A stretch of DNA of 64,000 bases from Oscillospiraceae bacterium. Its GTDB lineage: Bacteria > Bacillota > Clostridia > Oscillospirales > Acutalibacteraceae. The position numbers and the translations under genes were made by a program. The notes under the pieces are model-generated. The model was not told where the DNA came from. It ran no database searches and saw only the letters and a program-made list of their open reading frames with translations. Below are positions 1-64,000 of the stretch, piece by piece. The stretch spans positions 1-64,000 of the forward strand of contig SVOA01000001.1 of assembly GCA_015066635.1 (NCBI GenBank). Reading direction: 5' to 3'. Position 1 is the first letter of the stretch. Each line of letters opens with the position of its first letter.

Positions 1-76
1 CCCGAGTGGCCAAAGGGGGCAGACTGTAAATCTGTTGTCGACGACTTCGGTGGTTCGAATCCACCCGCTCCCACCA
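1..76 (+). tRNA. tRNA-Tyr (GTA), 5' end outside the window
   Basis: The anticodon arm CAGA-CTGTAAA-TCTG has anticodon GTA. A long variable arm follows, as expected for a class II bacterial tRNA-Tyr, then a T arm with loop TTCGAAT and a 3' end with encoded CCA. About ten bases of the 5' acceptor strand lie left of the window. An integrase gene sits a short distance downstream, so the 3' end of this tRNA may be an attachment site. Confidence 0.95.
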
Positions 77-81
77 ACCTG

Positions 82-107
82 AAAAACCGCATAACACTGC
101 GGTTTTT
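82..107 (+). terminator. Intrinsic terminator after tRNA-Tyr
   Basis: AAAAACCGC and GCGGTTTTT pair perfectly around a short A/T-rich loop and end in a T run. This terminates the tRNA-Tyr transcript. Confidence 0.85.
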
Positions 108-284
108 CTTGCTTTTACACATTTGATTTCATCACTGCTTTTATTTCTCTGTTCAACGCAGAGTTTTTCTTTTTTTGAAATAATTTTTTCCAATATCCAA
201 AAAAGCAAACTGAAAAAGCCAACCTGCTGATTGTCCGTCAATCAGTCAATGACCACCAAAGGACCATCTATGAAATTCTAAAGC

Positions 285-316
285 AAAGACGTGGAACAAT
301 TTGTTCCACGTCTTTT
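285..316 (-). terminator. Terminator of the integrase gene
   Basis: AAAGACGTGGAACAA and TTGTTCCACGTCTTT form a near-perfect stem just beyond the integrase stop. It is flanked by A/T on both sides and could work in both directions. The stretch 108-284 holds no gene that I can support. Confidence 0.8.
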
Positions 317-328
317 TGATTTTTGTTA

Positions 329-1543
329 TTAACCTGCGTTCGTGTCAAGCTTAATTACATTGTCGCCGTCAAGGTCTTTTGTCTTATCCTCAAGCAGACC
401 TCCTATTGTGTCAGCCGCTTGCTGTTGCATATCATTAGTGACATGCATATATGTGTTCATTGTAAATCCTGCATCCGTATGTCCGAGCATGTGAGATACG
501 GTCTTGACATCTACTCCCTGCTCAAGCGAGAGCGTAGCGAAGGAATGTCGCAGATCGTGAAAGCGTATCCTCGGCAGCCCTGCCCTGTCCTGTATCTTAT
601 GAAGCCGTCTTGTTACCGAAGCCGGTTCTCGCATATCCCCTGTTATCGGTGACGGGAATATGTACTTGCTTTTAGGTTTCTGCTTCAGCTTTAATTCCAT
701 CAGCAGTTTTACGCACTCGTCACATAAAGATATTGTTCGGATTGAGCTTTTGGTTTTCGGAGGACTGACAATGTTCTCACCATGAATTCTCGTAACGGTT
801 TTGTTGACGGATATTGTCTTGTTCTTTTCATCGAAGTCTTTCCATGTCAGCGCACATATCTCGCCGAGCCGTAATCCCGTTGTCAGCTCAAGGTAATAGA
901 ATTCATACCAACCTGAGTTCTTCGCTTCACGAAGGAATGTTGTGATTTCTTCCTTTTTAAGCGTTTTCATTTCGTGCTTATCGCCTTGCGGCAGTTTTAC
1001 CTTCGAACACGGGTTGCTGACTATAAGCCCCTCATCAACAGCTTTCTGAAGACATATATTTAGCGCTCTGCGTATTCCGTTAACGCTTGAGATTGAGAGT
1101 CCGTTTCCTTTCTTTGTTCTTTGCCTGTCCCTGCCATCCGTATACAACTTCATCAGCATCTGCTGACAGGTAACGGTTGAGATTTCTCTTAATCTGCATT
1201 CTCCCAGCATCGGTAATATATACAATTCAAATCTCTGTCTGTATCCGTTGGCGGTATAGTCCTTGACAACCGCTTTGCAGAACACCTCCATCCATATATC
1301 GTACCATTCCTTTAGTGTAGGATCAGACGATTTCAAATACGTGTGCGTAAGGAAGATATTCTGCTGACTCGCATATTCTTTTTTAGCTTGTTCAAGCTTT
1401 GCGATACACTCCGACTTATTCTTAGCCGTGACGCTTTTGCGAATCGTCTTGCCGTCAACATCCTTGCCGAGCGTAAACCAGCCTTCCCATCTTCCGTCAT
1501 TTCTTTTGCGAAGTGTACCTTCGCCTTTGGCTCTTCGCGCCAT
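329..1543 (-). CDS. Tyrosine recombinase (phage/ICE-type integrase)
   Basis: This 404-residue protein has three parts: an N-terminal arm-binding region of the AP2-like type (about residues 8-60, with a GRWEGWF motif), a SAM-like core-binding domain (about 75-185) and a C-terminal catalytic domain. All catalytic landmarks are visible: Arg in TTGLRLGE (near 224), HDLRH (near 335), LGHT (near 360) and the Tyr nucleophile in MNTYMHV (near 370). The start is supported by GGAGGTG a few bases upstream. Family members integrate and excise phages and conjugative elements at tRNA 3' ends, and the adjacent tRNA-Tyr fits that. No excisionase, relaxase or conjugation gene is visible nearby. It may therefore be the remaining integrase of a small island covering the RNA-repair genes to its right. 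Confidence 0.93.
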   Translation of the reverse strand: MARRAKGEGTLRKRNDGRWEGWFTLGKDVDGKTIRKSVTAKNKSECIAKLEQAKKEYASQQNIFLTHTYLKSSDPTLKEWYDIWMEVFCKAVVKDYTANGYRQRFELYILPMLGECRLREISTVTCQQMLMKLYTDGRDRQRTKKGNGLSISSVNGIRRALNICLQKAVDEGLIVSNPCSKVKLPQGDKHEMKTLKKEEITTFLREAKNSGWYEFYYLELTTGLRLGEICALTWKDFDEKNKTISVNKTVTRIHGENIVSPPKTKSSIRTISLCDECVKLLMELKLKQKPKSKYIFPSPITGDMREPASVTRRLHKIQDRAGLPRIRFHDLRHSFATLSLEQGVDVKTVSHMLGHTDAGFTMNTYMHVTNDMQQQAADTIGGLLEDKTKDLDGDNVIKLDTNAG

Positions 1544-2277
1544 ATTATCACCTCCGACACAACAAATATCACAAATGTTTTCAAATATCCAGCGAAATAT
1601 ATAATTTTTTTAAGTGGGCTCGGGCTTCTGCCCGTTCTTCGGCTTGCCGAAACAAGACGCCTTCAGGCGACGCTTGGACTCTCCGACGGGGAGTTTTTAC
1701 CTGCTCCCGTAAACACGAGTCGGAAAAAGCGCCTTTTTCTAAGATAAAACCTATGTAACGAGTTCAGACACTCCCGTGAACCGTCATATACGAGAGTAAA
1801 CAAAATCCCGCACAGCGTTGCTGCTGCGGTGTTTTGCCGTCGCAAACCCGTTTTAACGGGAGCGGCTTTATCCTGCTTGTAAATACTCACTTTGAAATCA
1901 TCCGAAATCAAAGCAAAAACGCATGTCACACACACAAATACAACAACTCTCTAATTGCTCAAAATATGTTCACAAATGCCACAAAAACGATTTTGATTGC
2001 TTCGGCTGTTAGTTTTGCTGTCCGTTATCTGCTCGCTCGAATATCGCTGAAAAATCCGCCGACAGTTTTCGAAAGGTTTTATATATTGTTTGTGTGCAAT
2101 TTATTGCACGGGGGTAGCTCATTTTTTAACATACCGGGAACGGAGAAAATCATCCCTGAACAAGAACAAATGTTCTGTTTAGGGATGATTATATCATGTC
2201 CTTTTTCGGTTGTAAAGAGGGTTAGACGGGTAGTGTACTTCTTATGGGACATTGCCTTGCCCCAAGCCGTTTTTGTG
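1544..2277. other. Gene-poor stretch upstream of the integrase
   Basis: I find no convincing gene here. On the minus strand, about 1580-1760 reads as an open frame with no proper start (fragments such as SPEGVLFRQAE). It resembles a dispersed coding-like repeat that I recall from hypothetical proteins of gut clostridia, which I cannot verify. Short inverted repeats occur (for example ACCCGTTTTAACGGGA near 1849). The expected position of a small excisionase gene is empty. Confidence 0.5.
2148..2190. repeat. Long imperfect palindrome upstream of the WYL operon
   Basis: AATCATCCCT (2148-2157) pairs with AGGGATGATT (2181-2190). The inner arms AACAAGAACA and TGTTCTGTT also pair, with one bulged base, giving a stem of about 19 bp. 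No T run follows, so it may be a regulatory palindrome rather than a terminator. It lies about 90 bp upstream of the predicted WYL promoter. Confidence 0.6.
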
Positions 2278-2306
2278 TTGTAAAAAGCCATTTGATATGC
2301 TAAAAT
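2278..2306 (+). promoter_or_regulatory. Predicted sigma-70-type promoter for the WYL operon
   Basis: A -35 box TTGTAA (2278-2283), a 17-bp spacer and a -10 box TAAAAT (2301-2306) carrying an extended TGC just upstream. The leader to the ATG at 2370 is about 58 nt and holds a strong AGGGAGGTG ribosome binding site. Confidence 0.6.
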
Positions 2307-2369
2307 CAATGACAGGAATCTTTAATTGTGTCTTTGTAATAAAATGTAATTCTTCAGGGAGGTGAGAAT

Positions 2370-3611
2370 ATGGCGTACAGCGAGCTAATAAAGAGCTTCG
2401 AGAAAATACGCGAATACGTAAGTCAGTTTTACGTTTTCGGCTTTAAGTCACGAAGCGAATACACGTCGAAAAGCGCAAGAAGCTATGACAACGAGCGAAG
2501 ACGGATTGAAAGCTGGCTCGGAGATTATATGCAATTCCGCCACGAGAAGGGAGCAAAGAACTCCTTCCTCGCTCTCGACACACGCTCGGTTTCTCACAAC
2601 CCGCTTTACAATGCTTTCAAGGCAAAGAGTTTTACAGACAACGATATCAATCTGCATTTTTATATTTTTGACATCCTCGCCGAAGGATGTGAAAAGAGCT
2701 TCCGTCAGATTCTTGATTGCATAAGCGAGGATTATCTGGCAGTGTTTGACATCGACGGCGAAGCGGATGAATCCACAGTCAGAAAGAAGCTTCGCGAGTA
2801 TGAAAAGCTCGGACTTATTAAAAGCAGAAAGCAAGGCAGAGAGCTTCTGTATTCACGCTGTGACGATATTGCCGACCTTGACAGCTGGCAGGATGCGGCG
2901 GCGTTTTACTCCGAGGAGGATGCCCTCGGCGCAGTCGGCTCGTTTCTGCTTGACAAATTCGATTCACCGCCCGATTACTTTTCCTTCAAGCACCACTATA
3001 TTCTTCATGCGCTTGAGAGTGAAATTCTCGAGCAGCTTTTTGAGGCGATGCGTGAGCAAAAGAGCGCAGAGCTTACGATATACATACCCCGAAGCGACAA
3101 TATCAGAATTCATAATCTTCTGCCGCTTAAAATTTACTGTTCGACTCAGAGCGGCAGACGCTATCTGCTGGGCTATCATTACCGTTTAAGACGTATGACA
3201 TTCTTCCGTCTTGACAATATCAAGAAGGTTAAGCTGCTCAAAAAAGACGACAACTATGAAAAGCATTTTGAAAATGCGGAAAAATATAAGCGTAACCTCT
3301 GGGGCGTGGCTTCAACCTCCGCCAGAGGCACCGATCATATCGAAATGACCGTTTACGTCGCAGACGGTGAGGAATACATTATCAGACGGCTTGACCGTGA
3401 AAAGCGCTACGGCAGAGTTGACGCTCTCGACTCGCATCATTTCCGCTTTGTTGCCGACGTTTACGACGCTACGGAGATGCTCCCGTGGATTCGTACCTTC
3501 ACGGGCAGAATCGAAAAACTCGAATGCTCCAACAAGGCGGTCACCGAAACCTTCTTCGGTGATTTTGACGATATGCTCGCTATGTACGGAGGTGACGGAA
3601 ATGCTGTTTAA
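2370..3611 (+). CDS. WYL-domain transcriptional regulator (first of a pair)
   Basis: A 413-residue protein. A winged-helix-like segment (about residues 105-165, DESTVRKKLREYEKLGLIKS) precedes a WYL domain (about 225-300, with GRRYLLGYHYRLRRMTFFRLDNI) and a C-terminal WCX-like region. WYL domains are ligand-sensing modules of bacterial regulators. In PafBC and DriD they respond to single-stranded DNA, and WYL proteins are common beside nucleic-acid repair and defence genes. The stop overlaps the start of the second WYL gene by 11 nt, so the two are translationally coupled. A terminator then separates this pair from the RNA array and the repair genes, as expected for a dedicated controller. That it senses cut RNA is my inference. 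Confidence 0.88.
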   Translation: MAYSELIKSFEKIREYVSQFYVFGFKSRSEYTSKSARSYDNERRRIESWLGDYMQFRHEKGAKNSFLALDTRSVSHNPLYNAFKAKSFTDNDINLHFYIFDILAEGCEKSFRQILDCISEDYLAVFDIDGEADESTVRKKLREYEKLGLIKSRKQGRELLYSRCDDIADLDSWQDAAAFYSEEDALGAVGSFLLDKFDSPPDYFSFKHHYILHALESEILEQLFEAMREQKSAELTIYIPRSDNIRIHNLLPLKIYCSTQSGRRYLLGYHYRLRRMTFFRLDNIKKVKLLKKDDNYEKHFENAEKYKRNLWGVASTSARGTDHIEMTVYVADGEEYIIRRLDREKRYGRVDALDSHHFRFVADVYDATEMLPWIRTFTGRIEKLECSNKAVTETFFGDFDDMLAMYGGDGNAV

Positions 3612-4518
3612 CGAAATCTATTCAAGCTATTTCAACGTCGTTGCCGAAATACTCGCAAGGGCGTGCAGCGGCGAGCTGAAGCAATCGGATATCGGAAATA
3701 TCGTTTCAAAGAAAGCCTTCGGCGAAAGCATTTTGAACATACCCGCTTCGCTGAAAAACGGCGAATGGCTGCTTCTCAAGGACGATATGACAACCCCGAT
3801 TAAGAACGTTCCGACCATGCCGCTGACGCTGCTCGAAAAGCAGTGGATCAAGGCGCTTGAGCAGGACCCGAGAATACGGCTTTTTGCACCCAGCTTTGAG
3901 GGACTTGAGGATGTTGAACCGCTCTACCGTCGGGAATGGATAGAATATTTTGACCGTTACTCTGACGGCGACGATTTTGAGGATGAAAATTATATTGAAA
4001 ACTTCCGTCTGATTCTTAAAGCTCTGCGGGAATACAGACGCATTGCGGTTGATTTCAACGGCCGTCACGGTCTGCGGCAGAGAAAGGACTGTATTCCGTA
4101 TAAGCTCGAATATTCCTCTAAGGACGACAAATTCAGGCTGATTGCAATAAGCGGTGACAAACGCGGAAAGGGTTATTACACCCTCAATCTCTCACGCATA
4201 AAAACCGTTCGTGTGCTCGGTCGCTATCCCGTTGAGCAATACCGTCAGCCCGAGCCGGAGAGTGCATCAATAACGGTTGAGCTTACCGATGAAAGAAACT
4301 GCCTTGAACGGTTTATGATGAATTTCTCCCATCTTGAGAAGCAGGCGCAGAAGCTCGACGACCTTCATTACAGAATCACTCTCAAGTACGATAAGGATGA
4401 CGAAACCGAGATTCTTATCCGAATTCTTTCCTTCGGTCCGAAAGTAAAGGTTATTGAGCCCGATTACTTTATAGCTCTCATCCGTCAGAGACTTGAAAAG
4501 CAGGAGAAGTTAAACTGA
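3601..4518 (+). CDS. WYL-domain regulator (second of a pair)
   Basis: A 305-residue protein. I chose the ATG at 3601 because GGAGGTG lies eight bases upstream and the start overlaps the preceding stop; the frame stays open further upstream but has no such signal. The N-terminal 110 residues hold a winged-helix-like segment with the motif MPLTLLEKQWIKALEQDPR. The WYL domain follows (about 150-215, with KFRLIAISGDKRGKGYYTLNLSRI), then a C-terminal extension with an RILSFGPKVKVIEP segment typical of the WCX part. Tandem WYL genes recall the pafB-pafC pair, which acts as a heterodimer. The product probably works with its neighbour to control the array and the DUF2828-rtcB genes. That target is inferred from position only. 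Confidence 0.88.
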   Translation: MLFNEIYSSYFNVVAEILARACSGELKQSDIGNIVSKKAFGESILNIPASLKNGEWLLLKDDMTTPIKNVPTMPLTLLEKQWIKALEQDPRIRLFAPSFEGLEDVEPLYRREWIEYFDRYSDGDDFEDENYIENFRLILKALREYRRIAVDFNGRHGLRQRKDCIPYKLEYSSKDDKFRLIAISGDKRGKGYYTLNLSRIKTVRVLGRYPVEQYRQPEPESASITVELTDERNCLERFMMNFSHLEKQAQKLDDLHYRITLKYDKDDETEILIRILSFGPKVKVIEPDYFIALIRQRLEKQEKLN

Positions 4519-4547
4519 AAAACTCATAAAAAAGCAAAAAACATATA

Positions 4548-4577
4548 AAAAATCCCGATTTTTTTCGGGATTTTTTT
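4548..4577 (+). terminator. Terminator after the WYL pair
   Basis: AATCCCGA pairs with TCGGGATT around a T loop and is followed by seven T. It separates the regulator operon from the RNA array, so the array needs its own promoter. Between here and 4638 the only candidate is a -10-like TAAAAT at 4621 with no good -35 box, consistent with activator-dependent transcription. Confidence 0.85.
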
Positions 4578-4638
4578 GTTTTCGCAACTTTTTTTCCACG
4601 ATTATTCAGGAAAAAAGCGGTAAAATGCAATCACAGCG

Positions 4639-4747
4639 AAGGCACGAACAGCAAACGCAAAAAGTACCATTAGTTCCGGTTGGGGAACGCTTGCTTCAGA
4701 GGCAAGAGGTGCGGGTTCGACTCCTGCGTGACACTTTTAAGCGCCTT
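4639..4747 (+). ncRNA. Array module 1: tRNA cloverleaf mimic, anticodon CAG
   Basis: The closing helix AAGGCAC/GCGCCTT (4639-4645 with 4741-4747, one mismatch) is followed by GAACAGCAA. Inside is a complete class I cloverleaf: a 6-bp acceptor-like helix (AAAAGT 4660-4665 with ACTTTT 4733-4738); a D arm GTTCC/GGAAC (4673-4677 with 4684-4688) with loop GGTTGG; an anticodon arm CTTGC/GCAAG (4690-4694 with 4702-4706) with loop TTCAGAG, which keeps U33 and reads CAG (Leu); a 4-nt variable region; and a T arm GCGGG/CCTGC (4711-4715 with 4723-4727) with loop TTCGACT. It is not a normal tRNA. There is no CCA, the acceptor is short and embedded in an outer helix, and true tRNA-Leu has a long variable arm. 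Bacterial Y RNAs also carry tRNA-like domains. Confidence 0.85.
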
Positions 4748-4757
4748 GAAGCTGTGT

Positions 4758-4820
4758 GAGATGCAGGGCAGCAATATTCTGAAATTCCATGTCGGGTAAG
4801 TTCTGACACAGCGAGCATCT
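4758..4820 (+). ncRNA. Array module 2: mimic of 23S rRNA helices 70-71
   Basis: The closing helix GAGATGC/GCATCTC (4758-4764 with 4814-4820) is followed by GGCAGCAA. The insert contains GAAATTCC, then TGTCGGGTAAGTTC, then GAC and CGA, in the same order and nearly the same spacing as the conserved E. coli 23S rRNA segment near 1930-1970 (H70 3' strand, H71 and beyond). I compared it from memory. GTC/GAC closes the H71-like hairpin. GCTGTGT (4751-4757) could also pair with ACACAGC (4806-4812); this crosses the closing helix, so it is either an alternative fold or a pseudoknot. Mycobacterial MazF-mt6 and MazF-mt3 cut this rRNA region at UUCCU; the copy here reads UUCCA. Confidence 0.75.
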
Positions 4821-4825
4821 CGTAA

Positions 4826-4912
4826 AAGGCACGAACAGCAAACCGTTATGGTAAAGCAGAGGGCTGAAACCCTCGCCGCTGCAGGTCCGAATCCTGTTAA
4901 ATACCGTGCCTT
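4826..4912 (+). ncRNA. Array module 3: tRNA-like RNA with a GAA anticodon arm
   Basis: An 8-bp perfect closing helix AAGGCACG/CGTGCCTT (4826-4833 with 4905-4912) is followed by AACAGCAA. The anticodon-like arm GAGGG/CCCTC (4859-4863 with 4870-4874) has loop CTGAAA, which keeps the U33-GAA-A37 order of tRNA-Phe in a 6-nt loop. A T arm GCAGG/CCTGT (4881-4885 with 4893-4897) has loop TCCGAAT. GGTAAAGC before the anticodon arm resembles the 3' part of a tRNA D arm. No acceptor stem or CCA is visible. Confidence 0.8.
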
Positions 4913-4926
4913 GTAAATTTGTTAAT

Positions 4927-5121
4927 AAGATGCAGACAGCAATTACCCATGAATGCCCGCGGACTCCTTAGCGGAAAGATACCTGCAGCAGAAAATGATC
5001 GGACGCGGTCGGGAATTTCCCGCTGCGCAGACTGAAGCGGTTTACCGCGGAGGGCCTAACAAAACCCCTAAAGTATCTTGAGCAATCCGCATGGGACAGC
5101 GGGAGGTAAGGCAGGCATCTT
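4927..5121 (+). ncRNA. Array module 4: large structured RNA of unknown identity
   Basis: The closing helix AAGATGC/GCATCTT (4927-4933 with 5115-5121) is followed by AGACAGCAA. The 180-nt interior has nested helices: TTACC/GGTAA (4943 with 5105), CCCATG/CATGGG, AAGATAC/GTATCTT (4976 with 5072), and local hairpins CGGG-AATTT-CCCG, GCGG-TTTA-CCGC and CCGC/GCGG. The last has a 10-nt loop containing ACTCCTTA, which resembles the anti-Shine-Dalgarno end of 16S rRNA; that likeness is short and may be chance. I do not recognise the whole as a known RNA. Confidence 0.7.
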
Positions 5122-5124
5122 GAA

Positions 5125-5207
5125 AAGGCGCCCGCAGCAATCAGTCAGATTACGGAGACGGCTGCTAACCGTCATACCGAATTGCGTTGCAACACGCAAA
5201 GCGCCTT
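5125..5207 (+). ncRNA. Array module 5: tRNA-Ser(GCU) anticodon-arm mimic
   Basis: A perfect closing helix AAGGCGC/GCGCCTT (5125-5131 with 5201-5207) is followed by CCGCAGCAA. Inside, the arm GACGG/CCGTC (5157-5161 with 5169-5173) carries the 7-nt loop CTGCTAA, identical to the loop of the genuine tRNA-Ser(GCT) gene at 49355-49445. A second hairpin TTGCGT/ACGCAA (5182 with 5194) stands where a T arm would be, but its loop is not TTCGA-like. There is no acceptor stem or CCA. Confidence 0.8.
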
Positions 5208-5215
5208 GTTATTGA

Positions 5216-5294
5216 AAGACACTGACAGCAATAATTCTTTTATTTCCACTGAATGGGCTATTGAAAAAGAACCCTATCAAAGAAGATGTGTCTT
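5216..5294 (+). ncRNA. Array module 6: structured RNA in the DUF2828 leader
   Basis: A perfect closing helix AAGACAC/GTGTCTT (5216-5222 with 5288-5294) is followed by TGACAGCAA. The A/T-rich interior can fold with TTCTTTT opposite AAAAGAA; I do not recognise it. The module ends 28 nt before the start codon of the DUF2828 gene, so its folding or processing could affect translation. A TATAAT at 5296-5301 has no good -35 box. Confidence 0.7.
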
Positions 5295-5322
5295 GTATAA
5301 TCCAAATGAGGAGGAAAAGATA

Positions 5323-6789
5323 ATGATTAACGAACTTAAAAACGAAGCTAATAAAACGAGAACCGAAAACGGTGCGGCGACTTTGAAAAGCTCGGGCGAT
5401 TACTGCCTCGACCTTTTTGCCTCGGTAGGTGCGTTGCGCCATGCCGACGATACCGAAATCGTAAACCGCTTCATCAGAGCGTTTACGGAAAATCCCGACC
5501 TTGCGATGAAAATCCTTTTCTTCGCAAGAGACATAAGAGGCGGTCTCGGCGAACGCAGAGTGTTCAGAATAATTCTCGCCTGGCTCGCTATGAATAAGAG
5601 CGAAACCGTCAAGAGAAACATTGAATTCATCGCCGAATACGGCCGCTGGGACGACCTGACCGTATTGCTCGGCACTCCCTGTGAGGACGAAGCGGTATCG
5701 CTGATTTACAGAACGCTTCGCAGCGATCTTGAGAATATGAGTAACGGCGGAGAGGTTAGCTTGCTTGCAAAATGGCTTCCCTCGGTCAACACGAGCAACC
5801 GTGAAACTGTTAAAACGGCGAAAAAACTCGCAGGAAAGCTCGGACTTAGCGAAGCCGAATACAGAAAAACTCTGTCCTCGCTTCGCGCATACATAAAAAT
5901 AATCGAAAACAATCTGCGTGAAAGAGATTACAGTTTTGACTACGAAAAGCAGCCCTCGAAAGCGCTTTTCAAATACCGCTCGGCGTTTCTCGAAAACGAT
6001 GCGGAGCGTTACAAAGCCTTCCTTGAGAGAGTTAATCTCGGCGAGGCGAAGATGAACACGGGTACACTGATGCCCTATGAGATAATCAGGCCTCTTTGTG
6101 AATGGAACTGTAAGGAATTGAGCGCAGAGGAGTCTCAGGCGTTAGACACTACCTGGAATGCACTCGCAAACTACTGCGACGGCAGAAACGCTCTGGCGGT
6201 AATCGACGGCTCAGGCTCTATGTACTGCTACGGAAACCCCGTTCCTGCTTCGGTTGCGCTTTCTTTGGGTATTTACTTCGCCGAGCATAACACCGGAGCA
6301 TTCAAAAACCATTTTATCACCTTCTCTGAAAGTCCTCAGCTCGTTGAAATCAAGGGCAGGAGCATTGAGGAAAAGGTAAGATACTGTATGACGTTTGACG
6401 AGGTTGCAAACACCGATATTCAGAAGGTCTTTGAGCTGATACTCAATGCGGCGCTTAACAATAATGTTCCTCAGTCCGAGCTTCCCGAAACGCTGTATAT
6501 CATTTCCGATATGGAATTTGATTGCTGTGCGGAAAATGCGGATATGACGAACTTTGAGTATGCAAAGAAGCTTTTTGAGGAAAACGGCTACAAGCTTCCG
6601 AACGTAGTTTTCTGGAACGTTCAGAGCCGAAACACTCAGGTTCCCGTAAAGAAAAACGAGCAGGGCGTCGCCCTCGTTTCGGGTTGTACGGCGAAGCTGT
6701 TTGAAGCGGTAATGAACGGTGAGCTTGATCCGTATGAATTTATGCTTTCGGCAGTATGTACCGAAAGATACGAAAAAATAGCAGCATAG
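5323..6789 (+). CDS. DUF2828 / Ro60-like TROVE-vWA RNA-binding protein
   Basis: A 488-residue protein. The ATG at 5323 has GAGGAGG just upstream; the frame stays open back into the RNA array, but that extension is non-coding RNA. The N-terminal two thirds is helical and TROVE-like, with RDIRGGLGERRVFR (near 70-83), IAEYGRWDDL (near 105) and LLAKWLPS (near 150). The C-terminal third is a von Willebrand factor A fold with the MIDAS motif DGSGSM (near 300), a YIISDMEFD strand and a VVFWNVQSR segment. These are hallmarks of DUF2828, a family related to Ro60. Ro60 proteins bind Y RNAs and misfolded RNAs, and in bacteria are often encoded with rtcB. The array RNAs just upstream are its likely ligands. 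The rtcB gene follows after 39 nt. Confidence 0.87.
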   Translation: MINELKNEANKTRTENGAATLKSSGDYCLDLFASVGALRHADDTEIVNRFIRAFTENPDLAMKILFFARDIRGGLGERRVFRIILAWLAMNKSETVKRNIEFIAEYGRWDDLTVLLGTPCEDEAVSLIYRTLRSDLENMSNGGEVSLLAKWLPSVNTSNRETVKTAKKLAGKLGLSEAEYRKTLSSLRAYIKIIENNLRERDYSFDYEKQPSKALFKYRSAFLENDAERYKAFLERVNLGEAKMNTGTLMPYEIIRPLCEWNCKELSAEESQALDTTWNALANYCDGRNALAVIDGSGSMYCYGNPVPASVALSLGIYFAEHNTGAFKNHFITFSESPQLVEIKGRSIEEKVRYCMTFDEVANTDIQKVFELILNAALNNNVPQSELPETLYIISDMEFDCCAENADMTNFEYAKKLFEENGYKLPNVVFWNVQSRNTQVPVKKNEQGVALVSGCTAKLFEAVMNGELDPYEFMLSAVCTERYEKIAA

Positions 6790-6828
6790 GAAGGGTTAAA
6801 TCCCTTCCCGTGCGGAAAGGGATTAATT

Positions 6829-8049
6829 ATGATAGAGATAAACGGCGCATTTGCCGCCGCAAAGGTTTTTGCAAATACAATTGACGACACCGCCATAGAG
6901 CAGCTCGAGGTACTCTGCTCTCAGGAGTTTACAAAGGATGCAAAAATCAGAATTATGCCCGACGTTCACGCCGGCAAGGGCTGTACGATAGGCTTTACCG
7001 CAAATTTAGGCGATATGGTTATTCCGAATATTGTCGGAGTCGATATAGGCTGCGGTATGCTATGCGTGACACTCGGCAAAATTGATATTGACTTTGAGCG
7101 CTTTGACGGAATCGTAAGAAAATACGTTCCCTGCGGCAGAGAGGTGCACGAGGGCAGAATTGCGAAATTCCCCGCCCTTCAGGATATGAACTGCTACCGT
7201 TCGCTCAAGGATACCAAGCGTATCGTGCGCTCGCTCGGCACTCTCGGCGGAGGTAATCACTTCATAGAGCTTGACACGGATGACGGCGGCTGTATTTACC
7301 TCGTTATACACACCGGCTCGAGAAATCTCGGCAAGCAGGTTGCGGAGCATTATCAGGAGATGGCTTACGATATCGCCCGTGGGGCAGATAATCTGCTCGA
7401 GGCGCAGAGAAAACTCATTGACGAGTATAAGGCTCAGGGCAGACGAAGCGAAATTCAGGCTCAGCTTATTAAAATGAAGAAGGAGTTCAAGCTTAAGGAG
7501 AGCGAAATCCCGAAGGATTTATGCTATCTTACGGGCAAGTACAGACAGATGTATCTCGACGATATGGCCGTCTGTCAGGAGTTTGCGGCGCTCAACAGAA
7601 CGCTTATTGCAAATTCGATACTCGAGAATTATTTCTCCAAGCCTTTTTCGGAGTATGAGAGCTTCGAGACGGTACACAACTACATTGATCTTGAGAACAA
7701 TATCGTGCGTAAGGGCGCGGTTTCGGCGCAGAAGGGCGAAATGCTCTTAATCCCTATCAATATGCGTGACGGCTCGCTTATCTGCGTCGGCAAGGGAAAT
7801 GAGGACTGGAACTGCTCGGCGCCTCACGGGGCGGGCAGACTTCTCTCGAGAACCGATGCGAAGGACGTACTTTCAATGGATGAGTACAAGCGCGAAATGC
7901 AGGGCATATTTACCACCTGCATAAACGAGCATACGCTCGACGAGTCGCCTATGGCGTACAAGAATAAGGATGAAATCGTCTCCTGCATCGGCCCCACAGC
8001 AGATATAGTCAAGCAGATAAAGCCGATATATAACTTCAAGGCGAATTAA
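6829..8049 (+). CDS. rtcB: RNA-splicing ligase RtcB
   Basis: A 406-residue RtcB, close to the usual short bacterial form. It joins RNA ends bearing a 2',3'-cyclic phosphate or 3'-phosphate to 5'-OH ends, using GTP and manganese. The metal and catalytic residues are visible: VGVDIGCGM (Asp and Cys ligands, near 74), GGGNHF (His, near 140), HTGSRNLG (near 163), ETVHNYID (near 285) and SAPHGAGR (near 335), whose His is guanylylated in the family. Its substrate ends are those left by most ribonuclease toxins. It lies 39 nt behind the DUF2828 gene and is surely co-transcribed. No RtcA cyclase or archease gene is present. Confidence 0.96.
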   Translation: MIEINGAFAAAKVFANTIDDTAIEQLEVLCSQEFTKDAKIRIMPDVHAGKGCTIGFTANLGDMVIPNIVGVDIGCGMLCVTLGKIDIDFERFDGIVRKYVPCGREVHEGRIAKFPALQDMNCYRSLKDTKRIVRSLGTLGGGNHFIELDTDDGGCIYLVIHTGSRNLGKQVAEHYQEMAYDIARGADNLLEAQRKLIDEYKAQGRRSEIQAQLIKMKKEFKLKESEIPKDLCYLTGKYRQMYLDDMAVCQEFAALNRTLIANSILENYFSKPFSEYESFETVHNYIDLENNIVRKGAVSAQKGEMLLIPINMRDGSLICVGKGNEDWNCSAPHGAGRLLSRTDAKDVLSMDEYKREMQGIFTTCINEHTLDESPMAYKNKDEIVSCIGPTADIVKQIKPIYNFKAN

Positions 8050-8640
8050 GACCGTGATCCCATTGCTGAGCCGTCCTTGTGGCTATGTTCCGCATTGGCG
8101 TTAGCCGGGACATTGGTTTTAAGATAGTATCAAAGCGGACAGTAACTCCGCTTTGATACAGGTGATTCGGCTATAATCGGCGGCAATCGGAGCCGTCCTT
8201 CACTGACCGGATTGCCGATTCACGCAGACACCGCTTCGGTTGGCGTGTCAACACTTGTGCTGCCGCCCTTCGCCGAAGACGCAGAAGCTGATGCTATGTG
8301 CGGGCGCATCTCCCCTTCGGGGGAGACAGACGCAACGACGCCTCCGTCAGCTACGGATAAATACGGCTTGAACCGACTTGGGCAATCGGAGCCCTATGTC
8401 CGTAAACCGATTTAGCGTTTCGGTATCTGCAAAACGAAGGCTTCGCAGCTCACTCGGGATTCCTCTGAGGGGTTGCGAAGTCATTCGAAAAGGAAATAAC
8501 GGACTCCCGTTCGGCGTTTCGGACGTTACGCAGGGGTATAAGTATATCTGCGAGCTCGGGGTCTGTTTTTTCGCATCAGAGGTGAGGGGCAGGCTCTCAT
8601 CGCCTTCGCATTAAGACGGTCACCGCCGACTGTAGGCGGT
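8050..8640 (+). ncRNA. Hairpin-rich non-coding region after rtcB (proximal part)
   Basis: No credible gene is present. Clear hairpins are: AGCC/GGCT (8069-8084); a 12-bp perfect stem GTATCAAAGCGG/CCGCTTTGATAC (8127-8138 with 8148-8159); CGGCAATCGG with CCGGATTGCCG (8181-8217); GACAC/GTGTC (near 8226); TCTCCCC-TTCG-GGGGAGA (8309-8326); CCGT-CAGCT-ACGG; and GCTTCGCA with TGCGAAGT (near 8440-8490). GGCAATCGGAGCC occurs twice (8182 and 8381), each time as a hairpin with 7-nt loop AATCGGA. GAGCCGTCCTT also occurs twice (8068 and 8190). This suggests repeated RNA modules like those upstream of the DUF2828 gene. Confidence 0.55.
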
Positions 8641-8652
8641 CTTTTCACCGTC
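8615..8652 (+). ncRNA. Nested hairpin with 7-nt loop GACTGTA
   Basis: The outer stem GACGGT/ACCGTC (8615-8620 with 8647-8652) encloses an inner stem ACCGCC/GGCGGT (8622-8627 with 8635-8640). The 7-nt loop is GACTGTA. The loop size suits an anticodon arm but U33 is missing, so I do not assign an anticodon. Confidence 0.5.
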
Positions 8653-8734
8653 GCAGGCGGTCATCTTGCCAAGAAGTAGCCTTTGATATACGGTCTCCCC
8701 CAAAAGAAGCACTGCGTTCTGAGGGCATGAGACC

Positions 8735-8779
8735 TCGGTTTCGCCTAACGGAACTTGTATTCCACAGGCATGAAACCGA
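8735..8779 (+). ncRNA. Module with a Thr(UGU)-like anticodon arm
   Basis: Three nested helices: TCGGTTTC/GAAACCGA (8735-8742 with 8772-8779), GCCT/AGGC (8743-8746 with 8766-8769) and GGAA/TTCC (8750-8753 with 8760-8763). The loop is CTTGTA, the order C32-U33-UGU-A37 of a threonine tRNA with one loop base missing. Confidence 0.6.
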
Positions 8780-8783
8780 AAAG

Positions 8784-8823
8784 GCTCATATAATCCGGCG
8801 TTGAAACCGGAGGCGCATTGAGC
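8784..8823 (+). ncRNA. Module with a TTGAAA anticodon-like loop
   Basis: GCTCA/TGAGC (8784-8788 with 8819-8823) encloses the stem TCCGG/CCGGA (8794-8798 with 8807-8811). The 8-nt loop CGTTGAAA resembles the CTTGAAA loop of tRNA-Ser(UGA) with one extra base. A Gln(UUG) reading is also possible, so the identity is uncertain. Confidence 0.5.
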
Positions 8824-8917
8824 GCAGTATGGGCAGCGGTGTTTCGGACAATTCGTAATACGGCAATTGGCATTAGTGGAGATTATCTCTTCATGCCCGC
8901 CGTGCGAATTGTTTCGA
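8824..8917 (+). ncRNA. Region with mutually exclusive helices
   Basis: GGGCA (8831) can pair with TGCCC (near 8894), and ACAATTCG (near 8848) with CGAATTGT (near 8905). The two helices cross, so this is either a pseudoknot or a switch. GGCAT/ATGCC with an inner GAGA/TCTC hairpin lies between. The identity is unknown. Confidence 0.4.
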
Positions 8918-8968
8918 GATGCGTTTTTGTCATCAAACACGGGTTAAATCCCGTGATAAAAGCGTATC
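8918..8968 (+). ncRNA. Module with a Leu(UAA)-like anticodon arm
   Basis: The outer pairing is GATGCG/CGTATC (8918-8923 with 8963-8968) and TTTT/AAAA with one bulged G. The inner stem CACGGG/CCCGTG (8938-8943 with 8950-8955) carries the loop TTAAAT. Opening the closing pair gives GTTAAATC, which has U33, anticodon UAA and A37 as in tRNA-Leu(UAA). Confidence 0.55.
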
Positions 8969-8969
8969 G

Positions 8970-9027
8970 GCAATCATGATGACAGGGCTAGGGAGGTTTG
9001 TAATCTGAACCCTTTGCACTTGATTGC
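8970..9027 (+). ncRNA. Module closed by GCAATCA/TGATTGC
   Basis: A perfect 7-bp closing helix (8970-8976 with 9021-9027) encloses AGGG/CCCT and a loop containing TTTGTAA. This could mimic a Thr(UGU) loop, but only three base pairs support that arm, so the assignment is weak. Confidence 0.45.
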
Positions 9028-9033
9028 TAAGCA

Positions 9034-9050
9034 CCGCACGTTAACTGCGG
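9034..9050 (+). ncRNA. Hairpin with a GTTAA loop, Asn-like but lacking U33
   Basis: The perfect 5-bp stem CCGCA/TGCGG (9034-9038 with 9046-9050) has the 7-nt loop CGTTAAC. tRNA-Asn has CTGTTAA; the shared part is GTTAA, but the U before the anticodon is absent. Confidence 0.4.
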
Positions 9051-9105
9051 CGTTAAAAATTGCCGTCCACTCAGACAGTCGGTGATTAACTTGTGCCGCA
9101 AAAAT

Positions 9106-9161
9106 AGGCTCACATCGCTTCGGGCGTACTCCCTTCGGCTTTGCAAACGGAAATTGAGCCT
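9106..9161 (+). ncRNA. Module closed by AGGCTCA/TGAGCCT
   Basis: A perfect 7-bp closing helix (9106-9112 with 9155-9161) encloses CGC-TTCGG-GCG and a further unassigned stretch. GGCTCA is also the 5' strand near 8783. I do not recognise the insert. Confidence 0.5.
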
Positions 9162-9209
9162 CTGTCCTGCGAAAGCGGTCTTGAAAACCGCCGACGCAGG
9201 GCAGTTTTT
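9162..9209 (+). ncRNA. Ser(UGA) anticodon-arm mimic that doubles as a terminator
   Basis: Three stacked helices: CTG/CAG (9162 with 9202), CCTGCG/CGCAGG (9166-9171 with 9195-9200) and GCGGT/ACCGC (9175-9179 with 9187-9191). The 7-nt loop is CTTGAAA. The 16 bases at 9175-9190, GCGGTCTTGAAAACCG, also occur in the anticodon arm of the tRNA-Ser(TGA) gene at 49573-49661. TTTTT follows directly, so the structure should also end transcription. Confidence 0.75.
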
Positions 9210-9275
9210 CAACGGAATGAAACGATAACCGACTTTAATTATTTAATAATCAGGTTTTCCGAAGGTGTTATTATT

Positions 9276-9983
9276 ATGAAAAAAGATAAAAAAATCAGAC
9301 CGAGAATTACTAAAGGTCTTGTCGATATATGCAATGAATACGCAGTTGATTATGCGCTTGCAGAACAGTATATAAACAATCACAAACTGACGCCGCAGGA
9401 GGTTACGTACGCGGCAATTTGTTTAGTGCAGCTGAATCAGGATGAATATCAATATGCTCACTGGGATGATATCGTTGACGAAAACTACATATACAAGACC
9501 GATAATTTTGACAAGACATTTGAACTGTTTTTTAAGCACGGACTTATGCCGAATGAATTATTCCCAGGTGAAACATATTCTGAAAATTTGATTGATGAAA
9601 TAAGAGCCATTTTTAATGGAACGGTGTCCGCTGAACTTTTAAAGATGATATACGAACATGGCGGAGATCCCAATTTGGAAATTGATGGCGAAAAGTTCTT
9701 TGAGAATTTGGATTCAGATATTGTTTCCGATATTGATCTCGGCTACTATTTTGAGGATTATTATAAACCTAATTTTGATTCATTATTTGCAATATGGCTG
9801 GTCTCTATGAGTTACGGAGGAGTTATGTCAGGAGGACGCACCCCCGTCAAGTTAGAAAACGGATATACTGTTTCTGATTTCCGTGACTTCAAGCGCTTTA
9901 CGCACAAACTTGAAGAAACACTTCACGATTGGTATCTTCATATAATTGACCGTGAGAACGGATTGGTTGCGGGTATCGTTTAA
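9276..9983 (+). CDS. Acidic protein of unknown function in the RNA-repair island
   Basis: A 235-residue protein; GAAGGTG upstream of the ATG at 9276 sets the start. I do not recognise the family. It is acidic, rich in aromatic and Asp/Glu residues, has no signal peptide or membrane segment, and carries LLKMIYEHGGDPNLEIDG (about residues 120-137), reminiscent of a single ankyrin-like repeat. The C-terminal part (SLFAIWLVSMSYGG, then FRDFKRF) resembles small cytoplasmic proteins often found as immunity or accessory proteins. Its A/T-rich sequence differs from the G/C-richer hairpin region before it, and it follows a terminator. A role in the RNA-repair system is suggested only by position. Confidence 0.7.
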   Translation: MKKDKKIRPRITKGLVDICNEYAVDYALAEQYINNHKLTPQEVTYAAICLVQLNQDEYQYAHWDDIVDENYIYKTDNFDKTFELFFKHGLMPNELFPGETYSENLIDEIRAIFNGTVSAELLKMIYEHGGDPNLEIDGEKFFENLDSDIVSDIDLGYYFEDYYKPNFDSLFAIWLVSMSYGGVMSGGRTPVKLENGYTVSDFRDFKRFTHKLEETLHDWYLHIIDRENGLVAGIV

Positions 9984-10070
9984 AAACGGATAATAGATTT
10001 TTCTTTTAAGCTTTAACAGCAAATCTTTTTCTGCGAGTTTTATCTCACGGACGTATTTATAAAATACAAT

Positions 10071-10135
10071 CGCAGAACATAACGGGAAGAGTACTGCTTT
10101 TTCAGTCCAAACCGTATTATGTTCTGCGTTTTCTT
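10071..10135 (+). terminator. Long hairpin after the unknown protein
   Basis: CGCAGAACAT (10071-10080) pairs with ATGTTCTGCG (10119-10128), with CGG/CCG continuing inside and a T-rich tail TTTTCTTTTT. It may simply terminate transcription, but the 38-nt loop is unusually large and could be a small RNA. The rest of 9984-10270 holds no gene; the island's right end probably lies here. Confidence 0.55.
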
Positions 10136-10270
10136 TTTCAAAATGCTTTTTCTTTAAATCCGGAAATCGTTTAAAATCTTTGCATATTAAATCTCAATCC
10201 GTTGACATGTTTCAAAACTATCTACAACACCATAGCGCCTTTGACCGCCCGTACATTTTTTATTTTATTT

Positions 10271-11290
10271 TCAGTCCTCAAAGCCGTTGGGGTTCTGCGA
10301 CTGCCAGCGCCATGAGTCCTCGCACATCTCCTCAATGTCTCTCTTTGCTTCCCAGCCGAGCACTTCCTTTGCCTTCTGCGGGTCAGAGTAACAAACGGCT
10401 ATATCTCCGGGTCTGCGCGGAGCAATTTTATAGTTGATTTTAACTCCCGTGGCCTTCATAAATGCGTTTACTATGTCGAGAACGCTGTATCCCTTGCCCG
10501 TGCCGAGGTTAAAAATCTGCACGCCCTTTTTGCCCTCAAGTATATTCTTAACCGCCTTGACATGCCCGTCGGCAAGGTCAACAACGTGTATGTAATCACG
10601 AACGCCCGTACCGTCGGGAGTATCGTAGTCGTCGCCGTAAACCGAGAGGCAGGGAAGTCTGCCGATAGCGACCTGAGTGATATAGGGCATAAGGTTATTG
10701 GGAATTCCGTTGGGATTTTCTCCTATTCTGCCGCTCTTGTGCGCGCCTATGGGATTGAAATAGCGAAGCAGGGTTGCGTTCCACTCCCCGTCAGCCTTGC
10801 ATATATCCTCGAGAATAATCTCTATCATATACTTGGTTGTACCGTAGGGGTTGGTCGTGCCGCCCGTTTTCATTGTTTCCTTCAGCGGCGAAACATTGTT
10901 CATTCCGTAAACCGTTGCCGAGGAAGAAAAGACAATATTCTTACAGCCGTTGTCACGCATTACCTCGCACAGCTTAACGGTGCCGCCTATGTTGTTGTCA
11001 TAGTACTCCATCGGTTTTTTGCAGGACTCGCCTACCGCTTTAAGACCTGCAAAGTGAATTACCGCGTCAATTTTATTCTCCTTGAATATTTTGTCCATAC
11101 CCTCTTTGTCGCGGATATCGCACTCATAGGCTTTGAAATCCTTGCCCGTGAGTTCCTTTATCCTGCCGAGAGATTTCGGACTGGAATTGTAATAGTTATC
11201 AACTACAACTATGTCGTAGCCCGCATTGAGAAGTTCTACGCAGGTGTGAGAGCCGATGAAACCGGCTCCGCCCGTAACGAGAATTGCCAT
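10271..11290 (-). CDS. galE: UDP-glucose 4-epimerase
   Basis: A 339-residue extended short-chain dehydrogenase. It interconverts UDP-glucose and UDP-galactose (Leloir pathway; also supplies surface polysaccharides). The N-terminal NAD-binding motif [10 protein letters not shown] is at residues 5-14. The catalytic Ser in SSSATVYG (near 124) and the YxxxK pair in YGTTKYMIE (near 150) are present, and the C-terminal substrate region is full length. I place the start at the ATG before AILVTGG because GGAGGGA lies seven bases upstream; a longer frame of ten extra residues lacks such a site. It stands 22 bp after the SpoIID-domain gene on the same strand. Confidence 0.95.
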
Positions 11291-11312
11291 TTTACTGTCC
11301 CTCCTGAAAAGT

Positions 11313-13475
11313 TTACGCATTATCGCTGATAACGATAGTGGTCGGATAATATGTGGTTAAGATTTTACCGTATTTTGCGCCGCCTATTGCAAGTCTGTCT
11401 GCGCCCGTCTGACTCATTCCGACACCGTGTCCCTTGCCGTAGGTCGTTACGGTAAACGCATTATTCTCGGCATCAAAGGAAAGGCTGAAGCAGGTTGAAG
11501 CAAGTCCCTTTTCCTTCATCATACCGTAGATGAATTCAAGTCCCGAAATTTCCCTGTCTCCTACCGCTATTGTCTGAACGTAACCCACATCGTTGCTGAC
11601 CGCGGTATCGTGGCTCTTAATTGCAAGCCATGCTCCGACATCCTCGCCGAAGTTAATTGTTTCGTCATATGCCTTTGCGGCGGTCTTAATATCCTCAGCC
11701 GTGAGGAGAGTATCAACCTTATAGCCGTCTCTCTTTGTATCGGAAGTGCTGTTTACTCCGCCGAGATAATCGAACTTTACGCCGAAAATGAGCTCGGAGG
11801 ATGCGGTCTTACCCGCCGACATATAGGTAAACGGAGTAAATGCGGGAACGGGGTTGCTGTTGCTTACCATAAGGTATTTGCCGTAAACATCGGAAACCGC
11901 GTCATAAACCTCCTGTGAATATGCGTCCGCAAGTTTAAGTCCGTCAACAACCCAGCCTGTATTTCTATATTTGAGGTAAGTGTAGGTTACTACTGCCTGT
12001 GCCTTGATGGCTTCGGTACTGAAGTCCTTGCTCATCTCTGCCTCGACTATTCTTGCTATTGCTTCCTTTGCCTCTATATCCGTGCCGTTAACCGTAATAA
12101 CCGACGGAAGTCCGTTTGAACGTTCGGTAACGGGCTCAGTTGTTGTTTCCTCGCTGTCAATGGCGCCTACCGTGGTGGTCTCTGCAGGCGTGTTGTCCTC
12201 GGGCTTCTGAATACCGTTTACCATCTCGTATCTGATGAAGTCCGAAAGTACCATATCCTCTAACTTGACGGGAGCCTCGGTGGTGGTTTCGGGCTCTGCC
12301 GTAGTGATTTCGGTTGTCGCCTCGGTGGTGGTTTCGGGCTCTGCTGTCTTATTCTTTATGAAGTAAAGCGCCGCAACAACTGCCGCCGCAACAAGAATAA
12401 CGGAAAGAACGGCGAGCAGAATCTTTTTGCCCTTGCCTGTCTTTGTCTTATTCGGAGCCTCATCCTGCGCTATCTCAATTCCTACTGCTCCGTTGCCCGT
12501 AACCTTCTCGCTGATGAGCGCAAACAGTTCCTCTGCCGCACCCGCGATAAATCTGTCGTCTGTCTCGTTCTCTTCCTTATAAAGCTTTCTTACAAGCGCA
12601 GATTTGTCGGTTGCAACCGAGATGCAGATGTAGTCGCACTCGTCGTTGCTGAAAATGTCGGAAATGCAGGCGCCGAAATCGGCATTTGAAAGTCCCTTTG
12701 CGCTTCTCGCCATCTGAGCGGTATAGTCGGTTACGTTATAGTCGCCTCTGTCCTCAATATGGGGAGTGAAGGTAAAGTAATCGTTAAAGTCCTCGAGATT
12801 CTCTCCGAGGCTGCGAAGTACATTTGAATTCGCATTTCCGTTGACCGCAATTTTTATATCGTTCTCTCTGAGTATATTAAGGGTTCTGACGGCAACCGCT
12901 TTTTCGTTGTCCGTGAAGTTATACTCGGGCTTGCTCTCTCCCGTTTCCTCCTTTGCCTCCTCCTTGGGAGCAGGCGCGGGCTTGGGCGCGGAACCGCCCG
13001 TAAGATAGGGTACAAGCCCTCTCTTTATAACCGTGTCCGTATAGTTGTCGTCAAGCGGGATGACAGCTATCTGCTGCTTGCCTTTCTTTACGGCAAAGCC
13101 CGAGCAAACGCCGTCCGCCGAGTAGAATATATCGGCATTTTCAGGCATAAGCGCATTATTTCTCACAGCGTCTTCGTCAAGTCCGAGCGAGCTGAGCTTA
13201 TTTACAAGCTCCCCGTCCTCCGCGGTCTTTAACGACAGCGCCGCCATAAGCTTGATTTTGGTCTTGTTGTAAATGTCGGACGAAACGGCAATTACAATGA
13301 ATTCGCTCTCTTTAAGCGCCTTTGTAAGTGAACCGAAAAGTCCTTTCAGCGTTGTGTGCTCCTCAAAGGAAATGTCATTGTCCGCAAAGTTGTTAAGGTT
13401 GCCTATAACCTTAATTTTCTGCTTTACGGGAATGCTCTCGCCTTCCTTTTTAAGTAATAATAACTTCATATCCAT
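11313..13475 (-). CDS. Membrane-anchored SpoIID/LytB-domain protein
   Basis: A 720-residue protein. The first 330 residues are cytoplasmic and unrecognised, interrupted by a Pro/Ala/Glu-rich linker near 165-180. One membrane segment follows (about 350-372, [20 protein letters not shown]), then a Thr/Glu-rich low-complexity linker with repeated EPETTTEA. The outer C-terminal part (about 455-720) is SpoIID-like: IVEAEMS carries the putative catalytic Glu, and [13 protein letters not shown] is the family's conserved end motif. SpoIID is a lytic transglycosylase that trims stem peptide-free glycan during engulfment; LytB relatives act at other stages. The long cytoplasmic domain is unusual and suggests a regulator rather than the sporulation enzyme itself. 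Two sortase genes lie upstream. Confidence 0.82.
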
Positions 13476-13503
13476 CTTTTATATACCACCTTATAAAAGT
13501 TTT

Positions 13504-14829
13504 TTATTGCGATTCGGGATACCACCTGTCGGCATTTGCATAGGGGTTTGTAATTCCCTTTGCGTCATACCATATCTGAGGATAACGGGGGTTGCCCGAA
13601 ATAGTAGCGTAGCTTGTGTCTATGCCCGTAGTCTCGCCCGTTCTCATCATCCTGCCGATAACGACAAATCTCGCGTCGGTAAACTCGTAAGAGCAGGTCG
13701 AGAGTGTGAGAAGCTTGTCGGCGGAGTTAATATCCACTCCCGTTGTATATAGCTTCCTCTCGTCTATCGCCTTGATGTAGTCCTCAAAATTCTGCGTTGA
13801 GCCGAAGTTTGTTACCGTATAGTTGAAAACATATCCGTTGTCATCCTGCTCGCGGCTGTTTGTGAGAATTACCGCATAGATTTTGAATTTGTACGAATCG
13901 TAAATCGTATCGAAATTGATTATCGGCGCGGCGAGGAATCCGTCAAGGGTTTTGTATTTGCTCAGGTCTGCAAAAATCAGCCCGTCGCTCATATGATGAC
14001 CGTAGATAATCGTATTCTGATTAAGGAATCTCGGGTCATTTCTGTAATCCATAAACGGACAGCCGTAACGGCTGTAATTGCCGTAGAAGTCCTTTTTGAG
14101 ATAGTCGCTGTTATTCGGCGACTGAACAACCTGAACGTCAATACTTGAATTCGGTACGCTGACCCAGCCGACAAGCTGAGGATTAAGCGCATACAGATAG
14201 GCGTATTTCGCCATCATCCCCTCGGGCGTCTTGATGTTGGGATACTTTGCCCTGAATTCCTCCCAGAGCTTCTGCTCCTGCTCCTCGTCGCTGATTTCAA
14301 TAATCTGCGAGGCTATGCCCGACTGCTGCTTCTCTGCCTTGTGCGACTGAACAAAGATAACCGCAAACGCTATCGCACAGCCCACAAGCACAAATACCGA
14401 AATGTCGGCAATAAGCTTCCTTATAAATTCAGACTTTTTGTCCTCTTTATTGGGGAACACTCTCTTAAAGAAATCGCTGAAGGTTTCATTGAAGGTCTTT
14501 ATCTGCTTTGTTTCCTCATGCTGTGCGTCAAAGTCGGCATACTGCTCGATTTTTTCTTCGCTTTCATCGGTTTTCTCATTTCTGTCCGACTGGAAGGGGT
14601 TGTCAACAGCGGAAAGGTTTGTGTCGTTGTGATATTTCTCACGCCTTGTCGTATGCTCCTCATAAACAGCGGCGCCGTCATCATTTTTCATAATGTCGGC
14701 ATAGATGTCCTCGGAAAGTCTTGCCTCGGGAAGCTTGGAATTTCTGTCGGCATCCTCAAATATGCTCTGAGAATTGTCCTCAAAGGTAATATTCTCATCC
14801 TCAAAACCGTTATGCTTGTTTGAGTCCAT
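13504..14829 (-). CDS. Class B sortase, paralogue 1
   Basis: A 441-residue protein. A long acidic N-terminal tail (about 1-140) stands before a membrane segment (about 142-165, LIADISVFVLVGCAIAFAVIFV). The outer catalytic domain follows, with GWVSVPNSSIDVQVVQ, the His in IIYGHHM, the Cys in LTLSTCSYEF and the Arg in DARFVVIGRM. Sortases cleave sorting signals and attach proteins to the wall or to each other. The ATG at 14829 overlaps the upstream sortase stop, with AAGGAG upstream; a TTG three bases earlier is possible. The C-terminal tail YPQIWYDAKGITNPY...RWYPE is shared with its neighbour. No LPXTG-like substrate is encoded in the window that I can see. Confidence 0.9.
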   Translation of the reverse strand: MDSNKHNGFEDENITFEDNSQSIFEDADRNSKLPEARLSEDIYADIMKNDDGAAVYEEHTTRREKYHNDTNLSAVDNPFQSDRNEKTDESEEKIEQYADFDAQHEETKQIKTFNETFSDFFKRVFPNKEDKKSEFIRKLIADISVFVLVGCAIAFAVIFVQSHKAEKQQSGIASQIIEISDEEQEQKLWEEFRAKYPNIKTPEGMMAKYAYLYALNPQLVGWVSVPNSSIDVQVVQSPNNSDYLKKDFYGNYSRYGCPFMDYRNDPRFLNQNTIIYGHHMSDGLIFADLSKYKTLDGFLAAPIINFDTIYDSYKFKIYAVILTNSREQDDNGYVFNYTVTNFGSTQNFEDYIKAIDERKLYTTGVDINSADKLLTLSTCSYEFTDARFVVIGRMMRTGETTGIDTSYATISGNPRYPQIWYDAKGITNPYANADRWYPESQ

Positions 14830-15968
14830 CAATACTCAACTCCTTCCGGATACCATCTCGGAGAACCGAGATAGGGATTCTGTGTGCCGTGGGCGTCATA
14901 CCAGACCTGCGGATATTTGGGGCTTGCGACACTCAGCGCCTTGGAGGTATCAACCTCCTCCGCCTCGCCGTTGCGTACCATCCTCGCAACAACTACAAAG
15001 CGCGCATCGGTTTCGCCGCGTCCCTTTATGTCCATATCTCTCGTGCAGGTCGAGAGCGTAAGAATTTTATCTGTCTTGACAACATCCACGCCCGTGAAGT
15101 ACAGACTTCTGAGCATAAGCTCTGCGTAGTAGCTCTCAAAGCTGTCGTCCGTCATAAACGGATAAATGTAATTCAGAGCGTAATCGTTGTCGTCCTTCTC
15201 AAGATTGTTTGTATAAAAAACAGCTATGATTTTCCACTTGTAATTACGGTAAATGGTGTTGAATTCAATTACGGGGGCTGTTTTGTAGAATTCAAGGTCC
15301 TTGTACTTTTCAAGGTCCGAGAACATAGTCGTGTCAAGGTTATTATGTCCGTAAAGAATTGTATTCTTGCACAGCACGTCAACGTGGTCGCGGTAATCCA
15401 TAAAGATACTGCCCTTGACGTCGTAGGACTTGTCAAAGCCCTTGTGCAGATAAAAGTCATTTGTGTCCCCCTTGACAACGGGGTGATTAATCGAGGTGTT
15501 GGGAATTCTTATCCAGCCGACAAAATCGGGGTTCTGATTATAGAGCGCCCTGTATTTTTCAAAGATGCCGTCCGCTCCGACCGCGGTATTGTCCTCAATA
15601 CTGTTGACGCTGTCGGCAAGCTCCTTGTTGTTTTTGATATTCTTTTTTGTATCGTAAATGCTTTTGAGTATTATCATACCCGACAGTACAAAGCAGATAA
15701 TCGCAAAAATCATAATCACGGTAACGATTACCGATTTTCTCTTTTTTTTCGGTTTCTCCGCATTTTCGGACTCAGAGTTCTCATCTTTTTTCTCTGAGGG
15801 AGCTTCCGTCTGTGTTTTTTCCGCCGCCGCGCTTTCTGCGTGCGAATTCTGATAAGGATTGTCAACTTCCTTTAACTGACTCTCGTCAAAGACAGCCCTT
15901 TTGCGCACAATGTCGTCCTCGTCGGCAACGGAAAAATTATTGAATTCAAGATTGTCTTTTTCGCTCAT
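14829..15968 (-). CDS. Class B sortase, paralogue 2
   Basis: A 379-residue protein with the same layout as the next gene: a Lys/Glu-rich cytoplasmic tail (1-75), a membrane segment (about 78-102, VIVTVIMIFAIICFVLSGMII) and a class B-like catalytic domain. Catalytic residues are the His in ILYGHNN, the Cys in LTLSTCTRDM and the Arg in DARFVVVARM. An insertion (DMDIKGRGE) separates the Cys strand from the Arg strand. The C-terminal tail again carries YPQVWYDAHG...NPY...RWYPE. The start overlaps the pncC stop by four bases and the stop overlaps the downstream start, so the cluster is one operon. The pair probably arose by tandem duplication. Confidence 0.9.
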   Translation of the reverse strand: MSEKDNLEFNNFSVADEDDIVRKRAVFDESQLKEVDNPYQNSHAESAAAEKTQTEAPSEKKDENSESENAEKPKKKRKSVIVTVIMIFAIICFVLSGMIILKSIYDTKKNIKNNKELADSVNSIEDNTAVGADGIFEKYRALYNQNPDFVGWIRIPNTSINHPVVKGDTNDFYLHKGFDKSYDVKGSIFMDYRDHVDVLCKNTILYGHNNLDTTMFSDLEKYKDLEFYKTAPVIEFNTIYRNYKWKIIAVFYTNNLEKDDNDYALNYIYPFMTDDSFESYYAELMLRSLYFTGVDVVKTDKILTLSTCTRDMDIKGRGETDARFVVVARMVRNGEAEEVDTSKALSVASPKYPQVWYDAHGTQNPYLGSPRWYPEGVEY

Positions 15969-16441
15969 ATAAAATTCTCCAAAACAAGATTGATTGCCTC
16001 GTCGGCAGTTTTGTTTCTGTTATTCTCTCTGATATTATCGGTAAAGCTGTTTAGATATTTTTTAACTATCGTCTTTTTTCCGTCCGAAACAGCGATATAG
16101 ACAAGTCCCACGGGCTTATCCGTACCGTCGGAATTCGGTCCTGCAATACCCGTAACGGCAACGCCTATGTCCGCAGAGGTAAGCTTCAGAATTCCGCGTA
16201 CCATCTGACGGGCGGTTTCCTCGCTGACTGCTCCGAAGCTTTCAAGAACGTCCGCGTCAACGCCGAGTATTTCATGCTTGATTCTGTCGGAATAGCTTAC
16301 TACCGTACACTCAAACACTCCCGAGGAACCCGAAACATCGGTTATCCTCTTTGAGATAAGTCCTCCCGTGCAGGACTCGGCGGTTGCAATTTTAAGCCCT
16401 TTTTCAGTTAAGCGTTTTACAAGTATTTCCTCAGACTTCAT
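15965..16441 (-). CDS. pncC: Nicotinamide-nucleotide amidase (CinA C-terminal domain)
   Basis: 158 residues, the length of a stand-alone CinA C-terminal domain. The family deamidates nicotinamide mononucleotide to nicotinate mononucleotide in NAD recycling. Diagnostic motifs are TAESCTGGLISKRITDVSGSS (near 20-40), VSYSD, GAVSEETARQM and VAVTGIAGPNSDGTDKPVG (near 95-113). It lacks the N-terminal molybdopterin-like domain of full CinA. It is four bases from thiI and overlaps the sortase start, which suggests operon membership rather than a linked function. Confidence 0.93.
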   Translation of the reverse strand: MKSEEILVKRLTEKGLKIATAESCTGGLISKRITDVSGSSGVFECTVVSYSDRIKHEILGVDADVLESFGAVSEETARQMVRGILKLTSADIGVAVTGIAGPNSDGTDKPVGLVYIAVSDGKKTIVKKYLNSFTDNIRENNRNKTADEAINLVLENFI

Positions 16442-16445
16442 AATA

Positions 16446-17624
16446 TCACCTTGTCTGTCCGATTATTTCATATCTTGTGTTATCAACTGCTTCGTTTACA
16501 AGCGCCTCAACGTCCAGCGCCTTTTCCGCCTCGCGCAGCATTTCGGGTTTCGGTCTTGTCCTCGGATGCTTCGGGGTAAATACCGTGCAGCAGTCCTCAT
16601 AGGGCAATATTGAAATGTCAAAGGTCTCGATTTTTCTCGAAATACTTATGATTTCCTCCTTATCCATAGCGATAAGAGGTCTGAATACGGGCATATCGGC
16701 AACCTCATCCGTGCAGGCAAGAGCAGGCATTGTCTGGCTGGCAACCTGACCTATGCTTTCACCCGTGATAAGAGCGCCGCAACCGTTTTTTGCAGCGATT
16801 CTGCAGGAAATTCTCATCATAAATCTGCGCATTATAAGAGTAAACAGCTCCTCGGGGCAGTTTGCCCTTATCTGCTGCTGAATCTCGGTAAACGGAACGG
16901 TATAAAGCGCTATACTGCCCGAATACCTTGCAACCTGACCGAGCAAATCGTGAACCTTCTGCTCGGACTGCGGAGATGTAAAAGGCGGAGAAGCAAAATG
17001 AACTGCGTCCAGCACAACGCCTCTTTTTGCCATCATCCACGCGGCAACGGGGCTGTCTATTCCGCCCGAGATAAGCACGGCGGCTTTGCCTCCCGTACTT
17101 ACGGGCATACCGCCCGCGCCTTTTATCTGGTCGCCTCTGATAAAGGCGAGTTTATCTCTTATCTCAACAGTAACCGTAACGTCAGGGTTATGCACGTCAA
17201 CCTTCAGATGAGGGAAGGCCCTCAGTAAAACCTCTCCGACATCCCTGCTGATTTCGGGAGATTTAAGCGGGAATTTTTTATCGCTTCTCTTTGCCTCAAC
17301 CTTAAAGGTTTTTATCCCCTCCATCTGATTTTTGAGATATACGGGGGCGGTCTTTAATATAACCTCCATATCCTTCTCGACGGCGGCAGCCCTCTGAAAG
17401 CCCGCTATACCGAAAACCATGGAAAGTCTTTTTATGGCTTCCTCCATATCGTAATTGTCGTCAACGGGTTCAACGGTCATTGTTGACTGCTGACATTTTA
17501 TTTCAATTTTACCGAGATCGGAAAGCCGTCTTTTTATATTTTTTGCCATTACCGACTCAAAGGATGACCTGTTAAGTCCCTTTAAGGCAAGCTCTCCGTT
17601 TTTAATTAAAATCAGTTCCTTCAT
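16446..17624 (-). CDS. thiI: tRNA 4-thiouridine synthase ThiI
   Basis: 392 residues. An N-terminal ferredoxin-like and THUMP region (1-165) binds tRNA. The PP-loop adenylation motif SGGIDSPVAAWMM follows (near 185), with the conserved CRI and GESIGQVASQT segments after it. It thiolates U8 of tRNA. The C-terminal rhodanese domain of enterobacterial ThiI is absent, as in Bacillus, where a dedicated cysteine desulfurase passes sulfur directly. That partner is encoded 10 bp upstream here. Confidence 0.95.
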   Translation of the reverse strand: MKELILIKNGELALKGLNRSSFESVMAKNIKRRLSDLGKIEIKCQQSTMTVEPVDDNYDMEEAIKRLSMVFGIAGFQRAAAVEKDMEVILKTAPVYLKNQMEGIKTFKVEAKRSDKKFPLKSPEISRDVGEVLLRAFPHLKVDVHNPDVTVTVEIRDKLAFIRGDQIKGAGGMPVSTGGKAAVLISGGIDSPVAAWMMAKRGVVLDAVHFASPPFTSPQSEQKVHDLLGQVARYSGSIALYTVPFTEIQQQIRANCPEELFTLIMRRFMMRISCRIAAKNGCGALITGESIGQVASQTMPALACTDEVADMPVFRPLIAMDKEEIISISRKIETFDISILPYEDCCTVFTPKHPRTRPKPEMLREAEKALDVEALVNEAVDNTRYEIIGQTR

Positions 17625-17634
17625 TTCGTATCCT

Positions 17635-18759
17635 TTATTTCACAAGTTTTACCGCCTCGGGAAGGCAGTCCGCAAAGTAATCAATTTCTCCCTCGGTGCT
17701 GTCATACGAGAAGCTTATACGAAGGGCGCTGTCTATCAGCTTTGTGTCAAGTCCCATAGCGGTAAGCGTGTCGCTTCTGTGTCCCCTGGAACACGCCGAC
17801 CCCGCCGAAAGGCAGATACCCTTACCCGAAAAGAAATTGACGCCGACCTGCGAGGGAAGTCCCGGCAGCGAAATATTGAGAATATACGGCAGTGCGTTAT
17901 CGGGCGAATTTATCTTTACAAAATCGAATTTTTCAAGTTTGTTTCTAAGATAAGCGTTAAGCCGTTTAACATTTTCGTTTCTGTCCTTTATCCCGTCAAG
18001 GAAGCTGACAGCCGCGGCAAACGCCGCTATATTCGGCATACTCTGAGTGCCCGAAACGAGTCCCTGCTCCTGACCGCCGCCCAAAATATACGGTTTAATC
18101 TTAATGTTTTTTGACACATACAAAGCGCCTGCGCCTTTAAGCGCGTGAACCTTGTGCGCGCTGACGCTCATAAGGTCTATCCCCGATTTTGCGGGATTAA
18201 GAGGAAGCTTCATATATGCCTGCACCGCGTCAACGTGGATGAGTGCGTCTGAATTTTTCTTTTTTGCCGCAGCTTTGAGCTTTTCAAACGGCAGAATTGC
18301 GCCCGTTTCGTTATTGACCGCCATGGCGCTTACAAGCACGGTCCCGCCGTCTATCGCCTGCTCAAAGGCGTCTATGGGGATGTTGCCGTCCGCCGAGGGT
18401 TTAAGTCTGATTATTTCATAGCCCTGACTTTCAAGCGCGTCCATACACCTCGCAACGCTCGGATGCTCTGTCGCGGTGGTAACGATTTTATTACCCTGAT
18501 GTCTTTTTGAATTTACAGCGCCGAAAACCGCCGTGTTGTTTGCAACTGTACCGCTCTGAGTGAAATATATCTCCTTCGGCTCGGCGCACAGAGAGGCCGC
18601 GACCGTTTTTCTCGACTGCTCGAGAACCGTCATCGCTTCAAAGCCCTTTGCGTGGAGAGAGGACGGATTTCCGTATTCGGTTATCATCAGCTTTAACGCC
18701 TCGTCAACGGCGGCCTTACAGGGCTTTGTCGTTGCGCTTGAGTCAAAGTAAATATCCAA
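17635..18759 (-). CDS. Cysteine desulfurase (NifS/IscS family), partner of ThiI
   Basis: A 374-residue PLP enzyme that removes sulfur from cysteine as a persulfide. Motifs are YFDSSATT at the start, NNETGAILP (near 145), the PLP lysine in SAHKVHALKG (near 198) and the catalytic Cys in SAGSACSRG (near 320). I choose the TTG at 18759 as start: GGGGGAG lies nine bases upstream and the protein then begins exactly at the family start. An upstream TTG at 18777 would overlap that ribosome binding site. The direct link to thiI matches the Bacillus nifZ-thiI pair for tRNA 4-thiouridine. Confidence 0.93.
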   Translation of the reverse strand: MDIYFDSSATTKPCKAAVDEALKLMITEYGNPSSLHAKGFEAMTVLEQSRKTVAASLCAEPKEIYFTQSGTVANNTAVFGAVNSKRHQGNKIVTTATEHPSVARCMDALESQGYEIIRLKPSADGNIPIDAFEQAIDGGTVLVSAMAVNNETGAILPFEKLKAAAKKKNSDALIHVDAVQAYMKLPLNPAKSGIDLMSVSAHKVHALKGAGALYVSKNIKIKPYILGGGQEQGLVSGTQSMPNIAAFAAAVSFLDGIKDRNENVKRLNAYLRNKLEKFDFVKINSPDNALPYILNISLPGLPSQVGVNFFSGKGICLSAGSACSRGHRSDTLTAMGLDTKLIDSALRISFSYDSTEGEIDYFADCLPEAVKLVK

Positions 18760-18893
18760 AAAATCATTCTCCCCCAAATTAAATATTATTAAAGTTTATT
18801 ATACACTAAAACCTTTGATTTGGCAAACAAATATGCAGTTTTTTTCAGTATATTTATAAAAAATTTACAAATTATAAATATGAGGTGAATATT

Positions 18894-20237
18894 TTGGAAA
18901 AACCGAGAATAACCCGCAAAAAAATAAGGCTTGTTTCCTACGTCGTTTCGCTTGTCGCCGTACTCGGGATTTACTCGGCTTCGGGCATTTCCGAGTCTGC
19001 AAGACTGCAAAGGGAAATTAACGCCTCGTCGCAGCGTTCGCTCGCTCAGCTTGAGGACTGTATATCCGCCATACACACCGACCTCGTCAAGGGACTTTAT
19101 GTCAACTCGCCAAATATGCTCGACATCATGGTGCAGGAGCTTTCAAAGGACGCGTCGGGCGCAAAAATCGCTCTGTCCTCGCTGCCCGTTTCGGACGCGC
19201 ATCTTGACAACACCTATAAGTTTCTTTCGCAGGTCGCGTCATTTGTGAATTCGCTCGGCAAGTCTCTGTCCTCGGGCAGAGGAATTACAGGCGAACAGAG
19301 GGCAACTCTCGGCAAGCTGATTTCGGTAGCAAAAACGCTTCTTGACGATATTTCATCCGTTATCGAAAGCGTCGAAAGCGGAGAAACGACCTTTACGGGA
19401 AGCGCCTCCACTCTTGCCGCAGCCGACAGCGAAATTATGCAGCTTTCCGACGCATTTGACAGCGCCGAGCAGGACATCGGCGACTATCCCACTCTGATTT
19501 ATGACGGTCCGTTCTCCGACCATATATTCGCAAAGAATTCGGTAATGCTTGAAAACTCTGCGGAGATTACAAAAGAAAAAGCGCACGAAATTGCCGCGGA
19601 ATTTACGGGTATCAGCGCTTCGGAGCTCTTATTTGCGGGAGAAATGGAGGGCAATATTGCCTGCTATCTTTTTTCAAACAACAGTATTTCGGTTGCCGTT
19701 TCCAAAAAAGGGGGATATGTCGTTTATATTATCGGCTCCTCGTTTGCGGGAGAGGAGAAGTTTACCGCCGGGCAGGCTCTCGAAAACGCATACGAATTCC
19801 TCGAAAAGCGCGGAATTTACTATATGACGGACAGCTACTACTCGGTAAACGACGGTATATGCACCGTAAACTTTGCATACAGCGAATACGGCATAACCTG
19901 CTACCCCGATTTAATCAAGGTCAGCATAAGTCTTGAGACGGGAAATGTCGTTTCCTATGACGCCTCGGGCTTCATTATGAATCACAAGCCGAGAGAATAT
20001 AAAGAACCCGAAATAAGCGCCGAAAACGCCGTACAGAATTTAAGTCCCCTGCTCGAAGTCATTTCTCTCAAAAGGGCGATAATCCCCACAGATTACGCAA
20101 CCGAGCAGGACACCTACGAGTTTCACTGTAAAAACAGCGAGGGTCAGGAATTCCTTGTTTATATCGACACTGAAACCGCAGAGGAGGACAATATTCTCAT
20201 CCTTCTTTATTCCGATAACGGAATATTGACAAAATAA
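18894..20237 (+). CDS. ypeB: Germination protein YpeB
   Basis: About 447 residues. An N-terminal signal anchor (about 10-30, LVSYVVSLVAVLGIYSASG) is followed by a helical domain (40-200) and repeated PepSY-like domains (about 220-445). In Bacillus, YpeB is needed to assemble and stabilise the spore cortex-lytic enzyme SleB. The gene's usual partner sleB is not beside it here. GAGGTG sits six bases before TTG at 18894, my preferred start; a GTG at 18885 would add three residues but overlaps that site. It is transcribed divergently from the cysteine desulfurase. Its presence indicates a spore former. Confidence 0.87.
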   Translation: MEKPRITRKKIRLVSYVVSLVAVLGIYSASGISESARLQREINASSQRSLAQLEDCISAIHTDLVKGLYVNSPNMLDIMVQELSKDASGAKIALSSLPVSDAHLDNTYKFLSQVASFVNSLGKSLSSGRGITGEQRATLGKLISVAKTLLDDISSVIESVESGETTFTGSASTLAAADSEIMQLSDAFDSAEQDIGDYPTLIYDGPFSDHIFAKNSVMLENSAEITKEKAHEIAAEFTGISASELLFAGEMEGNIACYLFSNNSISVAVSKKGGYVVYIIGSSFAGEEKFTAGQALENAYEFLEKRGIYYMTDSYYSVNDGICTVNFAYSEYGITCYPDLIKVSISLETGNVVSYDASGFIMNHKPREYKEPEISAENAVQNLSPLLEVISLKRAIIPTDYATEQDTYEFHCKNSEGQEFLVYIDTETAEEDNILILLYSDNGILTK

Positions 20238-20298
20238 TAAATAAATTATATTTCAGAGGGCAAAATAATCTTGTCCGAAAACGAAAGGAAGTAACGAA

Positions 20299-20589
20299 AT
20301 GAAAAGAACTCTGTTTTATGTTTGTCTTGCAGTTGTTATGATAGCCGTGCTTTTCTGCGCCTGCGGGTCAAAGGAGGACGGCAAGGTCGGAAGCAAGGCA
20401 TCAACCACCGTTCCTCAGAGTACCACAATGAGAACTGCAGGAGAGGTTGTCTCCGAAGCGGGCAGTAAGGTCGGCGAAGCCGCTACGGGCATAGGCGACA
20501 CTGCCGGGGAAGTTGTAACGGGAGCAGCAGACGCAGTCCGTGACGCGGTTACGGGCGCAGGCGAAATCGTTTCCGAGGTTGTCAGCTGA
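20299..20589 (+). CDS. Small secreted lipoprotein with amphipathic repeats
   Basis: 96 residues. The signal peptide ends in a lipobox (VLFCAC, Cys near 22). The mature part consists of repeats of the type GEVVSEAGSKVGEAATGIGD and GEVVTGAADAVRDAVTGAGE, which alternate Gly, Ala, Val and acidic residues with a period of about 11 and may form an amphipathic helix. Its ribosome binding site is AAAGGAAG. No family is recognised. It lies 61 bp after ypeB on the same strand and is followed by a terminator; a spore-envelope role is possible but not shown. Confidence 0.75.
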   Translation: MKRTLFYVCLAVVMIAVLFCACGSKEDGKVGSKASTTVPQSTTMRTAGEVVSEAGSKVGEAATGIGDTAGEVVTGAADAVRDAVTGAGEIVSEVVS

Positions 20590-20600
20590 GGACAGACAAA

Positions 20601-20640
20601 AAAGCAGGGAATTGATTTCAATTCCCTGCTTTAATTTTTT
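20601..20640 (+). terminator. Terminator after the small lipoprotein
   Basis: AGCAGGGAATT pairs with AATTCCCTGCT around a short loop, followed by TTAATTTTTT. It may also serve thiT, which ends six bases further on the other strand. Confidence 0.88.
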
Positions 20641-20645
20641 GTATT

Positions 20646-21242
20646 TTATTCCGCGCGCGATTTTTTTCTTTCCCTGCCGAGTTCGGGTTTGTTAAGGTCA
20701 AAGAGCATACCGACCGCGAGCGCACCGATTACCGTGATAATCAGCTCGGGAAGCATATAGCCGCCGTTGTAGAGGAGCGAATACTTCCATACGGGAGTAC
20801 CCTCGGGAGCGTAACCGCCCCAGATTGTAACGCCGCTGACGAAATGGCAGATAAAGCGTAAAACCGAAACAACTACCGAGCCCAGAGCAAGCGAAAGAGC
20901 CTGATTCTTAACGGGCTTTTTGAAAACGCCTCCGAGTCCGAGGCAAGTAAAGGCAATAAGATAGTCCGCGAGAATCAATATAATAACGCCTTTTATTCCC
21001 GTTACATACGACAGATTTTTAAGTCCGAAAACAAACTCAAAAATGCTCATTGTAAAACCCGAAAAAAGTCCCCACTTAACTCCGTAACGGTAGGAGAGAA
21101 GTATAATAGGAAGCTGGCTGAAAAGAGTTACGCTGCCTCCGAAGGGAAACTTGATTACGGCAAACTCATCGAGAGCCACGGCAAGCGCTATCATAAGAGC
21201 GCTCTCGACCAGACGTCTGGTCGTGCTGATTTTTGTGTTCAT
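20646..21242 (-). CDS. thiT: Thiamine-specific ECF transporter S component
   Basis: A 198-residue membrane protein with about six hydrophobic segments. ThiT signatures include ALDEFAVIKFPFGGSVTLFSQLPI (about 20-45), YRYGVKWGLFSG, FVSGVTIWGGYAPEGTPVWKYSLLYNGGYMLPE (about 130-165) and a charged C terminus. It binds thiamine and works with a shared ECF energizing module; no ATPase or T component is encoded nearby. A TPP riboswitch lies directly upstream on the same strand, which confirms the substrate class. Confidence 0.95.
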   Translation of the reverse strand: MNTKISTTRRLVESALMIALAVALDEFAVIKFPFGGSVTLFSQLPIILLSYRYGVKWGLFSGFTMSIFEFVFGLKNLSYVTGIKGVIILILADYLIAFTCLGLGGVFKKPVKNQALSLALGSVVVSVLRFICHFVSGVTIWGGYAPEGTPVWKYSLLYNGGYMLPELIITVIGALAVGMLFDLNKPELGRERKKSRAE

Positions 21243-21260
21243 AAAAACACCTCACATATA

Positions 21261-21296
21261 AAAATTGAGCCCTGCGATAACACAATAACGCAAGGC
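21261..21296 (-). terminator. Riboswitch-controlled terminator before thiT
   Basis: On the minus strand, GCCTTGCG pairs with CGCAGGGC (one G-U) and is followed by TCAATTTTT. It lies between the TPP aptamer and the thiT start, so it is the likely expression platform that stops transcription when TPP is bound. Confidence 0.75.
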
Positions 21297-21315
21297 CTTA
21301 AAATATTTTTTAATT

Positions 21316-21388
21316 CTTCCTACGCCGGCATTATCCGTATCAGGTCAAAGGGTATTATCTCAGCCGACACGAGGTCAGCACCCCTGAA
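21316..21388 (-). promoter_or_regulatory. TPP riboswitch (THI element)
   Basis: Read on the minus strand, the aptamer carries the conserved blocks GGGGTGCTGA, GGCTGAGATAATACCCTT, TGACCTGATACGGATAA and TGCCGGCGTAGGAAG. These are the universal thiamine pyrophosphate-binding elements. Confidence 0.97.
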
Positions 21389-21435
21389 TATTGAATTGTC
21401 GCAAGTCCGAAAAATATTATACTATCGAAAACCGT

Positions 21436-22299
21436 TTATGTCAAGTTTTCAAGTTCGTTTGCAAGTGCCGAAAGCTCATCAAGAGTCAGATTTTCGGCTC
21501 TTACGGTTTCCTCTTTACCGAGCTTTGCGAGCGCCGTTTTTACGCTCTCCTTCGGAATTCCGAGTCCCGACGAAATGCCGTTAACCGCCGTCTTTCTGCG
21601 CTGGTTAAAAATCGCCCTGACCATCGAGAAAAAGAATTCCGTATTCTTTATTTCCGAGGGCTTATCCTTGCACAAATCAAGCTCGATTACCGCCGAATCA
21701 ACCTTCGGACTCGGCATAAACGATTCCCTGCCGACCTCAAAAAGTTTTTTTGCCTGTGCGTAAAAATTGACCGCAACCGTTATTGCGCCCGACTCTCTCG
21801 AACCGACCTCGGCAGTAAGTCTGTCCGCCGCCTCCCTCTGCACCATTACGATAATTCTGCTGACGGGAAGTCCGTCCCCGAGCAGCTTCATAATGACGGG
21901 AGATGTTATGTAATACGGCAGATTTGCGCACACGCATATATCCTTACAGCCGTCGAATTCGTCGGCAATAAGCGCCTTTAAGTCAACCTTGAGAATATCG
22001 CCGTTGACTATTCTGTAATTGTCAAAGTCGCTCAGCGTTTCGTCAAGCACGGGCAAAAGTCTTTTGTCAAGCTCGATACAGACAACCTTTTTTGCTCTCT
22101 TGCACAGCTCAGCCGTGAGAACTCCCACGCCCGCGCCGATTTCGATAACGCCGCAGTCCTCAGAGGTTACGGCGCTCTGCGCCATACGGGGACAGACCGA
22201 CGGGTCAATAAGGAAATTCTGACCGAGTGCTTTTGAGAAGTTAAAGCCGTGCTTTTCAAGCAGTTTTCTGAGCGTCGCCGCGTCCGAAAGATTATACAT
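21436..22299 (-). CDS. rsmA: 16S rRNA (adenine1518/1519-N6) dimethyltransferase
   Basis: 287 residues. KALGQNFLID near the N terminus, the SAM-binding motif VIEIGAGVGVLTAEL (near 50), the catalytic NLPYYIT (near 130) and the C-terminal FNQRRKT region are all present. It dimethylates two adenines at the 3' end of 16S rRNA; loss gives kasugamycin resistance. Its first codons overlap the end of the aminotransferase gene by eight bases. Confidence 0.96.
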   Translation of the reverse strand: MYNLSDAATLRKLLEKHGFNFSKALGQNFLIDPSVCPRMAQSAVTSEDCGVIEIGAGVGVLTAELCKRAKKVVCIELDKRLLPVLDETLSDFDNYRIVNGDILKVDLKALIADEFDGCKDICVCANLPYYITSPVIMKLLGDGLPVSRIIVMVQREAADRLTAEVGSRESGAITVAVNFYAQAKKLFEVGRESFMPSPKVDSAVIELDLCKDKPSEIKNTEFFFSMVRAIFNQRRKTAVNGISSGLGIPKESVKTALAKLGKEETVRAENLTLDELSALANELENLT

Positions 22300-23473
22300 C
22301 GCTTACCTTCTTGAGTATTTCCATACCCTTGACTATATTCTCGTCGCTCGGAGTTGAGAAATTAAGACGGATACAGTTTGTCGTCTCGCCGGGTTCAACC
22401 ATAAACGCCGTACCCGGTACAACCGCAAGCTTATTCTCAACGCATTTTGAAACAAATTCGGGCATTCTGACGCTGTCGGGAAGCTTGCACCATACGAACA
22501 GTCCTCCCTCGGGTCTGACATACTCAAAGAAATTGCTGAGATTCGCGTCAATATAGTCGCACATAAGACCGAGCTTGCGTCTGTAAATGGCTCTGATTTT
22601 TTCTATGTGCGCCTCAAAATCGGTGGTGTTCATCCACTCGTTTACAAGCAGCTGTGTGAACATGGTCGAGTGTGTGTCCGCCGCCTGCTTGCCGACGGTC
22701 ATTTTTGCGATAATTTCCTTAGGCGCTATGACATATCCCGCACGGATTCCGGGCGCAAGAATTTTTGAGAAGGAGCCGGCATAGACAACTATTCCGTCCT
22801 CGTCCATACTCTTGATATTCGGTACGTCCGCGCCCGTTACGCGAAGGTCGCCGTAGGGGTTGTCCTCGAGAATAAGCACGCCGTATTTTTTGGCAAGGGC
22901 ATAGACCTGCTTTCTCTTTTCAAGGCTCATCGTAACGCCCGACGGGTTCTGGAAATTCGGAATTGTATAGATGAATTTAACGTTCCTGTTTTCCTTTAAC
23001 TGCTTTTCGAGTATTTCGGTATTCATACCGTCCGCCTCGACGGGCACGCCTTTAAGCGTACAGCCGTATGAACGGAAACAGTTTAATGAGCCGATAAAGG
23101 ACGGGGTTTCGCAGATAACCGTGTCGCCGAAGTTGCAGAAGACCTTGGTCATAAGGTCCATAATCTGCGTAGCGCCCGAGGTAATGATTATATCGTCAAA
23201 TTCCCTGCCTATATTCTTGGTCCTTTTAATGTGCTCCGAAACAGTTTTTCTCAAAGGGTTATAGCCCTCGGTAATACCGTACTGAAGCGCAAGCACGGGC
23301 ATTTCGTCAAATATTCTCTTTGAAATCTCTCTGACCTCGTCGATAGGGAACGCCGCCGCATCGGGGTTGCCTGCGGCAAAAGGAATAACCGAAGGATCTG
23401 AGGTTGCCTTTAAAATCTCCCTTATTGCAGACGGTTTAAGAGATGAAATTCTGTCGGAAAAGATGTATTCCAT
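22292..23473 (-). CDS. PLP-dependent aminotransferase (class I/II, MocR-like fold without HTH)
   Basis: A 393-residue fold-type I aminotransferase. Features include FAAGNPDAAAFP (near 33), TSGATQIMDL (near 97), IPNFQNPSGVTMS (near 165), DNPYGDLR (near 203) and the PLP lysine in GSFSKILAPGIRAGY (near 235). This pattern fits the 2-aminoadipate / aromatic / multisubstrate aminotransferases related to LysN and to the C-terminal domain of MocR regulators. The exact substrate cannot be read from the sequence. It overlaps rsmA and is probably co-transcribed with it. Confidence 0.88.
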   Translation of the reverse strand: MEYIFSDRISSLKPSAIREILKATSDPSVIPFAAGNPDAAAFPIDEVREISKRIFDEMPVLALQYGITEGYNPLRKTVSEHIKRTKNIGREFDDIIITSGATQIMDLMTKVFCNFGDTVICETPSFIGSLNCFRSYGCTLKGVPVEADGMNTEILEKQLKENRNVKFIYTIPNFQNPSGVTMSLEKRKQVYALAKKYGVLILEDNPYGDLRVTGADVPNIKSMDEDGIVVYAGSFSKILAPGIRAGYVIAPKEIIAKMTVGKQAADTHSTMFTQLLVNEWMNTTDFEAHIEKIRAIYRRKLGLMCDYIDANLSNFFEYVRPEGGLFVWCKLPDSVRMPEFVSKCVENKLAVVPGTAFMVEPGETTNCIRLNFSTPSDENIVKGMEILKKVSDV

Positions 23474-23552
23474 AACTGTCTCTCCTTTTTTCTTTATTAC
23501 AAATAGTTATTTTATCACATTTTGTCTGTGTGTACAAGAACGAGAATTTCGG

Positions 23553-23581
23553 TTGACTTTTTTATTATAATAAATTATTAT
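23553..23581 (+). promoter_or_regulatory. Predicted promoter of the ABC exporter operon
   Basis: TTGACT (23553-23558), a 17-bp spacer and TATTAT (23576-23581), in an A/T-rich region 30 bases before the start codon and its GGAGGCG site. Confidence 0.65.
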
Positions 23582-23612
23582 ATTTAAAATATTATTTAAA
23601 GGAGGCGAAGAT

Positions 23613-25382
23613 ATGTTCAGACTGCTGAAGTATGCAAACAGATACAAGTTTTTTGCATTTATTTCTCCCGTGCTGATGATAGGCGAAGTTATTTTTGAGC
23701 TGCTTATCCCTCAGGTTATGGCGGATATTGTCGAAACCATCCGACTTACGGAAACGGCTTCGGACGGTTTAAAAAATCAGGCAGTTACAACTATTTTCTC
23801 CCTCGGTATGAAGATGCTCTGCCTCGCAGTCGGCTCGCTTACCTGCGGCGGACTTGCCGCAATTACGGCGTCAAGGGCGGGTATGGGCTTCGGCGCCTCG
23901 CTGAGAAACGAGCTTATTAAGAAGGTACAGACCTTTTCTTTCTCAAATATCGACCGTTTCTCAACCGCTTCGCTGATTACGAGGATGACAACGGACGTTA
24001 CTACCGTTCAAAACACCTTCCTTATGCTTATAAGAGGACTTTTCAGAGCGCCGATTATGATGTCGGTAGCGCTTGCTATCTGCATACGCAAGAGCAAGGA
24101 GGTTTCCAGCGTTTTTGCCGTATCCCTGCCGTTAATTATTATCGTACTTGCGATAGCGGGCCCCGTTGCTCTCAAGCGCTTCAAGATAATGTTAAAGAAG
24201 TTCGACAGCTTCAACGCCTCGATTCAGGAGAACTTTGCAAATATCAGGGTTGTCAAATCTTTTGTAAGAGAAGATTATGAAAAAAAGAAATTCGGCAAAG
24301 CAAACGACGACCTTATGAAAGCGGCAATTCACGCCGAAAAAATAATCATACTCGGCGAGCCCGCGCTTATGCTGCTGATGTTTATGACTATCCTTGCGAT
24401 AATGATAATCTCGGCGAAATCCATAGCCGAGGAGTTGCTTTCGGTCGGCGAGTTTACCGCAATTTTCACATACATAATTCAGATACTTATGAGCTTCCTT
24501 TTCACAATTCTGATGATAGCTCAGGTATTTATGTCCGAAGCGAGCGCCAAGCGTATAGGCGAGGTGCTTAAAGAGGAGCCCGACATCAGGGACCCCGAAA
24601 ACGGACTTGACCGCGTTGCTGACGGAAGCGTAGAGTTTGAAAACGTCAGCTTCGCTTACGGAAACAACAACAATGTTCTTAAGAATGTTTCATTCAAAAT
24701 CAACCCCGGAGAAATGATAGGCATTATGGGTGCAACGGGCAGTGCAAAATCTTCGCTCGTTCAGCTTATCCCCAGACTTTATGACGCCTCGGAGGGCAGC
24801 ATCAAGGTCGGCGGACACAACGTTCGGGAATATAACCTGCGCGCCCTGCGTGACGCCGTCAGTATGGTACTGCAGAAAAACGTACTTTTCTCGGGCACTA
24901 TCGCGGAAAATCTCCGCTGGGGCAACGAAAACGCAACTATGGACGAAATCCGCGAAGCCTGCCGTATTGCCGACGCAGACGAGTTTGTAACCTCCTTCCC
25001 CGACGGCTATGAAACCGACCTCGGTCAGGGCGGCGTAAATGTTTCGGGCGGACAGAAACAGCGTCTGTGTATCGCAAGAGCAATACTCAAAAAGCCAAAA
25101 ATTCTCATACTTGACGACTCGACAAGCGCCGTTGACACGGCTACCGACGCAAGGATAAGAGACGGGCTTCGCAAAAAAATTCCCGATACAACAAAAATTA
25201 TTATCGCTCAGAGAGTTTCCTCCGTCTCCGACTGCGACAGAATTATTATTCTCGACAACGGAGCGGTCAATGACATAGGCACTCACGAGGAGCTGCTCGC
25301 ACGCAACGAGATTTACAGCGATATTTTCAATTCCCAGCAAAAGGGAAATGACGATTTTGACCTGCAGGGAGGTGTTGAGTAA
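23613..25382 (+). CDS. ABC exporter half-transporter A (degenerate nucleotide site)
   Basis: 589 residues: six membrane helices (about 15-320) fused to an ATPase domain (about 345-580). The Walker A region reads GATGSAKSS (residues 373-381), with Ala at position 378 where Gly of GxxGxGK is expected. The signature is VSGGQKQR. Walker B ends ILILDDSTSAVD, with Asp in place of the catalytic Glu, and the switch His is replaced by Gln (IIAQRVSS). Such degeneracy marks the non-catalytic site of heterodimeric exporters such as LmrCD or TM287/288. Its stop overlaps the start of the partner gene by one base. The substrate is unknown (lipid, drug or peptide). Confidence 0.92.
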   Translation: MFRLLKYANRYKFFAFISPVLMIGEVIFELLIPQVMADIVETIRLTETASDGLKNQAVTTIFSLGMKMLCLAVGSLTCGGLAAITASRAGMGFGASLRNELIKKVQTFSFSNIDRFSTASLITRMTTDVTTVQNTFLMLIRGLFRAPIMMSVALAICIRKSKEVSSVFAVSLPLIIIVLAIAGPVALKRFKIMLKKFDSFNASIQENFANIRVVKSFVREDYEKKKFGKANDDLMKAAIHAEKIIILGEPALMLLMFMTILAIMIISAKSIAEELLSVGEFTAIFTYIIQILMSFLFTILMIAQVFMSEASAKRIGEVLKEEPDIRDPENGLDRVADGSVEFENVSFAYGNNNNVLKNVSFKINPGEMIGIMGATGSAKSSLVQLIPRLYDASEGSIKVGGHNVREYNLRALRDAVSMVLQKNVLFSGTIAENLRWGNENATMDEIREACRIADADEFVTSFPDGYETDLGQGGVNVSGGQKQRLCIARAILKKPKILILDDSTSAVDTATDARIRDGLRKKIPDTTKIIIAQRVSSVSDCDRIIILDNGAVNDIGTHEELLARNEIYSDIFNSQQKGNDDFDLQGGVE

Positions 25383-27271
25383 TGCCTAAAATGAAACCTG
25401 CAACGAGCAAGCCCAAAGACACAAAAGGCACAGTCAAAAGACTTGTAAAGTACATAGGCAAACAGAAAAAACTGCTTATCGGTATGGTATTGTTTACTAT
25501 CATAAGTTCGCTTTCCTATGTCGCCGCATCGGTATATATCCAGCCCATTGTTGACGATTTGCTCATACCGATAGTCGGCAAGCAGTTCTCATTTGAGCTG
25601 TTCAGACCGATGACTAAAATCTTTATTATAATGGGAGTTATCTTCCTTATGGGCGTTCTCGCCTCATACGGCAAGGCAAAGTGCTCGGTATTCCTGACAC
25701 AGAGAACTCTTAACTCTCTGCGCGCAGACCTGTTTAATTCAGTTGAGGACTACCCGATAAGCTTCTTTGACTCCGTCCCCAACGGAGAAATAATGAGCCG
25801 CTTCACAAACGACGTTGAATCTCTCAGAGCGTTTTTAAGTCAGGGACTTACTCAGCTTGTTTCCTCGGCGATTACGATTGTCGGCTCGTTCTGTATTATG
25901 CTTTACTACAGCCCGATACTTACTCTGCTTGTTATTGTTATGGTGGCGTTTATGGTGCTTATCACAGCCAAGCTCGGTAAGAAAAGTTCGGCATTTTTCA
26001 AAAAACAGCAGCAGAACCTCGGCGTTGTAAACGGCTTTATTGAGGAAACCATTGAAGGACAGAAGGTTGTCAAGGTTTTCAACCACGAGGACAAAATCAC
26101 AGAGCATTTCGGCGAAGTAAACGAGGAACTGCGCAAGGCTTCCACGGGCGCCAACACCTTCGCAAGTATATTGATGCCTCTTATGAATAACCTTTCGCAC
26201 ATCAACTATGCGATTACGGCGGCTGTCGGCGGAATTTTTGCCGTCAAGGGCGCTCTGAGCGCAGGCGGAATTGTCGCCTTCCTTACAAATTCAAGAAACT
26301 TCTCACAGCCCATAACACAGCTTTCACAGCAGTTTAACAATGCGATTATGGCTATCGCGGGTGCAGAGAGAATTTTTGAGTATATCGACAAATGCGGAGA
26401 GAAGGATGACGGTTACGTTATGCTTGTCAACGCCAGAGAGGATGAAAACGGCGAGCTTTACGAGGTGCCCGAGCACACGGGTCTGTGGGCGTGGAAGCAC
26501 ACTCACACCGCGGACGGAAGCATTACCTATAAGCGTCTGCGCGGCGAAGTAACCTTTGACAATGTCGTTTTCTCATACGACGGAAAAAAGACCGTACTCA
26601 ATAATATTTCCCTGTACGCAAAGCCCGGTCAGAAGATAGCCTTTGTCGGCTCGACGGGCGCAGGCAAGACTACGATTACCAATCTCATAAACAGGTTCTA
26701 CGATATCAGCGAAGGCAAAATACGCTATGACGGAATCAATATTCAGAAAATAAAGAAGGCCGACCTCAGACGAAGCCTTGCTATGGTGCTTCAGGACACT
26801 CATCTGTTTACGGGCACCATCGAGGAAAATATCCGTTACGGTAATCTCAACGCTTCAAGAGATGACGTTATCAATGCCGCCAAACTTGCCAATGCGCATG
26901 ACTTCATTATGGGACTTCCCGACGGCTACGACACCGTTCTTACGGCTGACGGAATAAACCTCTCGCAGGGACAAAGACAGCTTCTGAGCATAGCGAGAGC
27001 CGCTGTTTCGGACCCGCCCGTACTCATACTTGACGAGGCGACAAGTTCAATAGACACCAGAACTGAAAAACTCATTGAGCAGGGTATGGATAAGCTTATG
27101 GAGGGCAGAACGGTATTTGTTATCGCTCACAGACTTTCCACTGTCAGAAACGCAAAGGCAATTATGGTGCTCGAACACGGCGAAATAATCGAACGCGGAA
27201 ATCACGAGGACCTGCTTGAGCAAAAGGGCAGATATTATAAGCTTTATACGGGACAGTTTGAATTAAGTTAA
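25382..27271 (+). CDS. ABC exporter half-transporter B (catalytic half)
   Basis: 629 residues. A cytoplasmic N-terminal extension (1-30) precedes six membrane helices and the ATPase domain (about 395-620). Walker A is intact (GSTGAGKTT), Walker B is LILDEATSSID with the catalytic Glu, and the switch His is present (IAHRLS). The signature is LSQGQRQ rather than LSGGQ, as often seen opposite a degenerate site. An insert of about 40 residues before the ATPase (VNAREDENGELYEVPEHTG) is typical of this clostridial subfamily. It forms a heterodimer with the preceding product, with one active ATP site. Confidence 0.92.
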   Translation: MPKMKPATSKPKDTKGTVKRLVKYIGKQKKLLIGMVLFTIISSLSYVAASVYIQPIVDDLLIPIVGKQFSFELFRPMTKIFIIMGVIFLMGVLASYGKAKCSVFLTQRTLNSLRADLFNSVEDYPISFFDSVPNGEIMSRFTNDVESLRAFLSQGLTQLVSSAITIVGSFCIMLYYSPILTLLVIVMVAFMVLITAKLGKKSSAFFKKQQQNLGVVNGFIEETIEGQKVVKVFNHEDKITEHFGEVNEELRKASTGANTFASILMPLMNNLSHINYAITAAVGGIFAVKGALSAGGIVAFLTNSRNFSQPITQLSQQFNNAIMAIAGAERIFEYIDKCGEKDDGYVMLVNAREDENGELYEVPEHTGLWAWKHTHTADGSITYKRLRGEVTFDNVVFSYDGKKTVLNNISLYAKPGQKIAFVGSTGAGKTTITNLINRFYDISEGKIRYDGINIQKIKKADLRRSLAMVLQDTHLFTGTIEENIRYGNLNASRDDVINAAKLANAHDFIMGLPDGYDTVLTADGINLSQGQRQLLSIARAAVSDPPVLILDEATSSIDTRTEKLIEQGMDKLMEGRTVFVIAHRLSTVRNAKAIMVLEHGEIIERGNHEDLLEQKGRYYKLYTGQFELS

Positions 27272-27286
27272 AGCAAAAAAGAAAGA

Positions 27287-27314
27287 ACGGAGATGTTTTT
27301 ACATCTCCGTTTTA
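27287..27314. terminator. Bidirectional terminator between ABC exporter and P-type ATPase
   Basis: ACGGAGATGT-TTTT-ACATCTCCGT followed by TTTATT. The two genes converge here, so it probably serves both strands. Confidence 0.85.
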
Positions 27315-27330
27315 TTATAATATCTTTTAG

Positions 27331-29286
27331 TTATTTTTTGTCTAAAAGCAATCTTGTGGAATTAAGCACGTCAATTACGCACACGCCGACATCGGCAAAT
27401 ACCGCCGCCCACATTGGAGCAAATCCCAAAGCGCCGAGTATCAGCACCGCGGCTTTTACGCCGAGCGCAAACCATATATTTGCCTTGATAACCTTCATTG
27501 CGCGTCTTGAGAGTTTTATCGCCTTGGCAATATTAGCGGGGTTTGAATTCATCAGTACGGCGTCGCCTACCTCTATCGCCGCCGCAGTTCCGCTTCCGAC
27601 CGCCATACCGACGTCTGCCTGACTGAGCGTCGGTGTGTCGTTTATGCCGTCGCCTGCAAAAATTACCGTGTGTCCCTCATCCTGCAAGGCTTTCAGATAT
27701 TCCGTTTTCTGCGCAGGCAGAAGTCCTGCCTTATATTCCTTAATCGAGCACTTCTCTGCAATTCTTTTTGCCTGCTCCTCGTTGTCGCCCGTAAGCATTA
27801 CAATTCTGTCAATGCCGAGCTTTCCGAGTTCCTCAACGGCCTGAGGCGATTGCTCCCTGACCTTGCCCGAGAGAGAAACCGTACCGACGAATTTTCCGTC
27901 AAAGGTTACATAAAGCTGTGCGGGAAAATCGGTTTCGGCATAAACGCCGTTTCTGAAAAGGAAGTTTCTGCTGCCGCAAAGCACCTTTTTGCCGTCGAGC
28001 AGAATTTCCGTACCGTTGCCGCTGTGCTCCTTGAAGTCTGAAATTCTCGATTCGTCAATGTCGGGAACTTCCTTTGAAAACGCCGCCGCAAGAGGATGCG
28101 TCGAGTATTTCTCGGCATAAGCGGCAATTTCAATTACCTTTTCACGGGTAAATCCGTCTGCCGCAAAAACTTCGCGTATTTCAAAATCGTTATCGGTAAG
28201 CGTTCCCGTTTTGTCGAGCAGCACGGCATCTGCAGAAGCCAGCTTCTCTATGAATTTGCCTCCCTTTACAACTATGCCGTGCTTGGACTGTGCGCCTATT
28301 GAGGCAAAAAAGCCGAGGGGTATGCTCAGCACCAGAGCGCACGGACAAGCCGCGACAAGGAATACAAGCGCTCTGTGAATATATACGGTCCAATTCCCCG
28401 TAACAAGCGAAGGAATAACCGCAAGAACTATTGCAAGTCCGACTACTGCGGGCGTATAGATTTCCGCAAATCTCGTTATGAATTTATCGGTGCCGCCCTT
28501 GTTTTCGCCCGACTCCTCAACCGATTTTATAATTCTTGAAGCCGCCGAATCTTCAAATACAGAAACCGCGCGTAGCTTGACCGCGGACGGTCCGTTGATG
28601 CTTCCGCTGAGTACGCTCATACCCGCATGAAGCTCCGTCGGAATCGACTCTCCCGTAATTGCAGAGGTGTCAACCGTTCCGCCGTCCGAAATGCACTCGC
28701 AGTCAACGGGAATCTTCTCAAACGGGGAAACGAGCAAAATGTCGCCGACTTTTATATCGTGGCTGTCAATTTCCCTTGTAGAGGTTTCGTCCTCAAATAT
28801 CACTGCTTTGTCGGAGGTTATCTCATAGAGCTTTTTAATCGCTTTTTTTGACCTCTCGACCGAATAGTCCTCTATCGCCTCGCCTATTCTGAAAAAGAGC
28901 GACACAAATGCCGCTTCGGCGCCTTCGCCTATACAGAAGGCGGCAACTACCGCGATAAGCACGAGAAAATTCTCGTCAAGCTTTTTCCTTTTTAATTCTG
29001 AAACGGCGTCGGGAATAAGGCGGTATCCCGATGCAACCGCAGACGCAATTAAAAAAATCTTTTTTATCGGCTCCGAAAAGACGGGCAGAAGTCCGAGCAC
29101 AAGAAGTATCAGGGAAACAACGGTAAAGACTATTTCCGAAACCTCTGTCTTTTCTACGTGCTCATGCTCCGTCAGTCCGAGATTTTCCGCTTTATGGCAG
29201 TGCTCGCAGCCGCAACCCTCGTGATTGCCGTGCTCTGCGTGACAGCAGTTATCGGAGTGAACGTGTTTATGCTCATATTCAGACAT
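27331..29286 (-). CDS. Heavy-metal P1B-type ATPase (Zn/Cd/Pb exporter type)
   Basis: 651 residues. The N terminus (1-45) is rich in His and Cys and replaces the usual ferredoxin-like metal-binding domain. Membrane helices, the TGES actuator motif, the CPC motif in ACPCALVLSIPLG (near 320), the phosphorylation site DKTGTLT (near 358), the THPLA motif and GDGINDTPTLSQADVG (near 560) follow in order. The CPC motif with this layout fits the Zn2+/Cd2+/Pb2+ group (CadA/ZntA). It follows an ArsR-type regulator, overlapping it by eight bases, so expression is likely induced by metal. Confidence 0.94.
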   Translation of the reverse strand: MSEYEHKHVHSDNCCHAEHGNHEGCGCEHCHKAENLGLTEHEHVEKTEVSEIVFTVVSLILLVLGLLPVFSEPIKKIFLIASAVASGYRLIPDAVSELKRKKLDENFLVLIAVVAAFCIGEGAEAAFVSLFFRIGEAIEDYSVERSKKAIKKLYEITSDKAVIFEDETSTREIDSHDIKVGDILLVSPFEKIPVDCECISDGGTVDTSAITGESIPTELHAGMSVLSGSINGPSAVKLRAVSVFEDSAASRIIKSVEESGENKGGTDKFITRFAEIYTPAVVGLAIVLAVIPSLVTGNWTVYIHRALVFLVAACPCALVLSIPLGFFASIGAQSKHGIVVKGGKFIEKLASADAVLLDKTGTLTDNDFEIREVFAADGFTREKVIEIAAYAEKYSTHPLAAAFSKEVPDIDESRISDFKEHSGNGTEILLDGKKVLCGSRNFLFRNGVYAETDFPAQLYVTFDGKFVGTVSLSGKVREQSPQAVEELGKLGIDRIVMLTGDNEEQAKRIAEKCSIKEYKAGLLPAQKTEYLKALQDEGHTVIFAGDGINDTPTLSQADVGMAVGSGTAAAIEVGDAVLMNSNPANIAKAIKLSRRAMKVIKANIWFALGVKAAVLILGALGFAPMWAAVFADVGVCVIDVLNSTRLLLDKK

Positions 29287-29641
29287 TTATATGCGCCCCC
29301 TCCGTTACGTGCTCAAGTCCCTGAGCAAAGATAGTCCTTACATGGTCGTCGTCAAGCGAATATACCATTTCCTTGCCTCTGCGCGTTGCCTTGACAAGAC
29401 TTGCCTGACGGAGTACGCGAAGCTGATGCGAAACAGCGCTCTGTCCCATATCAAGCGCCTCCGAAAGGTGGTAAACGCACATATCCTTTTCAAGAAGGGC
29501 GGCAAGAATTCTGATTCTTGTACTGTCGCCGAAAACCTTGAAAAGCTCGGCGAGGTCGTACATGGTTTCTATATCCGGAAGCTCCCCTGCAACACAGCCG
29601 TCGTGAGGATCCTCGGGAATAATACTCCTGTCTCTTTCCAT
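29279..29641 (-). CDS. ArsR/SmtB-family metal-sensing repressor
   Basis: 120 residues from the ATG at 29641, with GGAGACAG upstream; a longer frame would read into the operator. A winged helix (about 25-95) has the recognition segment SEALDMGQSAVSHQLRVLR. The last helix, DDDHVRTIFAQGLEHVTEGAH, offers Asp, His, His/Glu and His in the order of the alpha-5 zinc site of CzrA and SmtB. A Cys-containing CVYHL segment stands at the alpha-3 position. It represses its own operon with the metal ATPase until metal binds. Confidence 0.93.
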   Translation of the reverse strand: MERDRSIIPEDPHDGCVAGELPDIETMYDLAELFKVFGDSTRIRILAALLEKDMCVYHLSEALDMGQSAVSHQLRVLRQASLVKATRRGKEMVYSLDDDHVRTIFAQGLEHVTEGAHINV

Positions 29642-29657
29642 TTTGCTGTCTCCTTTT

Positions 29658-29730
29658 TGTATGATTATGTCAACTGTCATTAAATCAAATAACATATGAA
29701 TATATGTTCATATGTTGATATAATCATACA
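29658..29730. promoter_or_regulatory. Operator region of the metal-resistance operon
   Basis: At 29691-29716, AACATATGAA and TTCATATGTT form a perfect 10-6-10 inverted repeat, the classical ArsR/SmtB operator form. It is flanked by a second pair, TGTATGATTATGTCAAC (29658-29674) and GTTGATATAATCATACA (29714-29730), inverted with one mismatch. The two repeats have different centres. The promoter on the minus strand probably overlaps them (for example TTGCAA with a -10 near TATCAA). Confidence 0.8.
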
Positions 29731-29789
29731 TCGCATATTGCAAAATGTCAAGAGAAAAACGGGAAATAAATAAATGCGGACATCCGCGA

Positions 29790-29823
29790 AAAAAAGAACC
29801 CTCTTTTTCAAGAGGGTTCTTTT
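29790..29823 (-). terminator. Terminator after the SLH-domain gene
   Basis: AGAACCCTCT and AGAGGGTTCT form a perfect stem with A-rich and T-rich flanks, 17 bases beyond the stop of the SLH-domain gene. Confidence 0.85.
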
Positions 29824-29839
29824 ATACTGAAATTCAGTT

Positions 29840-31402
29840 TTATGAGTTAAACATACCGTTCTGGTCCATACGCATAATAATTGAAGCTATCTGCGCTCTT
29901 ACCGCCGTACCCTGCGGTGCAGCCGAACCGTCCGCCATACCGGTAATGACGTTATTCATTGCCGCCCACGCAAGCGGCTTTCTGGCAAAACTGCTGATGC
30001 TTGACTCGTCCTTGAAGTTTGCAAGAGTACTGTTTAAATTCGTTACGCTTACATAAGGTTTCTTCATATAATTGTAAAGAATAGTCGCAACCTGCTCTCT
30101 CGTTATCGGGTCGCCTACACCGAACTTGCCGTTCTGATAACCCGAAATTATGCCCTTATCAACACCCCATGCAACTGCTTTGCCGTAATATGAATTCATA
30201 TCAACGTCGGAAAGCTTGCACTTTGTGTATTTCGATAAATCTGCCTTTGAAATATTTGCGAGGATAACGACAAAGTCCTGTCTCTGAAGCGCGTCATTAG
30301 GTCCGAATCTTCCGTCCTGATAACCGTTTACGAATTTATGCTGAGCGCAGTATTTTACCGCGTCATAGTACCAGCTGCCCTTTTCAACGTCGGGGAAGCC
30401 CTTGTAGTCGTCTATCGGATCCGTTCCGGGATCGGGATCGTTGCCGGGGTCTGTTCCCGGGTCGGGATTTGTTCCCGTGGGAGGAATGGGCTCATATTTT
30501 GTATCGCCGCACTTACTGCAAACGCACTTTTTAATGCCTTCTCTGTCCTCCGCAGGAGCAAGGAAAACGCTCTCCGTATAGCTGTGTCCCGTAGGAGCAA
30601 CCGGCTCCGTATATGTGTATCCGCAGTCAAGACAGGTATATGTCTTTTCTCCGGGCTCGGTACATTTGGGCTGAGCAGTTACTTCACTTGTAAAATAGTG
30701 ATTGTATTTGTTGTCATAATAACAAACGCAGCTGATTCTCTCCTCATATTCCTCCTGCGCCTCGTCAAGGTCGCCGAGGAATACTTCCTCGCCTGTCATT
30801 ATATAATCGTTGACCATCGTTTTAACGGTTTCATCGTCAAGAGACCCGTCGCCGTTTATGCCCGTCTGAATAATTTTGATACCGTTCTTGCCAAGTTCAA
30901 CCCAGTTTCCGGCTGCAATGTTTACTGCGCCCTTAACCACCTGAATAAGAACGTTGGTCGAAAACAGAGCGCTGTCGCCCTGAATATTTCTCAATGAAGT
31001 ACAGCCAATCATCGCCTTTGCAGACATCTGTGAATCGGTAACAAGGTTCGCCTGAATTTCAAGCGTGTCAACCGATTTCATATTTGCAAAAACATAGTCG
31101 CCGACTCTCGTGATGTCCTCTTCGATAACAATTCTCGTAACATCCGTTCTGCCTGCAAAGGGGCCCTCTGCGGCGCTCGGATAATCGGGCGTTTCGCCGT
31201 TGTAAAGTCCGTCGCCCGACAGATACAGAACTCTGTTATCCTTGTCAATGGCATAATATGCCGTGTGAGTTCCGTCGGTAAGCACTCCGCGTTCAAAGTA
31301 ACGAAGTGAGGTTGTGTCTGCGTATGCTGCTGTCTGGAACAGACATATCAGCAACATTACCAAGGTGAGTGTGAGGGAAATTACTTTGTTTTTTCTGCTC
31401 AT
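29840..31402 (-). CDS. Secreted S-layer-homology protein with a leucine-rich-like N-terminal region
   Basis: 520 residues with a signal peptide (MSRKNKVISLTLTLVMLL...AYA). The start follows GGCGGA; a six-residue longer frame is less likely. Residues 25-140 resemble a BspA-type leucine-rich surface repeat (VTRIVIEEDITRVGDYVFANM, then a CTSLRNI segment). Two CxxC knuckles occur near 265-325 (CLDCGYTYTEP, CSKCGDTKYEP). A Pro/Asp/Gly linker leads to three SLH domains (about 350-520) that bind wall polymers. It is a wall-attached surface protein, and it follows a dockerin protein in the same direction. Confidence 0.88.
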   Translation of the reverse strand: MSRKNKVISLTLTLVMLLICLFQTAAYADTTSLRYFERGVLTDGTHTAYYAIDKDNRVLYLSGDGLYNGETPDYPSAAEGPFAGRTDVTRIVIEEDITRVGDYVFANMKSVDTLEIQANLVTDSQMSAKAMIGCTSLRNIQGDSALFSTNVLIQVVKGAVNIAAGNWVELGKNGIKIIQTGINGDGSLDDETVKTMVNDYIMTGEEVFLGDLDEAQEEYEERISCVCYYDNKYNHYFTSEVTAQPKCTEPGEKTYTCLDCGYTYTEPVAPTGHSYTESVFLAPAEDREGIKKCVCSKCGDTKYEPIPPTGTNPDPGTDPGNDPDPGTDPIDDYKGFPDVEKGSWYYDAVKYCAQHKFVNGYQDGRFGPNDALQRQDFVVILANISKADLSKYTKCKLSDVDMNSYYGKAVAWGVDKGIISGYQNGKFGVGDPITREQVATILYNYMKKPYVSVTNLNSTLANFKDESSISSFARKPLAWAAMNNVITGMADGSAAPQGTAVRAQIASIIMRMDQNGMFNS

Positions 31403-31416
31403 TTTTGCTCCGCCTT

Positions 31417-32436
31417 TCAATTACTATTTACAGCCTTATCAATATCATATAAATCAAACATATCCACAGCTCTGTCGCCGTCATAATCGGCGGCTCTGCG
31501 GAAAAGGTCCGTTCCGTCGCCGTCAAGAGCCGTGCCGTTTGCAAGGTGGTCCTTAATCTTTATATAGTCTGCGCCGTCGCAGGTTCCGTTACCGTCGGCG
31601 TCTCCCCTGACAACAAGGTCATAAACTCTGTAAACCGTGCCGTTGCTCCGTTTAACCGTAACCTTGTCTTTGGTGCGGTTGCCCGAGCTTTCAAAACTGC
31701 CGTTGATAACGGCAATATAATCGGAGAGCCCCGAAACCGAAGTACCTGCGGGGATACCCGATACAACTCCGTCACGGGTGTCAATCTCTGCCGTCTGCAA
31801 AGCGGTAATGCGCGGTGCCGAAGCGTCAACCGTAACAGAAACCGTCGCCTCGTTAAGAAGAATTTTTGATACGCTTTCGGGTACCGAATCTGCCGTTGAG
31901 GTTCCGCTCGTATTGAGTCCGAAATAAAGCATTCCATATGGCTTTGCCGCTGTCTTTTTAGATTTTACCGTGCAGAAAATGTCCGACGTTCCCGACGCGC
32001 CGTCCTTTGCTCTGAGCGTAAGTCTCATAGCGGGTGTATTATCGTGTATTTCGATTTCATTTCCGCCCCTTGCAACATACAGAATTGCCGCCGCGCCGTA
32101 CTCTGACTGAGAATATCCGACATTGTTAAACAGTTTTGCATAATCGGACGAATCGGGAGTTATTACCGCAGAGTCCGAAATGACGGGTTCTGCCTCGACA
32201 AACTCAAACATTGATGAATTGTAGTAAACGGGAACGCACGCCGTACTAAGATAAAACGAGGTTGAAAAGCTGACCGAAACCGTAACGGTTTCGCCTACTG
32301 CAAGCTCTGTCCTGTCGGGAGTAAGATAAACGTTTACCGTATCAACCGTATTAAGAGCAAACAGTCCTGCCGCAGCAGCCGTTAAGGAAATTATCAGTAC
32401 CGTGATTATTGCCGTTAAAAATTTTTTGCTTTTCAT
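31417..32436 (-). CDS. Secreted protein with cohesin-like and dockerin domains
   Basis: 339 residues. A signal peptide or anchor (1-28) is followed by a beta-rich, cohesin-like domain (about 33-185) with the motif LAVGETVTVSVSFS. A linker then leads to a type I dockerin-like pair of calcium loops, GDADGNGTCDGADYIKIKDH (near 275) and DYDGDRAVDMFDLYDID (near 318). Cohesin and dockerin modules build cellulosomes or other surface assemblies in ruminococci. The gene sits 14 bp from the SLH-domain gene, so the pair may form one surface complex. Confidence 0.8.
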   Translation of the reverse strand: MKSKKFLTAIITVLIISLTAAAAGLFALNTVDTVNVYLTPDRTELAVGETVTVSVSFSTSFYLSTACVPVYYNSSMFEFVEAEPVISDSAVITPDSSDYAKLFNNVGYSQSEYGAAAILYVARGGNEIEIHDNTPAMRLTLRAKDGASGTSDIFCTVKSKKTAAKPYGMLYFGLNTSGTSTADSVPESVSKILLNEATVSVTVDASAPRITALQTAEIDTRDGVVSGIPAGTSVSGLSDYIAVINGSFESSGNRTKDKVTVKRSNGTVYRVYDLVVRGDADGNGTCDGADYIKIKDHLANGTALDGDGTDLFRRAADYDGDRAVDMFDLYDIDKAVNSN

Positions 32437-32508
32437 ACCGTGTCTCTTTACTTTTTTGAGTTATATTTTATTATACCACAGTATTTTCATTTTGCATAGT
32501 GAAAAATA

Positions 32509-32533
32509 AAAAACGGTACCTGGTACCGTTTTT
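32509..32533 (-). terminator. Terminator after the CDF transporter gene
   Basis: AAAAACGGTACC-T-GGTACCGTTTTT is almost fully palindromic and lies just beyond the CDF stop. It should work on either strand. Confidence 0.8.
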
Positions 32534-32536
32534 CTT

Positions 32537-33658
32537 TTAAATATCCGAAATATCAATATCGGGAGTTATCTGAATACTGTATTCGGGATAAAGCTCCTTG
32601 ATTTCGCCGTATATGGTTTCAATCCCCTCTCTGTGGTCAATGTCAAAGCTCATTACCACATCAAAGCGCATTATTTTTTCCTTTTCATCAACATAAAAGC
32701 CGTGAAGCTGAAGCGCCCAGTCATGGCTCATAACCTTTTCAAGCACTTCGTTTCTGATTTTTGCAACGGTTTCGCTGCCCGTGTTATACGAATAAACTCC
32801 GACTCCCGTAAGCACAACGCCTGTCTCCATATAGACCTTAGCCTGAATTCTCCTCGACAGCGTGTCAACCTCATCAACGGTCATTGTGTCGGGAAGCTCA
32901 AGATGGACGGAAGCATAATTTTTCTGCGGACCGTAATTGTTAAGAATTACATCATACGCTCCCCTTACCTTTTCCTCTTCGAGTATAATTCTTTTAATGT
33001 TTGAAACAAGCTCGGGGTCTGCCCTTCTGCCAAGTATATCGCTTATTGTTTCCCCTGCCATTTCAACACCCGCTTTTATAATAAACAGAGAAATCAGCAC
33101 TCCGACATAAGCCTCAAGACAGATGCCCTTGAATATATAAATCAGTGCCGAAGCGAGTACCGAAAATGAAATCAGCGCATCAAACATAGCGTCTTTTCCC
33201 GAGGCTATAAGCGACTGTGAACCGACCTGCACACCCTTTGATTTAACATACCTGCCGAGAAACAGCTTAACTATTACCGCCGCCGAAATAATAATCAGCG
33301 AAACCTTTGAGTAATCGGGCTGAACAGGGTTTATGATTTTCTTTACAGACTCGACAACTGACGTAACACCGGCATATAAAACGAGTGCCGAAACTATCAG
33401 CGCGCTTATGTACTCAACCCTTCCGTGTCCGAGCGGATGCTTTTTATCGGGCATCTTATTCGCAATTTTTGCCCCTGCTATCGTAACTACAGACGAAAGC
33501 ACATCCGAAAGGTTGTTAACTGCGTCAAGCACTATCGCTATGGAATTTGCGGCAAGTCCGACCGCCGCCTTGAATATTACCAGCAGAATATTTGCGGCTA
33601 TTCCTATTATGCTCGTTCTGACAATAACTCTGTTTCTGCTGTTTGTTTTTTCCGACAT
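32537..33658 (-). CDS. Cation diffusion facilitator family transporter
   Basis: 373 residues. Six membrane helices (about 12-215) carry the site A motif DAVNNLSDVLSS (near 40), the GHGRVEY segment (near 77) and GKDAMFDAL (near 155), which supply the Asp and His metal ligands. A cytoplasmic ferredoxin-like domain follows, with HLELPDTMTVDEVD (near 250). A further C-terminal segment (300-373) repeats this fold partly (MRFDVVMSFDIDHR). It exports divalent metals, probably Zn2+, Mn2+ or Fe2+, in exchange for protons; the metal cannot be told. Confidence 0.9.
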   Translation of the reverse strand: MSEKTNSRNRVIVRTSIIGIAANILLVIFKAAVGLAANSIAIVLDAVNNLSDVLSSVVTIAGAKIANKMPDKKHPLGHGRVEYISALIVSALVLYAGVTSVVESVKKIINPVQPDYSKVSLIIISAAVIVKLFLGRYVKSKGVQVGSQSLIASGKDAMFDALISFSVLASALIYIFKGICLEAYVGVLISLFIIKAGVEMAGETISDILGRRADPELVSNIKRIILEEEKVRGAYDVILNNYGPQKNYASVHLELPDTMTVDEVDTLSRRIQAKVYMETGVVLTGVGVYSYNTGSETVAKIRNEVLEKVMSHDWALQLHGFYVDEKEKIMRFDVVMSFDIDHREGIETIYGEIKELYPEYSIQITPDIDISDI

Positions 33659-33692
33659 AAATATACCCTTCCATCCATATTATAAGTTTATT

Positions 33693-35039
33693 TTATTCTT
33701 TTATAAGAAGCGCTGCACTCTCCACATGCACCGTTCTCGGAAACAGGTCCACGCCTGCAAGCTTTACCGTTTTGTAGCCGTGCTCATTAAACCGTCCGCA
33801 GTCTCTTGCGAGCGTGGCGGGGTCGCACGAAACATACACTATTTTTTTTGGCGCTATCTCACTTACTGTATCCGTAAGTTCTTTGCTGCAGCCCTTTCTC
33901 GGAGGGTCAAGAATAACTACCTCGGGTCTTTCTGCACGGTCTTTAAGCATTTTTGCAGCCGATGCCGCATCCATACAGTAGAATTCTGCGTTATCAATGC
34001 CATTAAGCTTTGCATTGAATTTCGCATCCTCAACTGCGTCTGCCACAATTTCTACGCCTATAATCCTTTTGGCTTTGTCAGCCATACTGAGCCCTATCGT
34101 TCCTGCCCCGCAATAGAGGTCAAGCACCGTTTCGCTGCCGTCAAGGTCTGCAAATTCAGCTGCCTTGCCGTAAAGCTTCTCTGCCTGAGCACGGTTTATC
34201 TGATAAAACGACAGAGGCGAGAGTCTTACCCTGACGCCGCAAAGTTCGTCAAAAATATAATCCTCTCCCCACAATGTAACGCACTGTGTACCGAGTATGA
34301 CATTCGTCATATTTTTATTGATATTCAGCACTACGCTTTTTATTCCGGGGATAACAAGCACTCTTTCGAGCAGTTCCCTGCTCCTCGGAATACTGTCGCC
34401 GTTTATTACAAGGCAGAGCATTATTTCCCCCGTTGCAAATGCCTTGCGCAGAAAGATATGCCTTAAAAGTCCCGTACCGCTTTCGCCGTCATATACGGGG
34501 ATGCCGAATTCAATTATCCACTTTCTGATTATCCCCACTATATCCGAAAACTCGGGCGCTGACAGAACGCATTTTTCACAATCGACTATTCTGTGGGTAT
34601 GCCTTGTGTAGAAGCCGATATTAAGTCTGCCGTTAAATCCGACGGGGTATTCCGCCTTGTTTCTGTAATGCGTCAGCTCCTCCGCCTCTATGAAACAGTC
34701 AACGCTTTTATCCGTTCCGCCGATTCTCCTGAAGGTGTTTTCGATTTTATCCCTTTTCATTTCTATTTCGGAGGAATATGAGATATGTCTGAAAGCACAG
34801 CCGCCGCAGGAATCCGACACGGCGCAGTCCGAGGGAATTCTGTTCTCGGACGGGCGAAGAATTCTGAGCGTCTTTGCAACGGCATAGTTCTGTTTAACCT
34901 TGATTATGTGCGCAAGAACTCTGTCCCCCGCCGCGGAACCGCCGACAAAGACAGCCATACCTTCGTATCTGCCGACTCCGCTGCCCTCTGAGGTAAAAGA
35001 TTCTATTTCAAGTTCAATTTCGTCATTTTTCTTTAGCAT
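33693..35039 (-). CDS. rlmD: 23S rRNA (uracil-5-)-methyltransferase, RumA/RlmD type with TRAM domain
   Basis: 448 residues. An N-terminal TRAM RNA-binding domain (1-60), an iron-sulfur cluster region (CAVSDSCGGCAFRH, then CEKC near 160) and a SAM methyltransferase fold with VLDLYCGAGTIGLSMA (near 310), LDPPRKGC (near 385) and the nucleophile in VYVSCDPATLARD (near 405). The family makes 5-methyluridine in 23S rRNA. A second, shorter paralogue lies at 56498-57676. Which uridine each methylates cannot be told from sequence; rlmD is the conventional name. Confidence 0.88.
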   Translation of the reverse strand: MLKKNDEIELEIESFTSEGSGVGRYEGMAVFVGGSAAGDRVLAHIIKVKQNYAVAKTLRILRPSENRIPSDCAVSDSCGGCAFRHISYSSEIEMKRDKIENTFRRIGGTDKSVDCFIEAEELTHYRNKAEYPVGFNGRLNIGFYTRHTHRIVDCEKCVLSAPEFSDIVGIIRKWIIEFGIPVYDGESGTGLLRHIFLRKAFATGEIMLCLVINGDSIPRSRELLERVLVIPGIKSVVLNINKNMTNVILGTQCVTLWGEDYIFDELCGVRVRLSPLSFYQINRAQAEKLYGKAAEFADLDGSETVLDLYCGAGTIGLSMADKAKRIIGVEIVADAVEDAKFNAKLNGIDNAEFYCMDAASAAKMLKDRAERPEVVILDPPRKGCSKELTDTVSEIAPKKIVYVSCDPATLARDCGRFNEHGYKTVKLAGVDLFPRTVHVESAALLIKE

Positions 35040-35055
35040 TTTATTTCCTCTTGTG

Positions 35056-35083
35056 AAAAACGGGCAGGTAAACTGCCCGTTTA
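35056..35083 (-). terminator. Terminator after the M23 peptidase gene
   Basis: CGGGCAG and CTGCCCG pair around GTAAA, with T-rich sequence beyond on the minus strand. Confidence 0.85.
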
Positions 35084-35086
35084 TTT

Positions 35087-36793
35087 TTATCTGCCGAGGT
35101 ACGGCATCGGGTTAACACGCGAGCCGTTAATATAGACCTCGAAGTGAAGATGCGGTCCGGTAACGTTTCCGCTTGAACCGATATTGCCTATGGCCTGTCC
35201 TGCCGAAACGTGCTGACCTCCCGATACCTTAAACGAGCCGGGCAGCATATGCGCGTATCTCGTCATAACTCCGTTGCCGTGGTTTATGAGGACATTATAG
35301 CCCCAGCTCGGATGGTAGCTCGCCGAAACAACGGTTCCCGAGCCTGCCGCAACAATCGTGCAGCCCGTGCTGTTTCCTCCGGGTTTGACTATATCAATTC
35401 CTCCGTGACGGCGTCTGCCGCCGAAGCCCGAGGAAACATTGTATGCGCCTATCGCCGGCCATACGAATCTGCCGCCGAAATTCTTGACCGTGCCCGAGCT
35501 TACCGTACCGTATCTTGAAACCGCATAGGTCTTGCTGCCGACCTGAATCTGCTCGTCCACCGGTTCTCTCGTGGTTACTCTCGAAATCTCCTGAACCCTT
35601 ACCTTGACGCCGTCAATATAGGTTACGCGCTCGGTAACTAACTGCTCGCCGTTAACGCCTGTTTTTACGGTCTTTTTGGTTCCCTTGTAAAGGTTGGGAT
35701 TCTGAGTGGTAATCGTCTTGAACGGGATAGAAACCGTCCTCGTTTCGGTGCGCGTTACCTGAACTCTGATAAAGTTAACCTCGCTTGTTATCATAAGCTT
35801 CTCGCCGACATAAACATTGTTCTTTGCCGATGGATTAAGCTCATAAAGCTTTGCCGTTGAGATACCGAATTTCTGTGCAATTCCCGAAGGAGTATCGCCG
35901 GACTGAACCGCATAGTAGGTTGCCTCGTTCTTTTTGCCCGCAAGTCTTTCGCTGAGTCTGACGGCGTCCCAGATAGTATTCTCATTATCGGGGTACATAC
36001 CCTGAATATAAGCTATATCCTCAACAAAACTTACCGTGCCGTCGCCGCCTGCGTCATAGCTTTTGAGTATATTGTCAAAGACGGTAACTGCGTCTGTTTC
36101 GTTCTTTACCGCACACAGAAATTCGCCGTCAATATAGATACCGCAGGCATTGGTAATGTTACTGCCCGAGCGCTCTATCATCTTTTTGGCAATAGACTCG
36201 CTGTCGTTAAGGTCGGTAAGACTTACGGGAACTATCTCATACTGCGTGCTCTTTATAATCTCGTTTTCATCCGAAGATTTAATTGCGGTTTCCAGTCTCT
36301 GCTCTGCCTTGCTCTGCGCGTCAAGATATACCGACTCTCTGTCAACAATGCCTATATCCGAATTGTTATAGGTTATTTTAAGTCCGAGCTTCATACTGTT
36401 ACAGTAGTAAACCGTAACGCAGAGAACTGCAAATGCAAATACGGGAAGCACAACGTTTGTAAATACCGAGAATACCACGCCGTGCTTTGCAAAAGCCTTC
36501 CTCGCATAATACTTGAATATGCTCCAACCCTGCTTTTTATTGATTTTGAACATTTCCCTGATACCTGAGGAGGTGCTCTTTACCTCCCCGACAAGCTCCT
36601 TAGTCTCCGCCCTTGCATTACGGACGGTGGAAAAGAACTTCTCATCAAGGAAAAAGAAGCCGGCATACAGAACGGAACCAAGCGCCTTAACGGGCTTAGC
36701 CAGCATAACAAAGAGCCATTTGAAAATCTTACCGAGTACTTCTGCCGCGGTCAGACCAAGGCTGTAAAGTTTTTCATAAATAAAGTCAAACAT
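35087..36793 (-). CDS. Membrane-anchored M23 endopeptidase with LysM and G5 domains
   Basis: 568 residues. A cytoplasmic and amphipathic N-terminal part (1-115) precedes one membrane segment (about 117-140, VFSVFTNVVLPVFAFAVLCVTVYY). Outside follow a LysM domain (about 290-335, YYAVQSGDTPSGIAQKFGIS), a G5 domain (about 340-420) and a peptidase M23 domain (about 440-568). The zinc-site residues are in RRRHGGIDIV and GPHLHFEVY, and HGNGVMTRYAHM carries the catalytic His. It cuts cross-links in peptidoglycan. The architecture resembles clostridial cell-wall hydrolases with G5-LysM modules. It is followed by a terminator. Confidence 0.92.
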   Translation of the reverse strand: MFDFIYEKLYSLGLTAAEVLGKIFKWLFVMLAKPVKALGSVLYAGFFFLDEKFFSTVRNARAETKELVGEVKSTSSGIREMFKINKKQGWSIFKYYARKAFAKHGVVFSVFTNVVLPVFAFAVLCVTVYYCNSMKLGLKITYNNSDIGIVDRESVYLDAQSKAEQRLETAIKSSDENEIIKSTQYEIVPVSLTDLNDSESIAKKMIERSGSNITNACGIYIDGEFLCAVKNETDAVTVFDNILKSYDAGGDGTVSFVEDIAYIQGMYPDNENTIWDAVRLSERLAGKKNEATYYAVQSGDTPSGIAQKFGISTAKLYELNPSAKNNVYVGEKLMITSEVNFIRVQVTRTETRTVSIPFKTITTQNPNLYKGTKKTVKTGVNGEQLVTERVTYIDGVKVRVQEISRVTTREPVDEQIQVGSKTYAVSRYGTVSSGTVKNFGGRFVWPAIGAYNVSSGFGGRRRHGGIDIVKPGGNSTGCTIVAAGSGTVVSASYHPSWGYNVLINHGNGVMTRYAHMLPGSFKVSGGQHVSAGQAIGNIGSSGNVTGPHLHFEVYINGSRVNPMPYLGR

Positions 36794-36874
36794 AATTTCT
36801 CCGCTGTCTGTTTTTATATGCCGTATAACTTATATATTTTACCACATATTGAGATTATTTTCAAGTTTTACGCA

Positions 36875-38902
36875 TCACACGCCGTAATTGTCGGCAAACA
36901 GAGTTTCAACCTGCCTTCTCAATTTTCTGTTCTTTTCGCTCTCAAGATACCTGTCGTCCTCTATTACCTTGTTTGCCGCGCGCTGCGCCTTCATCAGAAG
37001 TTCCGTGTCCGTGAGTATGTCCGCAAGCGCAAGCCTGGGAAGTCCGTGCTGGCGTTTGCCGAAAAAGTCTCCGGGTCCTCTTAATTTAAGGTCTGCATCG
37101 GCTATTTTGAAGCCGTCCGAAGTCCTGCACATAATGTCAAATCTCGTCTTTGCTTCCTCGTTTTGGGCGTCGGAAACAAGTATGCAGGTTGACTTTTCAC
37201 TGCCTCTGCCTATTCTGCCTCTTAACTGATGAAGCTGTGAGAGACCGAAGCGCTCGGCATTTTCAATGACCATTACGGTTGCGTTGGGCACATCGACGCC
37301 GACTTCAATTACCACGGTTGAAATAAGCAGGTCTATGTTTCCCGCCGCAAAGCTCCGCATAACTTCGTCCTTGTCCTTCGGCTTCATACGTCCGTGCAGA
37401 AGTCCTACTCTGTAAGAGGCAAATTCAGACTGTGAGAGAAGTCCGTACAGCTCCTCGGCAGGAACTATATCGCTCTCTCCCTCCTCGACAAGAGGACAGA
37501 CTATATACCCCTGACTGCCTGCGTCAAGGTGCTTTTTTATGAATTTATATATTCTCTCGTGATAATCTCTGCCCACGCAATAGGTGTCAACGCTCTGTCT
37601 GCCCGGAGGAAGCTCGTCAAGAACCGAAACATTAAGGTCGCCGTACAGAATCATGGCGAGAGTCCTCGGTATAGGCGTTGCCGACATAACATAAATATGC
37701 GGATTTCTGCCTTTTTCCGACAGACTTGTGCGCTGAGCAACGCCGAAGCGGTGCTGTTCATCCGTAATTACCAGACCGAGATTACCGAATTCAACGTCCT
37801 CCTGAATAAGCGCGTGCGTACCGATTGCAAGTGAAATTTCTCCGCTTTTAAGTTTTTCCTTTATTATCTTCTTTTCAGCCGCCTTTGTACTGCCCGTAAG
37901 AAGCACGGCTGAAATACCCGTGTCTCTGAGAAGCTTTTCAAAAGTCCTGATATGCTGCTCCGCAAGTACCTCGGTAGGCGCCATCATGGCGCACTGATAG
38001 CCGTTCTTTACCACGGTGTAAATCAGCGCCGCGGCAACCGCAGTTTTGCCAGAACCGACGTCTCCCTGCAGGAGTCTGTTCATTGGCTCGTTTTTCTGCA
38101 TGTCTGAGAGCGCCTCACGCACCGCCCTTTTCTGTGCGTTTGTCATCTCAAACGGCAAAGTGCTGATGAATTCCCCTGAGCAATCGTTTTTTATTACACA
38201 GCCTGAAAGCGTGCGGGTTCTGTTTTTTATCGAAAGCAGTCCTAACTGAAGGGCAAACAGCTCGTCAAAAATAAGTCTGTTCCTTGCCCTCTCAAGCGAG
38301 GCGTAGTCTGCGGGGAAGTGAATATTCCTTATCGCAAAGTCGAGAGAACAGAGTGAATTCTCTCTGATTATCGTGTCGGGAAGGTACTCGGGAACAGTCG
38401 CAATCTCGTCAAGCGCCGTCTTTACGACCTTCTCAATCTGCTTTGAGGTCAGCGTATTTGACTGAGGATATACAGGTACTATACGGGCGTCGGACGCCGC
38501 CTTTCTGAATACGGGAGAGGTCATTTCTCTCGCTCCGTATCTGTTGAGCGTTACCTTGCCGAAGAAATAGTATTCCTCGCCCTCTTTAAGCATATTCTTT
38601 ATATATTTATTGTTAAAGAAGGTCATATTCATAAGACCTATTCCGTCTGTAACGGAGGTCTTGGAGAGCGTTCTGCCTCCGGGGATTCTTACCGAGGTCG
38701 GCGTATCGCTGACTATGGCTTTGATACAGCAGTTTTCGTTAAGCGGAGCCTCTTTCACGGAGTAAACCCTGCTCCAGTCCTCATAGGTTCTCGGATAATA
38801 ACGCAAAAGAGCACCGACCGTGTCAACGGAAAGCTTTTTAAAGCTCTCTGCCCTGACACTGCCAACGCCCTTTATATATCTTATATCCGTTGAGAAGTTC
38901 AT
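36875..38902 (-). CDS. recG: ATP-dependent DNA helicase RecG
   Basis: 675 residues, full length. An N-terminal OB-fold wedge domain (about 50-150) precedes the helicase core: Walker A GDVGSGKTAVAAALI (near 275), the DEQH box (ITDEQHRFG, near 375), MSATPIPRTLAMIL (near 400) and QLHQLRGRIGRGSEKS (near 570). RecG reverses stalled replication forks and branch-migrates Holliday junctions. It follows the solute-binding lipoprotein gene by 17 bp on the same strand. Confidence 0.97.
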   Translation of the reverse strand: MNFSTDIRYIKGVGSVRAESFKKLSVDTVGALLRYYPRTYEDWSRVYSVKEAPLNENCCIKAIVSDTPTSVRIPGGRTLSKTSVTDGIGLMNMTFFNNKYIKNMLKEGEEYYFFGKVTLNRYGAREMTSPVFRKAASDARIVPVYPQSNTLTSKQIEKVVKTALDEIATVPEYLPDTIIRENSLCSLDFAIRNIHFPADYASLERARNRLIFDELFALQLGLLSIKNRTRTLSGCVIKNDCSGEFISTLPFEMTNAQKRAVREALSDMQKNEPMNRLLQGDVGSGKTAVAAALIYTVVKNGYQCAMMAPTEVLAEQHIRTFEKLLRDTGISAVLLTGSTKAAEKKIIKEKLKSGEISLAIGTHALIQEDVEFGNLGLVITDEQHRFGVAQRTSLSEKGRNPHIYVMSATPIPRTLAMILYGDLNVSVLDELPPGRQSVDTYCVGRDYHERIYKFIKKHLDAGSQGYIVCPLVEEGESDIVPAEELYGLLSQSEFASYRVGLLHGRMKPKDKDEVMRSFAAGNIDLLISTVVIEVGVDVPNATVMVIENAERFGLSQLHQLRGRIGRGSEKSTCILVSDAQNEEAKTRFDIMCRTSDGFKIADADLKLRGPGDFFGKRQHGLPRLALADILTDTELLMKAQRAANKVIEDDRYLESEKNRKLRRQVETLFADNYGV

Positions 38903-38919
38903 ATCAAAACCTCTTGTAA

Positions 38920-40425
38920 TTATTTGGTTACTTCCCAGTTCTCAATATTGCCGTAAATATTATACGGCGCATAAGAAAAGTCCGGTTTGTAAACCTTTGA
39001 ATATGCGGCAACTCCCGCTCTGTAACAGATGGGAATAATAATCATATCGTCAAAGAAGCTGTCAAGCATATCGGAGAAGTCCATTTCTCCGCTGCGAAAA
39101 GCGTTATAGTCGGCAAAGAAGCCGAGCGATTTGTCTATGCCCGTTCCCGCCGTACCTTCGCCGAAAGCCGACAGATTCATATCCTCGGTCAGTTTGATTT
39201 CGCCTATGTAAAGTTCAAAATTGCCCTGCGCAATTCTTGCCTGATACTCGTCCGCAGGCACAGCAAGCACCGTAACACCTATCCCCTGCGAAATGAGTTC
39301 CTCGGCAATTCTGTATGCCGCCGCAACCCTGAATTCGTTTTCTCTGTTTACAAGCAAAGAGAAATCAAGCGAGCCCGAAGAATTGGCAAGCACATTTTTG
39401 CTGTTAAGACTGTTATAGCCCATTTTTCTGAGAATTGACGCGCACTTCTGCTTATCTCCCCTGACGTCGGGGAGAGAGACATCCTTGAGCAAATACAAAT
39501 CGGGGTTGAACGGCGTAACCGCCGTCTTTGAATAGCCCTGATATGAAGCCGCCGAGATGTTTTCACGGTCGATTCCGTAATAAAGCGCGGTTCTTACCGC
39601 AGAGGACGAGAGCGCCTTGTTGCTCTGATTCATACCGACATAGACAAGATTGTTAATAGTTACGGTCTTATTCTCGGCAACTATTCTCTCATATCTGCCC
39701 TCGGACAAATCGTCAAACAGATAGTTGAAATTTCCGATTTCAAGTTCTCTTTTAATGTATTCGAGCTTTTTGACGTTACTGAGCTTAACCGTATTTATCT
39801 TGCTGACTGTCTGGCTGTTAGGGTTAATAATCAGCTTCTCGGGTGTGCTGAAAACAAATGTGCCCGAGCCCGTAGGTACCGAAGACGGACTGTCCGCAGT
39901 TCCCTTTTTTACTATCGGGAAGCACAGCGCATTTACGGAAAGCTCGTTTGCGCCGTTTACTATAAACTCTATCCTGTTTCCTCTGATTCTCGCACTCTCA
40001 AAGCATTTGAGTCTTTCGGAGTATGCGGGCGAGGTCTTTGCAAGATTAAAGGAATAAACTACATCCGACAGCGTTACCGAGGTCGAGTCGCTGAAAAGCA
40101 CCTCTCTTATCGTAATGAAAATTCTGCTCGCGTCCGTTTCATAGCTTTCGGCTATTACGGGCTCTGCCGAATAGTCTGATTTTATTTCAAAAAGAGGCTG
40201 ACAAAAAAGAAACGCCGCCGCCGAATTCTCCGCTCCCGTTGCAAAAAACGGGTTTAGCGAATCGCTCTGACTGTAAGGCAGAGAAATATCAACCGTCTGC
40301 GGCTCGGCCTTATCGACATACGAGCTTTTTTCGTCGGTGTCGGGTTCTTCCTTTTTTCCGCAGGAACAGAAAACAAGCGTGATTGCCGTAATGACAGCTA
40401 TTACTGCTAATATTCTGTTTTTCAC
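38920..40425 (-). CDS. Solute-binding lipoprotein, family 5 (peptide/nickel type)
   Basis: 501 residues. The signal peptide ends in a lipobox (VFCSCGKKEE). The mature chain has the SBP_bac_5 fold, with LPYSQSDSLNPFFATG near the start, SDSTSVTLSDVVYSFNLAK (near 115), SAVRTALYYGIDREN (near 275) and a C-terminal region with YRAGVAAYSK. Family members deliver oligopeptides, nickel or other ligands to ABC permeases. No permease or ATPase gene is adjacent, so it is an orphan here. The gene lies between ymdB and recG. Confidence 0.85.
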   Translation of the reverse strand: MKNRILAVIAVITAITLVFCSCGKKEEPDTDEKSSYVDKAEPQTVDISLPYSQSDSLNPFFATGAENSAAAFLFCQPLFEIKSDYSAEPVIAESYETDASRIFITIREVLFSDSTSVTLSDVVYSFNLAKTSPAYSERLKCFESARIRGNRIEFIVNGANELSVNALCFPIVKKGTADSPSSVPTGSGTFVFSTPEKLIINPNSQTVSKINTVKLSNVKKLEYIKRELEIGNFNYLFDDLSEGRYERIVAENKTVTINNLVYVGMNQSNKALSSSAVRTALYYGIDRENISAASYQGYSKTAVTPFNPDLYLLKDVSLPDVRGDKQKCASILRKMGYNSLNSKNVLANSSGSLDFSLLVNRENEFRVAAAYRIAEELISQGIGVTVLAVPADEYQARIAQGNFELYIGEIKLTEDMNLSAFGEGTAGTGIDKSLGFFADYNAFRSGEMDFSDMLDSFFDDMIIIPICYRAGVAAYSKVYKPDFSYAPYNIYGNIENWEVTK

Positions 40426-40440
40426 GGCAACCGCTCCCTT

Positions 40441-41223
40441 CTATATTTTTATTCTTGTAACATTTACCGTTTTTCCGCTGAGGCGGTCAATTTCAAACAG
40501 TACGCCCTGCATACTGCACTCTGACTTAGCGTTCTCAAAGCGCACGGGCATATGGAATTTCATTTTCTTTATTGCAAGCTCGGGTTCCACGCCTATAACG
40601 GAGATGTCGGGTCCCGTCATACCTGCGTCGGTAATGTATCCCGTGCCGTCGGGAAGTATCTGCTCGTCCGAGGTCTGAACGTGAGTATGAGTGCCGAACA
40701 CCGCTGACACTCTGCCGTCAAGGTAAAAGCCCAGCGCCTTTTTCTCGGCGGTTGCCTCGGCGTGAAAGTCAACTATTATGATATTCGTTTCGTTTCCGAT
40801 TTCTTCAAGAATTCTGTCCGCACACTCAAAGGGACTTCCGAGGGGTTCCGTAAAAACGGTTCCCATAAGATTTATCACGGCGACCTTATATGCGCCCTTA
40901 TCGGCAACCGTCCAGCCCCTGCCTGCGCATCCCTCGGGATAGTTTGCAGGTCTTAAAACGGACAGAGAGCTGTCAAGCGTCTCATAAAACTCCCTGTGCC
41001 TGTAAGTGTGATTTCCGCCCGTAATAATGTCTGCGCCGCTGGTAAAAAGGTGCTCGCAGGAAAACGCCGTACAGCCGTTTCCCGTTGCCGAATTCTCTCC
41101 GTTAACGATACAGAAGTCTATTGCGTTATCTCTCTTGAATTTAGGAAGCGCGCTTCTTATCTTTTCAAGTCCCGCTTCCCCGACAACGTCTCCGAGCGCC
41201 AGAATTTTAATGGTATCTGCCAT
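40441..41223 (-). CDS. ymdB: YmdB-type metallophosphoesterase
   Basis: A 260-residue calcineurin-like phosphoesterase of the TIGR00282 group. Metal-site motifs are ALGDVVGEAG (residues 9-18), VNGENSATG, GGNHTYRHREFY (near 70), VDFHAEATAEK (near 150) and FGTHTHVQTSDEQILPDGTGYITDAGMTGP (near 175-205). Bacillus YmdB hydrolyses 2',3'-cyclic nucleotides and affects RNA turnover. It lies downstream of the rny gene, as in many Firmicutes, which supports a link to RNA decay. Confidence 0.92.
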   Translation of the reverse strand: MADTIKILALGDVVGEAGLEKIRSALPKFKRDNAIDFCIVNGENSATGNGCTAFSCEHLFTSGADIITGGNHTYRHREFYETLDSSLSVLRPANYPEGCAGRGWTVADKGAYKVAVINLMGTVFTEPLGSPFECADRILEEIGNETNIIIVDFHAEATAEKKALGFYLDGRVSAVFGTHTHVQTSDEQILPDGTGYITDAGMTGPDISVIGVEPELAIKKMKFHMPVRFENAKSECSMQGVLFEIDRLSGKTVNVTRIKI

Positions 41224-41249
41224 TGTTACACCGTTTCTATATTCAGAAT

Positions 41250-41278
41250 TTTTCAGCCCTGACTTACACAGTCAGGGC
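41250..41278 (-). terminator. Possible weak terminator between rny and ymdB
   Basis: GCCCTGAC and GTCAGGGC form a perfect stem just after the rny stop, but no clear U run follows on the minus strand. It may be an attenuator or an RNA-stabilising hairpin. Confidence 0.45.
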
Positions 41279-41290
41279 CGCTTGCTTTGA

Positions 41291-42847
41291 TTATTTTGCG
41301 TAATCGACTATGCGATTCTCACGAACAATATTAACCTTTATCTGTCCGGGGTATTCAAGTTCCTCTTCGATTCTCTTGACTACCTGACGGGCAACGAGCG
41401 TCATCTCGTCATCGCTGATAACCTCGGGCTTGACCATTATGCGAACCTCACGGCCTGCCTGAATTGCAAATGACTTCTCAACACCGTTGATAGAGGAGGA
41501 AATCTCCTCAAGCTTTTCAAGACGTTTAATATAGTTCTGGACATTCTCGCGTCTCGCGCCGGGTCTTGATGCAGATACGGCATCCGCCGCCTGAACAAGA
41601 CACGCAACAACCGACTTGGCCTCAATATCTCCGTGGTGTGCGGCGATAGCGTGAATAACCTGATCGTTTTCCTTGTATTTCTTGGCGTATTCCACGCCGA
41701 GTTCAACATGCGTACCCTCAATTTCATGGTCGAGCGCCTTGCCTATATCGTGAAGCAAGCCCGCTCTCTTTGCCGTCTTGACATCTGCGCCGAGTTCGGC
41801 AGCCATAAGACCTGCAATATATGAAACCTCAAGCGAATGGTTGAGTACGTTCTGACCGTAGCTTGTACGGTATTTAAGTCTGCCCAGCAGCTTTACAAGC
41901 TCGGGATGGATACCGTTTACGCCTGCGTCGATAACTGCTCTTTCGCCTGTCTGACGGATGGTCTGCTCAACCTCGCGTCTTGCCTTATCGTACATCTCCT
42001 CGATGCGTGTCGGATGAATTCTGCCGTCTGCGATAAGCTTCTCGAGAGTAAGTCTTGCAACCTCTCTCCTGACGGGTTCAAAGCACGAAAGCGTAATTGC
42101 CTCGGGCGTATCGTCGATTATAAGGTCAACGCCCGTAATAGTTTCAAGCGTTCTGACATTTCTGCCCTCACGTCCGATTATTCTGCCCTTCATTTCATCA
42201 TTGGGAAGCGGAACAACGGAAACCGTGGTTTCTGCAGTGTGGTCTGCGGCACAGCGCTGAATTGCCGTGGCAATAACCTCTCTTGCGAGTGAATCTGCCT
42301 CGTCGCGTGTTCTCTGCTCAAAGTCCATAATCTTGACGGCTTTTTCATGTGTAAGCTCCTCGTCAAGATTTTTCAAAAGCACTGCCTTTGCCTGCTCCTT
42401 GCTGTAACCCGAAACCTTTTCGAGCATTTCAAACTGAGCGTTCTTTATAGATTCAACCTCTGCAAGCTTTGCGTCTGCCTGTTTGATTTTCTGAGATAAT
42501 GTTTCTTCTTTTTTCTCGATGTTTTCAGTCTTTTTATCAAGCGACTCTTCTTTCTGAATAAGTCGTCTTTCCTGTCTCTGTACCTCTGCGCGGCGTTCCT
42601 TTATGTCCTTGTCGGCCTCGCTTCTTAAAGCGTGAATTTCATCCTTGGCCTCGAGGATTGCCTCTCTCTTTTTATTCTCTGCGGTCTGTACCGCCTGATT
42701 GACGATTCTTGTCGCTTCTTCCGTAGCAGAGCCGATTGCTGCTTCAGCTACCTTTTTACGGTGAAGTCCTCCGAGAATAAAACCGATAATACCGAACACG
42801 ACTGCAGCTGCAACCGAGATAATAACTGTAATTAAAACCGGAATCAA
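41291..42847 (-). CDS. rny: Ribonuclease Y
   Basis: 518 residues. An N-terminal membrane anchor (about 3-25) is followed by a long coiled coil (about 30-200), a KH domain (about 205-275, with [15 protein letters not shown]) and an HD domain (about 330-430, with [12 protein letters not shown] and AAHHGD). RNase Y starts mRNA decay at the membrane and is a main endoribonuclease of Firmicutes. The start appears to be TTG, with GGAGG eleven bases upstream; the hydrophobic anchor begins directly after it. About 220 bp upstream are A/T-rich and hold only a terminator. Confidence 0.96.
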
Positions 42848-43030
42848 AAAACACTACACCTCCTTCTGGTAATAGTAACTATTATTTTTTTAAGGTCAAA
42901 TAAAAATTTAAAAAGGATAATGTAATATTTATCGCATTATATTGCATTATCTATGATATTTTATAACTTTTTACACACAATGTCAAGTCAAAATTTGTCT
43001 AAAATATACTACATAATGTGATTTGGGCAT

Positions 43031-43058
43031 AAAAAAAGAGCAGTAAAAACCGCTCTTT
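43031..43058 (-). terminator. Terminator after the 232-residue membrane protein gene
   Basis: AAAGAGC and GCTCTTT pair around a 10-nt loop and are followed on the minus strand by a run of U. The A/T-rich stretch between this and the rny start (42848-43030) contains no gene. Confidence 0.8.
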
Positions 43059-43069
43059 AATTTAGACTG

Positions 43070-43768
43070 TTATTTTTTCTTTTGAACCTTGATTTCTCTG
43101 TTCTCGCCCGAGTTTACAAGCAGCATTGCGCCGTGCCAGACTATCAGTCCGAAGTAGAAAACAAGCATCAGCACCCACGCCGAGCTTAAATTAAGCGTGG
43201 AGAAGGTCGCAAGGAACGGAAGCAGCGAAGTGACTATCGAGCTCTCAAAGAAATCGGTCATGCTGATTTCCCCGTTGACAATCGGATCGGAAAGCGACTT
43301 GAAGGCAAAGAACATTCCCATTGTCGACGCTAATCCCAGAACGGAAGCGATAAGCGGAGCGATATTTGAATTTGAAAATGCGGAAATGAAGAAAATCACG
43401 AGAGCGATTACTATTGCCGCCGCAAGGAAGGAAAGCGTTACTATAAGTCCCGTTCTTACAGGTTCAAGCGACTGCCAAACCTGATTCCAGTCAACCTTAT
43501 CCGACGAAAGCGTGCGGATAATGGGCAGTATCTCCTTTACAAAGGTATGGAAGCCGAGATAACCGTAGGTTGAGCCGTCGTCCGAAGTGTCGCCCTTAAT
43601 CTGAGCCCAGAGTTTAAAGACGCTTGACTCCACAACATAGTAAATCATATTCGCAAAATATGCGACTGCGGGAATTGCAAGTGCAACTATACAGGTAAGA
43701 ATTCTGCTGAATATGTCCGTACCGGTGGTCTTTCTCCTGATTTTAATTTTTTTCTCTTTGTTTTCCAT
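43070..43768 (-). CDS. Hypothetical four-helix membrane protein
   Basis: 232 residues of unknown family. The N terminus is Lys-rich. Predicted membrane segments are near 24-47 (ILTCIVALAIPAVAYFANMIYYVV), 107-130 (LIVTLSFLAAAIVIALVIFF), 137-158 (LIASVLGLASTMGMFF) and 195-217 (WVLMLVFYFGLIVWHGAMLL), with a Lys-rich C terminus. A soluble stretch of about 55 residues separates the first two. It follows glnS by 14 bp on the same strand and may be its operon partner. I assign no function. Confidence 0.75.
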   Translation of the reverse strand: MENKEKKIKIRRKTTGTDIFSRILTCIVALAIPAVAYFANMIYYVVESSVFKLWAQIKGDTSDDGSTYGYLGFHTFVKEILPIIRTLSSDKVDWNQVWQSLEPVRTGLIVTLSFLAAAIVIALVIFFISAFSNSNIAPLIASVLGLASTMGMFFAFKSLSDPIVNGEISMTDFFESSIVTSLLPFLATFSTLNLSSAWVLMLVFYFGLIVWHGAMLLVNSGENREIKVQKKK

Positions 43769-43782
43769 ATTTATTCACTCCT

Positions 43783-45444
43783 TTATTTGCCCCAGGAAGA
43801 ATTCAGGGCAACCGTGAGATTAAACACAACCTCGCTGTCGGTTGACTTCCCGTCAACGCAGAAATATCCCTTACGCATAAACTGATAGACGTCTCCGGAC
43901 TTTGTACCGCGAAGTCCGCCCTCAATAAGGCAGTCTTTAAGCACAATGAGAGAATCGGGATTGAGATTCTGTTTAAAATCGCCTTCCGATTCGTCCGAAG
44001 GATTCGGGACGTTAAACAGTCTGTCATACATATTGACCGTGGCCTTAAAGCAGTCGTCGGCGCTTACCCAGTGAATTGTACCTCTGACCTTTCTGCCGTC
44101 GGGAGAATTGCCGCCCTTTGAGGCAGGGTCGTATGTGCAGTAAACACGCGTAACGTTGCCGTCGGAATCGGTTTCGTAATTTGTGCAGGTAACAAAATAT
44201 GCGCTCTTGAGTCTGACCTCGTTGCCGGGGAAAAGTCTGAAGTACTTTTTGACGGGCTCCGCCATAAAGTCCTCACGCTCTATAAACAGATGCTTTGAGA
44301 AGGTAACCTTCCTCTGTCCCCACTCGGGATGGTCGGGATGTATATCGGCAAAGAGCTCCTCTGTCTGTCCATCGGGATAGTTCTCAACGATAAGCTCTAT
44401 CGGGTCAAGAACCGCCATGGCTCTCGGCGCTTCCTCATTTAGCACATCTCTGACGCAGGACTCGAGAAGTCCCATATCGACAACCGAATATGCCTTTGAC
44501 ACGCCTATTTTCTCACAGAAGTCGCGTATTGCCTTTGCAGGATAGCCCCTTCTTCTCATACCGCTGAGAGTAACCATTCTCGGGTCGTCCCAGCCGTCAA
44601 CTATGCCCTCGTTGACAAGAGCAAGGCATTTTCTCTTGCTCGTCAGACAGTAATTCAGGTTAAGTCTTGCGAACTCTATCTGTCTCGGGGGATTTTCTAT
44701 TTCACACGCCTGCAGGAACCAGTCGTAAAGCGGTCTGTGATTTTCAAACTCAAGCGAGCACAGAGAGTGCGTAACGCCCTCTCTCGCGTCTGAAAGAGGA
44801 TGCGCAAAATCGTACATGGGATAGACGCACCACTTGTCGCCCGTCTGATGATGCGGAATATGGGCAATTCTGTATATAACGGGGTCGCGCATATTGATAT
44901 TTGGCGACGCCATGTCAATCTTTGCGCGCAGTACCTTCTCGCCGTTTTCAAACTCGCCGTCGGTCATACGCTTAAAGAGGTCGAGGTTTTCCTCAACGCT
45001 TCTGTCTCTGTAAGGGCTGTTTTTACCGGGCTGTGTAAGAGTGCCTCTGTACTCTCTGATTTCATCTGCGGTAAGGTCGTCAACAAAGGCAAGTCCCTTA
45101 TTGATAAGCTTTACTGCGCACTCATAGATAAAGTCGAAATAGCTCGAAGCAAAAAGGCATTTGTCCCACTTGAAGCCAAGCCACTCAATATCCTGCTTTA
45201 TGGCGTCAACATACTCAATGTCCTCTTTCTGAGGATTTGTGTCGTCAAGCCTTAAATTGCAAATGCCATTATATTTCTCGGCAGTACCGAAGTTTATGCA
45301 GATAGCCTTTGCGTGTCCTATGTGAAGGTACCCGTTGGGCTCCGGGGGAAAACGTGTCTGGACCTTGTTATACACTCCGTTTTCCAGATCTTCGTCAATG
45401 AAATCATGTATAAAATTGGAATTTCTTACAACTTCCTCATCCAT
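43783..45444 (-). CDS. glnS: Glutaminyl-tRNA synthetase
   Basis: A 553-residue class I synthetase. The HIGH motif is in PPEPNGYLHIGHAK (near 35), the KMSKS-like loop is in LTSKRKCLALV (near 268), and LRLDDTNPQKE and a C-terminal beta-barrel anticodon-binding region (350-553) are characteristic. I take the ATG after AGGAGGGAAA; an upstream frame of 13 residues overlaps gltX. Many Firmicutes lack GlnRS and make Gln-tRNA by transamidation; clostridia with glnS next to gltX probably use direct charging. The stop of gltX is one base away. Confidence 0.95.
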   Translation of the reverse strand: MDEEVVRNSNFIHDFIDEDLENGVYNKVQTRFPPEPNGYLHIGHAKAICINFGTAEKYNGICNLRLDDTNPQKEDIEYVDAIKQDIEWLGFKWDKCLFASSYFDFIYECAVKLINKGLAFVDDLTADEIREYRGTLTQPGKNSPYRDRSVEENLDLFKRMTDGEFENGEKVLRAKIDMASPNINMRDPVIYRIAHIPHHQTGDKWCVYPMYDFAHPLSDAREGVTHSLCSLEFENHRPLYDWFLQACEIENPPRQIEFARLNLNYCLTSKRKCLALVNEGIVDGWDDPRMVTLSGMRRRGYPAKAIRDFCEKIGVSKAYSVVDMGLLESCVRDVLNEEAPRAMAVLDPIELIVENYPDGQTEELFADIHPDHPEWGQRKVTFSKHLFIEREDFMAEPVKKYFRLFPGNEVRLKSAYFVTCTNYETDSDGNVTRVYCTYDPASKGGNSPDGRKVRGTIHWVSADDCFKATVNMYDRLFNVPNPSDESEGDFKQNLNPDSLIVLKDCLIEGGLRGTKSGDVYQFMRKGYFCVDGKSTDSEVVFNLTVALNSSWGK

Positions 45445-45445
45445 T

Positions 45446-47116
45446 TTATTTTCCCTCCTTAAAGATTTTTTCAGCTTTTTCAAGCCTTCTTAAAACTTCC
45501 TCTCTGCCGAGGATTTTCATAATTGCGTGCAAATCGGGGGTGTTGGTCCTGCCCGTCAGCGCAATTCTTATAACCGTTGAAACGTCTCCGACATGCCCTT
45601 TATAGGCGTCGGGGTTTTGTTTGTACTCTTTGACGTTTGGAGTAAAGCCGAGCGGCTCGCAGATTTCTTTGATTTTTGCAAACCACTGCTCCTTATCGTC
45701 GTTAATGTCGAACTTCTTTATATAAGCGGACACAATGTCAGCGGCGTCCTTTGCAGCCGTGCTTTCGGGCAAGGTGTAATTCTCCGAATAAATTTCGTTA
45801 TAGAAATAGCTGATATAGTCCTTTACCTCGCTCCACTTTGAAATATCCTTGCGCGGCTTCGGGTTCTCGCGGTCAATGTTGAGAATTTCCTCTGCCTTTG
45901 CCTTATCGGCACAAAGCAATTCGTAAAGTCCGGCGTCATATTCTCCCGACCACTCAAGAGTTCTGTCGAGAACCTCACTCGCCTTCATTACGGAAATAAC
46001 GTTTTTACTGATGTCCGCAAGCTTAACGAGGTCAAAAAGACAGCCGCTCGGACTCATCTTTTTGAGATTAAACGGGAATTTAAAGACGTCCTCGTTTTTA
46101 TTCGCCCGTCTCCAGTCCTCAAAGTTTGAATTGAGAAGTCCCATCAGATACTCAATAAGAGCCTCTTTGGGATAGCCCTCCTCGACAAAATAGCTTACTG
46201 CCGCCTCAGGGTCCTTACGCTTGGAAAGTTTCCTCTTGGTGCCGTCCTCCTCGTCAATTTTCATAACCTGAGGGGTGTGGGCGTACTTGAGAATTTTAAA
46301 ACCGCAGGCCTTAAAAAGCGCTATGTGTTTGGGAGTTGACGATATCCACTCCTCGCCTCTTATGACATGGGTTGTCCTCATAAAATGGTCGTCGCAGACG
46401 TGCGCAAAATGGTATGTCGGAACTCCGTCGCTCTTTAAAAGCACCTCGTCTATGATGTTTTCGGGCATTTCAATTTTGCCTCTGATAAGGTCATCAAAGA
46501 ATATTCTTTTGTTCTCGTCCCCGTCGGAACGGAAACGCAGAACATATTTCTCTCCGTTTTTAATTCTCTTTTCCGCTTCCTCGTATGTAATATCGCGGCA
46601 CTTTGCCCATTTGCCGTAATATCCCGCAAACAGAGCGCCTTCTTTTTCCTGACGGGCTCTGATTTCGTTTAATTCCTCGGCGGTACAGAAACAGGGATAC
46701 GCCTTGCCCTCCTTAACGAGCTGCTTTGCAACCGTCTGATATATTTCGACTCTCTGAGACTGGGTATAGGGACCGTAACTGCCCTTCTCCCCGTCCTCGG
46801 TAACTCCCTCGTCGAATTCAAGTCCGAAAGAGGAAAAGCCGTTCAAAATGGCGCTGACACCCTCGTCTATTTCTCTCTTTTTGTCGGTGTCCTCAATTCT
46901 GAGCATTGAAACGCCGTTTGTCGCCTTTGCAGTCAGAATATCGCTGAGCGCACCGAAAAGTCCTCCGATATGCAGATAACCCGTAGGGCTCGGAGCAAAT
47001 CTTGTAACTCTGGCGCCCTCCGCAAGTCCTCTGTCGGGGTACTTTTTTTCAAAATATTCAATATCCTTATCAATATTGCCAAAGAGTAACTCGGCAAGTT
47101 TTTCGCAGTCAGTCAA
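45446..47116 (-). CDS. gltX: Glutamyl-tRNA synthetase
   Basis: About 556 residues. The HIGH region is RFAPSPTGYLHIGGLFG (near 40), followed by LRIEDTDKKRE and the KMSKS-type KLSKRKD (near 290). The C-terminal anticodon-binding cage is complete. It attaches glutamate to tRNA-Glu. I prefer the TTG at 47116, six bases after GAGGTG; a GTG at 47125 would overlap that site. It is immediately followed by glnS. With a separate GlnRS, this GluRS is likely discriminating, but this is inferred. Confidence 0.94.
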   Translation of the reverse strand: MTDCEKLAELLFGNIDKDIEYFEKKYPDRGLAEGARVTRFAPSPTGYLHIGGLFGALSDILTAKATNGVSMLRIEDTDKKREIDEGVSAILNGFSSFGLEFDEGVTEDGEKGSYGPYTQSQRVEIYQTVAKQLVKEGKAYPCFCTAEELNEIRARQEKEGALFAGYYGKWAKCRDITYEEAEKRIKNGEKYVLRFRSDGDENKRIFFDDLIRGKIEMPENIIDEVLLKSDGVPTYHFAHVCDDHFMRTTHVIRGEEWISSTPKHIALFKACGFKILKYAHTPQVMKIDEEDGTKRKLSKRKDPEAAVSYFVEEGYPKEALIEYLMGLLNSNFEDWRRANKNEDVFKFPFNLKKMSPSGCLFDLVKLADISKNVISVMKASEVLDRTLEWSGEYDAGLYELLCADKAKAEEILNIDRENPKPRKDISKWSEVKDYISYFYNEIYSENYTLPESTAAKDAADIVSAYIKKFDINDDKEQWFAKIKEICEPLGFTPNVKEYKQNPDAYKGHVGDVSTVIRIALTGRTNTPDLHAIMKILGREEVLRRLEKAEKIFKEGK

Positions 47117-47143
47117 GCAATACACCTCTTAATTATGATTAAA

Positions 47144-47174
47144 ACAAAAAGGAGTCTTCCGCGGGGAAGGCTCC
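47144..47174 (-). terminator. Terminator after murA
   Basis: GGAGTCTTCC and GGAAGGCTCC pair (one G-U) around GCGG. On the minus strand the stem is followed by TTTTTGTTTT. Confidence 0.87.
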
Positions 47175-47184
47175 GTAAATTCTT

Positions 47185-48477
47185 TTAGCCGGCACCCATC
47201 TGAATTCTTTGGTCGTCATCGGGAAATTCGCGTCTCTCAATAACGGCGCCGAGACTTCTGAATTTTTCCACGACATTTTCGTATCCGCGCTCAATATGGT
47301 AAATGTCGCCGATTTCGGTCGTGCCCTTTGCAATAAATGCAGCTATCATCATTGCGGCGCCTGCACGCAGGTCGTCTGCTCTGACAACGGCATGATTAAG
47401 TCCGTCAACGCCCTCTACGACAGCCGTTTTACCGCCGACATGGATAACAGCGCCCATTGAGGTAAGCTGCTCGACATATCTGAAGCGGTTATCCCAGACG
47501 CTTTCCGAAATAACACTGAGTCCTCTCGCCTGACTTAAAAGCACCGTGAACTGAGGCTGCATATCTGTCGGGAAGCCGGGATGCGGCATAGTTTTTATGT
47601 TGCATTTGCTGGGGCGTCTGTTCATTCTGACGCGAATCGAGTCGTCAAACTCGTCAACAAGCACTCCGCACTCTATAAGCTTTGCGGTAATTGACTCCAG
47701 ATGCTTGGGAATAACATTTTTAACAAGCACGTCTCCCTTTGTAGCGGCGGCGGCTACCATATAGGTTCCTGCCTCTATCTGGTCGGGAATTATCGAATAC
47801 TCACAGCCGTGAAGTTTCTTTACGCCTCTGATTTTGATAATATCGGTACCTGCGCCTCTGACGTCGGCTCCCATAGTGTTAAGGAAGTTTGCAAGGTCAA
47901 CTATGTGAGGTTCCTTTGCGGCATTCTCGATAATTGTAAGTCCCTCTGCCTTAACGGCGGCAAGCATACAGTTAATCGTAGCGCCTACGGAAACAACGTC
48001 GAGATAAATCGAGTTTCCGAGAAGCTTATCGGCCTTTGCGTTAACTATAGAATTATCTGTAATGACCTTTGCGCCGAGAGCTTCAAAGCCCTTGATGTGC
48101 TGGTCAATGGGGCGCACGCCGAGATAGCATCCGCCGGGGTTTGCAACCTCTGCTCTGTTAAATCTGCCGAGCAGGGCGCCGATAAGATAGTATGACGCGC
48201 GCAGCTGTTTTGTAAGGTCATGCTCCACGACATACGAATTTATAAATCTTGTGTCGATTTCGACTGTATTTTTATTTATATATTTAACGTGTGCACCCAT
48301 AATGCTTAAAATTTCTATCATGGCTGACACATCGCTGATATTCGGAATATTCTCGATACGGCAAACATCCTCGGCAAGTATCGTTGCGGGAAGAATTGCT
48401 ACAACGGCATTTTTTGCGCCGCCGATAGTAACCTCACCCCTGAGAGGAATTCCGCCTGTGATAAAGAATTTATCCAT
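47185..48477 (-). CDS. murA: UDP-N-acetylglucosamine 1-carboxyvinyltransferase
   Basis: 430 residues, the usual length. It makes UDP-GlcNAc-enolpyruvate, the first committed step of peptidoglycan synthesis. GGAKNAVVAILPAT (near 20) binds substrate. RASYYLIGALLGRF and GGCYLGVRPIDQH (near 115) carry the Cys that fosfomycin modifies, so the enzyme should be sensitive. FPTDMQPQF is near 300. The ATG at 48477 has GGGAGTGAG upstream; a 14-residue longer frame is less likely. Confidence 0.96.
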   Translation of the reverse strand: MDKFFITGGIPLRGEVTIGGAKNAVVAILPATILAEDVCRIENIPNISDVSAMIEILSIMGAHVKYINKNTVEIDTRFINSYVVEHDLTKQLRASYYLIGALLGRFNRAEVANPGGCYLGVRPIDQHIKGFEALGAKVITDNSIVNAKADKLLGNSIYLDVVSVGATINCMLAAVKAEGLTIIENAAKEPHIVDLANFLNTMGADVRGAGTDIIKIRGVKKLHGCEYSIIPDQIEAGTYMVAAAATKGDVLVKNVIPKHLESITAKLIECGVLVDEFDDSIRVRMNRRPSKCNIKTMPHPGFPTDMQPQFTVLLSQARGLSVISESVWDNRFRYVEQLTSMGAVIHVGGKTAVVEGVDGLNHAVVRADDLRAGAAMMIAAFIAKGTTEIGDIYHIERGYENVVEKFRSLGAVIERREFPDDDQRIQMGAG

Positions 48478-48615
48478 CAATAGCTCACTCCCGATAATTT
48501 TTTCACACAAATATATCAAAGTAAAGATAAAATTCCATATTATCTATAGTATTATACCACCGATAAGCACAAAATAAAAGAGTTTTTTTGCAATTTTTTC
48601 AGTTTTGTCCAAAAA

Positions 48616-49176
48616 TCATTTTCCGAGTCTTGACATAAGCGCTCTGCCGTTATCTTTAAGCCATTTATCACAGCTTTTGTATTTCGGAAAAACCGCAAGC
48701 ACCTCGCTGTAAAATTCCTTTGAATGATTCATATATTTAAGGTGGCACAGCTCGTGAACAACCACGCTGTCAATGACCTCGGCAGGCGCAAGCATGAGAA
48801 GGCAGTTGAAATTAAGGTTTCCCTTTGACGAACAGCTTCCCCATTTTGTCTTTTGGCTTCTGACGGTTATTCTGCCGTATTCAACGCCCAGAATTTCAGC
48901 GTAATAATCTGCCCTCGCAGGAATATATGCTTTCGCTTTTTCAATGAGCGAATTTATTTGCGCGTCGCTTAATTTTTCGGTATTGCCGAGGTTACGGCGC
49001 GCCGTTTCGAGCTTGGCAAGCTGTTTCTCTATCCACGGAGCTTTGTCGGAAATGAATTTTTCTATTTTTCTGTCGCTCATACGGTACGGAGCGCGCACGG
49101 TAATCTGCCCTTCGGAATTTATTTCGACCGAGAGCGTCCTGCGCGATGAACGGATAACGTTGCATTTATAAGGCAT
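48616..49176 (-). CDS. YgjP-like zinc metallopeptidase (DUF45)
   Basis: 186 residues. The zinc motif HELCHLKYMNHSKEFY (near 143) is of the HExxH type, with a third ligand near the C-terminal end. KTKWGSCSSKGNLNFN (near 108) is the typical DUF45 signature. The N-terminal half is beta-rich and charged. The physiological substrate of this family is not known. It stands alone between murA and the tRNA-Ser pair. Confidence 0.9.
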   Translation of the reverse strand: MPYKCNVIRSSRRTLSVEINSEGQITVRAPYRMSDRKIEKFISDKAPWIEKQLAKLETARRNLGNTEKLSDAQINSLIEKAKAYIPARADYYAEILGVEYGRITVRSQKTKWGSCSSKGNLNFNCLLMLAPAEVIDSVVVHELCHLKYMNHSKEFYSEVLAVFPKYKSCDKWLKDNGRALMSRLGK

Positions 49177-49320
49177 TTTATATCTCTTTTCATTTTTTAT
49201 TTATTTTAATACTGTGCAGAAGGTAATGCAAGGAATTTTTTATCATAAACAGTGAAAACGGAATCGCACGGACGGTTCCGAGTTCGGGTCTCTCTTTCAA
49301 AAAATTTACTGCACATAAGC

Positions 49321-49352
49321 AAAAAGCAGATACACAAAGGTATCTGCTTTTT
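49321..49352 (-). terminator. Terminator after tRNA-Ser(GCT)
   Basis: AAAAAGCAGATA and TATCTGCTTTT pair around a short loop just past the CCA end on the minus strand. Confidence 0.85.
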
Positions 49353-49354
49353 AC

Positions 49355-49445
49355 TGGCGCGGAAGGAGAGACTCGAACTCTCGCACCGGTTTCCCGGCCT
49401 ACGCCCTTAGCAGGGGCGCCTCGTCACCAACTTGAGTACTTCCGC
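49355..49445 (-). tRNA. tRNA-Ser (GCT)
   Basis: Read on the minus strand, the acceptor GCGGAAG/CTTCCGC, discriminator G and encoded CCA are present. The anticodon loop is CTGCTAA (GCT), the variable arm is long (class II) and the T loop is TTCGAGT. The same CTGCTAA loop is copied in RNA array module 5. Confidence 0.97.
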
Positions 49446-49572
49446 ATTTGGTAACTTGTTAAAAAAGATTAAATTGTTTAAATCTGCCGACTTTGACTCG
49501 GCGTGCGTGCCCACTATGTAAAATTGTAACAAATTGCTATACGGCGCATAGCCGTATAGCAATCTATTTAAC

Positions 49573-49661
49573 TGGCGGAGAGGAAGGGATTCGAACCCTT
49601 GTGAGTTTGACCTCAAACGGTTTTCAAGACCGCCGCGTTATGACCACTTCGCTACCTCTCC
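49573..49661 (-). tRNA. tRNA-Ser (TGA)
   Basis: Minus-strand acceptor GGAGAGG/CCTCTCC, encoded CCA, anticodon loop CTTGAAA (TGA), long variable arm and T loop TTCGAAT. Sixteen bases of its anticodon arm (49618-49633) recur at 9175-9190 in the non-coding region behind rtcB. Confidence 0.97.
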
Positions 49662-49721
49662 GAATAGGCTCATTTATGTTATCATATAAAACGCGTTTTG
49701 TCAATTAAAAAATGCTCTTAA

Positions 49722-50993
49722 TTATTCCTTTTTGTCCTTTATCTTATCCCAGTATTCCTTAGCCGCCTGCTCGTTTTTATTATTGCCCGGAACGTAGTAT
49801 CGGGCGTCCTTTATCTCGTCGGGCAGATACTGCTGAACGACATAGTGATTCGGGAAGCTGTGAGGGTACAGATAGAACTGCCCTTTATTTTGATTATCCT
49901 CGCCGTCAAAGTGCTTATTCTGAAGCTGACGGGGAATTCTGCCGTAATGTCCGTTTCTGACATCCTCAAGCGCCGCATCAATAGCCATACTGCCCGAATT
50001 TGACTTAGGAGAATTGCATACAAGAATTACCGCGTCCGCAAGCGGAATTCTCGCCTCGGGAATACCTACCGCCAGCGCAATATCACAGGCGGACTTAACT
50101 ATCGGAATAATCTGAGGATAGGCAAGTCCCACGTCCTCGCACGCGCAGACCATAAGACGTCTGACCGCAGAGGGCAGATCCCCTGCCTCCAAAAGTCTTG
50201 CCAGATAATGAAGCGCCGCGTCGGCATCCGAGCCGCGCATTGACTTCTGATATGCGGAAATAACATCGTAATGCTCGTCCCCGCTTTTGTCGTATCTGAA
50301 GGAATTTTTCTGAGTGAGGATTTCGACGTTTTCAAGAGTTATTTTTCTCGTCTTTTTCTGAACGTTTGCGCTTAAATACGCAAGCTCTGCAAAATTAAGC
50401 GCCTTCCTGACGTCTCCGCCGCAGGCTCTCGCTATGTGCAGATAAACGTCCTCCTCGATATCGGTTTTTTCCGAATTTTCATTTGCCAGAAATTCAAAGC
50501 TGCGTTTTACGGCGGGAACAATATCCTCCTCGCTGACGCTCTTGAATTCAAATACCGTCGAACGGCTGAGCACAGCGCTGTAAACATAGAAATACGGATT
50601 TTCCGTGGTCGAGGCGATAAGAGTTATCGCGCCGTTTTCTATGTACTCAAGAAGCGACTGCTGCTGTTTTTTATTGAAATACTGAATCTCGTCCAGATAC
50701 AGAAGTATGCCGTTTGGCGCGGCAAGCGTGTCAAGCTCGGCAACAATATTTTTTATGTCGGAAATCGAGGCGCTTGTACCGTTTAACTTATGCAGCTTTC
50801 TGTTGGTGGTATTGGCAATAATTCTCGCAAGCGTAGTCTTACCCGTTCCCGACGGGCCGTAAAAAATCAGATTCGGGAGAGTCCCCGACTCAATAATATT
50901 CCTCAAAGGCATCCCCTCTCCGAGAAGGTGCCTCTGACCTACCATATCTTCAATTTTTTCGGGTCTTAATCTGTCTGCTAAAGGTTTTGACAT
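49722..50993 (-). CDS. rarA: Replication-associated recombination protein RarA (MgsA)
   Basis: A 423-residue AAA+ ATPase of the clamp-loader clade. Motifs are PLADRLRPEKIEDMVGQ at the start, Walker A GPSGTGKTTLARII (near 47), Walker B LYLDEIQYF (near 97), sensor 1 IASTTENPYF (near 125) and a C-terminal tetramerisation region with DADAALHYLARLLEAGDLPS (near 255). RarA acts at stalled replication forks. It starts four bases after the HAD phosphatase stop and is co-transcribed with it. Confidence 0.95.
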   Translation of the reverse strand: MSKPLADRLRPEKIEDMVGQRHLLGEGMPLRNIIESGTLPNLIFYGPSGTGKTTLARIIANTTNRKLHKLNGTSASISDIKNIVAELDTLAAPNGILLYLDEIQYFNKKQQQSLLEYIENGAITLIASTTENPYFYVYSAVLSRSTVFEFKSVSEEDIVPAVKRSFEFLANENSEKTDIEEDVYLHIARACGGDVRKALNFAELAYLSANVQKKTRKITLENVEILTQKNSFRYDKSGDEHYDVISAYQKSMRGSDADAALHYLARLLEAGDLPSAVRRLMVCACEDVGLAYPQIIPIVKSACDIALAVGIPEARIPLADAVILVCNSPKSNSGSMAIDAALEDVRNGHYGRIPRQLQNKHFDGEDNQNKGQFYLYPHSFPNHYVVQQYLPDEIKDARYYVPGNNKNEQAAKEYWDKIKDKKE

Positions 50994-50997
50994 TTCT

Positions 50998-51654
50998 TTA
51001 ATCTCCGAGAATTATTTTTTCTATTTCCTTTGTATCGTTTACTATATATTCCGCATTATGACGGCGGAATTCTTCTTCGCTTCCGAAACCGTAGAGAACG
51101 GCGACGGTTTTTATCCCTGCGCCCTTCGCCCCGTCAATATCGTATTTTCTGTCGCCGACCATAACCGCACGGCTTCTGTCAGTACATCCGAGCGCTTCAA
51201 GGGAACGGTTTAAAATTGCCGTCTTGCCCGAATCTTTTTCGTCAAACGCCGTTCCGCCTATGTAATCGACGCAGTCGTAAAGTCCCTTGTCCTTCAGTAT
51301 TTTCTCTATAAATTCCGTAGGCTTTGAGGACGCCGTTGCCGTTTTAATTCCGTTTTCTTTAAGCGTACGGAAAAGTTCGGGTATTCCCGCGTAAACGCTG
51401 ACCTCCTCAAGTCCCTTTGCCCTGTATCTTTCACGGTACTTTTTTATCATATACCCTATCATTTCTTCGTCAAAGCCAAAGAGGTCCCGAAAGCTGTCGT
51501 ATATCGGAGGCCCTATGAATTTCCTGAGCGTTTCGTCCGAGGGCTTTTCGCAGCCTGCGGACTCAAGCGCATATATAAGACTTTTAAAAATGCCCTCCGA
51601 AGAGTCAACCATTGTCCCGTCAAAGTCAAAAAGAACATAGTCAAAATTGCTCAT
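50998..51654 (-). CDS. HAD-superfamily phosphatase, phosphoglycolate phosphatase-like
   Basis: 218 residues. HAD motif I is DFDGTMVDSSEG (residues 9-20), motif II is the TASSKP segment (near 108), motif III is the Lys in GKTAIL, and motif IV is MVGDRKYDIDGAKGAG (near 165). A helical cap lies between (about 20-90). Gph-type enzymes hydrolyse small phosphates; the substrate here is open (phosphoglycolate, pyrophosphate or a nucleotide). It lies eight bases after the beta-propeller-like membrane protein gene. Confidence 0.88.
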   Translation of the reverse strand: MSNFDYVLFDFDGTMVDSSEGIFKSLIYALESAGCEKPSDETLRKFIGPPIYDSFRDLFGFDEEMIGYMIKKYRERYRAKGLEEVSVYAGIPELFRTLKENGIKTATASSKPTEFIEKILKDKGLYDCVDYIGGTAFDEKDSGKTAILNRSLEALGCTDRSRAVMVGDRKYDIDGAKGAGIKTVAVLYGFGSEEEFRRHNAEYIVNDTKEIEKIILGD

Positions 51655-51661
51655 ATTCCCC

Positions 51662-53017
51662 TCACGAAATTCTTGAAACGTCTATAACTCTCTCGTTATA
51701 GCCCTCTGCATTTTCGGTATAGAAGCAGACACTTGACGGCGAGGCAAAGAAAAGATTGCAGTGCTCCGAATAATCGCTGTCCGCAAAAGATTTGCAGGCA
51801 CCCGTTTCAAAGTTGTATATATAAATCTGATAATCAAGAACGTTTGTAACCGTACCCGCCGCAACGAGATATTTGCCGTCAGGACTTACCGCAACCTGAG
51901 ACGGCGTCATTTTGAAATCGGGAAGCTCCGTTACCGAGCCGTCCGCAAGCGAATACAGTCTGCCGTCAACTCTCGACAGAATATAATTGCCCATTCTGAT
52001 AAGTTCCTCGTTGTAATATGAGAAAAATTCGCTTACCGTAGTTATTTCGCCGTCAAGATACTTCTCGGCATTGAAGCCGCCCTCGGTTTCTCTGATATAT
52101 ATGAAGCCGCCGTCGTCGGTACGCAAAACATATTTATCAGCAACACCCTTGACCGCAAGGGTTTCGTCATTCCCGTTCTTTACATAGATGTCAACGGGCA
52201 TATTTTCAAGCGTGGTTTCGTATTCCCTGCTTGAAAAGAAGGGTACCGTTTTGCCTGCACCCGCAAGACAGCCGTCTGTCATCATACAGAAGTCAGGACG
52301 CACGGCGCCCTTGATGTCAAGCATTCTGTTTCCCTCGAGCAGGAATCTCTCGGTCGCGCCGCTTGACAGCGTAAGATAATACGCTTCCTCCCACACGGGG
52401 TCAAGAGAATAAATACTGCTCCTGTCGGTTGACGCGAGCAAAAGGTATTTGCCGTCTTTTTCGTAACCGGCAGGCAGGTCGGTCATCTTTACGAGCATAA
52501 AATCATAGATATATACGTCGCTATCAGCATCGGCTGTGTAAACGCCGAAGCCCGCAGTTTTGCCGTCCTTCTGTATATAATGCATACTGACGGGTATCTG
52601 CTGTCCGCTGAGCGGTACGGTAATATCCGCTGAACCCGTTTCGGGAAGCTGGCTGTATTCCTTGCCGTCAAACTCAAAGAAGCTGATTTCTCTCGCCGTA
52701 TTGACGGTATATACAACGGAGTCGATACCCGTTGTAACATAAGGGGTAATTACCGACTTTGACGAGAGCGTAATGCTCGCAAGGTCGGTTACTTCCTTTT
52801 TGGGCTCTGTGCCCTGCTGAATGTTGCGTGATTTGATATAGAATATCCCTACCGAAACGACTGCCACAACCGCTAAAAAGGCAAGCAGTCCCGTCAGAAT
52901 TCCTTTTTTGATTTCCTGTTTCTGCTCGGGAGTCTTTTTTACCTTTTCCTTTTTAACCTTGGGCTGTTTCGGTTCAGACTCTTTGGTTTTTACTTTTTTG
53001 TCCTTTGATTTTTTCAA
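51662..53017 (-). CDS. Membrane-anchored extracytoplasmic protein with beta-propeller-like repeats
   Basis: 451 residues. A Lys-rich cytoplasmic tail (1-33) is followed by one membrane segment (about 35-55, LTGLLAFLAVVAVVSVGIFYI) and a large outer domain. That domain has WD/TolB-like short repeats such as VAVSPDGKYLVAAGTV and IYIYNFETGACKSF (near 385-415), so a propeller fold is likely. No enzyme motif is seen. The family is not recognised; a sensor or scaffold at the cell surface is possible. It leads an operon with the HAD phosphatase and rarA. Confidence 0.78.
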   Translation of the reverse strand: MKKSKDKKVKTKESEPKQPKVKKEKVKKTPEQKQEIKKGILTGLLAFLAVVAVVSVGIFYIKSRNIQQGTEPKKEVTDLASITLSSKSVITPYVTTGIDSVVYTVNTAREISFFEFDGKEYSQLPETGSADITVPLSGQQIPVSMHYIQKDGKTAGFGVYTADADSDVYIYDFMLVKMTDLPAGYEKDGKYLLLASTDRSSIYSLDPVWEEAYYLTLSSGATERFLLEGNRMLDIKGAVRPDFCMMTDGCLAGAGKTVPFFSSREYETTLENMPVDIYVKNGNDETLAVKGVADKYVLRTDDGGFIYIRETEGGFNAEKYLDGEITTVSEFFSYYNEELIRMGNYILSRVDGRLYSLADGSVTELPDFKMTPSQVAVSPDGKYLVAAGTVTNVLDYQIYIYNFETGACKSFADSDYSEHCNLFFASPSSVCFYTENAEGYNERVIDVSRIS

Positions 53018-53105
53018 CTTTTACCATCCTTTGCGGAGATATACTGAATAATAATTATACTATTTACTTTATTAAATTGCAAGCGAACGGGAATTTATAA
53101 ATATA

Positions 53106-53133
53106 TTTACATATCACAAAAAATAAGTATAAT
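53106..53133 (+). promoter_or_regulatory. Predicted uppP promoter
   Basis: TTTACA (53106-53111), a 16-bp spacer and a consensus TATAAT (53128-53133), 22 bases before the start codon. Confidence 0.65.
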
Positions 53134-53154
53134 ATAAGAGAAAGGGATGAAACT

Positions 53155-54000
53155 ATGGCACAGTTATTTGAAATACTCAAGGTCATAATACTCGGTATGG
53201 TCGAGGGCATCACGGAGTGGCTGCCCATAAGCAGTACCGGTCATATGATACTTGTTGACGAATTTATCAAACTGAACGTTACGGACGAATTCAAGGAAAT
53301 GTTCCTTGTCGTCATACAGCTCGGTGCGATAATCGCGGTTGTAATACAGTTCTGGAATAAACTCTGGCCCTTTGGCAAGGACGGCAGTCAGATAGTTATA
53401 AAAAAGCCCGTTTTTGAGATGTGGTTTCATGTTATCGTATCCTGTCTGCCCGCAATTATCATAGGACTTCCGTTTGACGATTTCTTTAACAAATACTTTT
53501 ACAACTATGTGGTTGTAGCCCTTGCTCTTATTGTTTTCGGTATTGCCTTCATTTATGTTGAGAACCGAAACAAAGGCGTCAGACCGAGGATAACCTCGAT
53601 ACGGCAGATTGACTATAAAACCGCACTTTTTATAGGTCTTTTTCAGCTCATAGCGGCTGTCTTCCCCGGCACATCACGTTCCGGCGCTACCATAGTCGGC
53701 GCGCTCCTGCTCGGCGTTTCAAGAAAAACCGCAGCCGAATACACCTTTTACCTCGCAGTGCCCGTAATGTTCGGCGCAAGTCTTTTAAAGCTCGTCAAAT
53801 ACGGCTTTCACTACACGGCCGCAGAGTTTTTCTATCTGATACTCGGTATGGCTGTCGCCTTTGCGGTTTCGTGGGTAGTCATTAAATTCCTTATGAGTTA
53901 CATTAAAAAGCACGATTTCAAATTCTTCGGCTGGTACAGAATTGTACTTGGCACGGTGGTGCTGATATACTTTATTGTAACTAAAATAGGCGCAAAATAA
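53155..54000 (+). CDS. uppP: Undecaprenyl-diphosphatase (bacitracin resistance protein)
   Basis: A 281-residue membrane protein with about eight helices. The catalytic region GMVEGITEWLPISSTGHMIL (about 15-34) and the second motif PGTSRSGATIVGALLLGVSR (near 170-190) are diagnostic of UppP/BacA. It dephosphorylates undecaprenyl pyrophosphate to recycle the lipid carrier for wall synthesis, and raises bacitracin tolerance. It is monocistronic, ending before a bidirectional terminator. Confidence 0.96.
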   Translation: MAQLFEILKVIILGMVEGITEWLPISSTGHMILVDEFIKLNVTDEFKEMFLVVIQLGAIIAVVIQFWNKLWPFGKDGSQIVIKKPVFEMWFHVIVSCLPAIIIGLPFDDFFNKYFYNYVVVALALIVFGIAFIYVENRNKGVRPRITSIRQIDYKTALFIGLFQLIAAVFPGTSRSGATIVGALLLGVSRKTAAEYTFYLAVPVMFGASLLKLVKYGFHYTAAEFFYLILGMAVAFAVSWVVIKFLMSYIKKHDFKFFGWYRIVLGTVVLIYFIVTKIGAK

Positions 54001-54075
54001 AGCACGGCAATATTTTAATTTGTTTGTATTTCTTTTGCAAGCGCATACGCACAAAGTTAATAATTTTTTCATAAT

Positions 54076-54115
54076 AAAAAGTCTGCTTAGGGCACTGTCC
54101 GTAAGCAGACTTTTT
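54076..54115. terminator. Bidirectional terminator between uppP and gpmA
   Basis: AAAAAGTCTGCTTA and TAAGCAGACTTTTT form a long perfect stem between two convergent genes. Confidence 0.88.
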
Positions 54116-54126
54116 CTGTTTCTTTT

Positions 54127-54873
54127 TTATTTTGCTTTACCCTGATTTGCTACGGCCTCCATCTTGGCTTTAAGAGCCTCCTGGTCGCCGAGATAGTAAT
54201 GTCTGATGACATTGAAATTATCGTCGAACTCATATACAAGCGGTACGCCTGTGGGGATGTTTACGCCGAGAATCTCGTCGGGCGTCATATTGTCAAAATA
54301 CTTTACAAGAGCGCGAAGCGAGTTGCCGTGAGCGGCTATGATAACTCTCTTGCCCTTCTGCATATCGGGCTTGATAACCTCATTAAAGAAGGGAACTGCT
54401 CTCTCGATAGTGATTTCAAGGCTCTCGGTAAGAGGAAGATTCTTGGGGTCAATATCTCTGAACATATCCTGATTCTGAGGAGCTCTCTCGTCCGTGATTT
54501 CAAGTGCGGGAGGAGTAACGTCAAAGCTTCGTCTCCAGATTTTAACCTGTTCCTCGCCGTATTTCTCGGCTGTTTCAGCCTTGTTAAGTCCCTGAAGTGC
54601 GCCGTAATGACGCTCGTTTAACTGCCAGCACTTATGTACAGGTATCCAGTTACGGTCCATCTCGTCAAGAATATGGTTAAGGGTGTGAATTGCTCTCTTG
54701 AGATATGAGGTATATGCCACGTCAAAGTCGTAGCCCTCTTCCTTGAGAATCTTACCGCCCTGCTTTGCCTCTTCGTGTCCTTTTTCGCTGAGGTCAACGT
54801 CGGTCCAGCCCGTGAAAAGGTTGAGCTTATTCCACTCCGACTCGCCGTGTCTTACAAGTACAAGTTTCATCAT
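54127..54873 (-). CDS. gpmA: 2,3-bisphosphoglycerate-dependent phosphoglycerate mutase
   Basis: A 248-residue d[13 protein letters not shown] (residues 6-15) carries the phosphorylated His. [16 protein letters not shown] (near 88) and [12 protein letters not shown] (near 185) complete the active site. It interconverts 3- and 2-phosphoglycerate in glycolysis. Two adjacent ATG codons are possible starts; the upstream one has the better spacing to AGGAGACAG. Confidence 0.96.
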
Positions 54874-54949
54874 AATTTTCTGTCTCCTTTATTTTTTTGT
54901 CCCATATATTTTAGCAAACAATTTTCGTTATGTAAAGATAAAATTTGCG

Positions 54950-55594
54950 TTAAATCGCGGATACGCCGAAGCTGTTTACAAGCGCCGTGATTTTTTCTCC
55001 CTCTTTGCACATAGGACAGTGAATTGACAAATGAGATTCATAACCGGGCAGGTCGTCCGCGCCAAAAACGGAATTTACGGGAATTCCTACGCAGTCCTCA
55101 AGGTTGGAAAAAATCGAACAGATACCGACAGGCATACCGTTGTAATAACGCACAGCCTCAACCGCGGACTGAGCCGTATAACCCGTAACTATTGAAACGG
55201 CAAGGATAAGAACCTTTTTACCGTCAAGCATAGGCGCAGTATTATCCCTGAAGAAAAGCTGACTGCCGTTTATTCTCTCGGGAGTGAGAACGGATATATC
55301 CTTATCGGCGTTAATTCCGTAATAATCGGGTTTTGCAAGTCTGTCGGCAATAAAAGCGCCTATTACCTCGCTGCCGTCAAGACACAGAATTGTATCTACC
55401 TCGGCAGACAGTCTGTATCTGTCGGCAAGCTCTCTTGCTATTTCTCTGGTCTGCTTCAAGCTTGCCTTATTTGCCGCCACATCAATATAATAATTCATGT
55501 GGCTGTGCGAGGTCGCAAAATGACCTCTGTAAACCCGAAGCCTGATATTAGGGTTGTTGGCAGATGTGATTTCAATAAGCTCTCCTAATTTCAT
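54950..55594 (-). CDS. Phosphoribosyltransferase-like protein
   Basis: 214 residues with an orotate-phosphoribosyltransferase-like layout: LCLDGSEVIGAFIADRLAKPD (near 90) and the PRPP-loop-like region KKVLILAVSIVTGYTAQSAVEAVRYYNG (near 125-150). The loop lacks the usual acidic pair, so activity or substrate may differ. A C-terminal HCPMCKEG knuckle could bind a metal. RGHFATSHSHMNYYID (near 23) is a conserved N-terminal piece. It is monocistronic. Confidence 0.75.
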   Translation of the reverse strand: MKLGELIEITSANNPNIRLRVYRGHFATSHSHMNYYIDVAANKASLKQTREIARELADRYRLSAEVDTILCLDGSEVIGAFIADRLAKPDYYGINADKDISVLTPERINGSQLFFRDNTAPMLDGKKVLILAVSIVTGYTAQSAVEAVRYYNGMPVGICSIFSNLEDCVGIPVNSVFGADDLPGYESHLSIHCPMCKEGEKITALVNSFGVSAI

Positions 55595-55762
55595 ATAAAC
55601 TCCCTCCGTGCCGTTTTCAATATTTGTTTTTGAAAAGCAAACTGTACCAAAAGCCTATAAACGCACAAATTATAAATGTAACCATAATGTCAACTCCCTT
55701 AAAGCATTTACCTGTTACTTTAAGGATACGCCGTGTGCTGTCCGTTTAACGGGACTGCCCGG

Positions 55763-56032
55763 TTATTTTTTGCGCTGCCTAATTTTTATTATTCCTGCGG
55801 TCAGCAGCGAGCCCAAAAGCAAGCATGCTGCCATAACCGCCAGAAGTCCGTTCAACTCGTTTCCGTGATTCGGTACGGCTACGGCAATTATGAGCGCCGC
55901 AAGTGAAAGACAGGCAAAAACTACGGTAACTATCCATCCCTTAGCCCGTTCACCGAACAGAAAACGGATAAAAGCTCCCGATAGGAAAGGAATAATAATA
56001 ATTACAAGATAATTTAATATAATTTGCATCAT
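55763..56032 (-). CDS. Small membrane protein, three predicted helices
   Basis: 89 residues. Hydrophobic segments are at about 4-26, 34-54 and 62-82, with an Arg/Lys-rich end (IRQRKK). No family is recognised. The five-base gap to the upstream GNAT gene indicates co-transcription. The stretch 55595-55762 before the phosphoribosyltransferase gene contains no other gene. Confidence 0.6.
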   Translation of the reverse strand: MMQIILNYLVIIIIPFLSGAFIRFLFGERAKGWIVTVVFACLSLAALIIAVAVPNHGNELNGLLAVMAACLLLGSLLTAGIIKIRQRKK

Positions 56033-56037
56033 ATTCT

Positions 56038-56487
56038 TTATCCCTCCAGCATCAGAACAAGCTCAACTTCGTCCTCATCCTCAACACCTGTCGGCGTAAA
56101 TCCTCTGCTTTCATACAGTTTCCTTGCGACAGAGTTATCCTTGTTGCAGGTAAGCGCTACTCTGTCCGAATCGCCGAATGGCTTTGTCTTTATATACTCA
56201 AGTACCTTATCCAGCGCTTCTCCGCCGTAGCCGTGTCCCTGCTCCAACTCGTCAATCATCATGTGCCAGATGTCATACTCGGGAACATCATAATCGTAGA
56301 TTACCATGACATATCCGACCATCCTGCCGTCTGCATAAATTCCGAACGGCTGACATTGTTCTCTGTAAACATACGCCTGTGCGAGGCTCCTTATGGGATG
56401 GGAAACAAATTTTTCCTGCCCCTGCGCAAGTTTCAGATTAAATGCGTCAATGAAATTGTCTTCCGTTATTTTTTTGAGTTCTGTCAT
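56038..56487 (-). CDS. GNAT-family N-acetyltransferase
   Basis: 149 residues. The acetyl-CoA-binding loop is in MMIDELEQGHGYGGEALDKVLEYI (near 92-115), followed by NSVARKLYESRGF (near 127), both typical of GNAT. The start FDAFNL...FVSHPIRSLAQAYVY resembles spermidine or diamine acetyltransferases of the BltD/PaiA type. That substrate is suggested, not proven. Confidence 0.87.
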   Translation of the reverse strand: MTELKKITEDNFIDAFNLKLAQGQEKFVSHPIRSLAQAYVYREQCQPFGIYADGRMVGYVMVIYDYDVPEYDIWHMMIDELEQGHGYGGEALDKVLEYIKTKPFGDSDRVALTCNKDNSVARKLYESRGFTPTGVEDEDEVELVLMLEG

Positions 56488-56497
56488 TTTTTCCTTA

Positions 56498-57676
56498 TTA
56501 AAAGTGTTTTATATTTTTAACTCCTGCCCGAAACATCAAAACAACAGTCTCAACATGGTCCGTATGAGGAAACATATCGACGGGCTGAATTTTCCTAACC
56601 TTATAGCCGTTCTTTGTAAGATACAGCAAATCTCTCTGCAGGGTTTCGGGGTTGCAGGAGACATAAACAATTTTACGCGGAGACAGCGTTACAAGCGACG
56701 ACAGAAACGCTTTGTCCGCACCCGCCCTCGCAGGGTCCATAATTACGGCGTCAATTTTTTTGCCTTCCCCTGCAAATTCCGTCATAAACGCGCCTGCGTC
56801 CGCCGTATAAAAAGCGGCGTTTTCAATGCCGTTGAGCTTCGCATTTTCCCTTGCGTCCTTAACAGCCGAAGCGTTGATTTCGACTCCCGTAATGCTCTTT
56901 ACCGTACCCGAAGCAATAAGCCCTATCGTCCCCGTTCCGCAGTAGGCGTCAATAATATCCTCGTCGCCTTTGAAGTCGGCAAATTCAAGCGCCTTGTTAT
57001 ACAGAATTTCGGTCTGAACGGGGTTAATCTGATAAAACGCCCTGTCGGATATTCTGAATTTAAGTCCGCATAATTCCTCGGTAATTTTACCGCTTCCGTA
57101 CAAAATTTCACTTTTATCTCCGAGCACCATACTTGTATGACGGTTGTTGACGTTCTGTATAACCGTTGTGATTTCGGGGTGTGCCTTTAAAAGCGCGTTG
57201 ACAAAGGAGCGCTTTTTGGGGAACTCGCTTGTTCCCGTTACGAGAACCGCCATAATCTCCCCGCTCTTAAACCCGTTTTTTATAAGCAGATGCCTTAAAA
57301 AGCCCTGATGCGTGTCCTCATTGTAGGGCTTTAATTTAAAGCTTTTGATAAGCTTTTTGACGGTCATGGCAATTTCGTCCGCCGCAGGCGCGGTCAGAAG
57401 GCAGTTCTCAATATCCACAATTTTGTGGGTTGAGGACTGATACACTCCGCACATTATCCTGCCGCTGACGCTTTTAAAGGCGTACTGGGCCTTATTGCGG
57501 TAGTGATAGGGATACTCCATTCCGATAATATTCTCAACTCTCCCGAATTTGCCAAGCAGCCTTATAGCCGTCCTCTGCTTATGCAGAAGCTGTTCCCCGT
57601 AACTGAGGTTGAGAAGCTGACAGCCACCGCACCTCTTTCTGTAAGGACATATTAAATTCTCTTTTTTATTATTCAT
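56498..57676 (-). CDS. TrmA/RlmCD-family RNA (uracil-5-)-methyltransferase without TRAM domain
   Basis: 392 residues. It begins directly with an iron-sulfur cluster region (CPYRKRCGGCQLLNLSY) and lacks the TRAM domain of its paralogue at 33693-35039. The SAM fold has IIDAYCGTGTIGLIAS (near 240), the catalytic Cys in VYVSCNPETLQRDLLYL (near 345) and a DPARAG motif. It makes 5-methyluridine in rRNA or tRNA; RlmCD of Gram-positives modifies two 23S positions. Having two such genes suggests split targets. Confidence 0.88.
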   Translation of the reverse strand: MNNKKENLICPYRKRCGGCQLLNLSYGEQLLHKQRTAIRLLGKFGRVENIIGMEYPYHYRNKAQYAFKSVSGRIMCGVYQSSTHKIVDIENCLLTAPAADEIAMTVKKLIKSFKLKPYNEDTHQGFLRHLLIKNGFKSGEIMAVLVTGTSEFPKKRSFVNALLKAHPEITTVIQNVNNRHTSMVLGDKSEILYGSGKITEELCGLKFRISDRAFYQINPVQTEILYNKALEFADFKGDEDIIDAYCGTGTIGLIASGTVKSITGVEINASAVKDARENAKLNGIENAAFYTADAGAFMTEFAGEGKKIDAVIMDPARAGADKAFLSSLVTLSPRKIVYVSCNPETLQRDLLYLTKNGYKVRKIQPVDMFPHTDHVETVVLMFRAGVKNIKHF

Positions 57677-57682
57677 ATTTTC

Positions 57683-57712
57683 AAAAACAAAGCGGAGAAT
57701 TCCGTCTCCGCG
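57683..57712 (-). terminator. Terminator after the prepilin peptidase gene
   Basis: GCGGAGA and TCTCCGC pair around ATTCCG with T-rich minus-strand sequence beyond. It separates prepilin peptidase from the methyltransferase. Confidence 0.8.
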
Positions 57713-57716
57713 TTTT

Positions 57717-58529
57717 TTATGCGAACAGTCCCGTGTACCAGTTTATCAGTAAGTCGCCGAAAATCAGCGCCGTGAAAATGCCTATGGTAAGATACGGTCC
57801 GAAGGGAATTTTCTTTTTCATATTCTCTTTTTTCATTGAGTTGGTTATGATAAGGAAAACCGTTCCAACGACACCTGCTACAAGCAGGGCAAACACCGAT
57901 TTTTTCAGTCCCAGAGCAAAGCCCGCGCCGAACATCAGCTTCATATCTCCGCCGCCTATCGAGTCGGGTTTCAAATAGTCGATAAGATAAAACAGCACGC
58001 TGATACTGAGTGCGCCGATAATTCTGGAGATAAGCTCGCTTTTATCCCAGCCGTTTTTAATGAGTGAATCAATATATATGACAATGCCGCCGACAAGTAT
58101 TGTTATCCACATTGAGTCGGGTATGAACATATGCTTACGGTCAATGCAGAAGGTTACGATAAGCGCACTGCAAACAGCAAAATAGCCGAGCAGCGCAAGT
58201 CTGAAATGACAGCCCGTGCCGAAAACAAACGAGAGTACAAACATAATTCCCGTAACACTCTCGACAATAGGATAAATTGCCGAAATCTTTGTCTTGCAGT
58301 AACGGCATTTACCCCTTAAAAACAGCCAGCTGAAAAGCGGAAAAAGGTCATACCATTTCAGTTCGTGTTTACAGGTCGGGCAAATCGACGAGCCCTTTTT
58401 GAAGTCCATACCGATAGGAATTCTGTAAATAAGCACGTTTAAAAAACTGCCTATGCAGATCCCGAAGATAAAGACAATTACGGAATAGTATATATTCATC
58501 ACAAGTAAAAAAGAATTGTAGCTGTCCAT
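57717..58529 (-). CDS. Type IV prepilin peptidase (A24 family)
   Basis: 270 residues. The N-terminal cytoplasmic loop has two Cys pairs (CPTCKHELKWYDLFPLFSWL and CRYCKTKISAIYP), the zinc knuckle of PilD/ComC. Helices follow, with the catalytic Asp pair in FCIDRKHMFIPD and GGGDMKLM (near 120 and 195). It cleaves and methylates prepilin-like proteins for type IV pili or competence. I start at the ATG with GAGGAG upstream, not at an 18-residue longer frame. No pilus operon is adjacent. Confidence 0.92.
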   Translation of the reverse strand: MDSYNSFLLVMNIYYSVIVFIFGICIGSFLNVLIYRIPIGMDFKKGSSICPTCKHELKWYDLFPLFSWLFLRGKCRYCKTKISAIYPIVESVTGIMFVLSFVFGTGCHFRLALLGYFAVCSALIVTFCIDRKHMFIPDSMWITILVGGIVIYIDSLIKNGWDKSELISRIIGALSISVLFYLIDYLKPDSIGGGDMKLMFGAGFALGLKKSVFALLVAGVVGTVFLIITNSMKKENMKKKIPFGPYLTIGIFTALIFGDLLINWYTGLFA

Positions 58530-58590
58530 ACTGACTCCTCTTTTGATAAGTATATGTAATATTATACAATATTCATTTTGCATTTACAAT

Positions 58591-58627
58591 AAAAAAATCT
58601 CCCCGTTCAAAAGAACGGGGAATTTTT
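58591..58627 (-). terminator. Terminator of the ribosomal protein operon
   Basis: CCCCGTTC and GAACGGGG around AAAA, followed on the minus strand by GATTTTTTT. It lies just after rplQ, the last gene of the cluster. Confidence 0.9.
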
Positions 58628-58639
58628 ACAAATACTGAA

Positions 58640-59275
58640 TTATTCAGCAGCTTCCTCAGCGGCTTCTTCAACTGCCTGCTCTGCTGCTTCTTCAACAGTC
58701 TCAACAGCTTCTTCTGCTGCCTCTGCAGTCTCCTCTGCTGCTTCTGCAACAGCTTCTTCCGCCTTTTCCTCAACAGCCTCGGCTGTTTCCTCTGTTGCTT
58801 CAACAACTTCCTCTGCCTTTGTTTCCTCAGCCTTGGGCTCTTCCTTCTTAGCGGGAGCCTTCTTTGTGGAAGCTGTCTTTTTGGCTGCCTTTGAAGCTGT
58901 CTTCTTTTTGGGAGCTTCTTCTGCTGCCTTAGGCTCTGCGAGCTCGATAACAGCCATCTCTGCTGCATCGCCTCTGCGTGTGCCTGTCTTTATAATGCGG
59001 GTATAACCACCCTTAACATCCTGATACTTGGGTGCTATCTCATCAAAGAGCTTCTTGACAACGTCCTCTTTTGTGACGTAAGCAAGAACCTGTCTTTTTG
59101 AGTGTAAAGAGTTGTCCTTGGCAATAGTGATCATCTTCTCTGCCATTGCGCGAACCTCTTTAGCCCTTGTAACGGTTGTTTCAACCTTGCCGTTTTCAAG
59201 CAAATATGTTACCAAACCTCTGAGCATTGCTCTGCGGTGGTCAGTAGGTCTGCCAAGTTTTCTTGTACCGGGCAT
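58640..59275 (-). CDS. rplQ: 50S ribosomal protein L17 with a long Ala/Glu tail
   Basis: 211 residues. The first 115 or so are normal L17 ([66 protein letters not shown]). The remaining 95 residues are an extension: a Lys/Ala-rich part ([13 protein letters not shown]) and then an Ala/Glu/Val repeat of the type [14 protein letters not shown], likely a solvent-exposed acidic helix. Standard L17 is about 115-130 residues. Similar tails occur in some clostridia. Confidence 0.95.
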
Positions 59276-59290
59276 ATTATCTCACTCCTT

Positions 59291-60241
59291 TTATTCGTCT
59301 TCCTTGTGAAGAGAGAAGCCAAGTGAATCAAGCTTTGCAACGACCTCGTCAAGAGATTTTCTGCCAAGATTTCTCACTTTCATCATATCTTCTTCTGTTT
59401 TGCTGATTAAGTCCTCAACTGTGTTGATGCCTGCCCTCTTAAGGCAGTTGAAGGAACGTACCGAAAGGTCAAGTTCCTCAATAGTCATCTCGAGGGTCTT
59501 GCCCTTTCCGTCATCCGACTTAACAACCATAACCTCTGTATTGCCTGCCTCCTCGGAAAGCTCGATAAAGAGATTAAGATGCTCGTTGAGTATCTTTGCG
59601 CTGAGTGAAACTGCTTCCTTAGCGGAAATTGTTCCGTCAGTCCAAACCTCAATGGTAAGCTTGTCAAAGTCAGTAATCTGACCTACACGGGTATCCTCTA
59701 CTGTGTAGTTAACCTTCAACACAGGATTATAAATCGAGTCGATAGCAATTACACCGATTACCGGCGCAAGCAGCTGCTTATTTCTCTCTGCGGAAACATA
59801 GCCTCTGCCCTTGTCCGCTGTCATTTCCATCTTGAGCTGTGCGCCATCGGAAAGCGTGGCGATATGATGCTCGGGATTAAGAATCTCAACATCCGAATCA
59901 GCCTTGATGTCTGCTGCGGTAACTTCACATTTTCCGTTTGCATCGATATAAAGGGTCTTGGGACCTTCGTCATGAATTTTAAGAATTACACCCTTGAGGT
60001 TAAGAACGATTTCGGTAACATCCTCTTTAATGCCCTCAATGGTTGAGAACTCGTGGAGAACTCCGTCAATCTTAACAGATGTAATTGCATAACCCGGAAG
60101 TGAAGAAAGAAGTACGCGGCGAAGGCTGTTGCCTATCGTTGTTCCGCAGCCTCTCTCAAGCGGGTCCATGACAAATTTGCCGTAAGAACCGTCTTCTGTT
60201 AAATCGAGCGCTTCAATGCTGGGCTTATCAATTCCTATCAT
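59291..60241 (-). CDS. rpoA: RNA polymerase alpha subunit
   Basis: 316 residues, full length. The N-terminal assembly domain has [25 protein letters not shown] (near 27-51). The C-terminal domain (about 245-310) has [22 protein letters not shown] and [11 protein letters not shown], which contact promoter UP elements and activators. It is co-transcribed between rpsD and rplQ as in other Firmicutes. Confidence 0.98.
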
Positions 60242-60309
60242 TCAAAAGCCTCCTATTTCTGTCCCGTAGGACAAACAGTATAATATTTTTGTATGTGCGG
60301 TAAAAGAAA

Positions 60310-60912
60310 TTATTTTGAGTAGAACTCGACGATAAGATGTTCTTCTACCGGATAGTCAATATCCTCGCGGTTGGGCATTCTGATAACAGTTCCCTTGAGT
60401 TTGCTGCCATCAAGTTCCAACCAGCCGGGTACGGTTACAAGCGGAGCATCCTCTGCAGTAAGTCTTGAGAAAATAGCAGAGTTGCGGCTTGATTCCTTAA
60501 CCTCGATTACATCGCCGGGCTTAACCTGGAATGAAGGAATGTTTACCTTTTTACCGTTTACTGTAAAGTGAGCGTGTGAAACAAGCTGTCTTGCCTGACG
60601 GCGTGTTGACGCGAGTCCGAGATGGAAAACAACGTTGTCCAGACGGCGCTCACAGAGTACAAGAAGGTTTTCGCCTGTCTTGCCGGGCATCTGAGCTGCC
60701 TTCTTATAATATGTGTTAAACTGCTTTTCAAGCATACCGTAAATGAACTTTACCTTCTGCTTTTCATTGAGCTGAAGTCCGTATTCGGATTTCTTTCTTC
60801 TCATATTTGTTTTCTGGTTACGTCTTGTGGTTTTCTTGGCATAACCGAGAGTAGCAGGAGAAAGGTCAAGTGCCTTACAACGCTTGGCAACAGTCTGCAT
60901 ATTCTTTGCCAT
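60310..60912 (-). CDS. rpsD: 30S ribosomal protein S4
   Basis: A 200-residue rRNA-binding protein that nucleates 30S assembly. The S4 RNA-binding domain (about 92-155) has ERRLDNVVFHLGLASTRRQARQLVSHAHFTVNGKKV. The N-terminal half lacks the zinc cysteines found in some S4 proteins. In many bacteria S4 represses the alpha operon by binding its mRNA. The ATG at 60912 has AGGAGG at a suitable distance; a TTG six bases earlier is less likely. Confidence 0.97.
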   Translation of the reverse strand: MAKNMQTVAKRCKALDLSPATLGYAKKTTRRNQKTNMRRKKSEYGLQLNEKQKVKFIYGMLEKQFNTYYKKAAQMPGKTGENLLVLCERRLDNVVFHLGLASTRRQARQLVSHAHFTVNGKKVNIPSFQVKPGDVIEVKESSRNSAIFSRLTAEDAPLVTVPGWLELDGSKLKGTVIRMPNREDIDYPVEEHLIVEFYSK

Positions 60913-60935
60913 AATCAATTATCCTCCTTCAAAGA

Positions 60936-61337
60936 TTAAACTCTTCTTCTCTTGGGCGGACGGCAGCCGTTGTGAGGAATAGGAGTAACGTCCTTAATCA
61001 TAGTTACCTCTAATCCGGCAGTCTGCAAAGCACGGATAGCTGCTTCACGACCTGAGCCCGGGCCCTTAACGTAAACTTCAATAGTCTTCATACCGTGGTC
61101 AACTGCAATCTTAGCTGCTGTTTCAGCGGCTGTCTGAGCTGCGAACGGAGTTGACTTCTTTGAACCTCTGAAGCCCATCTCGCCTGCGCTTGCCCATGAA
61201 ACTGCGTTGCCCTGAACGTCGGTAATGGTAACTATTGTGTTATTGAAGGTGGATTGAATATGAGCTGCACCTTTTTCAATGTTTTTACGCTCTCTGCGTT
61301 TGCGGGAGCCTTTTTTAGCTGTTGCTTTGGTAGCCAT
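60936..61337 (-). CDS. rpsK: 30S ribosomal protein S11
   Basis: 133 residues, standard length. [34 protein letters not shown] and the C-terminal [13 protein letters not shown] are the S11 hallmarks. It forms the platform of the 30S subunit near the E-site mRNA. The N terminus is short and Lys/Arg-rich. It follows rpsM by 17 bp. Confidence 0.97.
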
Positions 61338-61354
61338 TTTACAAATCCCTCCTC

Positions 61355-61723
61355 TTACTTCTTCTTGTTAGCGATAGTCTTCTTAGGACCTTTGCGTGTA
61401 CGCGCATTGTTCTTAGAAGTCTGTCCTCTTACGGGTAATCCCTTACGATGACGAATACCGCGGTAGCAGCCGATTTCGACAAGTCTCTTGATGTCGAATG
61501 CCGTATCACGGCGAAGATCGCCCTCTACCTTGACATTGTGATCGATATATTCACGAAGTTTTGCTACATCTTCCTCGGTTAAATCCTTTACTCGAGTGTC
61601 AGGATTTACGCCGGTTGCTGCAATAATGTCGCTTGCAGTTTTTCTGCCGATACCGTAGATATATGTGAGTCCGATTTCAACTCTCTTATCTCTCGGTAAA
61701 TCAACACCTGAAATTCGTGCCAT
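61355..61723 (-). CDS. rpsM: 30S ribosomal protein S13
   Basis: 122 residues. [25 protein letters not shown] at the start, then [27 protein letters not shown], which contacts tRNA and the subunit bridge. The length and both termini are normal. The 109-bp gap before it, up to rpmJ, carries a small hairpin (TGGGCG/CGCCCA near 61751) that may be a transcript-processing site. Confidence 0.97.
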
Positions 61724-61832
61724 TTAGAGTTGCACCTCCATTTAATCTGTTGGGCGTTACGCCCACTTCATTACGGATAAGTTTTATATCGTTGCTTAGA
61801 TCTTTAACAACGATACATCATCTGCCGTTAAA

Positions 61833-61946
61833 TCAGCCCTGACGCTGCTTATGCTTCGGGTTTTCACAGATAACCATTACTTTACCCTTGCGCTTGATGA
61901 TTTTGCACTTATCGCACATTTTTTTGACAGAAGGTCTGACTTTCAT
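61833..61946 (-). CDS. rpmJ: 50S ribosomal protein L36
   Basis: 37 residues from ATG at 61946 to TGA at 61833. It reads [20 protein letters not shown] and ends in KQRQG. The zinc ligands Cys11, Cys14, Cys27 and His32 are all present, so it is the zinc-binding form. It lies between infA and rpsM, the conserved order. Confidence 0.96.
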
Positions 61947-61979
61947 TTTGAATACCTCCTAAATAAAATTAACTGTTTC

Positions 61980-62198
61980 TTACTTTGAACGCCATGTAAT
62001 ACGCCCGCGGGTAAGGTCGTATGGCGAAATTTCAACCGTTACCTTGTCGCCCGGATAAATCTTGATGAAGTTCATACGAAGCTTTCCGGAAATGTGGGCT
62101 AAAATTTTGTGTCCGTTTTCAAGCTCTACCTGGAAAACTGCATTAGGCAGAGTTTCAACGACTGTACCTTCAATTTCGATCATATCTTGTTTTGACAT
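61980..62198 (-). CDS. infA: Translation initiation factor IF-1
   Basis: A 72-residue OB-fold protein, the exact length of Firmicute IF-1. [40 protein letters not shown] and [10 protein letters not shown] are conserved. It occupies the ribosomal A site during initiation. The ATG at 62198 follows GGAGGAATAAA; an extended frame of five residues is not supported. Confidence 0.97.
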
Positions 62199-62199
62199 T

Positions 62200-62439
62200 T
62201 TATTCCTCCGCAATAAGTTTTAACGCTTTTCTGATTTGTTTGTCCGTTCGCAGCTGCTCCTCGGACAAATACCTGTCGAGTGGTCTGATATGCTTCGGGT
62301 TTTTGCTCTTTGGCTTTGAGAGCTTCCGCTCACGCCCGTCGCACACAAGAACCGCCTTTTCGTTTACACCTAAAACGCACATAAGGGTTCCTTGGTCGTG
62401 CCCTTTAAGCGATACAACAACCGTTCCTCTCCTAAGCAT
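62200..62439 (-). CDS. KOW-domain RNA-binding protein (L14e-like)
   Basis: 79 residues. The KOW-type start [39 protein letters not shown] is followed by a basic [12 protein letters not shown] segment and a C-terminal helix. Such small KOW proteins stand between map and infA in many clostridia and are taken to be ribosome-associated, though their role is not settled. It ends one base before the infA start region and starts six bases after map. Confidence 0.87.
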
Positions 62440-62445
62440 AACCGC

Positions 62446-63198
62446 TTACCCGACTGCCGTCAGTATCTGCGGCCCGTCCTTAGTGATAACGATTGTATGC
62501 TCGTAGTGCGCTGCAAGTTTACCGTCCTTTGTTTTGACGGTCCAGCCATCGGATAACTGCTTTATCGCTCTGTCGCCCTGAGTAATCATGGGCTCTATCG
62601 CAATAACCATACCCGGTAACAAGCGTACTCCCCTGCCGGGAGTTCCGAAATTCGGTACACTTGGGTCTTCATGAAGCTTGGCTCCGACACCGTGTCCGGT
62701 GTATTCTCTGATAACTCCAAAGCCGTTTGCCTCGCAATAAGTCTGAACTGCCGACGCTATATCGCCGATTCTGTTGCCTACGATGGCCTGTTCAATGCCT
62801 AAATACAGGCTTTTCTCAGTAACCTCGCACAGCCGCTTTGCCTCCTCGGATATTTCACCCGCCGCAAATGTGGCAGCATTGTCGCCGTTATAACCGTCAA
62901 CCTTAGCGCCGAGGTCGATACTGACTATATCTCCCTCTTTGATGATTCGCTTTTTGCTCGGTATGCCGTGAATGACCTCATCATTTATGGAAATGCATGC
63001 AGTGGCAGGAAACCCGTACAAATGCAGGAAGTTGGGCTCGGCGCCCTGCTTCCTTATATAGTCATAGGCGATTTTGTCGATTTCCCAGGTGCTTACACCC
63101 GGTTTGACAGCTTCACCTGCCACCTGTAACGCTTCCGCTGAAATAATACAAGCTTTTCTGATAAGCTCTATTTCCCTTGCGGTTCTCAGCGTTATCAT
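62446..63198 (-). CDS. map: Methionine aminopeptidase, type I
   Basis: A 250-residue pita-bread enzyme that removes the N-terminal Met. The five metal ligands are visible: Asp in SIDLGAKVDGYNGDNAATFA (near 95 and 106), His in EYTGHGVGAKLHEDPSVPN (near 170), Glu in IAIEPMIT (near 202) and the final Glu in HYEHTIVITKDG (near 233). It lies one base from adk in the usual order adk-map. Confidence 0.97.
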   Translation of the reverse strand: MITLRTAREIELIRKACIISAEALQVAGEAVKPGVSTWEIDKIAYDYIRKQGAEPNFLHLYGFPATACISINDEVIHGIPSKKRIIKEGDIVSIDLGAKVDGYNGDNAATFAAGEISEEAKRLCEVTEKSLYLGIEQAIVGNRIGDIASAVQTYCEANGFGVIREYTGHGVGAKLHEDPSVPNFGTPGRGVRLLPGMVIAIEPMITQGDRAIKQLSDGWTVKTKDGKLAAHYEHTIVITKDGPQILTAVG

Positions 63199-63199
63199 G

Positions 63200-63832
63200 C
63201 TAATCCTCCAATGCTTTAAAGGTAAGCGCGGTAGTATCAGCTACCTCCTGCTGACCTTCAACTATTCTGAGAATGCCCTTCTCAGCGTAAAAATCTTTAA
63301 GCGGCTCTGTCTGCTCATGATATGTTTTGAGTCTGTCAAGAACCGTTTCCGGCATATCGTCCTTCCTCTGAACCAGCTCGGCTGAGCACACATCGCAGAT
63401 TCCGTCGGTAACGGGCTTCTTATACTCGGTGTGATAGGTTGCGCCGCATTTCAGGCATACGCGTCTGCCCGAAAGTCTTGCCGCGATTTTCTCATCAGCA
63501 ACCTCAATATCAATAACCCTGTCAATTCTGACGTTCATTCTGTCGAGTGCTTCCGCCTGAGGAATAGTCCTCGGAAAGCCGTCAAGAATAAAACCGTTTT
63601 TACAGTCGTCTTCTTTTAATCTGTCATTTATGATGCCGATAACGACCTCATCGGGTACGAGCTTTCCGGCATCAATATAGGATTTTGCTTTGAGTCCCAT
63701 CTCCGTTTTGCCGGCAATCGCCTCACGGAGTATGTTTCCGGTTGAGATAGCGGGAATTGAGAGCTTCTCGCAGATTTTCTCTGCCTGAGTTCCTTTTCCT
63801 GCTCCGGGAGCACCTAAAAGAATAAGATTCAT
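63200..63832 (-). CDS. adk: Adenylate kinase
   Basis: About 210 residues. The P-loop GAPGAGKGTQ is at residues 7-16, followed by ISTGNILREAI, DGFPRTIPQAEAL (near 85) and a LID domain with four Cys (CLKCGATYHTEY and CDVCSAEL), the zinc-binding long form typical of Gram-positives. I start at the ATG before NLILLG, with AGGAG upstream. Confidence 0.97.
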   Translation of the reverse strand: MNLILLGAPGAGKGTQAEKICEKLSIPAISTGNILREAIAGKTEMGLKAKSYIDAGKLVPDEVVIGIINDRLKEDDCKNGFILDGFPRTIPQAEALDRMNVRIDRVIDIEVADEKIAARLSGRRVCLKCGATYHTEYKKPVTDGICDVCSAELVQRKDDMPETVLDRLKTYHEQTEPLKDFYAEKGILRIVEGQQEVADTTALTFKALED

Positions 63833-63848
63833 AAACAATCTCCTTTTA

Positions 63849-64000
63849 TCAGTCAAGGAATCCCTTGTAATGACGCATCATCATCTGGCTCTCGAGCTGC
63901 TTTACTGTTTCAAGAGCAACACCGACCAGAATGATTATCGAAGTACCGCCGAGTGAAAGGCTTACCTGATGCTTGAATGCTGCCGTAATCTGCGAGAATA
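63849..64000 (-). CDS. secY: Preprotein translocase subunit SecY, C-terminal fragment
   Basis: Only the last 49 codons are in the window; the rest lies beyond its right edge. It reads [20 protein letters not shown], then a hydrophobic helix, then [16 protein letters not shown]. GGTSxxIxVGVALET and the basic C-terminal tail are typical of SecY. It precedes adk, the conserved spc-operon order. Confidence 0.93.

What the first reader, a model, noticed from the sequence alone, without database searches (positions are those of the whole stretch)
2278..9983. RNA-repair island: WYL pair, Y-RNA-like array, DUF2828/Ro-like protein, RtcB and a second block of mimic RNAs
Seen: a WYL-WYL operon with its own promoter and terminator, then six structured modules, then DUF2828-vWA and rtcB in one operon, then about 1.2 kb of hairpins. 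Known: bacterial Ro60/Y RNA/rtcBA operons link a Ro protein, tRNA-like Y RNA and RtcB, controlled in Proteobacteria by the CARF sigma-54 activator RtcR, which responds to tRNA fragments. Here WYL proteins replace RtcR and DUF2828 replaces Rsr. A whole set of different RNAs that copy tRNA and rRNA sites takes the place of one Y RNA. Inference: this is a ribotoxin-defence system in which the RNAs are decoys, damage sensors or guides that bring the Ro-like protein and RtcB to cut RNAs.
Basis: partly seen in the sequence, partly recalled or inferred. Interest (0 to 1): 0.96.

Follow-up and report, generated by a model that had tools for sequence, protein, structure and literature searches.

The report
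Ro-like protein with mimic-RNA array
Gut bacteria and many phages carry, beside a Ro60-like protein, a row of small RNAs that share one clamp and often display look-alikes of pieces of tRNA or ribosomal RNA, perhaps as bait for enzymes that cut those RNAs.

The parts
2278..2306 (+). promoter-like site of the WYL pair (weak evidence)
   Evidence: TTGTAA-17-TAAAAT; number of such sites in the region is at chance level
2370..3611 (+). WYL regulator 1
   Evidence: Pfam WYL E 5.6e-5, above cut-off; homologues of both WYL proteins in 30 of 67 loci with 3.5 kb upstream
3601..4518 (+). WYL regulator 2
   Evidence: Pfam WYL and WCX just under cut-offs; PADLOC WYL 6e-14
4547..4576 (+). terminator-like hairpin of the WYL pair
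   Evidence: 12-pair stem plus T-run
4581..4597 (+). class A promoter box TTCGCAACTTTTTTTCC
   Evidence: box in 25 of 30 WYL-pair loci, 0 of 29 single-WYL loci, 1 of 8 with neither
4621..4626 (+). -10-like TAAAAT before module 1
   Evidence: sequence; similar element seen by eye in many listed loci
4639..4747 (+). module 1: tRNA-like core, anticodon loop TTCAGAG (CAG, Leu)
   Evidence: clamp with one A-C mismatch; tRNA model hit 4664-4735, 34.8 bits, 42.1 bits
4758..4821 (+). module 2: 23S rRNA look-alike (E. coli 1935-1961; H70/H71 by recalled numbering)
   Evidence: 25 of 27 nt identical; 0 of 300 shuffles reach the score
4826..4912 (+). module 3: tRNA-Phe-like (near-twin L021 has a CTGAAAA loop)
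   Evidence: clamp; fold z -3.2; weak tRNA model hit, 10.8 bits, E 5.6
4927..5121 (+). module 4: 195-nt module, payload unidentified
   Evidence: clamp; no 23S similarity above shuffles
5125..5207 (+). module 5: anticodon-arm-like hairpin, loop CTGCTAA (GCT, Ser)
   Evidence: clamp; 5-bp stem and 7-nt loop
5216..5294 (+). module 6: possible 23S 865-918 look-alike (weak)
   Evidence: clamp; 2 of 300 shuffles reach the gapped score; strict scoring finds another place, reached by 16 of 300
5323..6789 (+). DUF2828/DUF7788 protein with Ro60 fold
   Evidence: Pfam; AF2 pLDDT 84.5; top ten PDB rows all Ro60/TROVE
6829..8049 (+). RtcB RNA ligase
   Evidence: Pfam 2.4e-61
8050..9260 (+). structured stretch without clamp modules; membership uncertain
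   Evidence: single copy in the genome; 8741-8773 matches L084 and 9052-9093 matches L014, both between modules of DUF2828 arrays

Best explanation
Shown: DUF2828 is a Ro60-fold protein genetically tied to a family of clamp RNAs. Each RNA has a shared clamp (7-bp covarying helix, NNACAGCAA-type motif after the 5' arm, G(U) after the 3' arm) and its own payload, which in a substantial minority of cases copies, in sense, part of a tRNA and in a few cases part of 23S rRNA. Inferred: the Ro-like protein binds the clamp and keeps a menu of baits in the cell. A WYL regulator switches the array on when RNA is being damaged. Anticodon nucleases and rRNA-cutting toxins bind or cut the baits instead of the true RNAs. 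In bacteria RtcB reseals cut tRNAs and perhaps the baits. Phages use the same baits against host nucleases, notably Lys-UUU anticodon arms. The changing anticodon of orthologous modules reflects a changing set of attackers.
Against: No binding, cleavage, expression or phenotype data for these loci. Most payloads match nothing tested: 33 of 215 modules carry a tRNA-model hit at E<0.01, and 5 of 228 score 30 or more against 23S in sense. Two interiors also score 30-31 against 16S in antisense, where shuffles gave none, against a purely sense rule. Phage payloads show no rRNA match above shuffles and no exact 11-nt match to the 27 tRNA arms tested, which lacked Lys-UUU and Asn-GUU. Viral loci have RtcB in only 1 of 80, so repair of baits cannot be the general rule. 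Acceptor stems are not always lost: of ten tRNA-like modules aligned, five lack four or more acceptor pairs, four have one or two mismatches, one (L063) is intact, so processing into a real tRNA is not excluded for some. The link of Lys-UUU to host nucleases such as PrrC is recalled, not tested; AT-rich phage genomes could favour TTT loops. The anticodon result rests on one ortholog group.
Confidence: 0.5

Rival explanations
1. Sensor array. Each module is a tripwire: when a toxin cuts it, the freed ends or the changed leader RNA signal to the WYL regulator or raise DUF2828-rtcB expression. The last module sits in the 5' leader of DUF2828.
For: Last module ends a median 39 nt before the DUF2828 match start, 60 nt or less in 58 of 84 loci; WYL types are paired with their own array promoter boxes; the related RtcR operon is regulated by damaged tRNAs (PMC7790460, title, start of abstract and passages seen).
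Against: In 80 viral loci the WYL queries found nothing within the fetched flanks, yet modules are kept and diverse; a tripwire would not need a conserved protein clamp.
Confidence: 0.2
2. Y-RNA-like gate or adaptor. The modules regulate access of damaged or misfolded RNA to the Ro ring, or tether Ro to tRNA-handling enzymes; payload mimicry serves docking, not baiting of toxins.
For: Ro60 fold; YrlA has a tRNA-like domain and is encoded in an rtcBA operon (PMC7790460 passages); the authors of PMC12282133 suggest Y RNAs for abundant transcripts near the phage Ro-like gene (passages).
Against: One adaptor would do; most loci have two or more modules and the anticodon of an orthologous module changes between relatives.
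Confidence: 0.22
3. Cis-regulatory leader: the modules are a tandem riboswitch or attenuator of DUF2828-rtcB and act only in cis.
For: Position in the leader.
Against: Some viral modules lie downstream of DUF2828 or kilobases away, and 45 of 61 grafted clamps lie inside tRNA-like bodies; payloads vary while the clamp is conserved.
Confidence: 0.05
4. Decayed tRNA genes or chance hairpins without function.
For: Many payloads are partial tRNAs.
Against: Clamp covariation, strand bias, promoter boxes, link to DUF2828.
Confidence: 0.02

Closest known systems
Bacterial Ro60 (Rsr) - Y RNA (YrlA/YrlB) - rtcBA operon
   Same: Ro-fold protein, non-coding RNAs with tRNA-like parts beside it, RtcB ligase, a ligand-binding type of regulator
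   Different: DUF2828 instead of a TROVE Pfam match, WYL instead of RtcR, several different RNAs with a shared clamp, no YrlA match at the Rfam cut-off in the sources searched
Listeria phage CKA15 Ro-like protein CKA15_055 and nearby abundant RNAs (PMC12282133)
   Same: Ro-like by HHPred in that paper; I find three clamp modules just upstream of that gene
   Different: In the passages and the one section I read, the paper suggests Y RNAs without describing a clamp, payloads or anticodon mimicry, and does not tie the abundant transcripts to these three modules
Phage tRNA arrays with RNA ligases (e.g. Listeria phage LP-048, Escherichia phage EF202P1)
   Same: DUF2828 beside tRNA arrays, in LP-048 also RtcB and an RNA ligase
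   Different: True tRNAs keep a full cloverleaf; clamp modules usually have a reduced acceptor stem (9 of 10 aligned show missing or mismatched pairs) or the clamp grafted at the anticodon side
Band-7/tRNA-like RNA and ROT/TROVE RNA-repair systems surveyed by Burroughs and Aravind 2016 (recalled; paper not held)
   Same: scaffold protein plus tRNA-like RNA plus ligase
   Different: single tRNA-like RNA as recalled, not an array of different mimics

Membership tests
Ro60/TROVE proteins | HEAT-repeat ring followed by vWA domain with MIDAS | tested here: met
Ro60/TROVE proteins | sequence membership in a TROVE profile | tested here: not met
   Only DUF2828 and DUF7788 match in Pfam; the profile finds no PDB chain at E up to 1
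Ro60/TROVE proteins | binds RNA | not testable with these tools
   no binding data; PHROGs names the family 'RNA-binding protein' by annotation
Y RNA (YrlA, RF02553) | match to the Rfam model at its cut-off | tested here: not met
   window 1-16000 no hit; in 12 loci two hits of 25 bits (cut-off 69), neither at a counted module
Y RNA (YrlA, RF02553) | encoded beside a Ro-type gene | tested here: met
   modules upstream of DUF2828 in 84 of 91 loci
RtcR-rtcBA RNA-repair operon | RtcB ligase present | tested here: met
   Pfam RtcB at 6829-8049
RtcR-rtcBA RNA-repair operon | RtcR sigma-54 activator and RtcA cyclase present | tested here: not met
   not among Pfam hits of the six window proteins tested; other loci were not searched for them
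tRNA genes | complete cloverleaf with 7-bp acceptor stem | tested here: inconclusive
   window module 1 pairs 5 of 7 and is called tRNA-Leu; of ten other tRNA-like modules one is intact, four have 1-2 mismatches, five lack 4 or more pairs
known anti-phage defence systems (PADLOC) | DUF2828 or RtcB model match | tested here: not met
   only the two WYL proteins match any model

The most novel reading that the evidence does not exclude
A modular RNA-bait repertoire: a Ro-fold protein carries interchangeable look-alikes of tRNA and rRNA target sites, displayed on one clamp that can be attached to a tRNA at the acceptor side, by circular permutation, or as a hairpin grafted at the anticodon arm. 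Bacteria and phages both use it in a contest over RNA-cutting toxins, and new specificities arise by changing a few payload bases.
Probability: 0.42. Interest if true: 0.97.

Novelty: new variant of a known kind. Interest (0 to 1): 0.9.

Why it matters
It gives the unassigned domains DUF2828/DUF7788 a fold and a likely partner RNA, defines an RNA family that no Rfam model matched here except tRNA, and offers a concrete test of what bacterial Ro/Y RNA systems are for. If baiting is right, it is a modular defence against RNA-cutting toxins used on both sides of the phage-bacterium conflict, and its payloads would be a readable record of which RNA sites are attacked. It also shows how annotation tools can call false tRNAs (module 1 is called tRNA-Leu).

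Tried and rejected
RNase P and tmRNA mimicry, which I suspected by eye, are not supported: for RNase P one of six modules (L023) was reached by 1 of 200 shuffles, the other five by 39-155 of 200; for tmRNA six of six payloads were reached by 42 or more of 200. tmRNA hits (13 of 228 at 30 or more) are, I think, its tRNA-like end. The RNase P references were partly in the wrong orientation, so that column is not used. Antisense guides: thought unlikely on strand bias, though two antisense 16S scores of 30-31 stand. Distinct neighbouring clamps within an array: 12 of 144 adjacent pairs equal, shuffles mean 14.0. Phage payloads versus rRNA: best 27.5, shuffle maximum 28. 23S claims for L014 5209, L003 1246, L067 5698, L017 2441 and window modules 4 and 6 are weak or not significant. 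The BLAST against rRNA had flanking tRNAs in the reference and is not used. The reverse-complement control for generic anticodon hairpins is uninformative (42 versus 39 in phages, 62 versus 78 in bacteria) because such hairpins are near-symmetric; the CTNNNAA test replaces it. The own genome has no 16S match, so E. coli and Anaerofustis rRNA were the references. Families absent are not excluded.
Full report
WHAT IS THERE. The window lies in a 1.73-Mb, 38-contig genome. The island holds two WYL proteins, a DUF2828/DUF7788 protein and RtcB. Between the WYL pair and DUF2828 lie six RNA modules (4639-4747, 4758-4821, 4826-4912, 4927-5121, 5125-5207, 5216-5294). Each begins with a 7-nt arm, three spacer bases (four in module 2), then CAGCAA, and ends with the complementary arm (one A-C mismatch in module 1) followed by G.

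RELATED LOCI. A scan of genome contigs for the DUF2828 protein gave 96 relatives, of which the best 80 were kept. With the window and relatives from 300 family genomes I had 91 loci with a DUF2828 match; L001 is the window itself and L011 had no match, so both were left out. The loci are not all independent: L021 is nearly identical to the window, and L003 and L020 share the same array. The scanner found 250 modules within 3.8 kb upstream of DUF2828 in 84 of 91 loci, 18 on the reverse strand, and 7-16 in five shuffles. Of these, 228 pass a stricter cut, 220 of them distinct. A permissive rescan gave 271 forward and 16 reverse, in 87 of 91 loci. Of the 7 loci without a module, three start within 90 bases of the contig end (L010, L075, L085), L012 is a fragment, and L009, L087 and L090 are 42-53% identical relatives.

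THE CLAMP. The consensus is A-AARRYRC-NNA-CAGCAA ... GYRYYTT-G(T). To avoid circularity I took 169 sites AARnnnnnnACAGCAA and asked whether any nYTT|G arm downstream is fully complementary at pairs 3-7: 149 are; when 5' arms are dealt among sites the mean is 17.6, SD 4.1, maximum 30 in 200 deals. The motif is CAGCAA in 207 of 250.

TIE TO DUF2828. Over the same 300 family genomes, the pattern AAGGYRCNNACAGCAAN{40,70}GYRCCTTG (one form and length range of the clamp) occurs in 5 genomes, all among the 11 with a DUF2828 match (two of these 11 matches are partial or weak) and on the contigs of that gene, and in none of the other 289; six DUF2828-positive genomes lack this particular form.

NEIGHBOURHOOD. 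Of 67 loci with at least 3.5 kb upstream, 30 carry the WYL pair, 29 a single divergent WYL-family protein, 8 neither (one member of the single type was tested and is WYL by Pfam). The box TTCGCARCTTTTTTTYC is in 25 of 30 pair loci, 0 of 29 single loci and 1 of 8 others; TGGGGTT...CTGCWTCT is in 22 of 29 single loci, 0 of 30 pair loci and 0 of 8 others. So each regulator type goes with its own array promoter. RtcB is somewhere in the locus in 52 of 77 loci with at least 1.5 kb downstream; some of the 25 misses have only 1.5 kb of flank. One further gene cluster of RNA-repair type, RlaP, is in 5 loci (one member tested). The last module ends a median of 39 nt before the DUF2828 match start, 60 nt or less in 58 of 84.

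THE PAYLOADS. They are diverse, and most match nothing I tested. T-arms occur in 57 of 228 interiors, in 0 of 228 reverse complements and in 0-3 of 228 in ten shuffles. A tRNA model built from 17 tRNAs of this genome hits 33 of 215 modules at E<0.01 (the 13 modules of reverse-oriented loci were left out). Of ten such modules aligned, five lack four or more acceptor pairs, four have one or two mismatches there, and one is intact. Loops CTNNNAA on a perfect 5-bp stem number 29 in sense and 6 antisense in bacteria, 25 and 0 in phages. Fourteen of 220 interiors contain an exact 11-nt anticodon-arm core from a set of 27 taken from tRNAs of this genome (Phe 6, Met 6, Ser 2), antisense 0; phage modules 0 of 140, but the set lacked Lys-UUU and Asn-GUU. 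Against rRNA, 5 of 228 interiors score 30 or more with 23S in sense and none in antisense, shuffles none; two score 30-31 with 16S in antisense. Window module 2, which is outside the 228, copies 23S 1935-1961 (25 of 27 nt; 0 of 300 shuffles). Single-module shuffle tests, not corrected for having picked the best of many, are also good for L003/L020 (1934-1965) and L002 1027 (866-919), fair for L082 5491 (866-919), L002 467 (1943-1962) and L002 828 (1862-1884), weak for window module 6.

FAST ANTICODONS. In one orthologous module of eight Butyrivibrio or Lachnospiraceae loci the anticodon differs in 55% of pairwise comparisons, the rest of the loop in 18%, the stem in 32%, the rest of the module in 15%; with three more divergent members the figures are 56, 20, 36 and 23%. 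The anticodons are GTC, GTT, GTA, TGG, TAA, GGT and GAT.

PHAGES. DUF2828 occurs in 681 of 50,697 phage records and 4 of 72,556 plasmid records. Of 85 viral loci (80 of 505 relatives in the viral contigs, plus 5 phage genomes), 80 are distinct; they give 153 modules forward and 1 reverse, in 53 loci, while six control motifs give 1-9. Forty-two of 140 distinct modules of up to 200 nt have an anticodon-type hairpin (shuffles mean 4.2, maximum 8), and TTT (Lys) leads with 14. A second topology appears: the clamp as a hairpin, 3' arm - short loop - 5' arm - NN - ACAGCAA, 61 forward and 0 reverse, in 30 loci, control motifs 0-8; 45 of 61 lie between a D-arm box and a T-loop, that is inside a tRNA body at the anticodon side. 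In the 55 distinct ones the loop begins with G in 47 and GT in 29, recalling the G(T) that follows the 3' arm in ordinary modules. In 80 bacterial loci the same scan gives 13 forward and 1 reverse, none in a tRNA body. Together 63 of 80 viral loci have one form or the other. Some modules hold circularly permuted tRNAs (T arm, acceptor, D arm), seen by eye in L142, L145, L147, L220 and in bacterial L083 and L089; I did not count or test these. RtcB is within the fetched flanks in 1 of 80 viral loci and the WYL queries in none.

EXPRESSION, FROM THE LITERATURE. In Listeria phage CKA15 the Ro-like protein CKA15_055 was found in purified particles (20 peptides, 57% coverage), and three very highly transcribed regions lie within 2 kb upstream in the same direction (PMC12282133; passages and section 8 read). 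I find three clamp modules between that gene and the next one upstream (record 25552-25290). The paper's coordinates for one of the most active regions, 26,236-26,727, are not the modules; whether the modules are one of the other two I cannot tell from what I read.

MECHANISM. Shown: a covarying clamp, its tie to a Ro-fold protein, payloads that where identified are mostly sense copies of tRNA or 23S parts, regulator-specific promoter boxes, presence in bacteria and phages. Inferred: binding of the clamp by the protein, induction on damage, and baiting of RNA-cutting toxins. The RtcB link in bacteria suits cuts whose ends RtcB can join (recalled chemistry). I give baiting 0.5, Y-RNA-like gate or adaptor 0.22, sensor 0.2.

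SECOND BLOCK. 8050-9260 is single copy, has several well-folded segments and no clamp. Two short pieces, 8741-8773 and 9052-9093, match stretches between modules in L084 and L014, which hints at shared non-clamp elements, no more.

NOVELTY. Of Rfam families, only tRNA-type models matched modules above cut-off in what I searched: window 1-16000 and 26 loci. Ten searches of a 5.39-million-paper open library listed no description of DUF2828-linked RNA arrays except the Y-RNA suggestion in PMC12282133; several searches had more hits than the rows listed, and subscription papers and preprints were not searchable. The system works like a Ro-Y RNA system, but it fails the sequence tests for TROVE and YrlA, hence 'new variant of a known kind'.

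Noticed in passing
window 1-73 and 329-1543 (-): A tRNA 3' part at the window edge is followed by a phage-type integrase gene, so the island may lie in or beside an integrated element.
   Followed up: no
window 9276-9983; L080 8830-9405 and 9682-10206: An ORF with no Pfam or NCBIfam match downstream of rtcB; two homologues (27-28% identity) lie downstream of RtcB in a Synergistes locus.
   Followed up: partly
L143 3457-4008; L174 581-1134: ROOL-type large RNA near phage DUF2828 loci (L174 363 bits, above cut-off; L143 90 bits, below 99.1). Not found in the related CKA15 region at E 0.01.
   Followed up: partly
L041 9800-12154, L048 9312-9841, L037 9482-10180, L038 1170-2368: tRNA gene clusters lie within a few kb of several Butyrivibrio or Lachnospiraceae DUF2828 loci; tRNA-like genes also sit between modules, e.g. 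L015 5796-5868 and L017 4812-5215.
   Followed up: no
window 4663-4736: ARAGORN calls module 1 a tRNA-Leu gene; clamp modules may cause false tRNA annotations.
   Followed up: yes
L187 8185-8281: skipping-rope RNA (62 bits, above cut-off) beside a viral DUF2828 locus.
   Followed up: no
L014 5159-5208, L030 3168-3230, L002 950-1026: By eye, some arrays share between modules another short motif around GGCAATTG in a hairpin, without CAGCAA; meaning unknown.
   Followed up: no
L054 5187 and L019 5186: Two payloads score 30-31 against 16S rRNA in antisense, above all shuffles; not explained.
   Followed up: no
PMC12282133, CKA15_055: The phage Ro-like protein was reported in purified virions, so it might enter the host with the DNA.
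   Followed up: no
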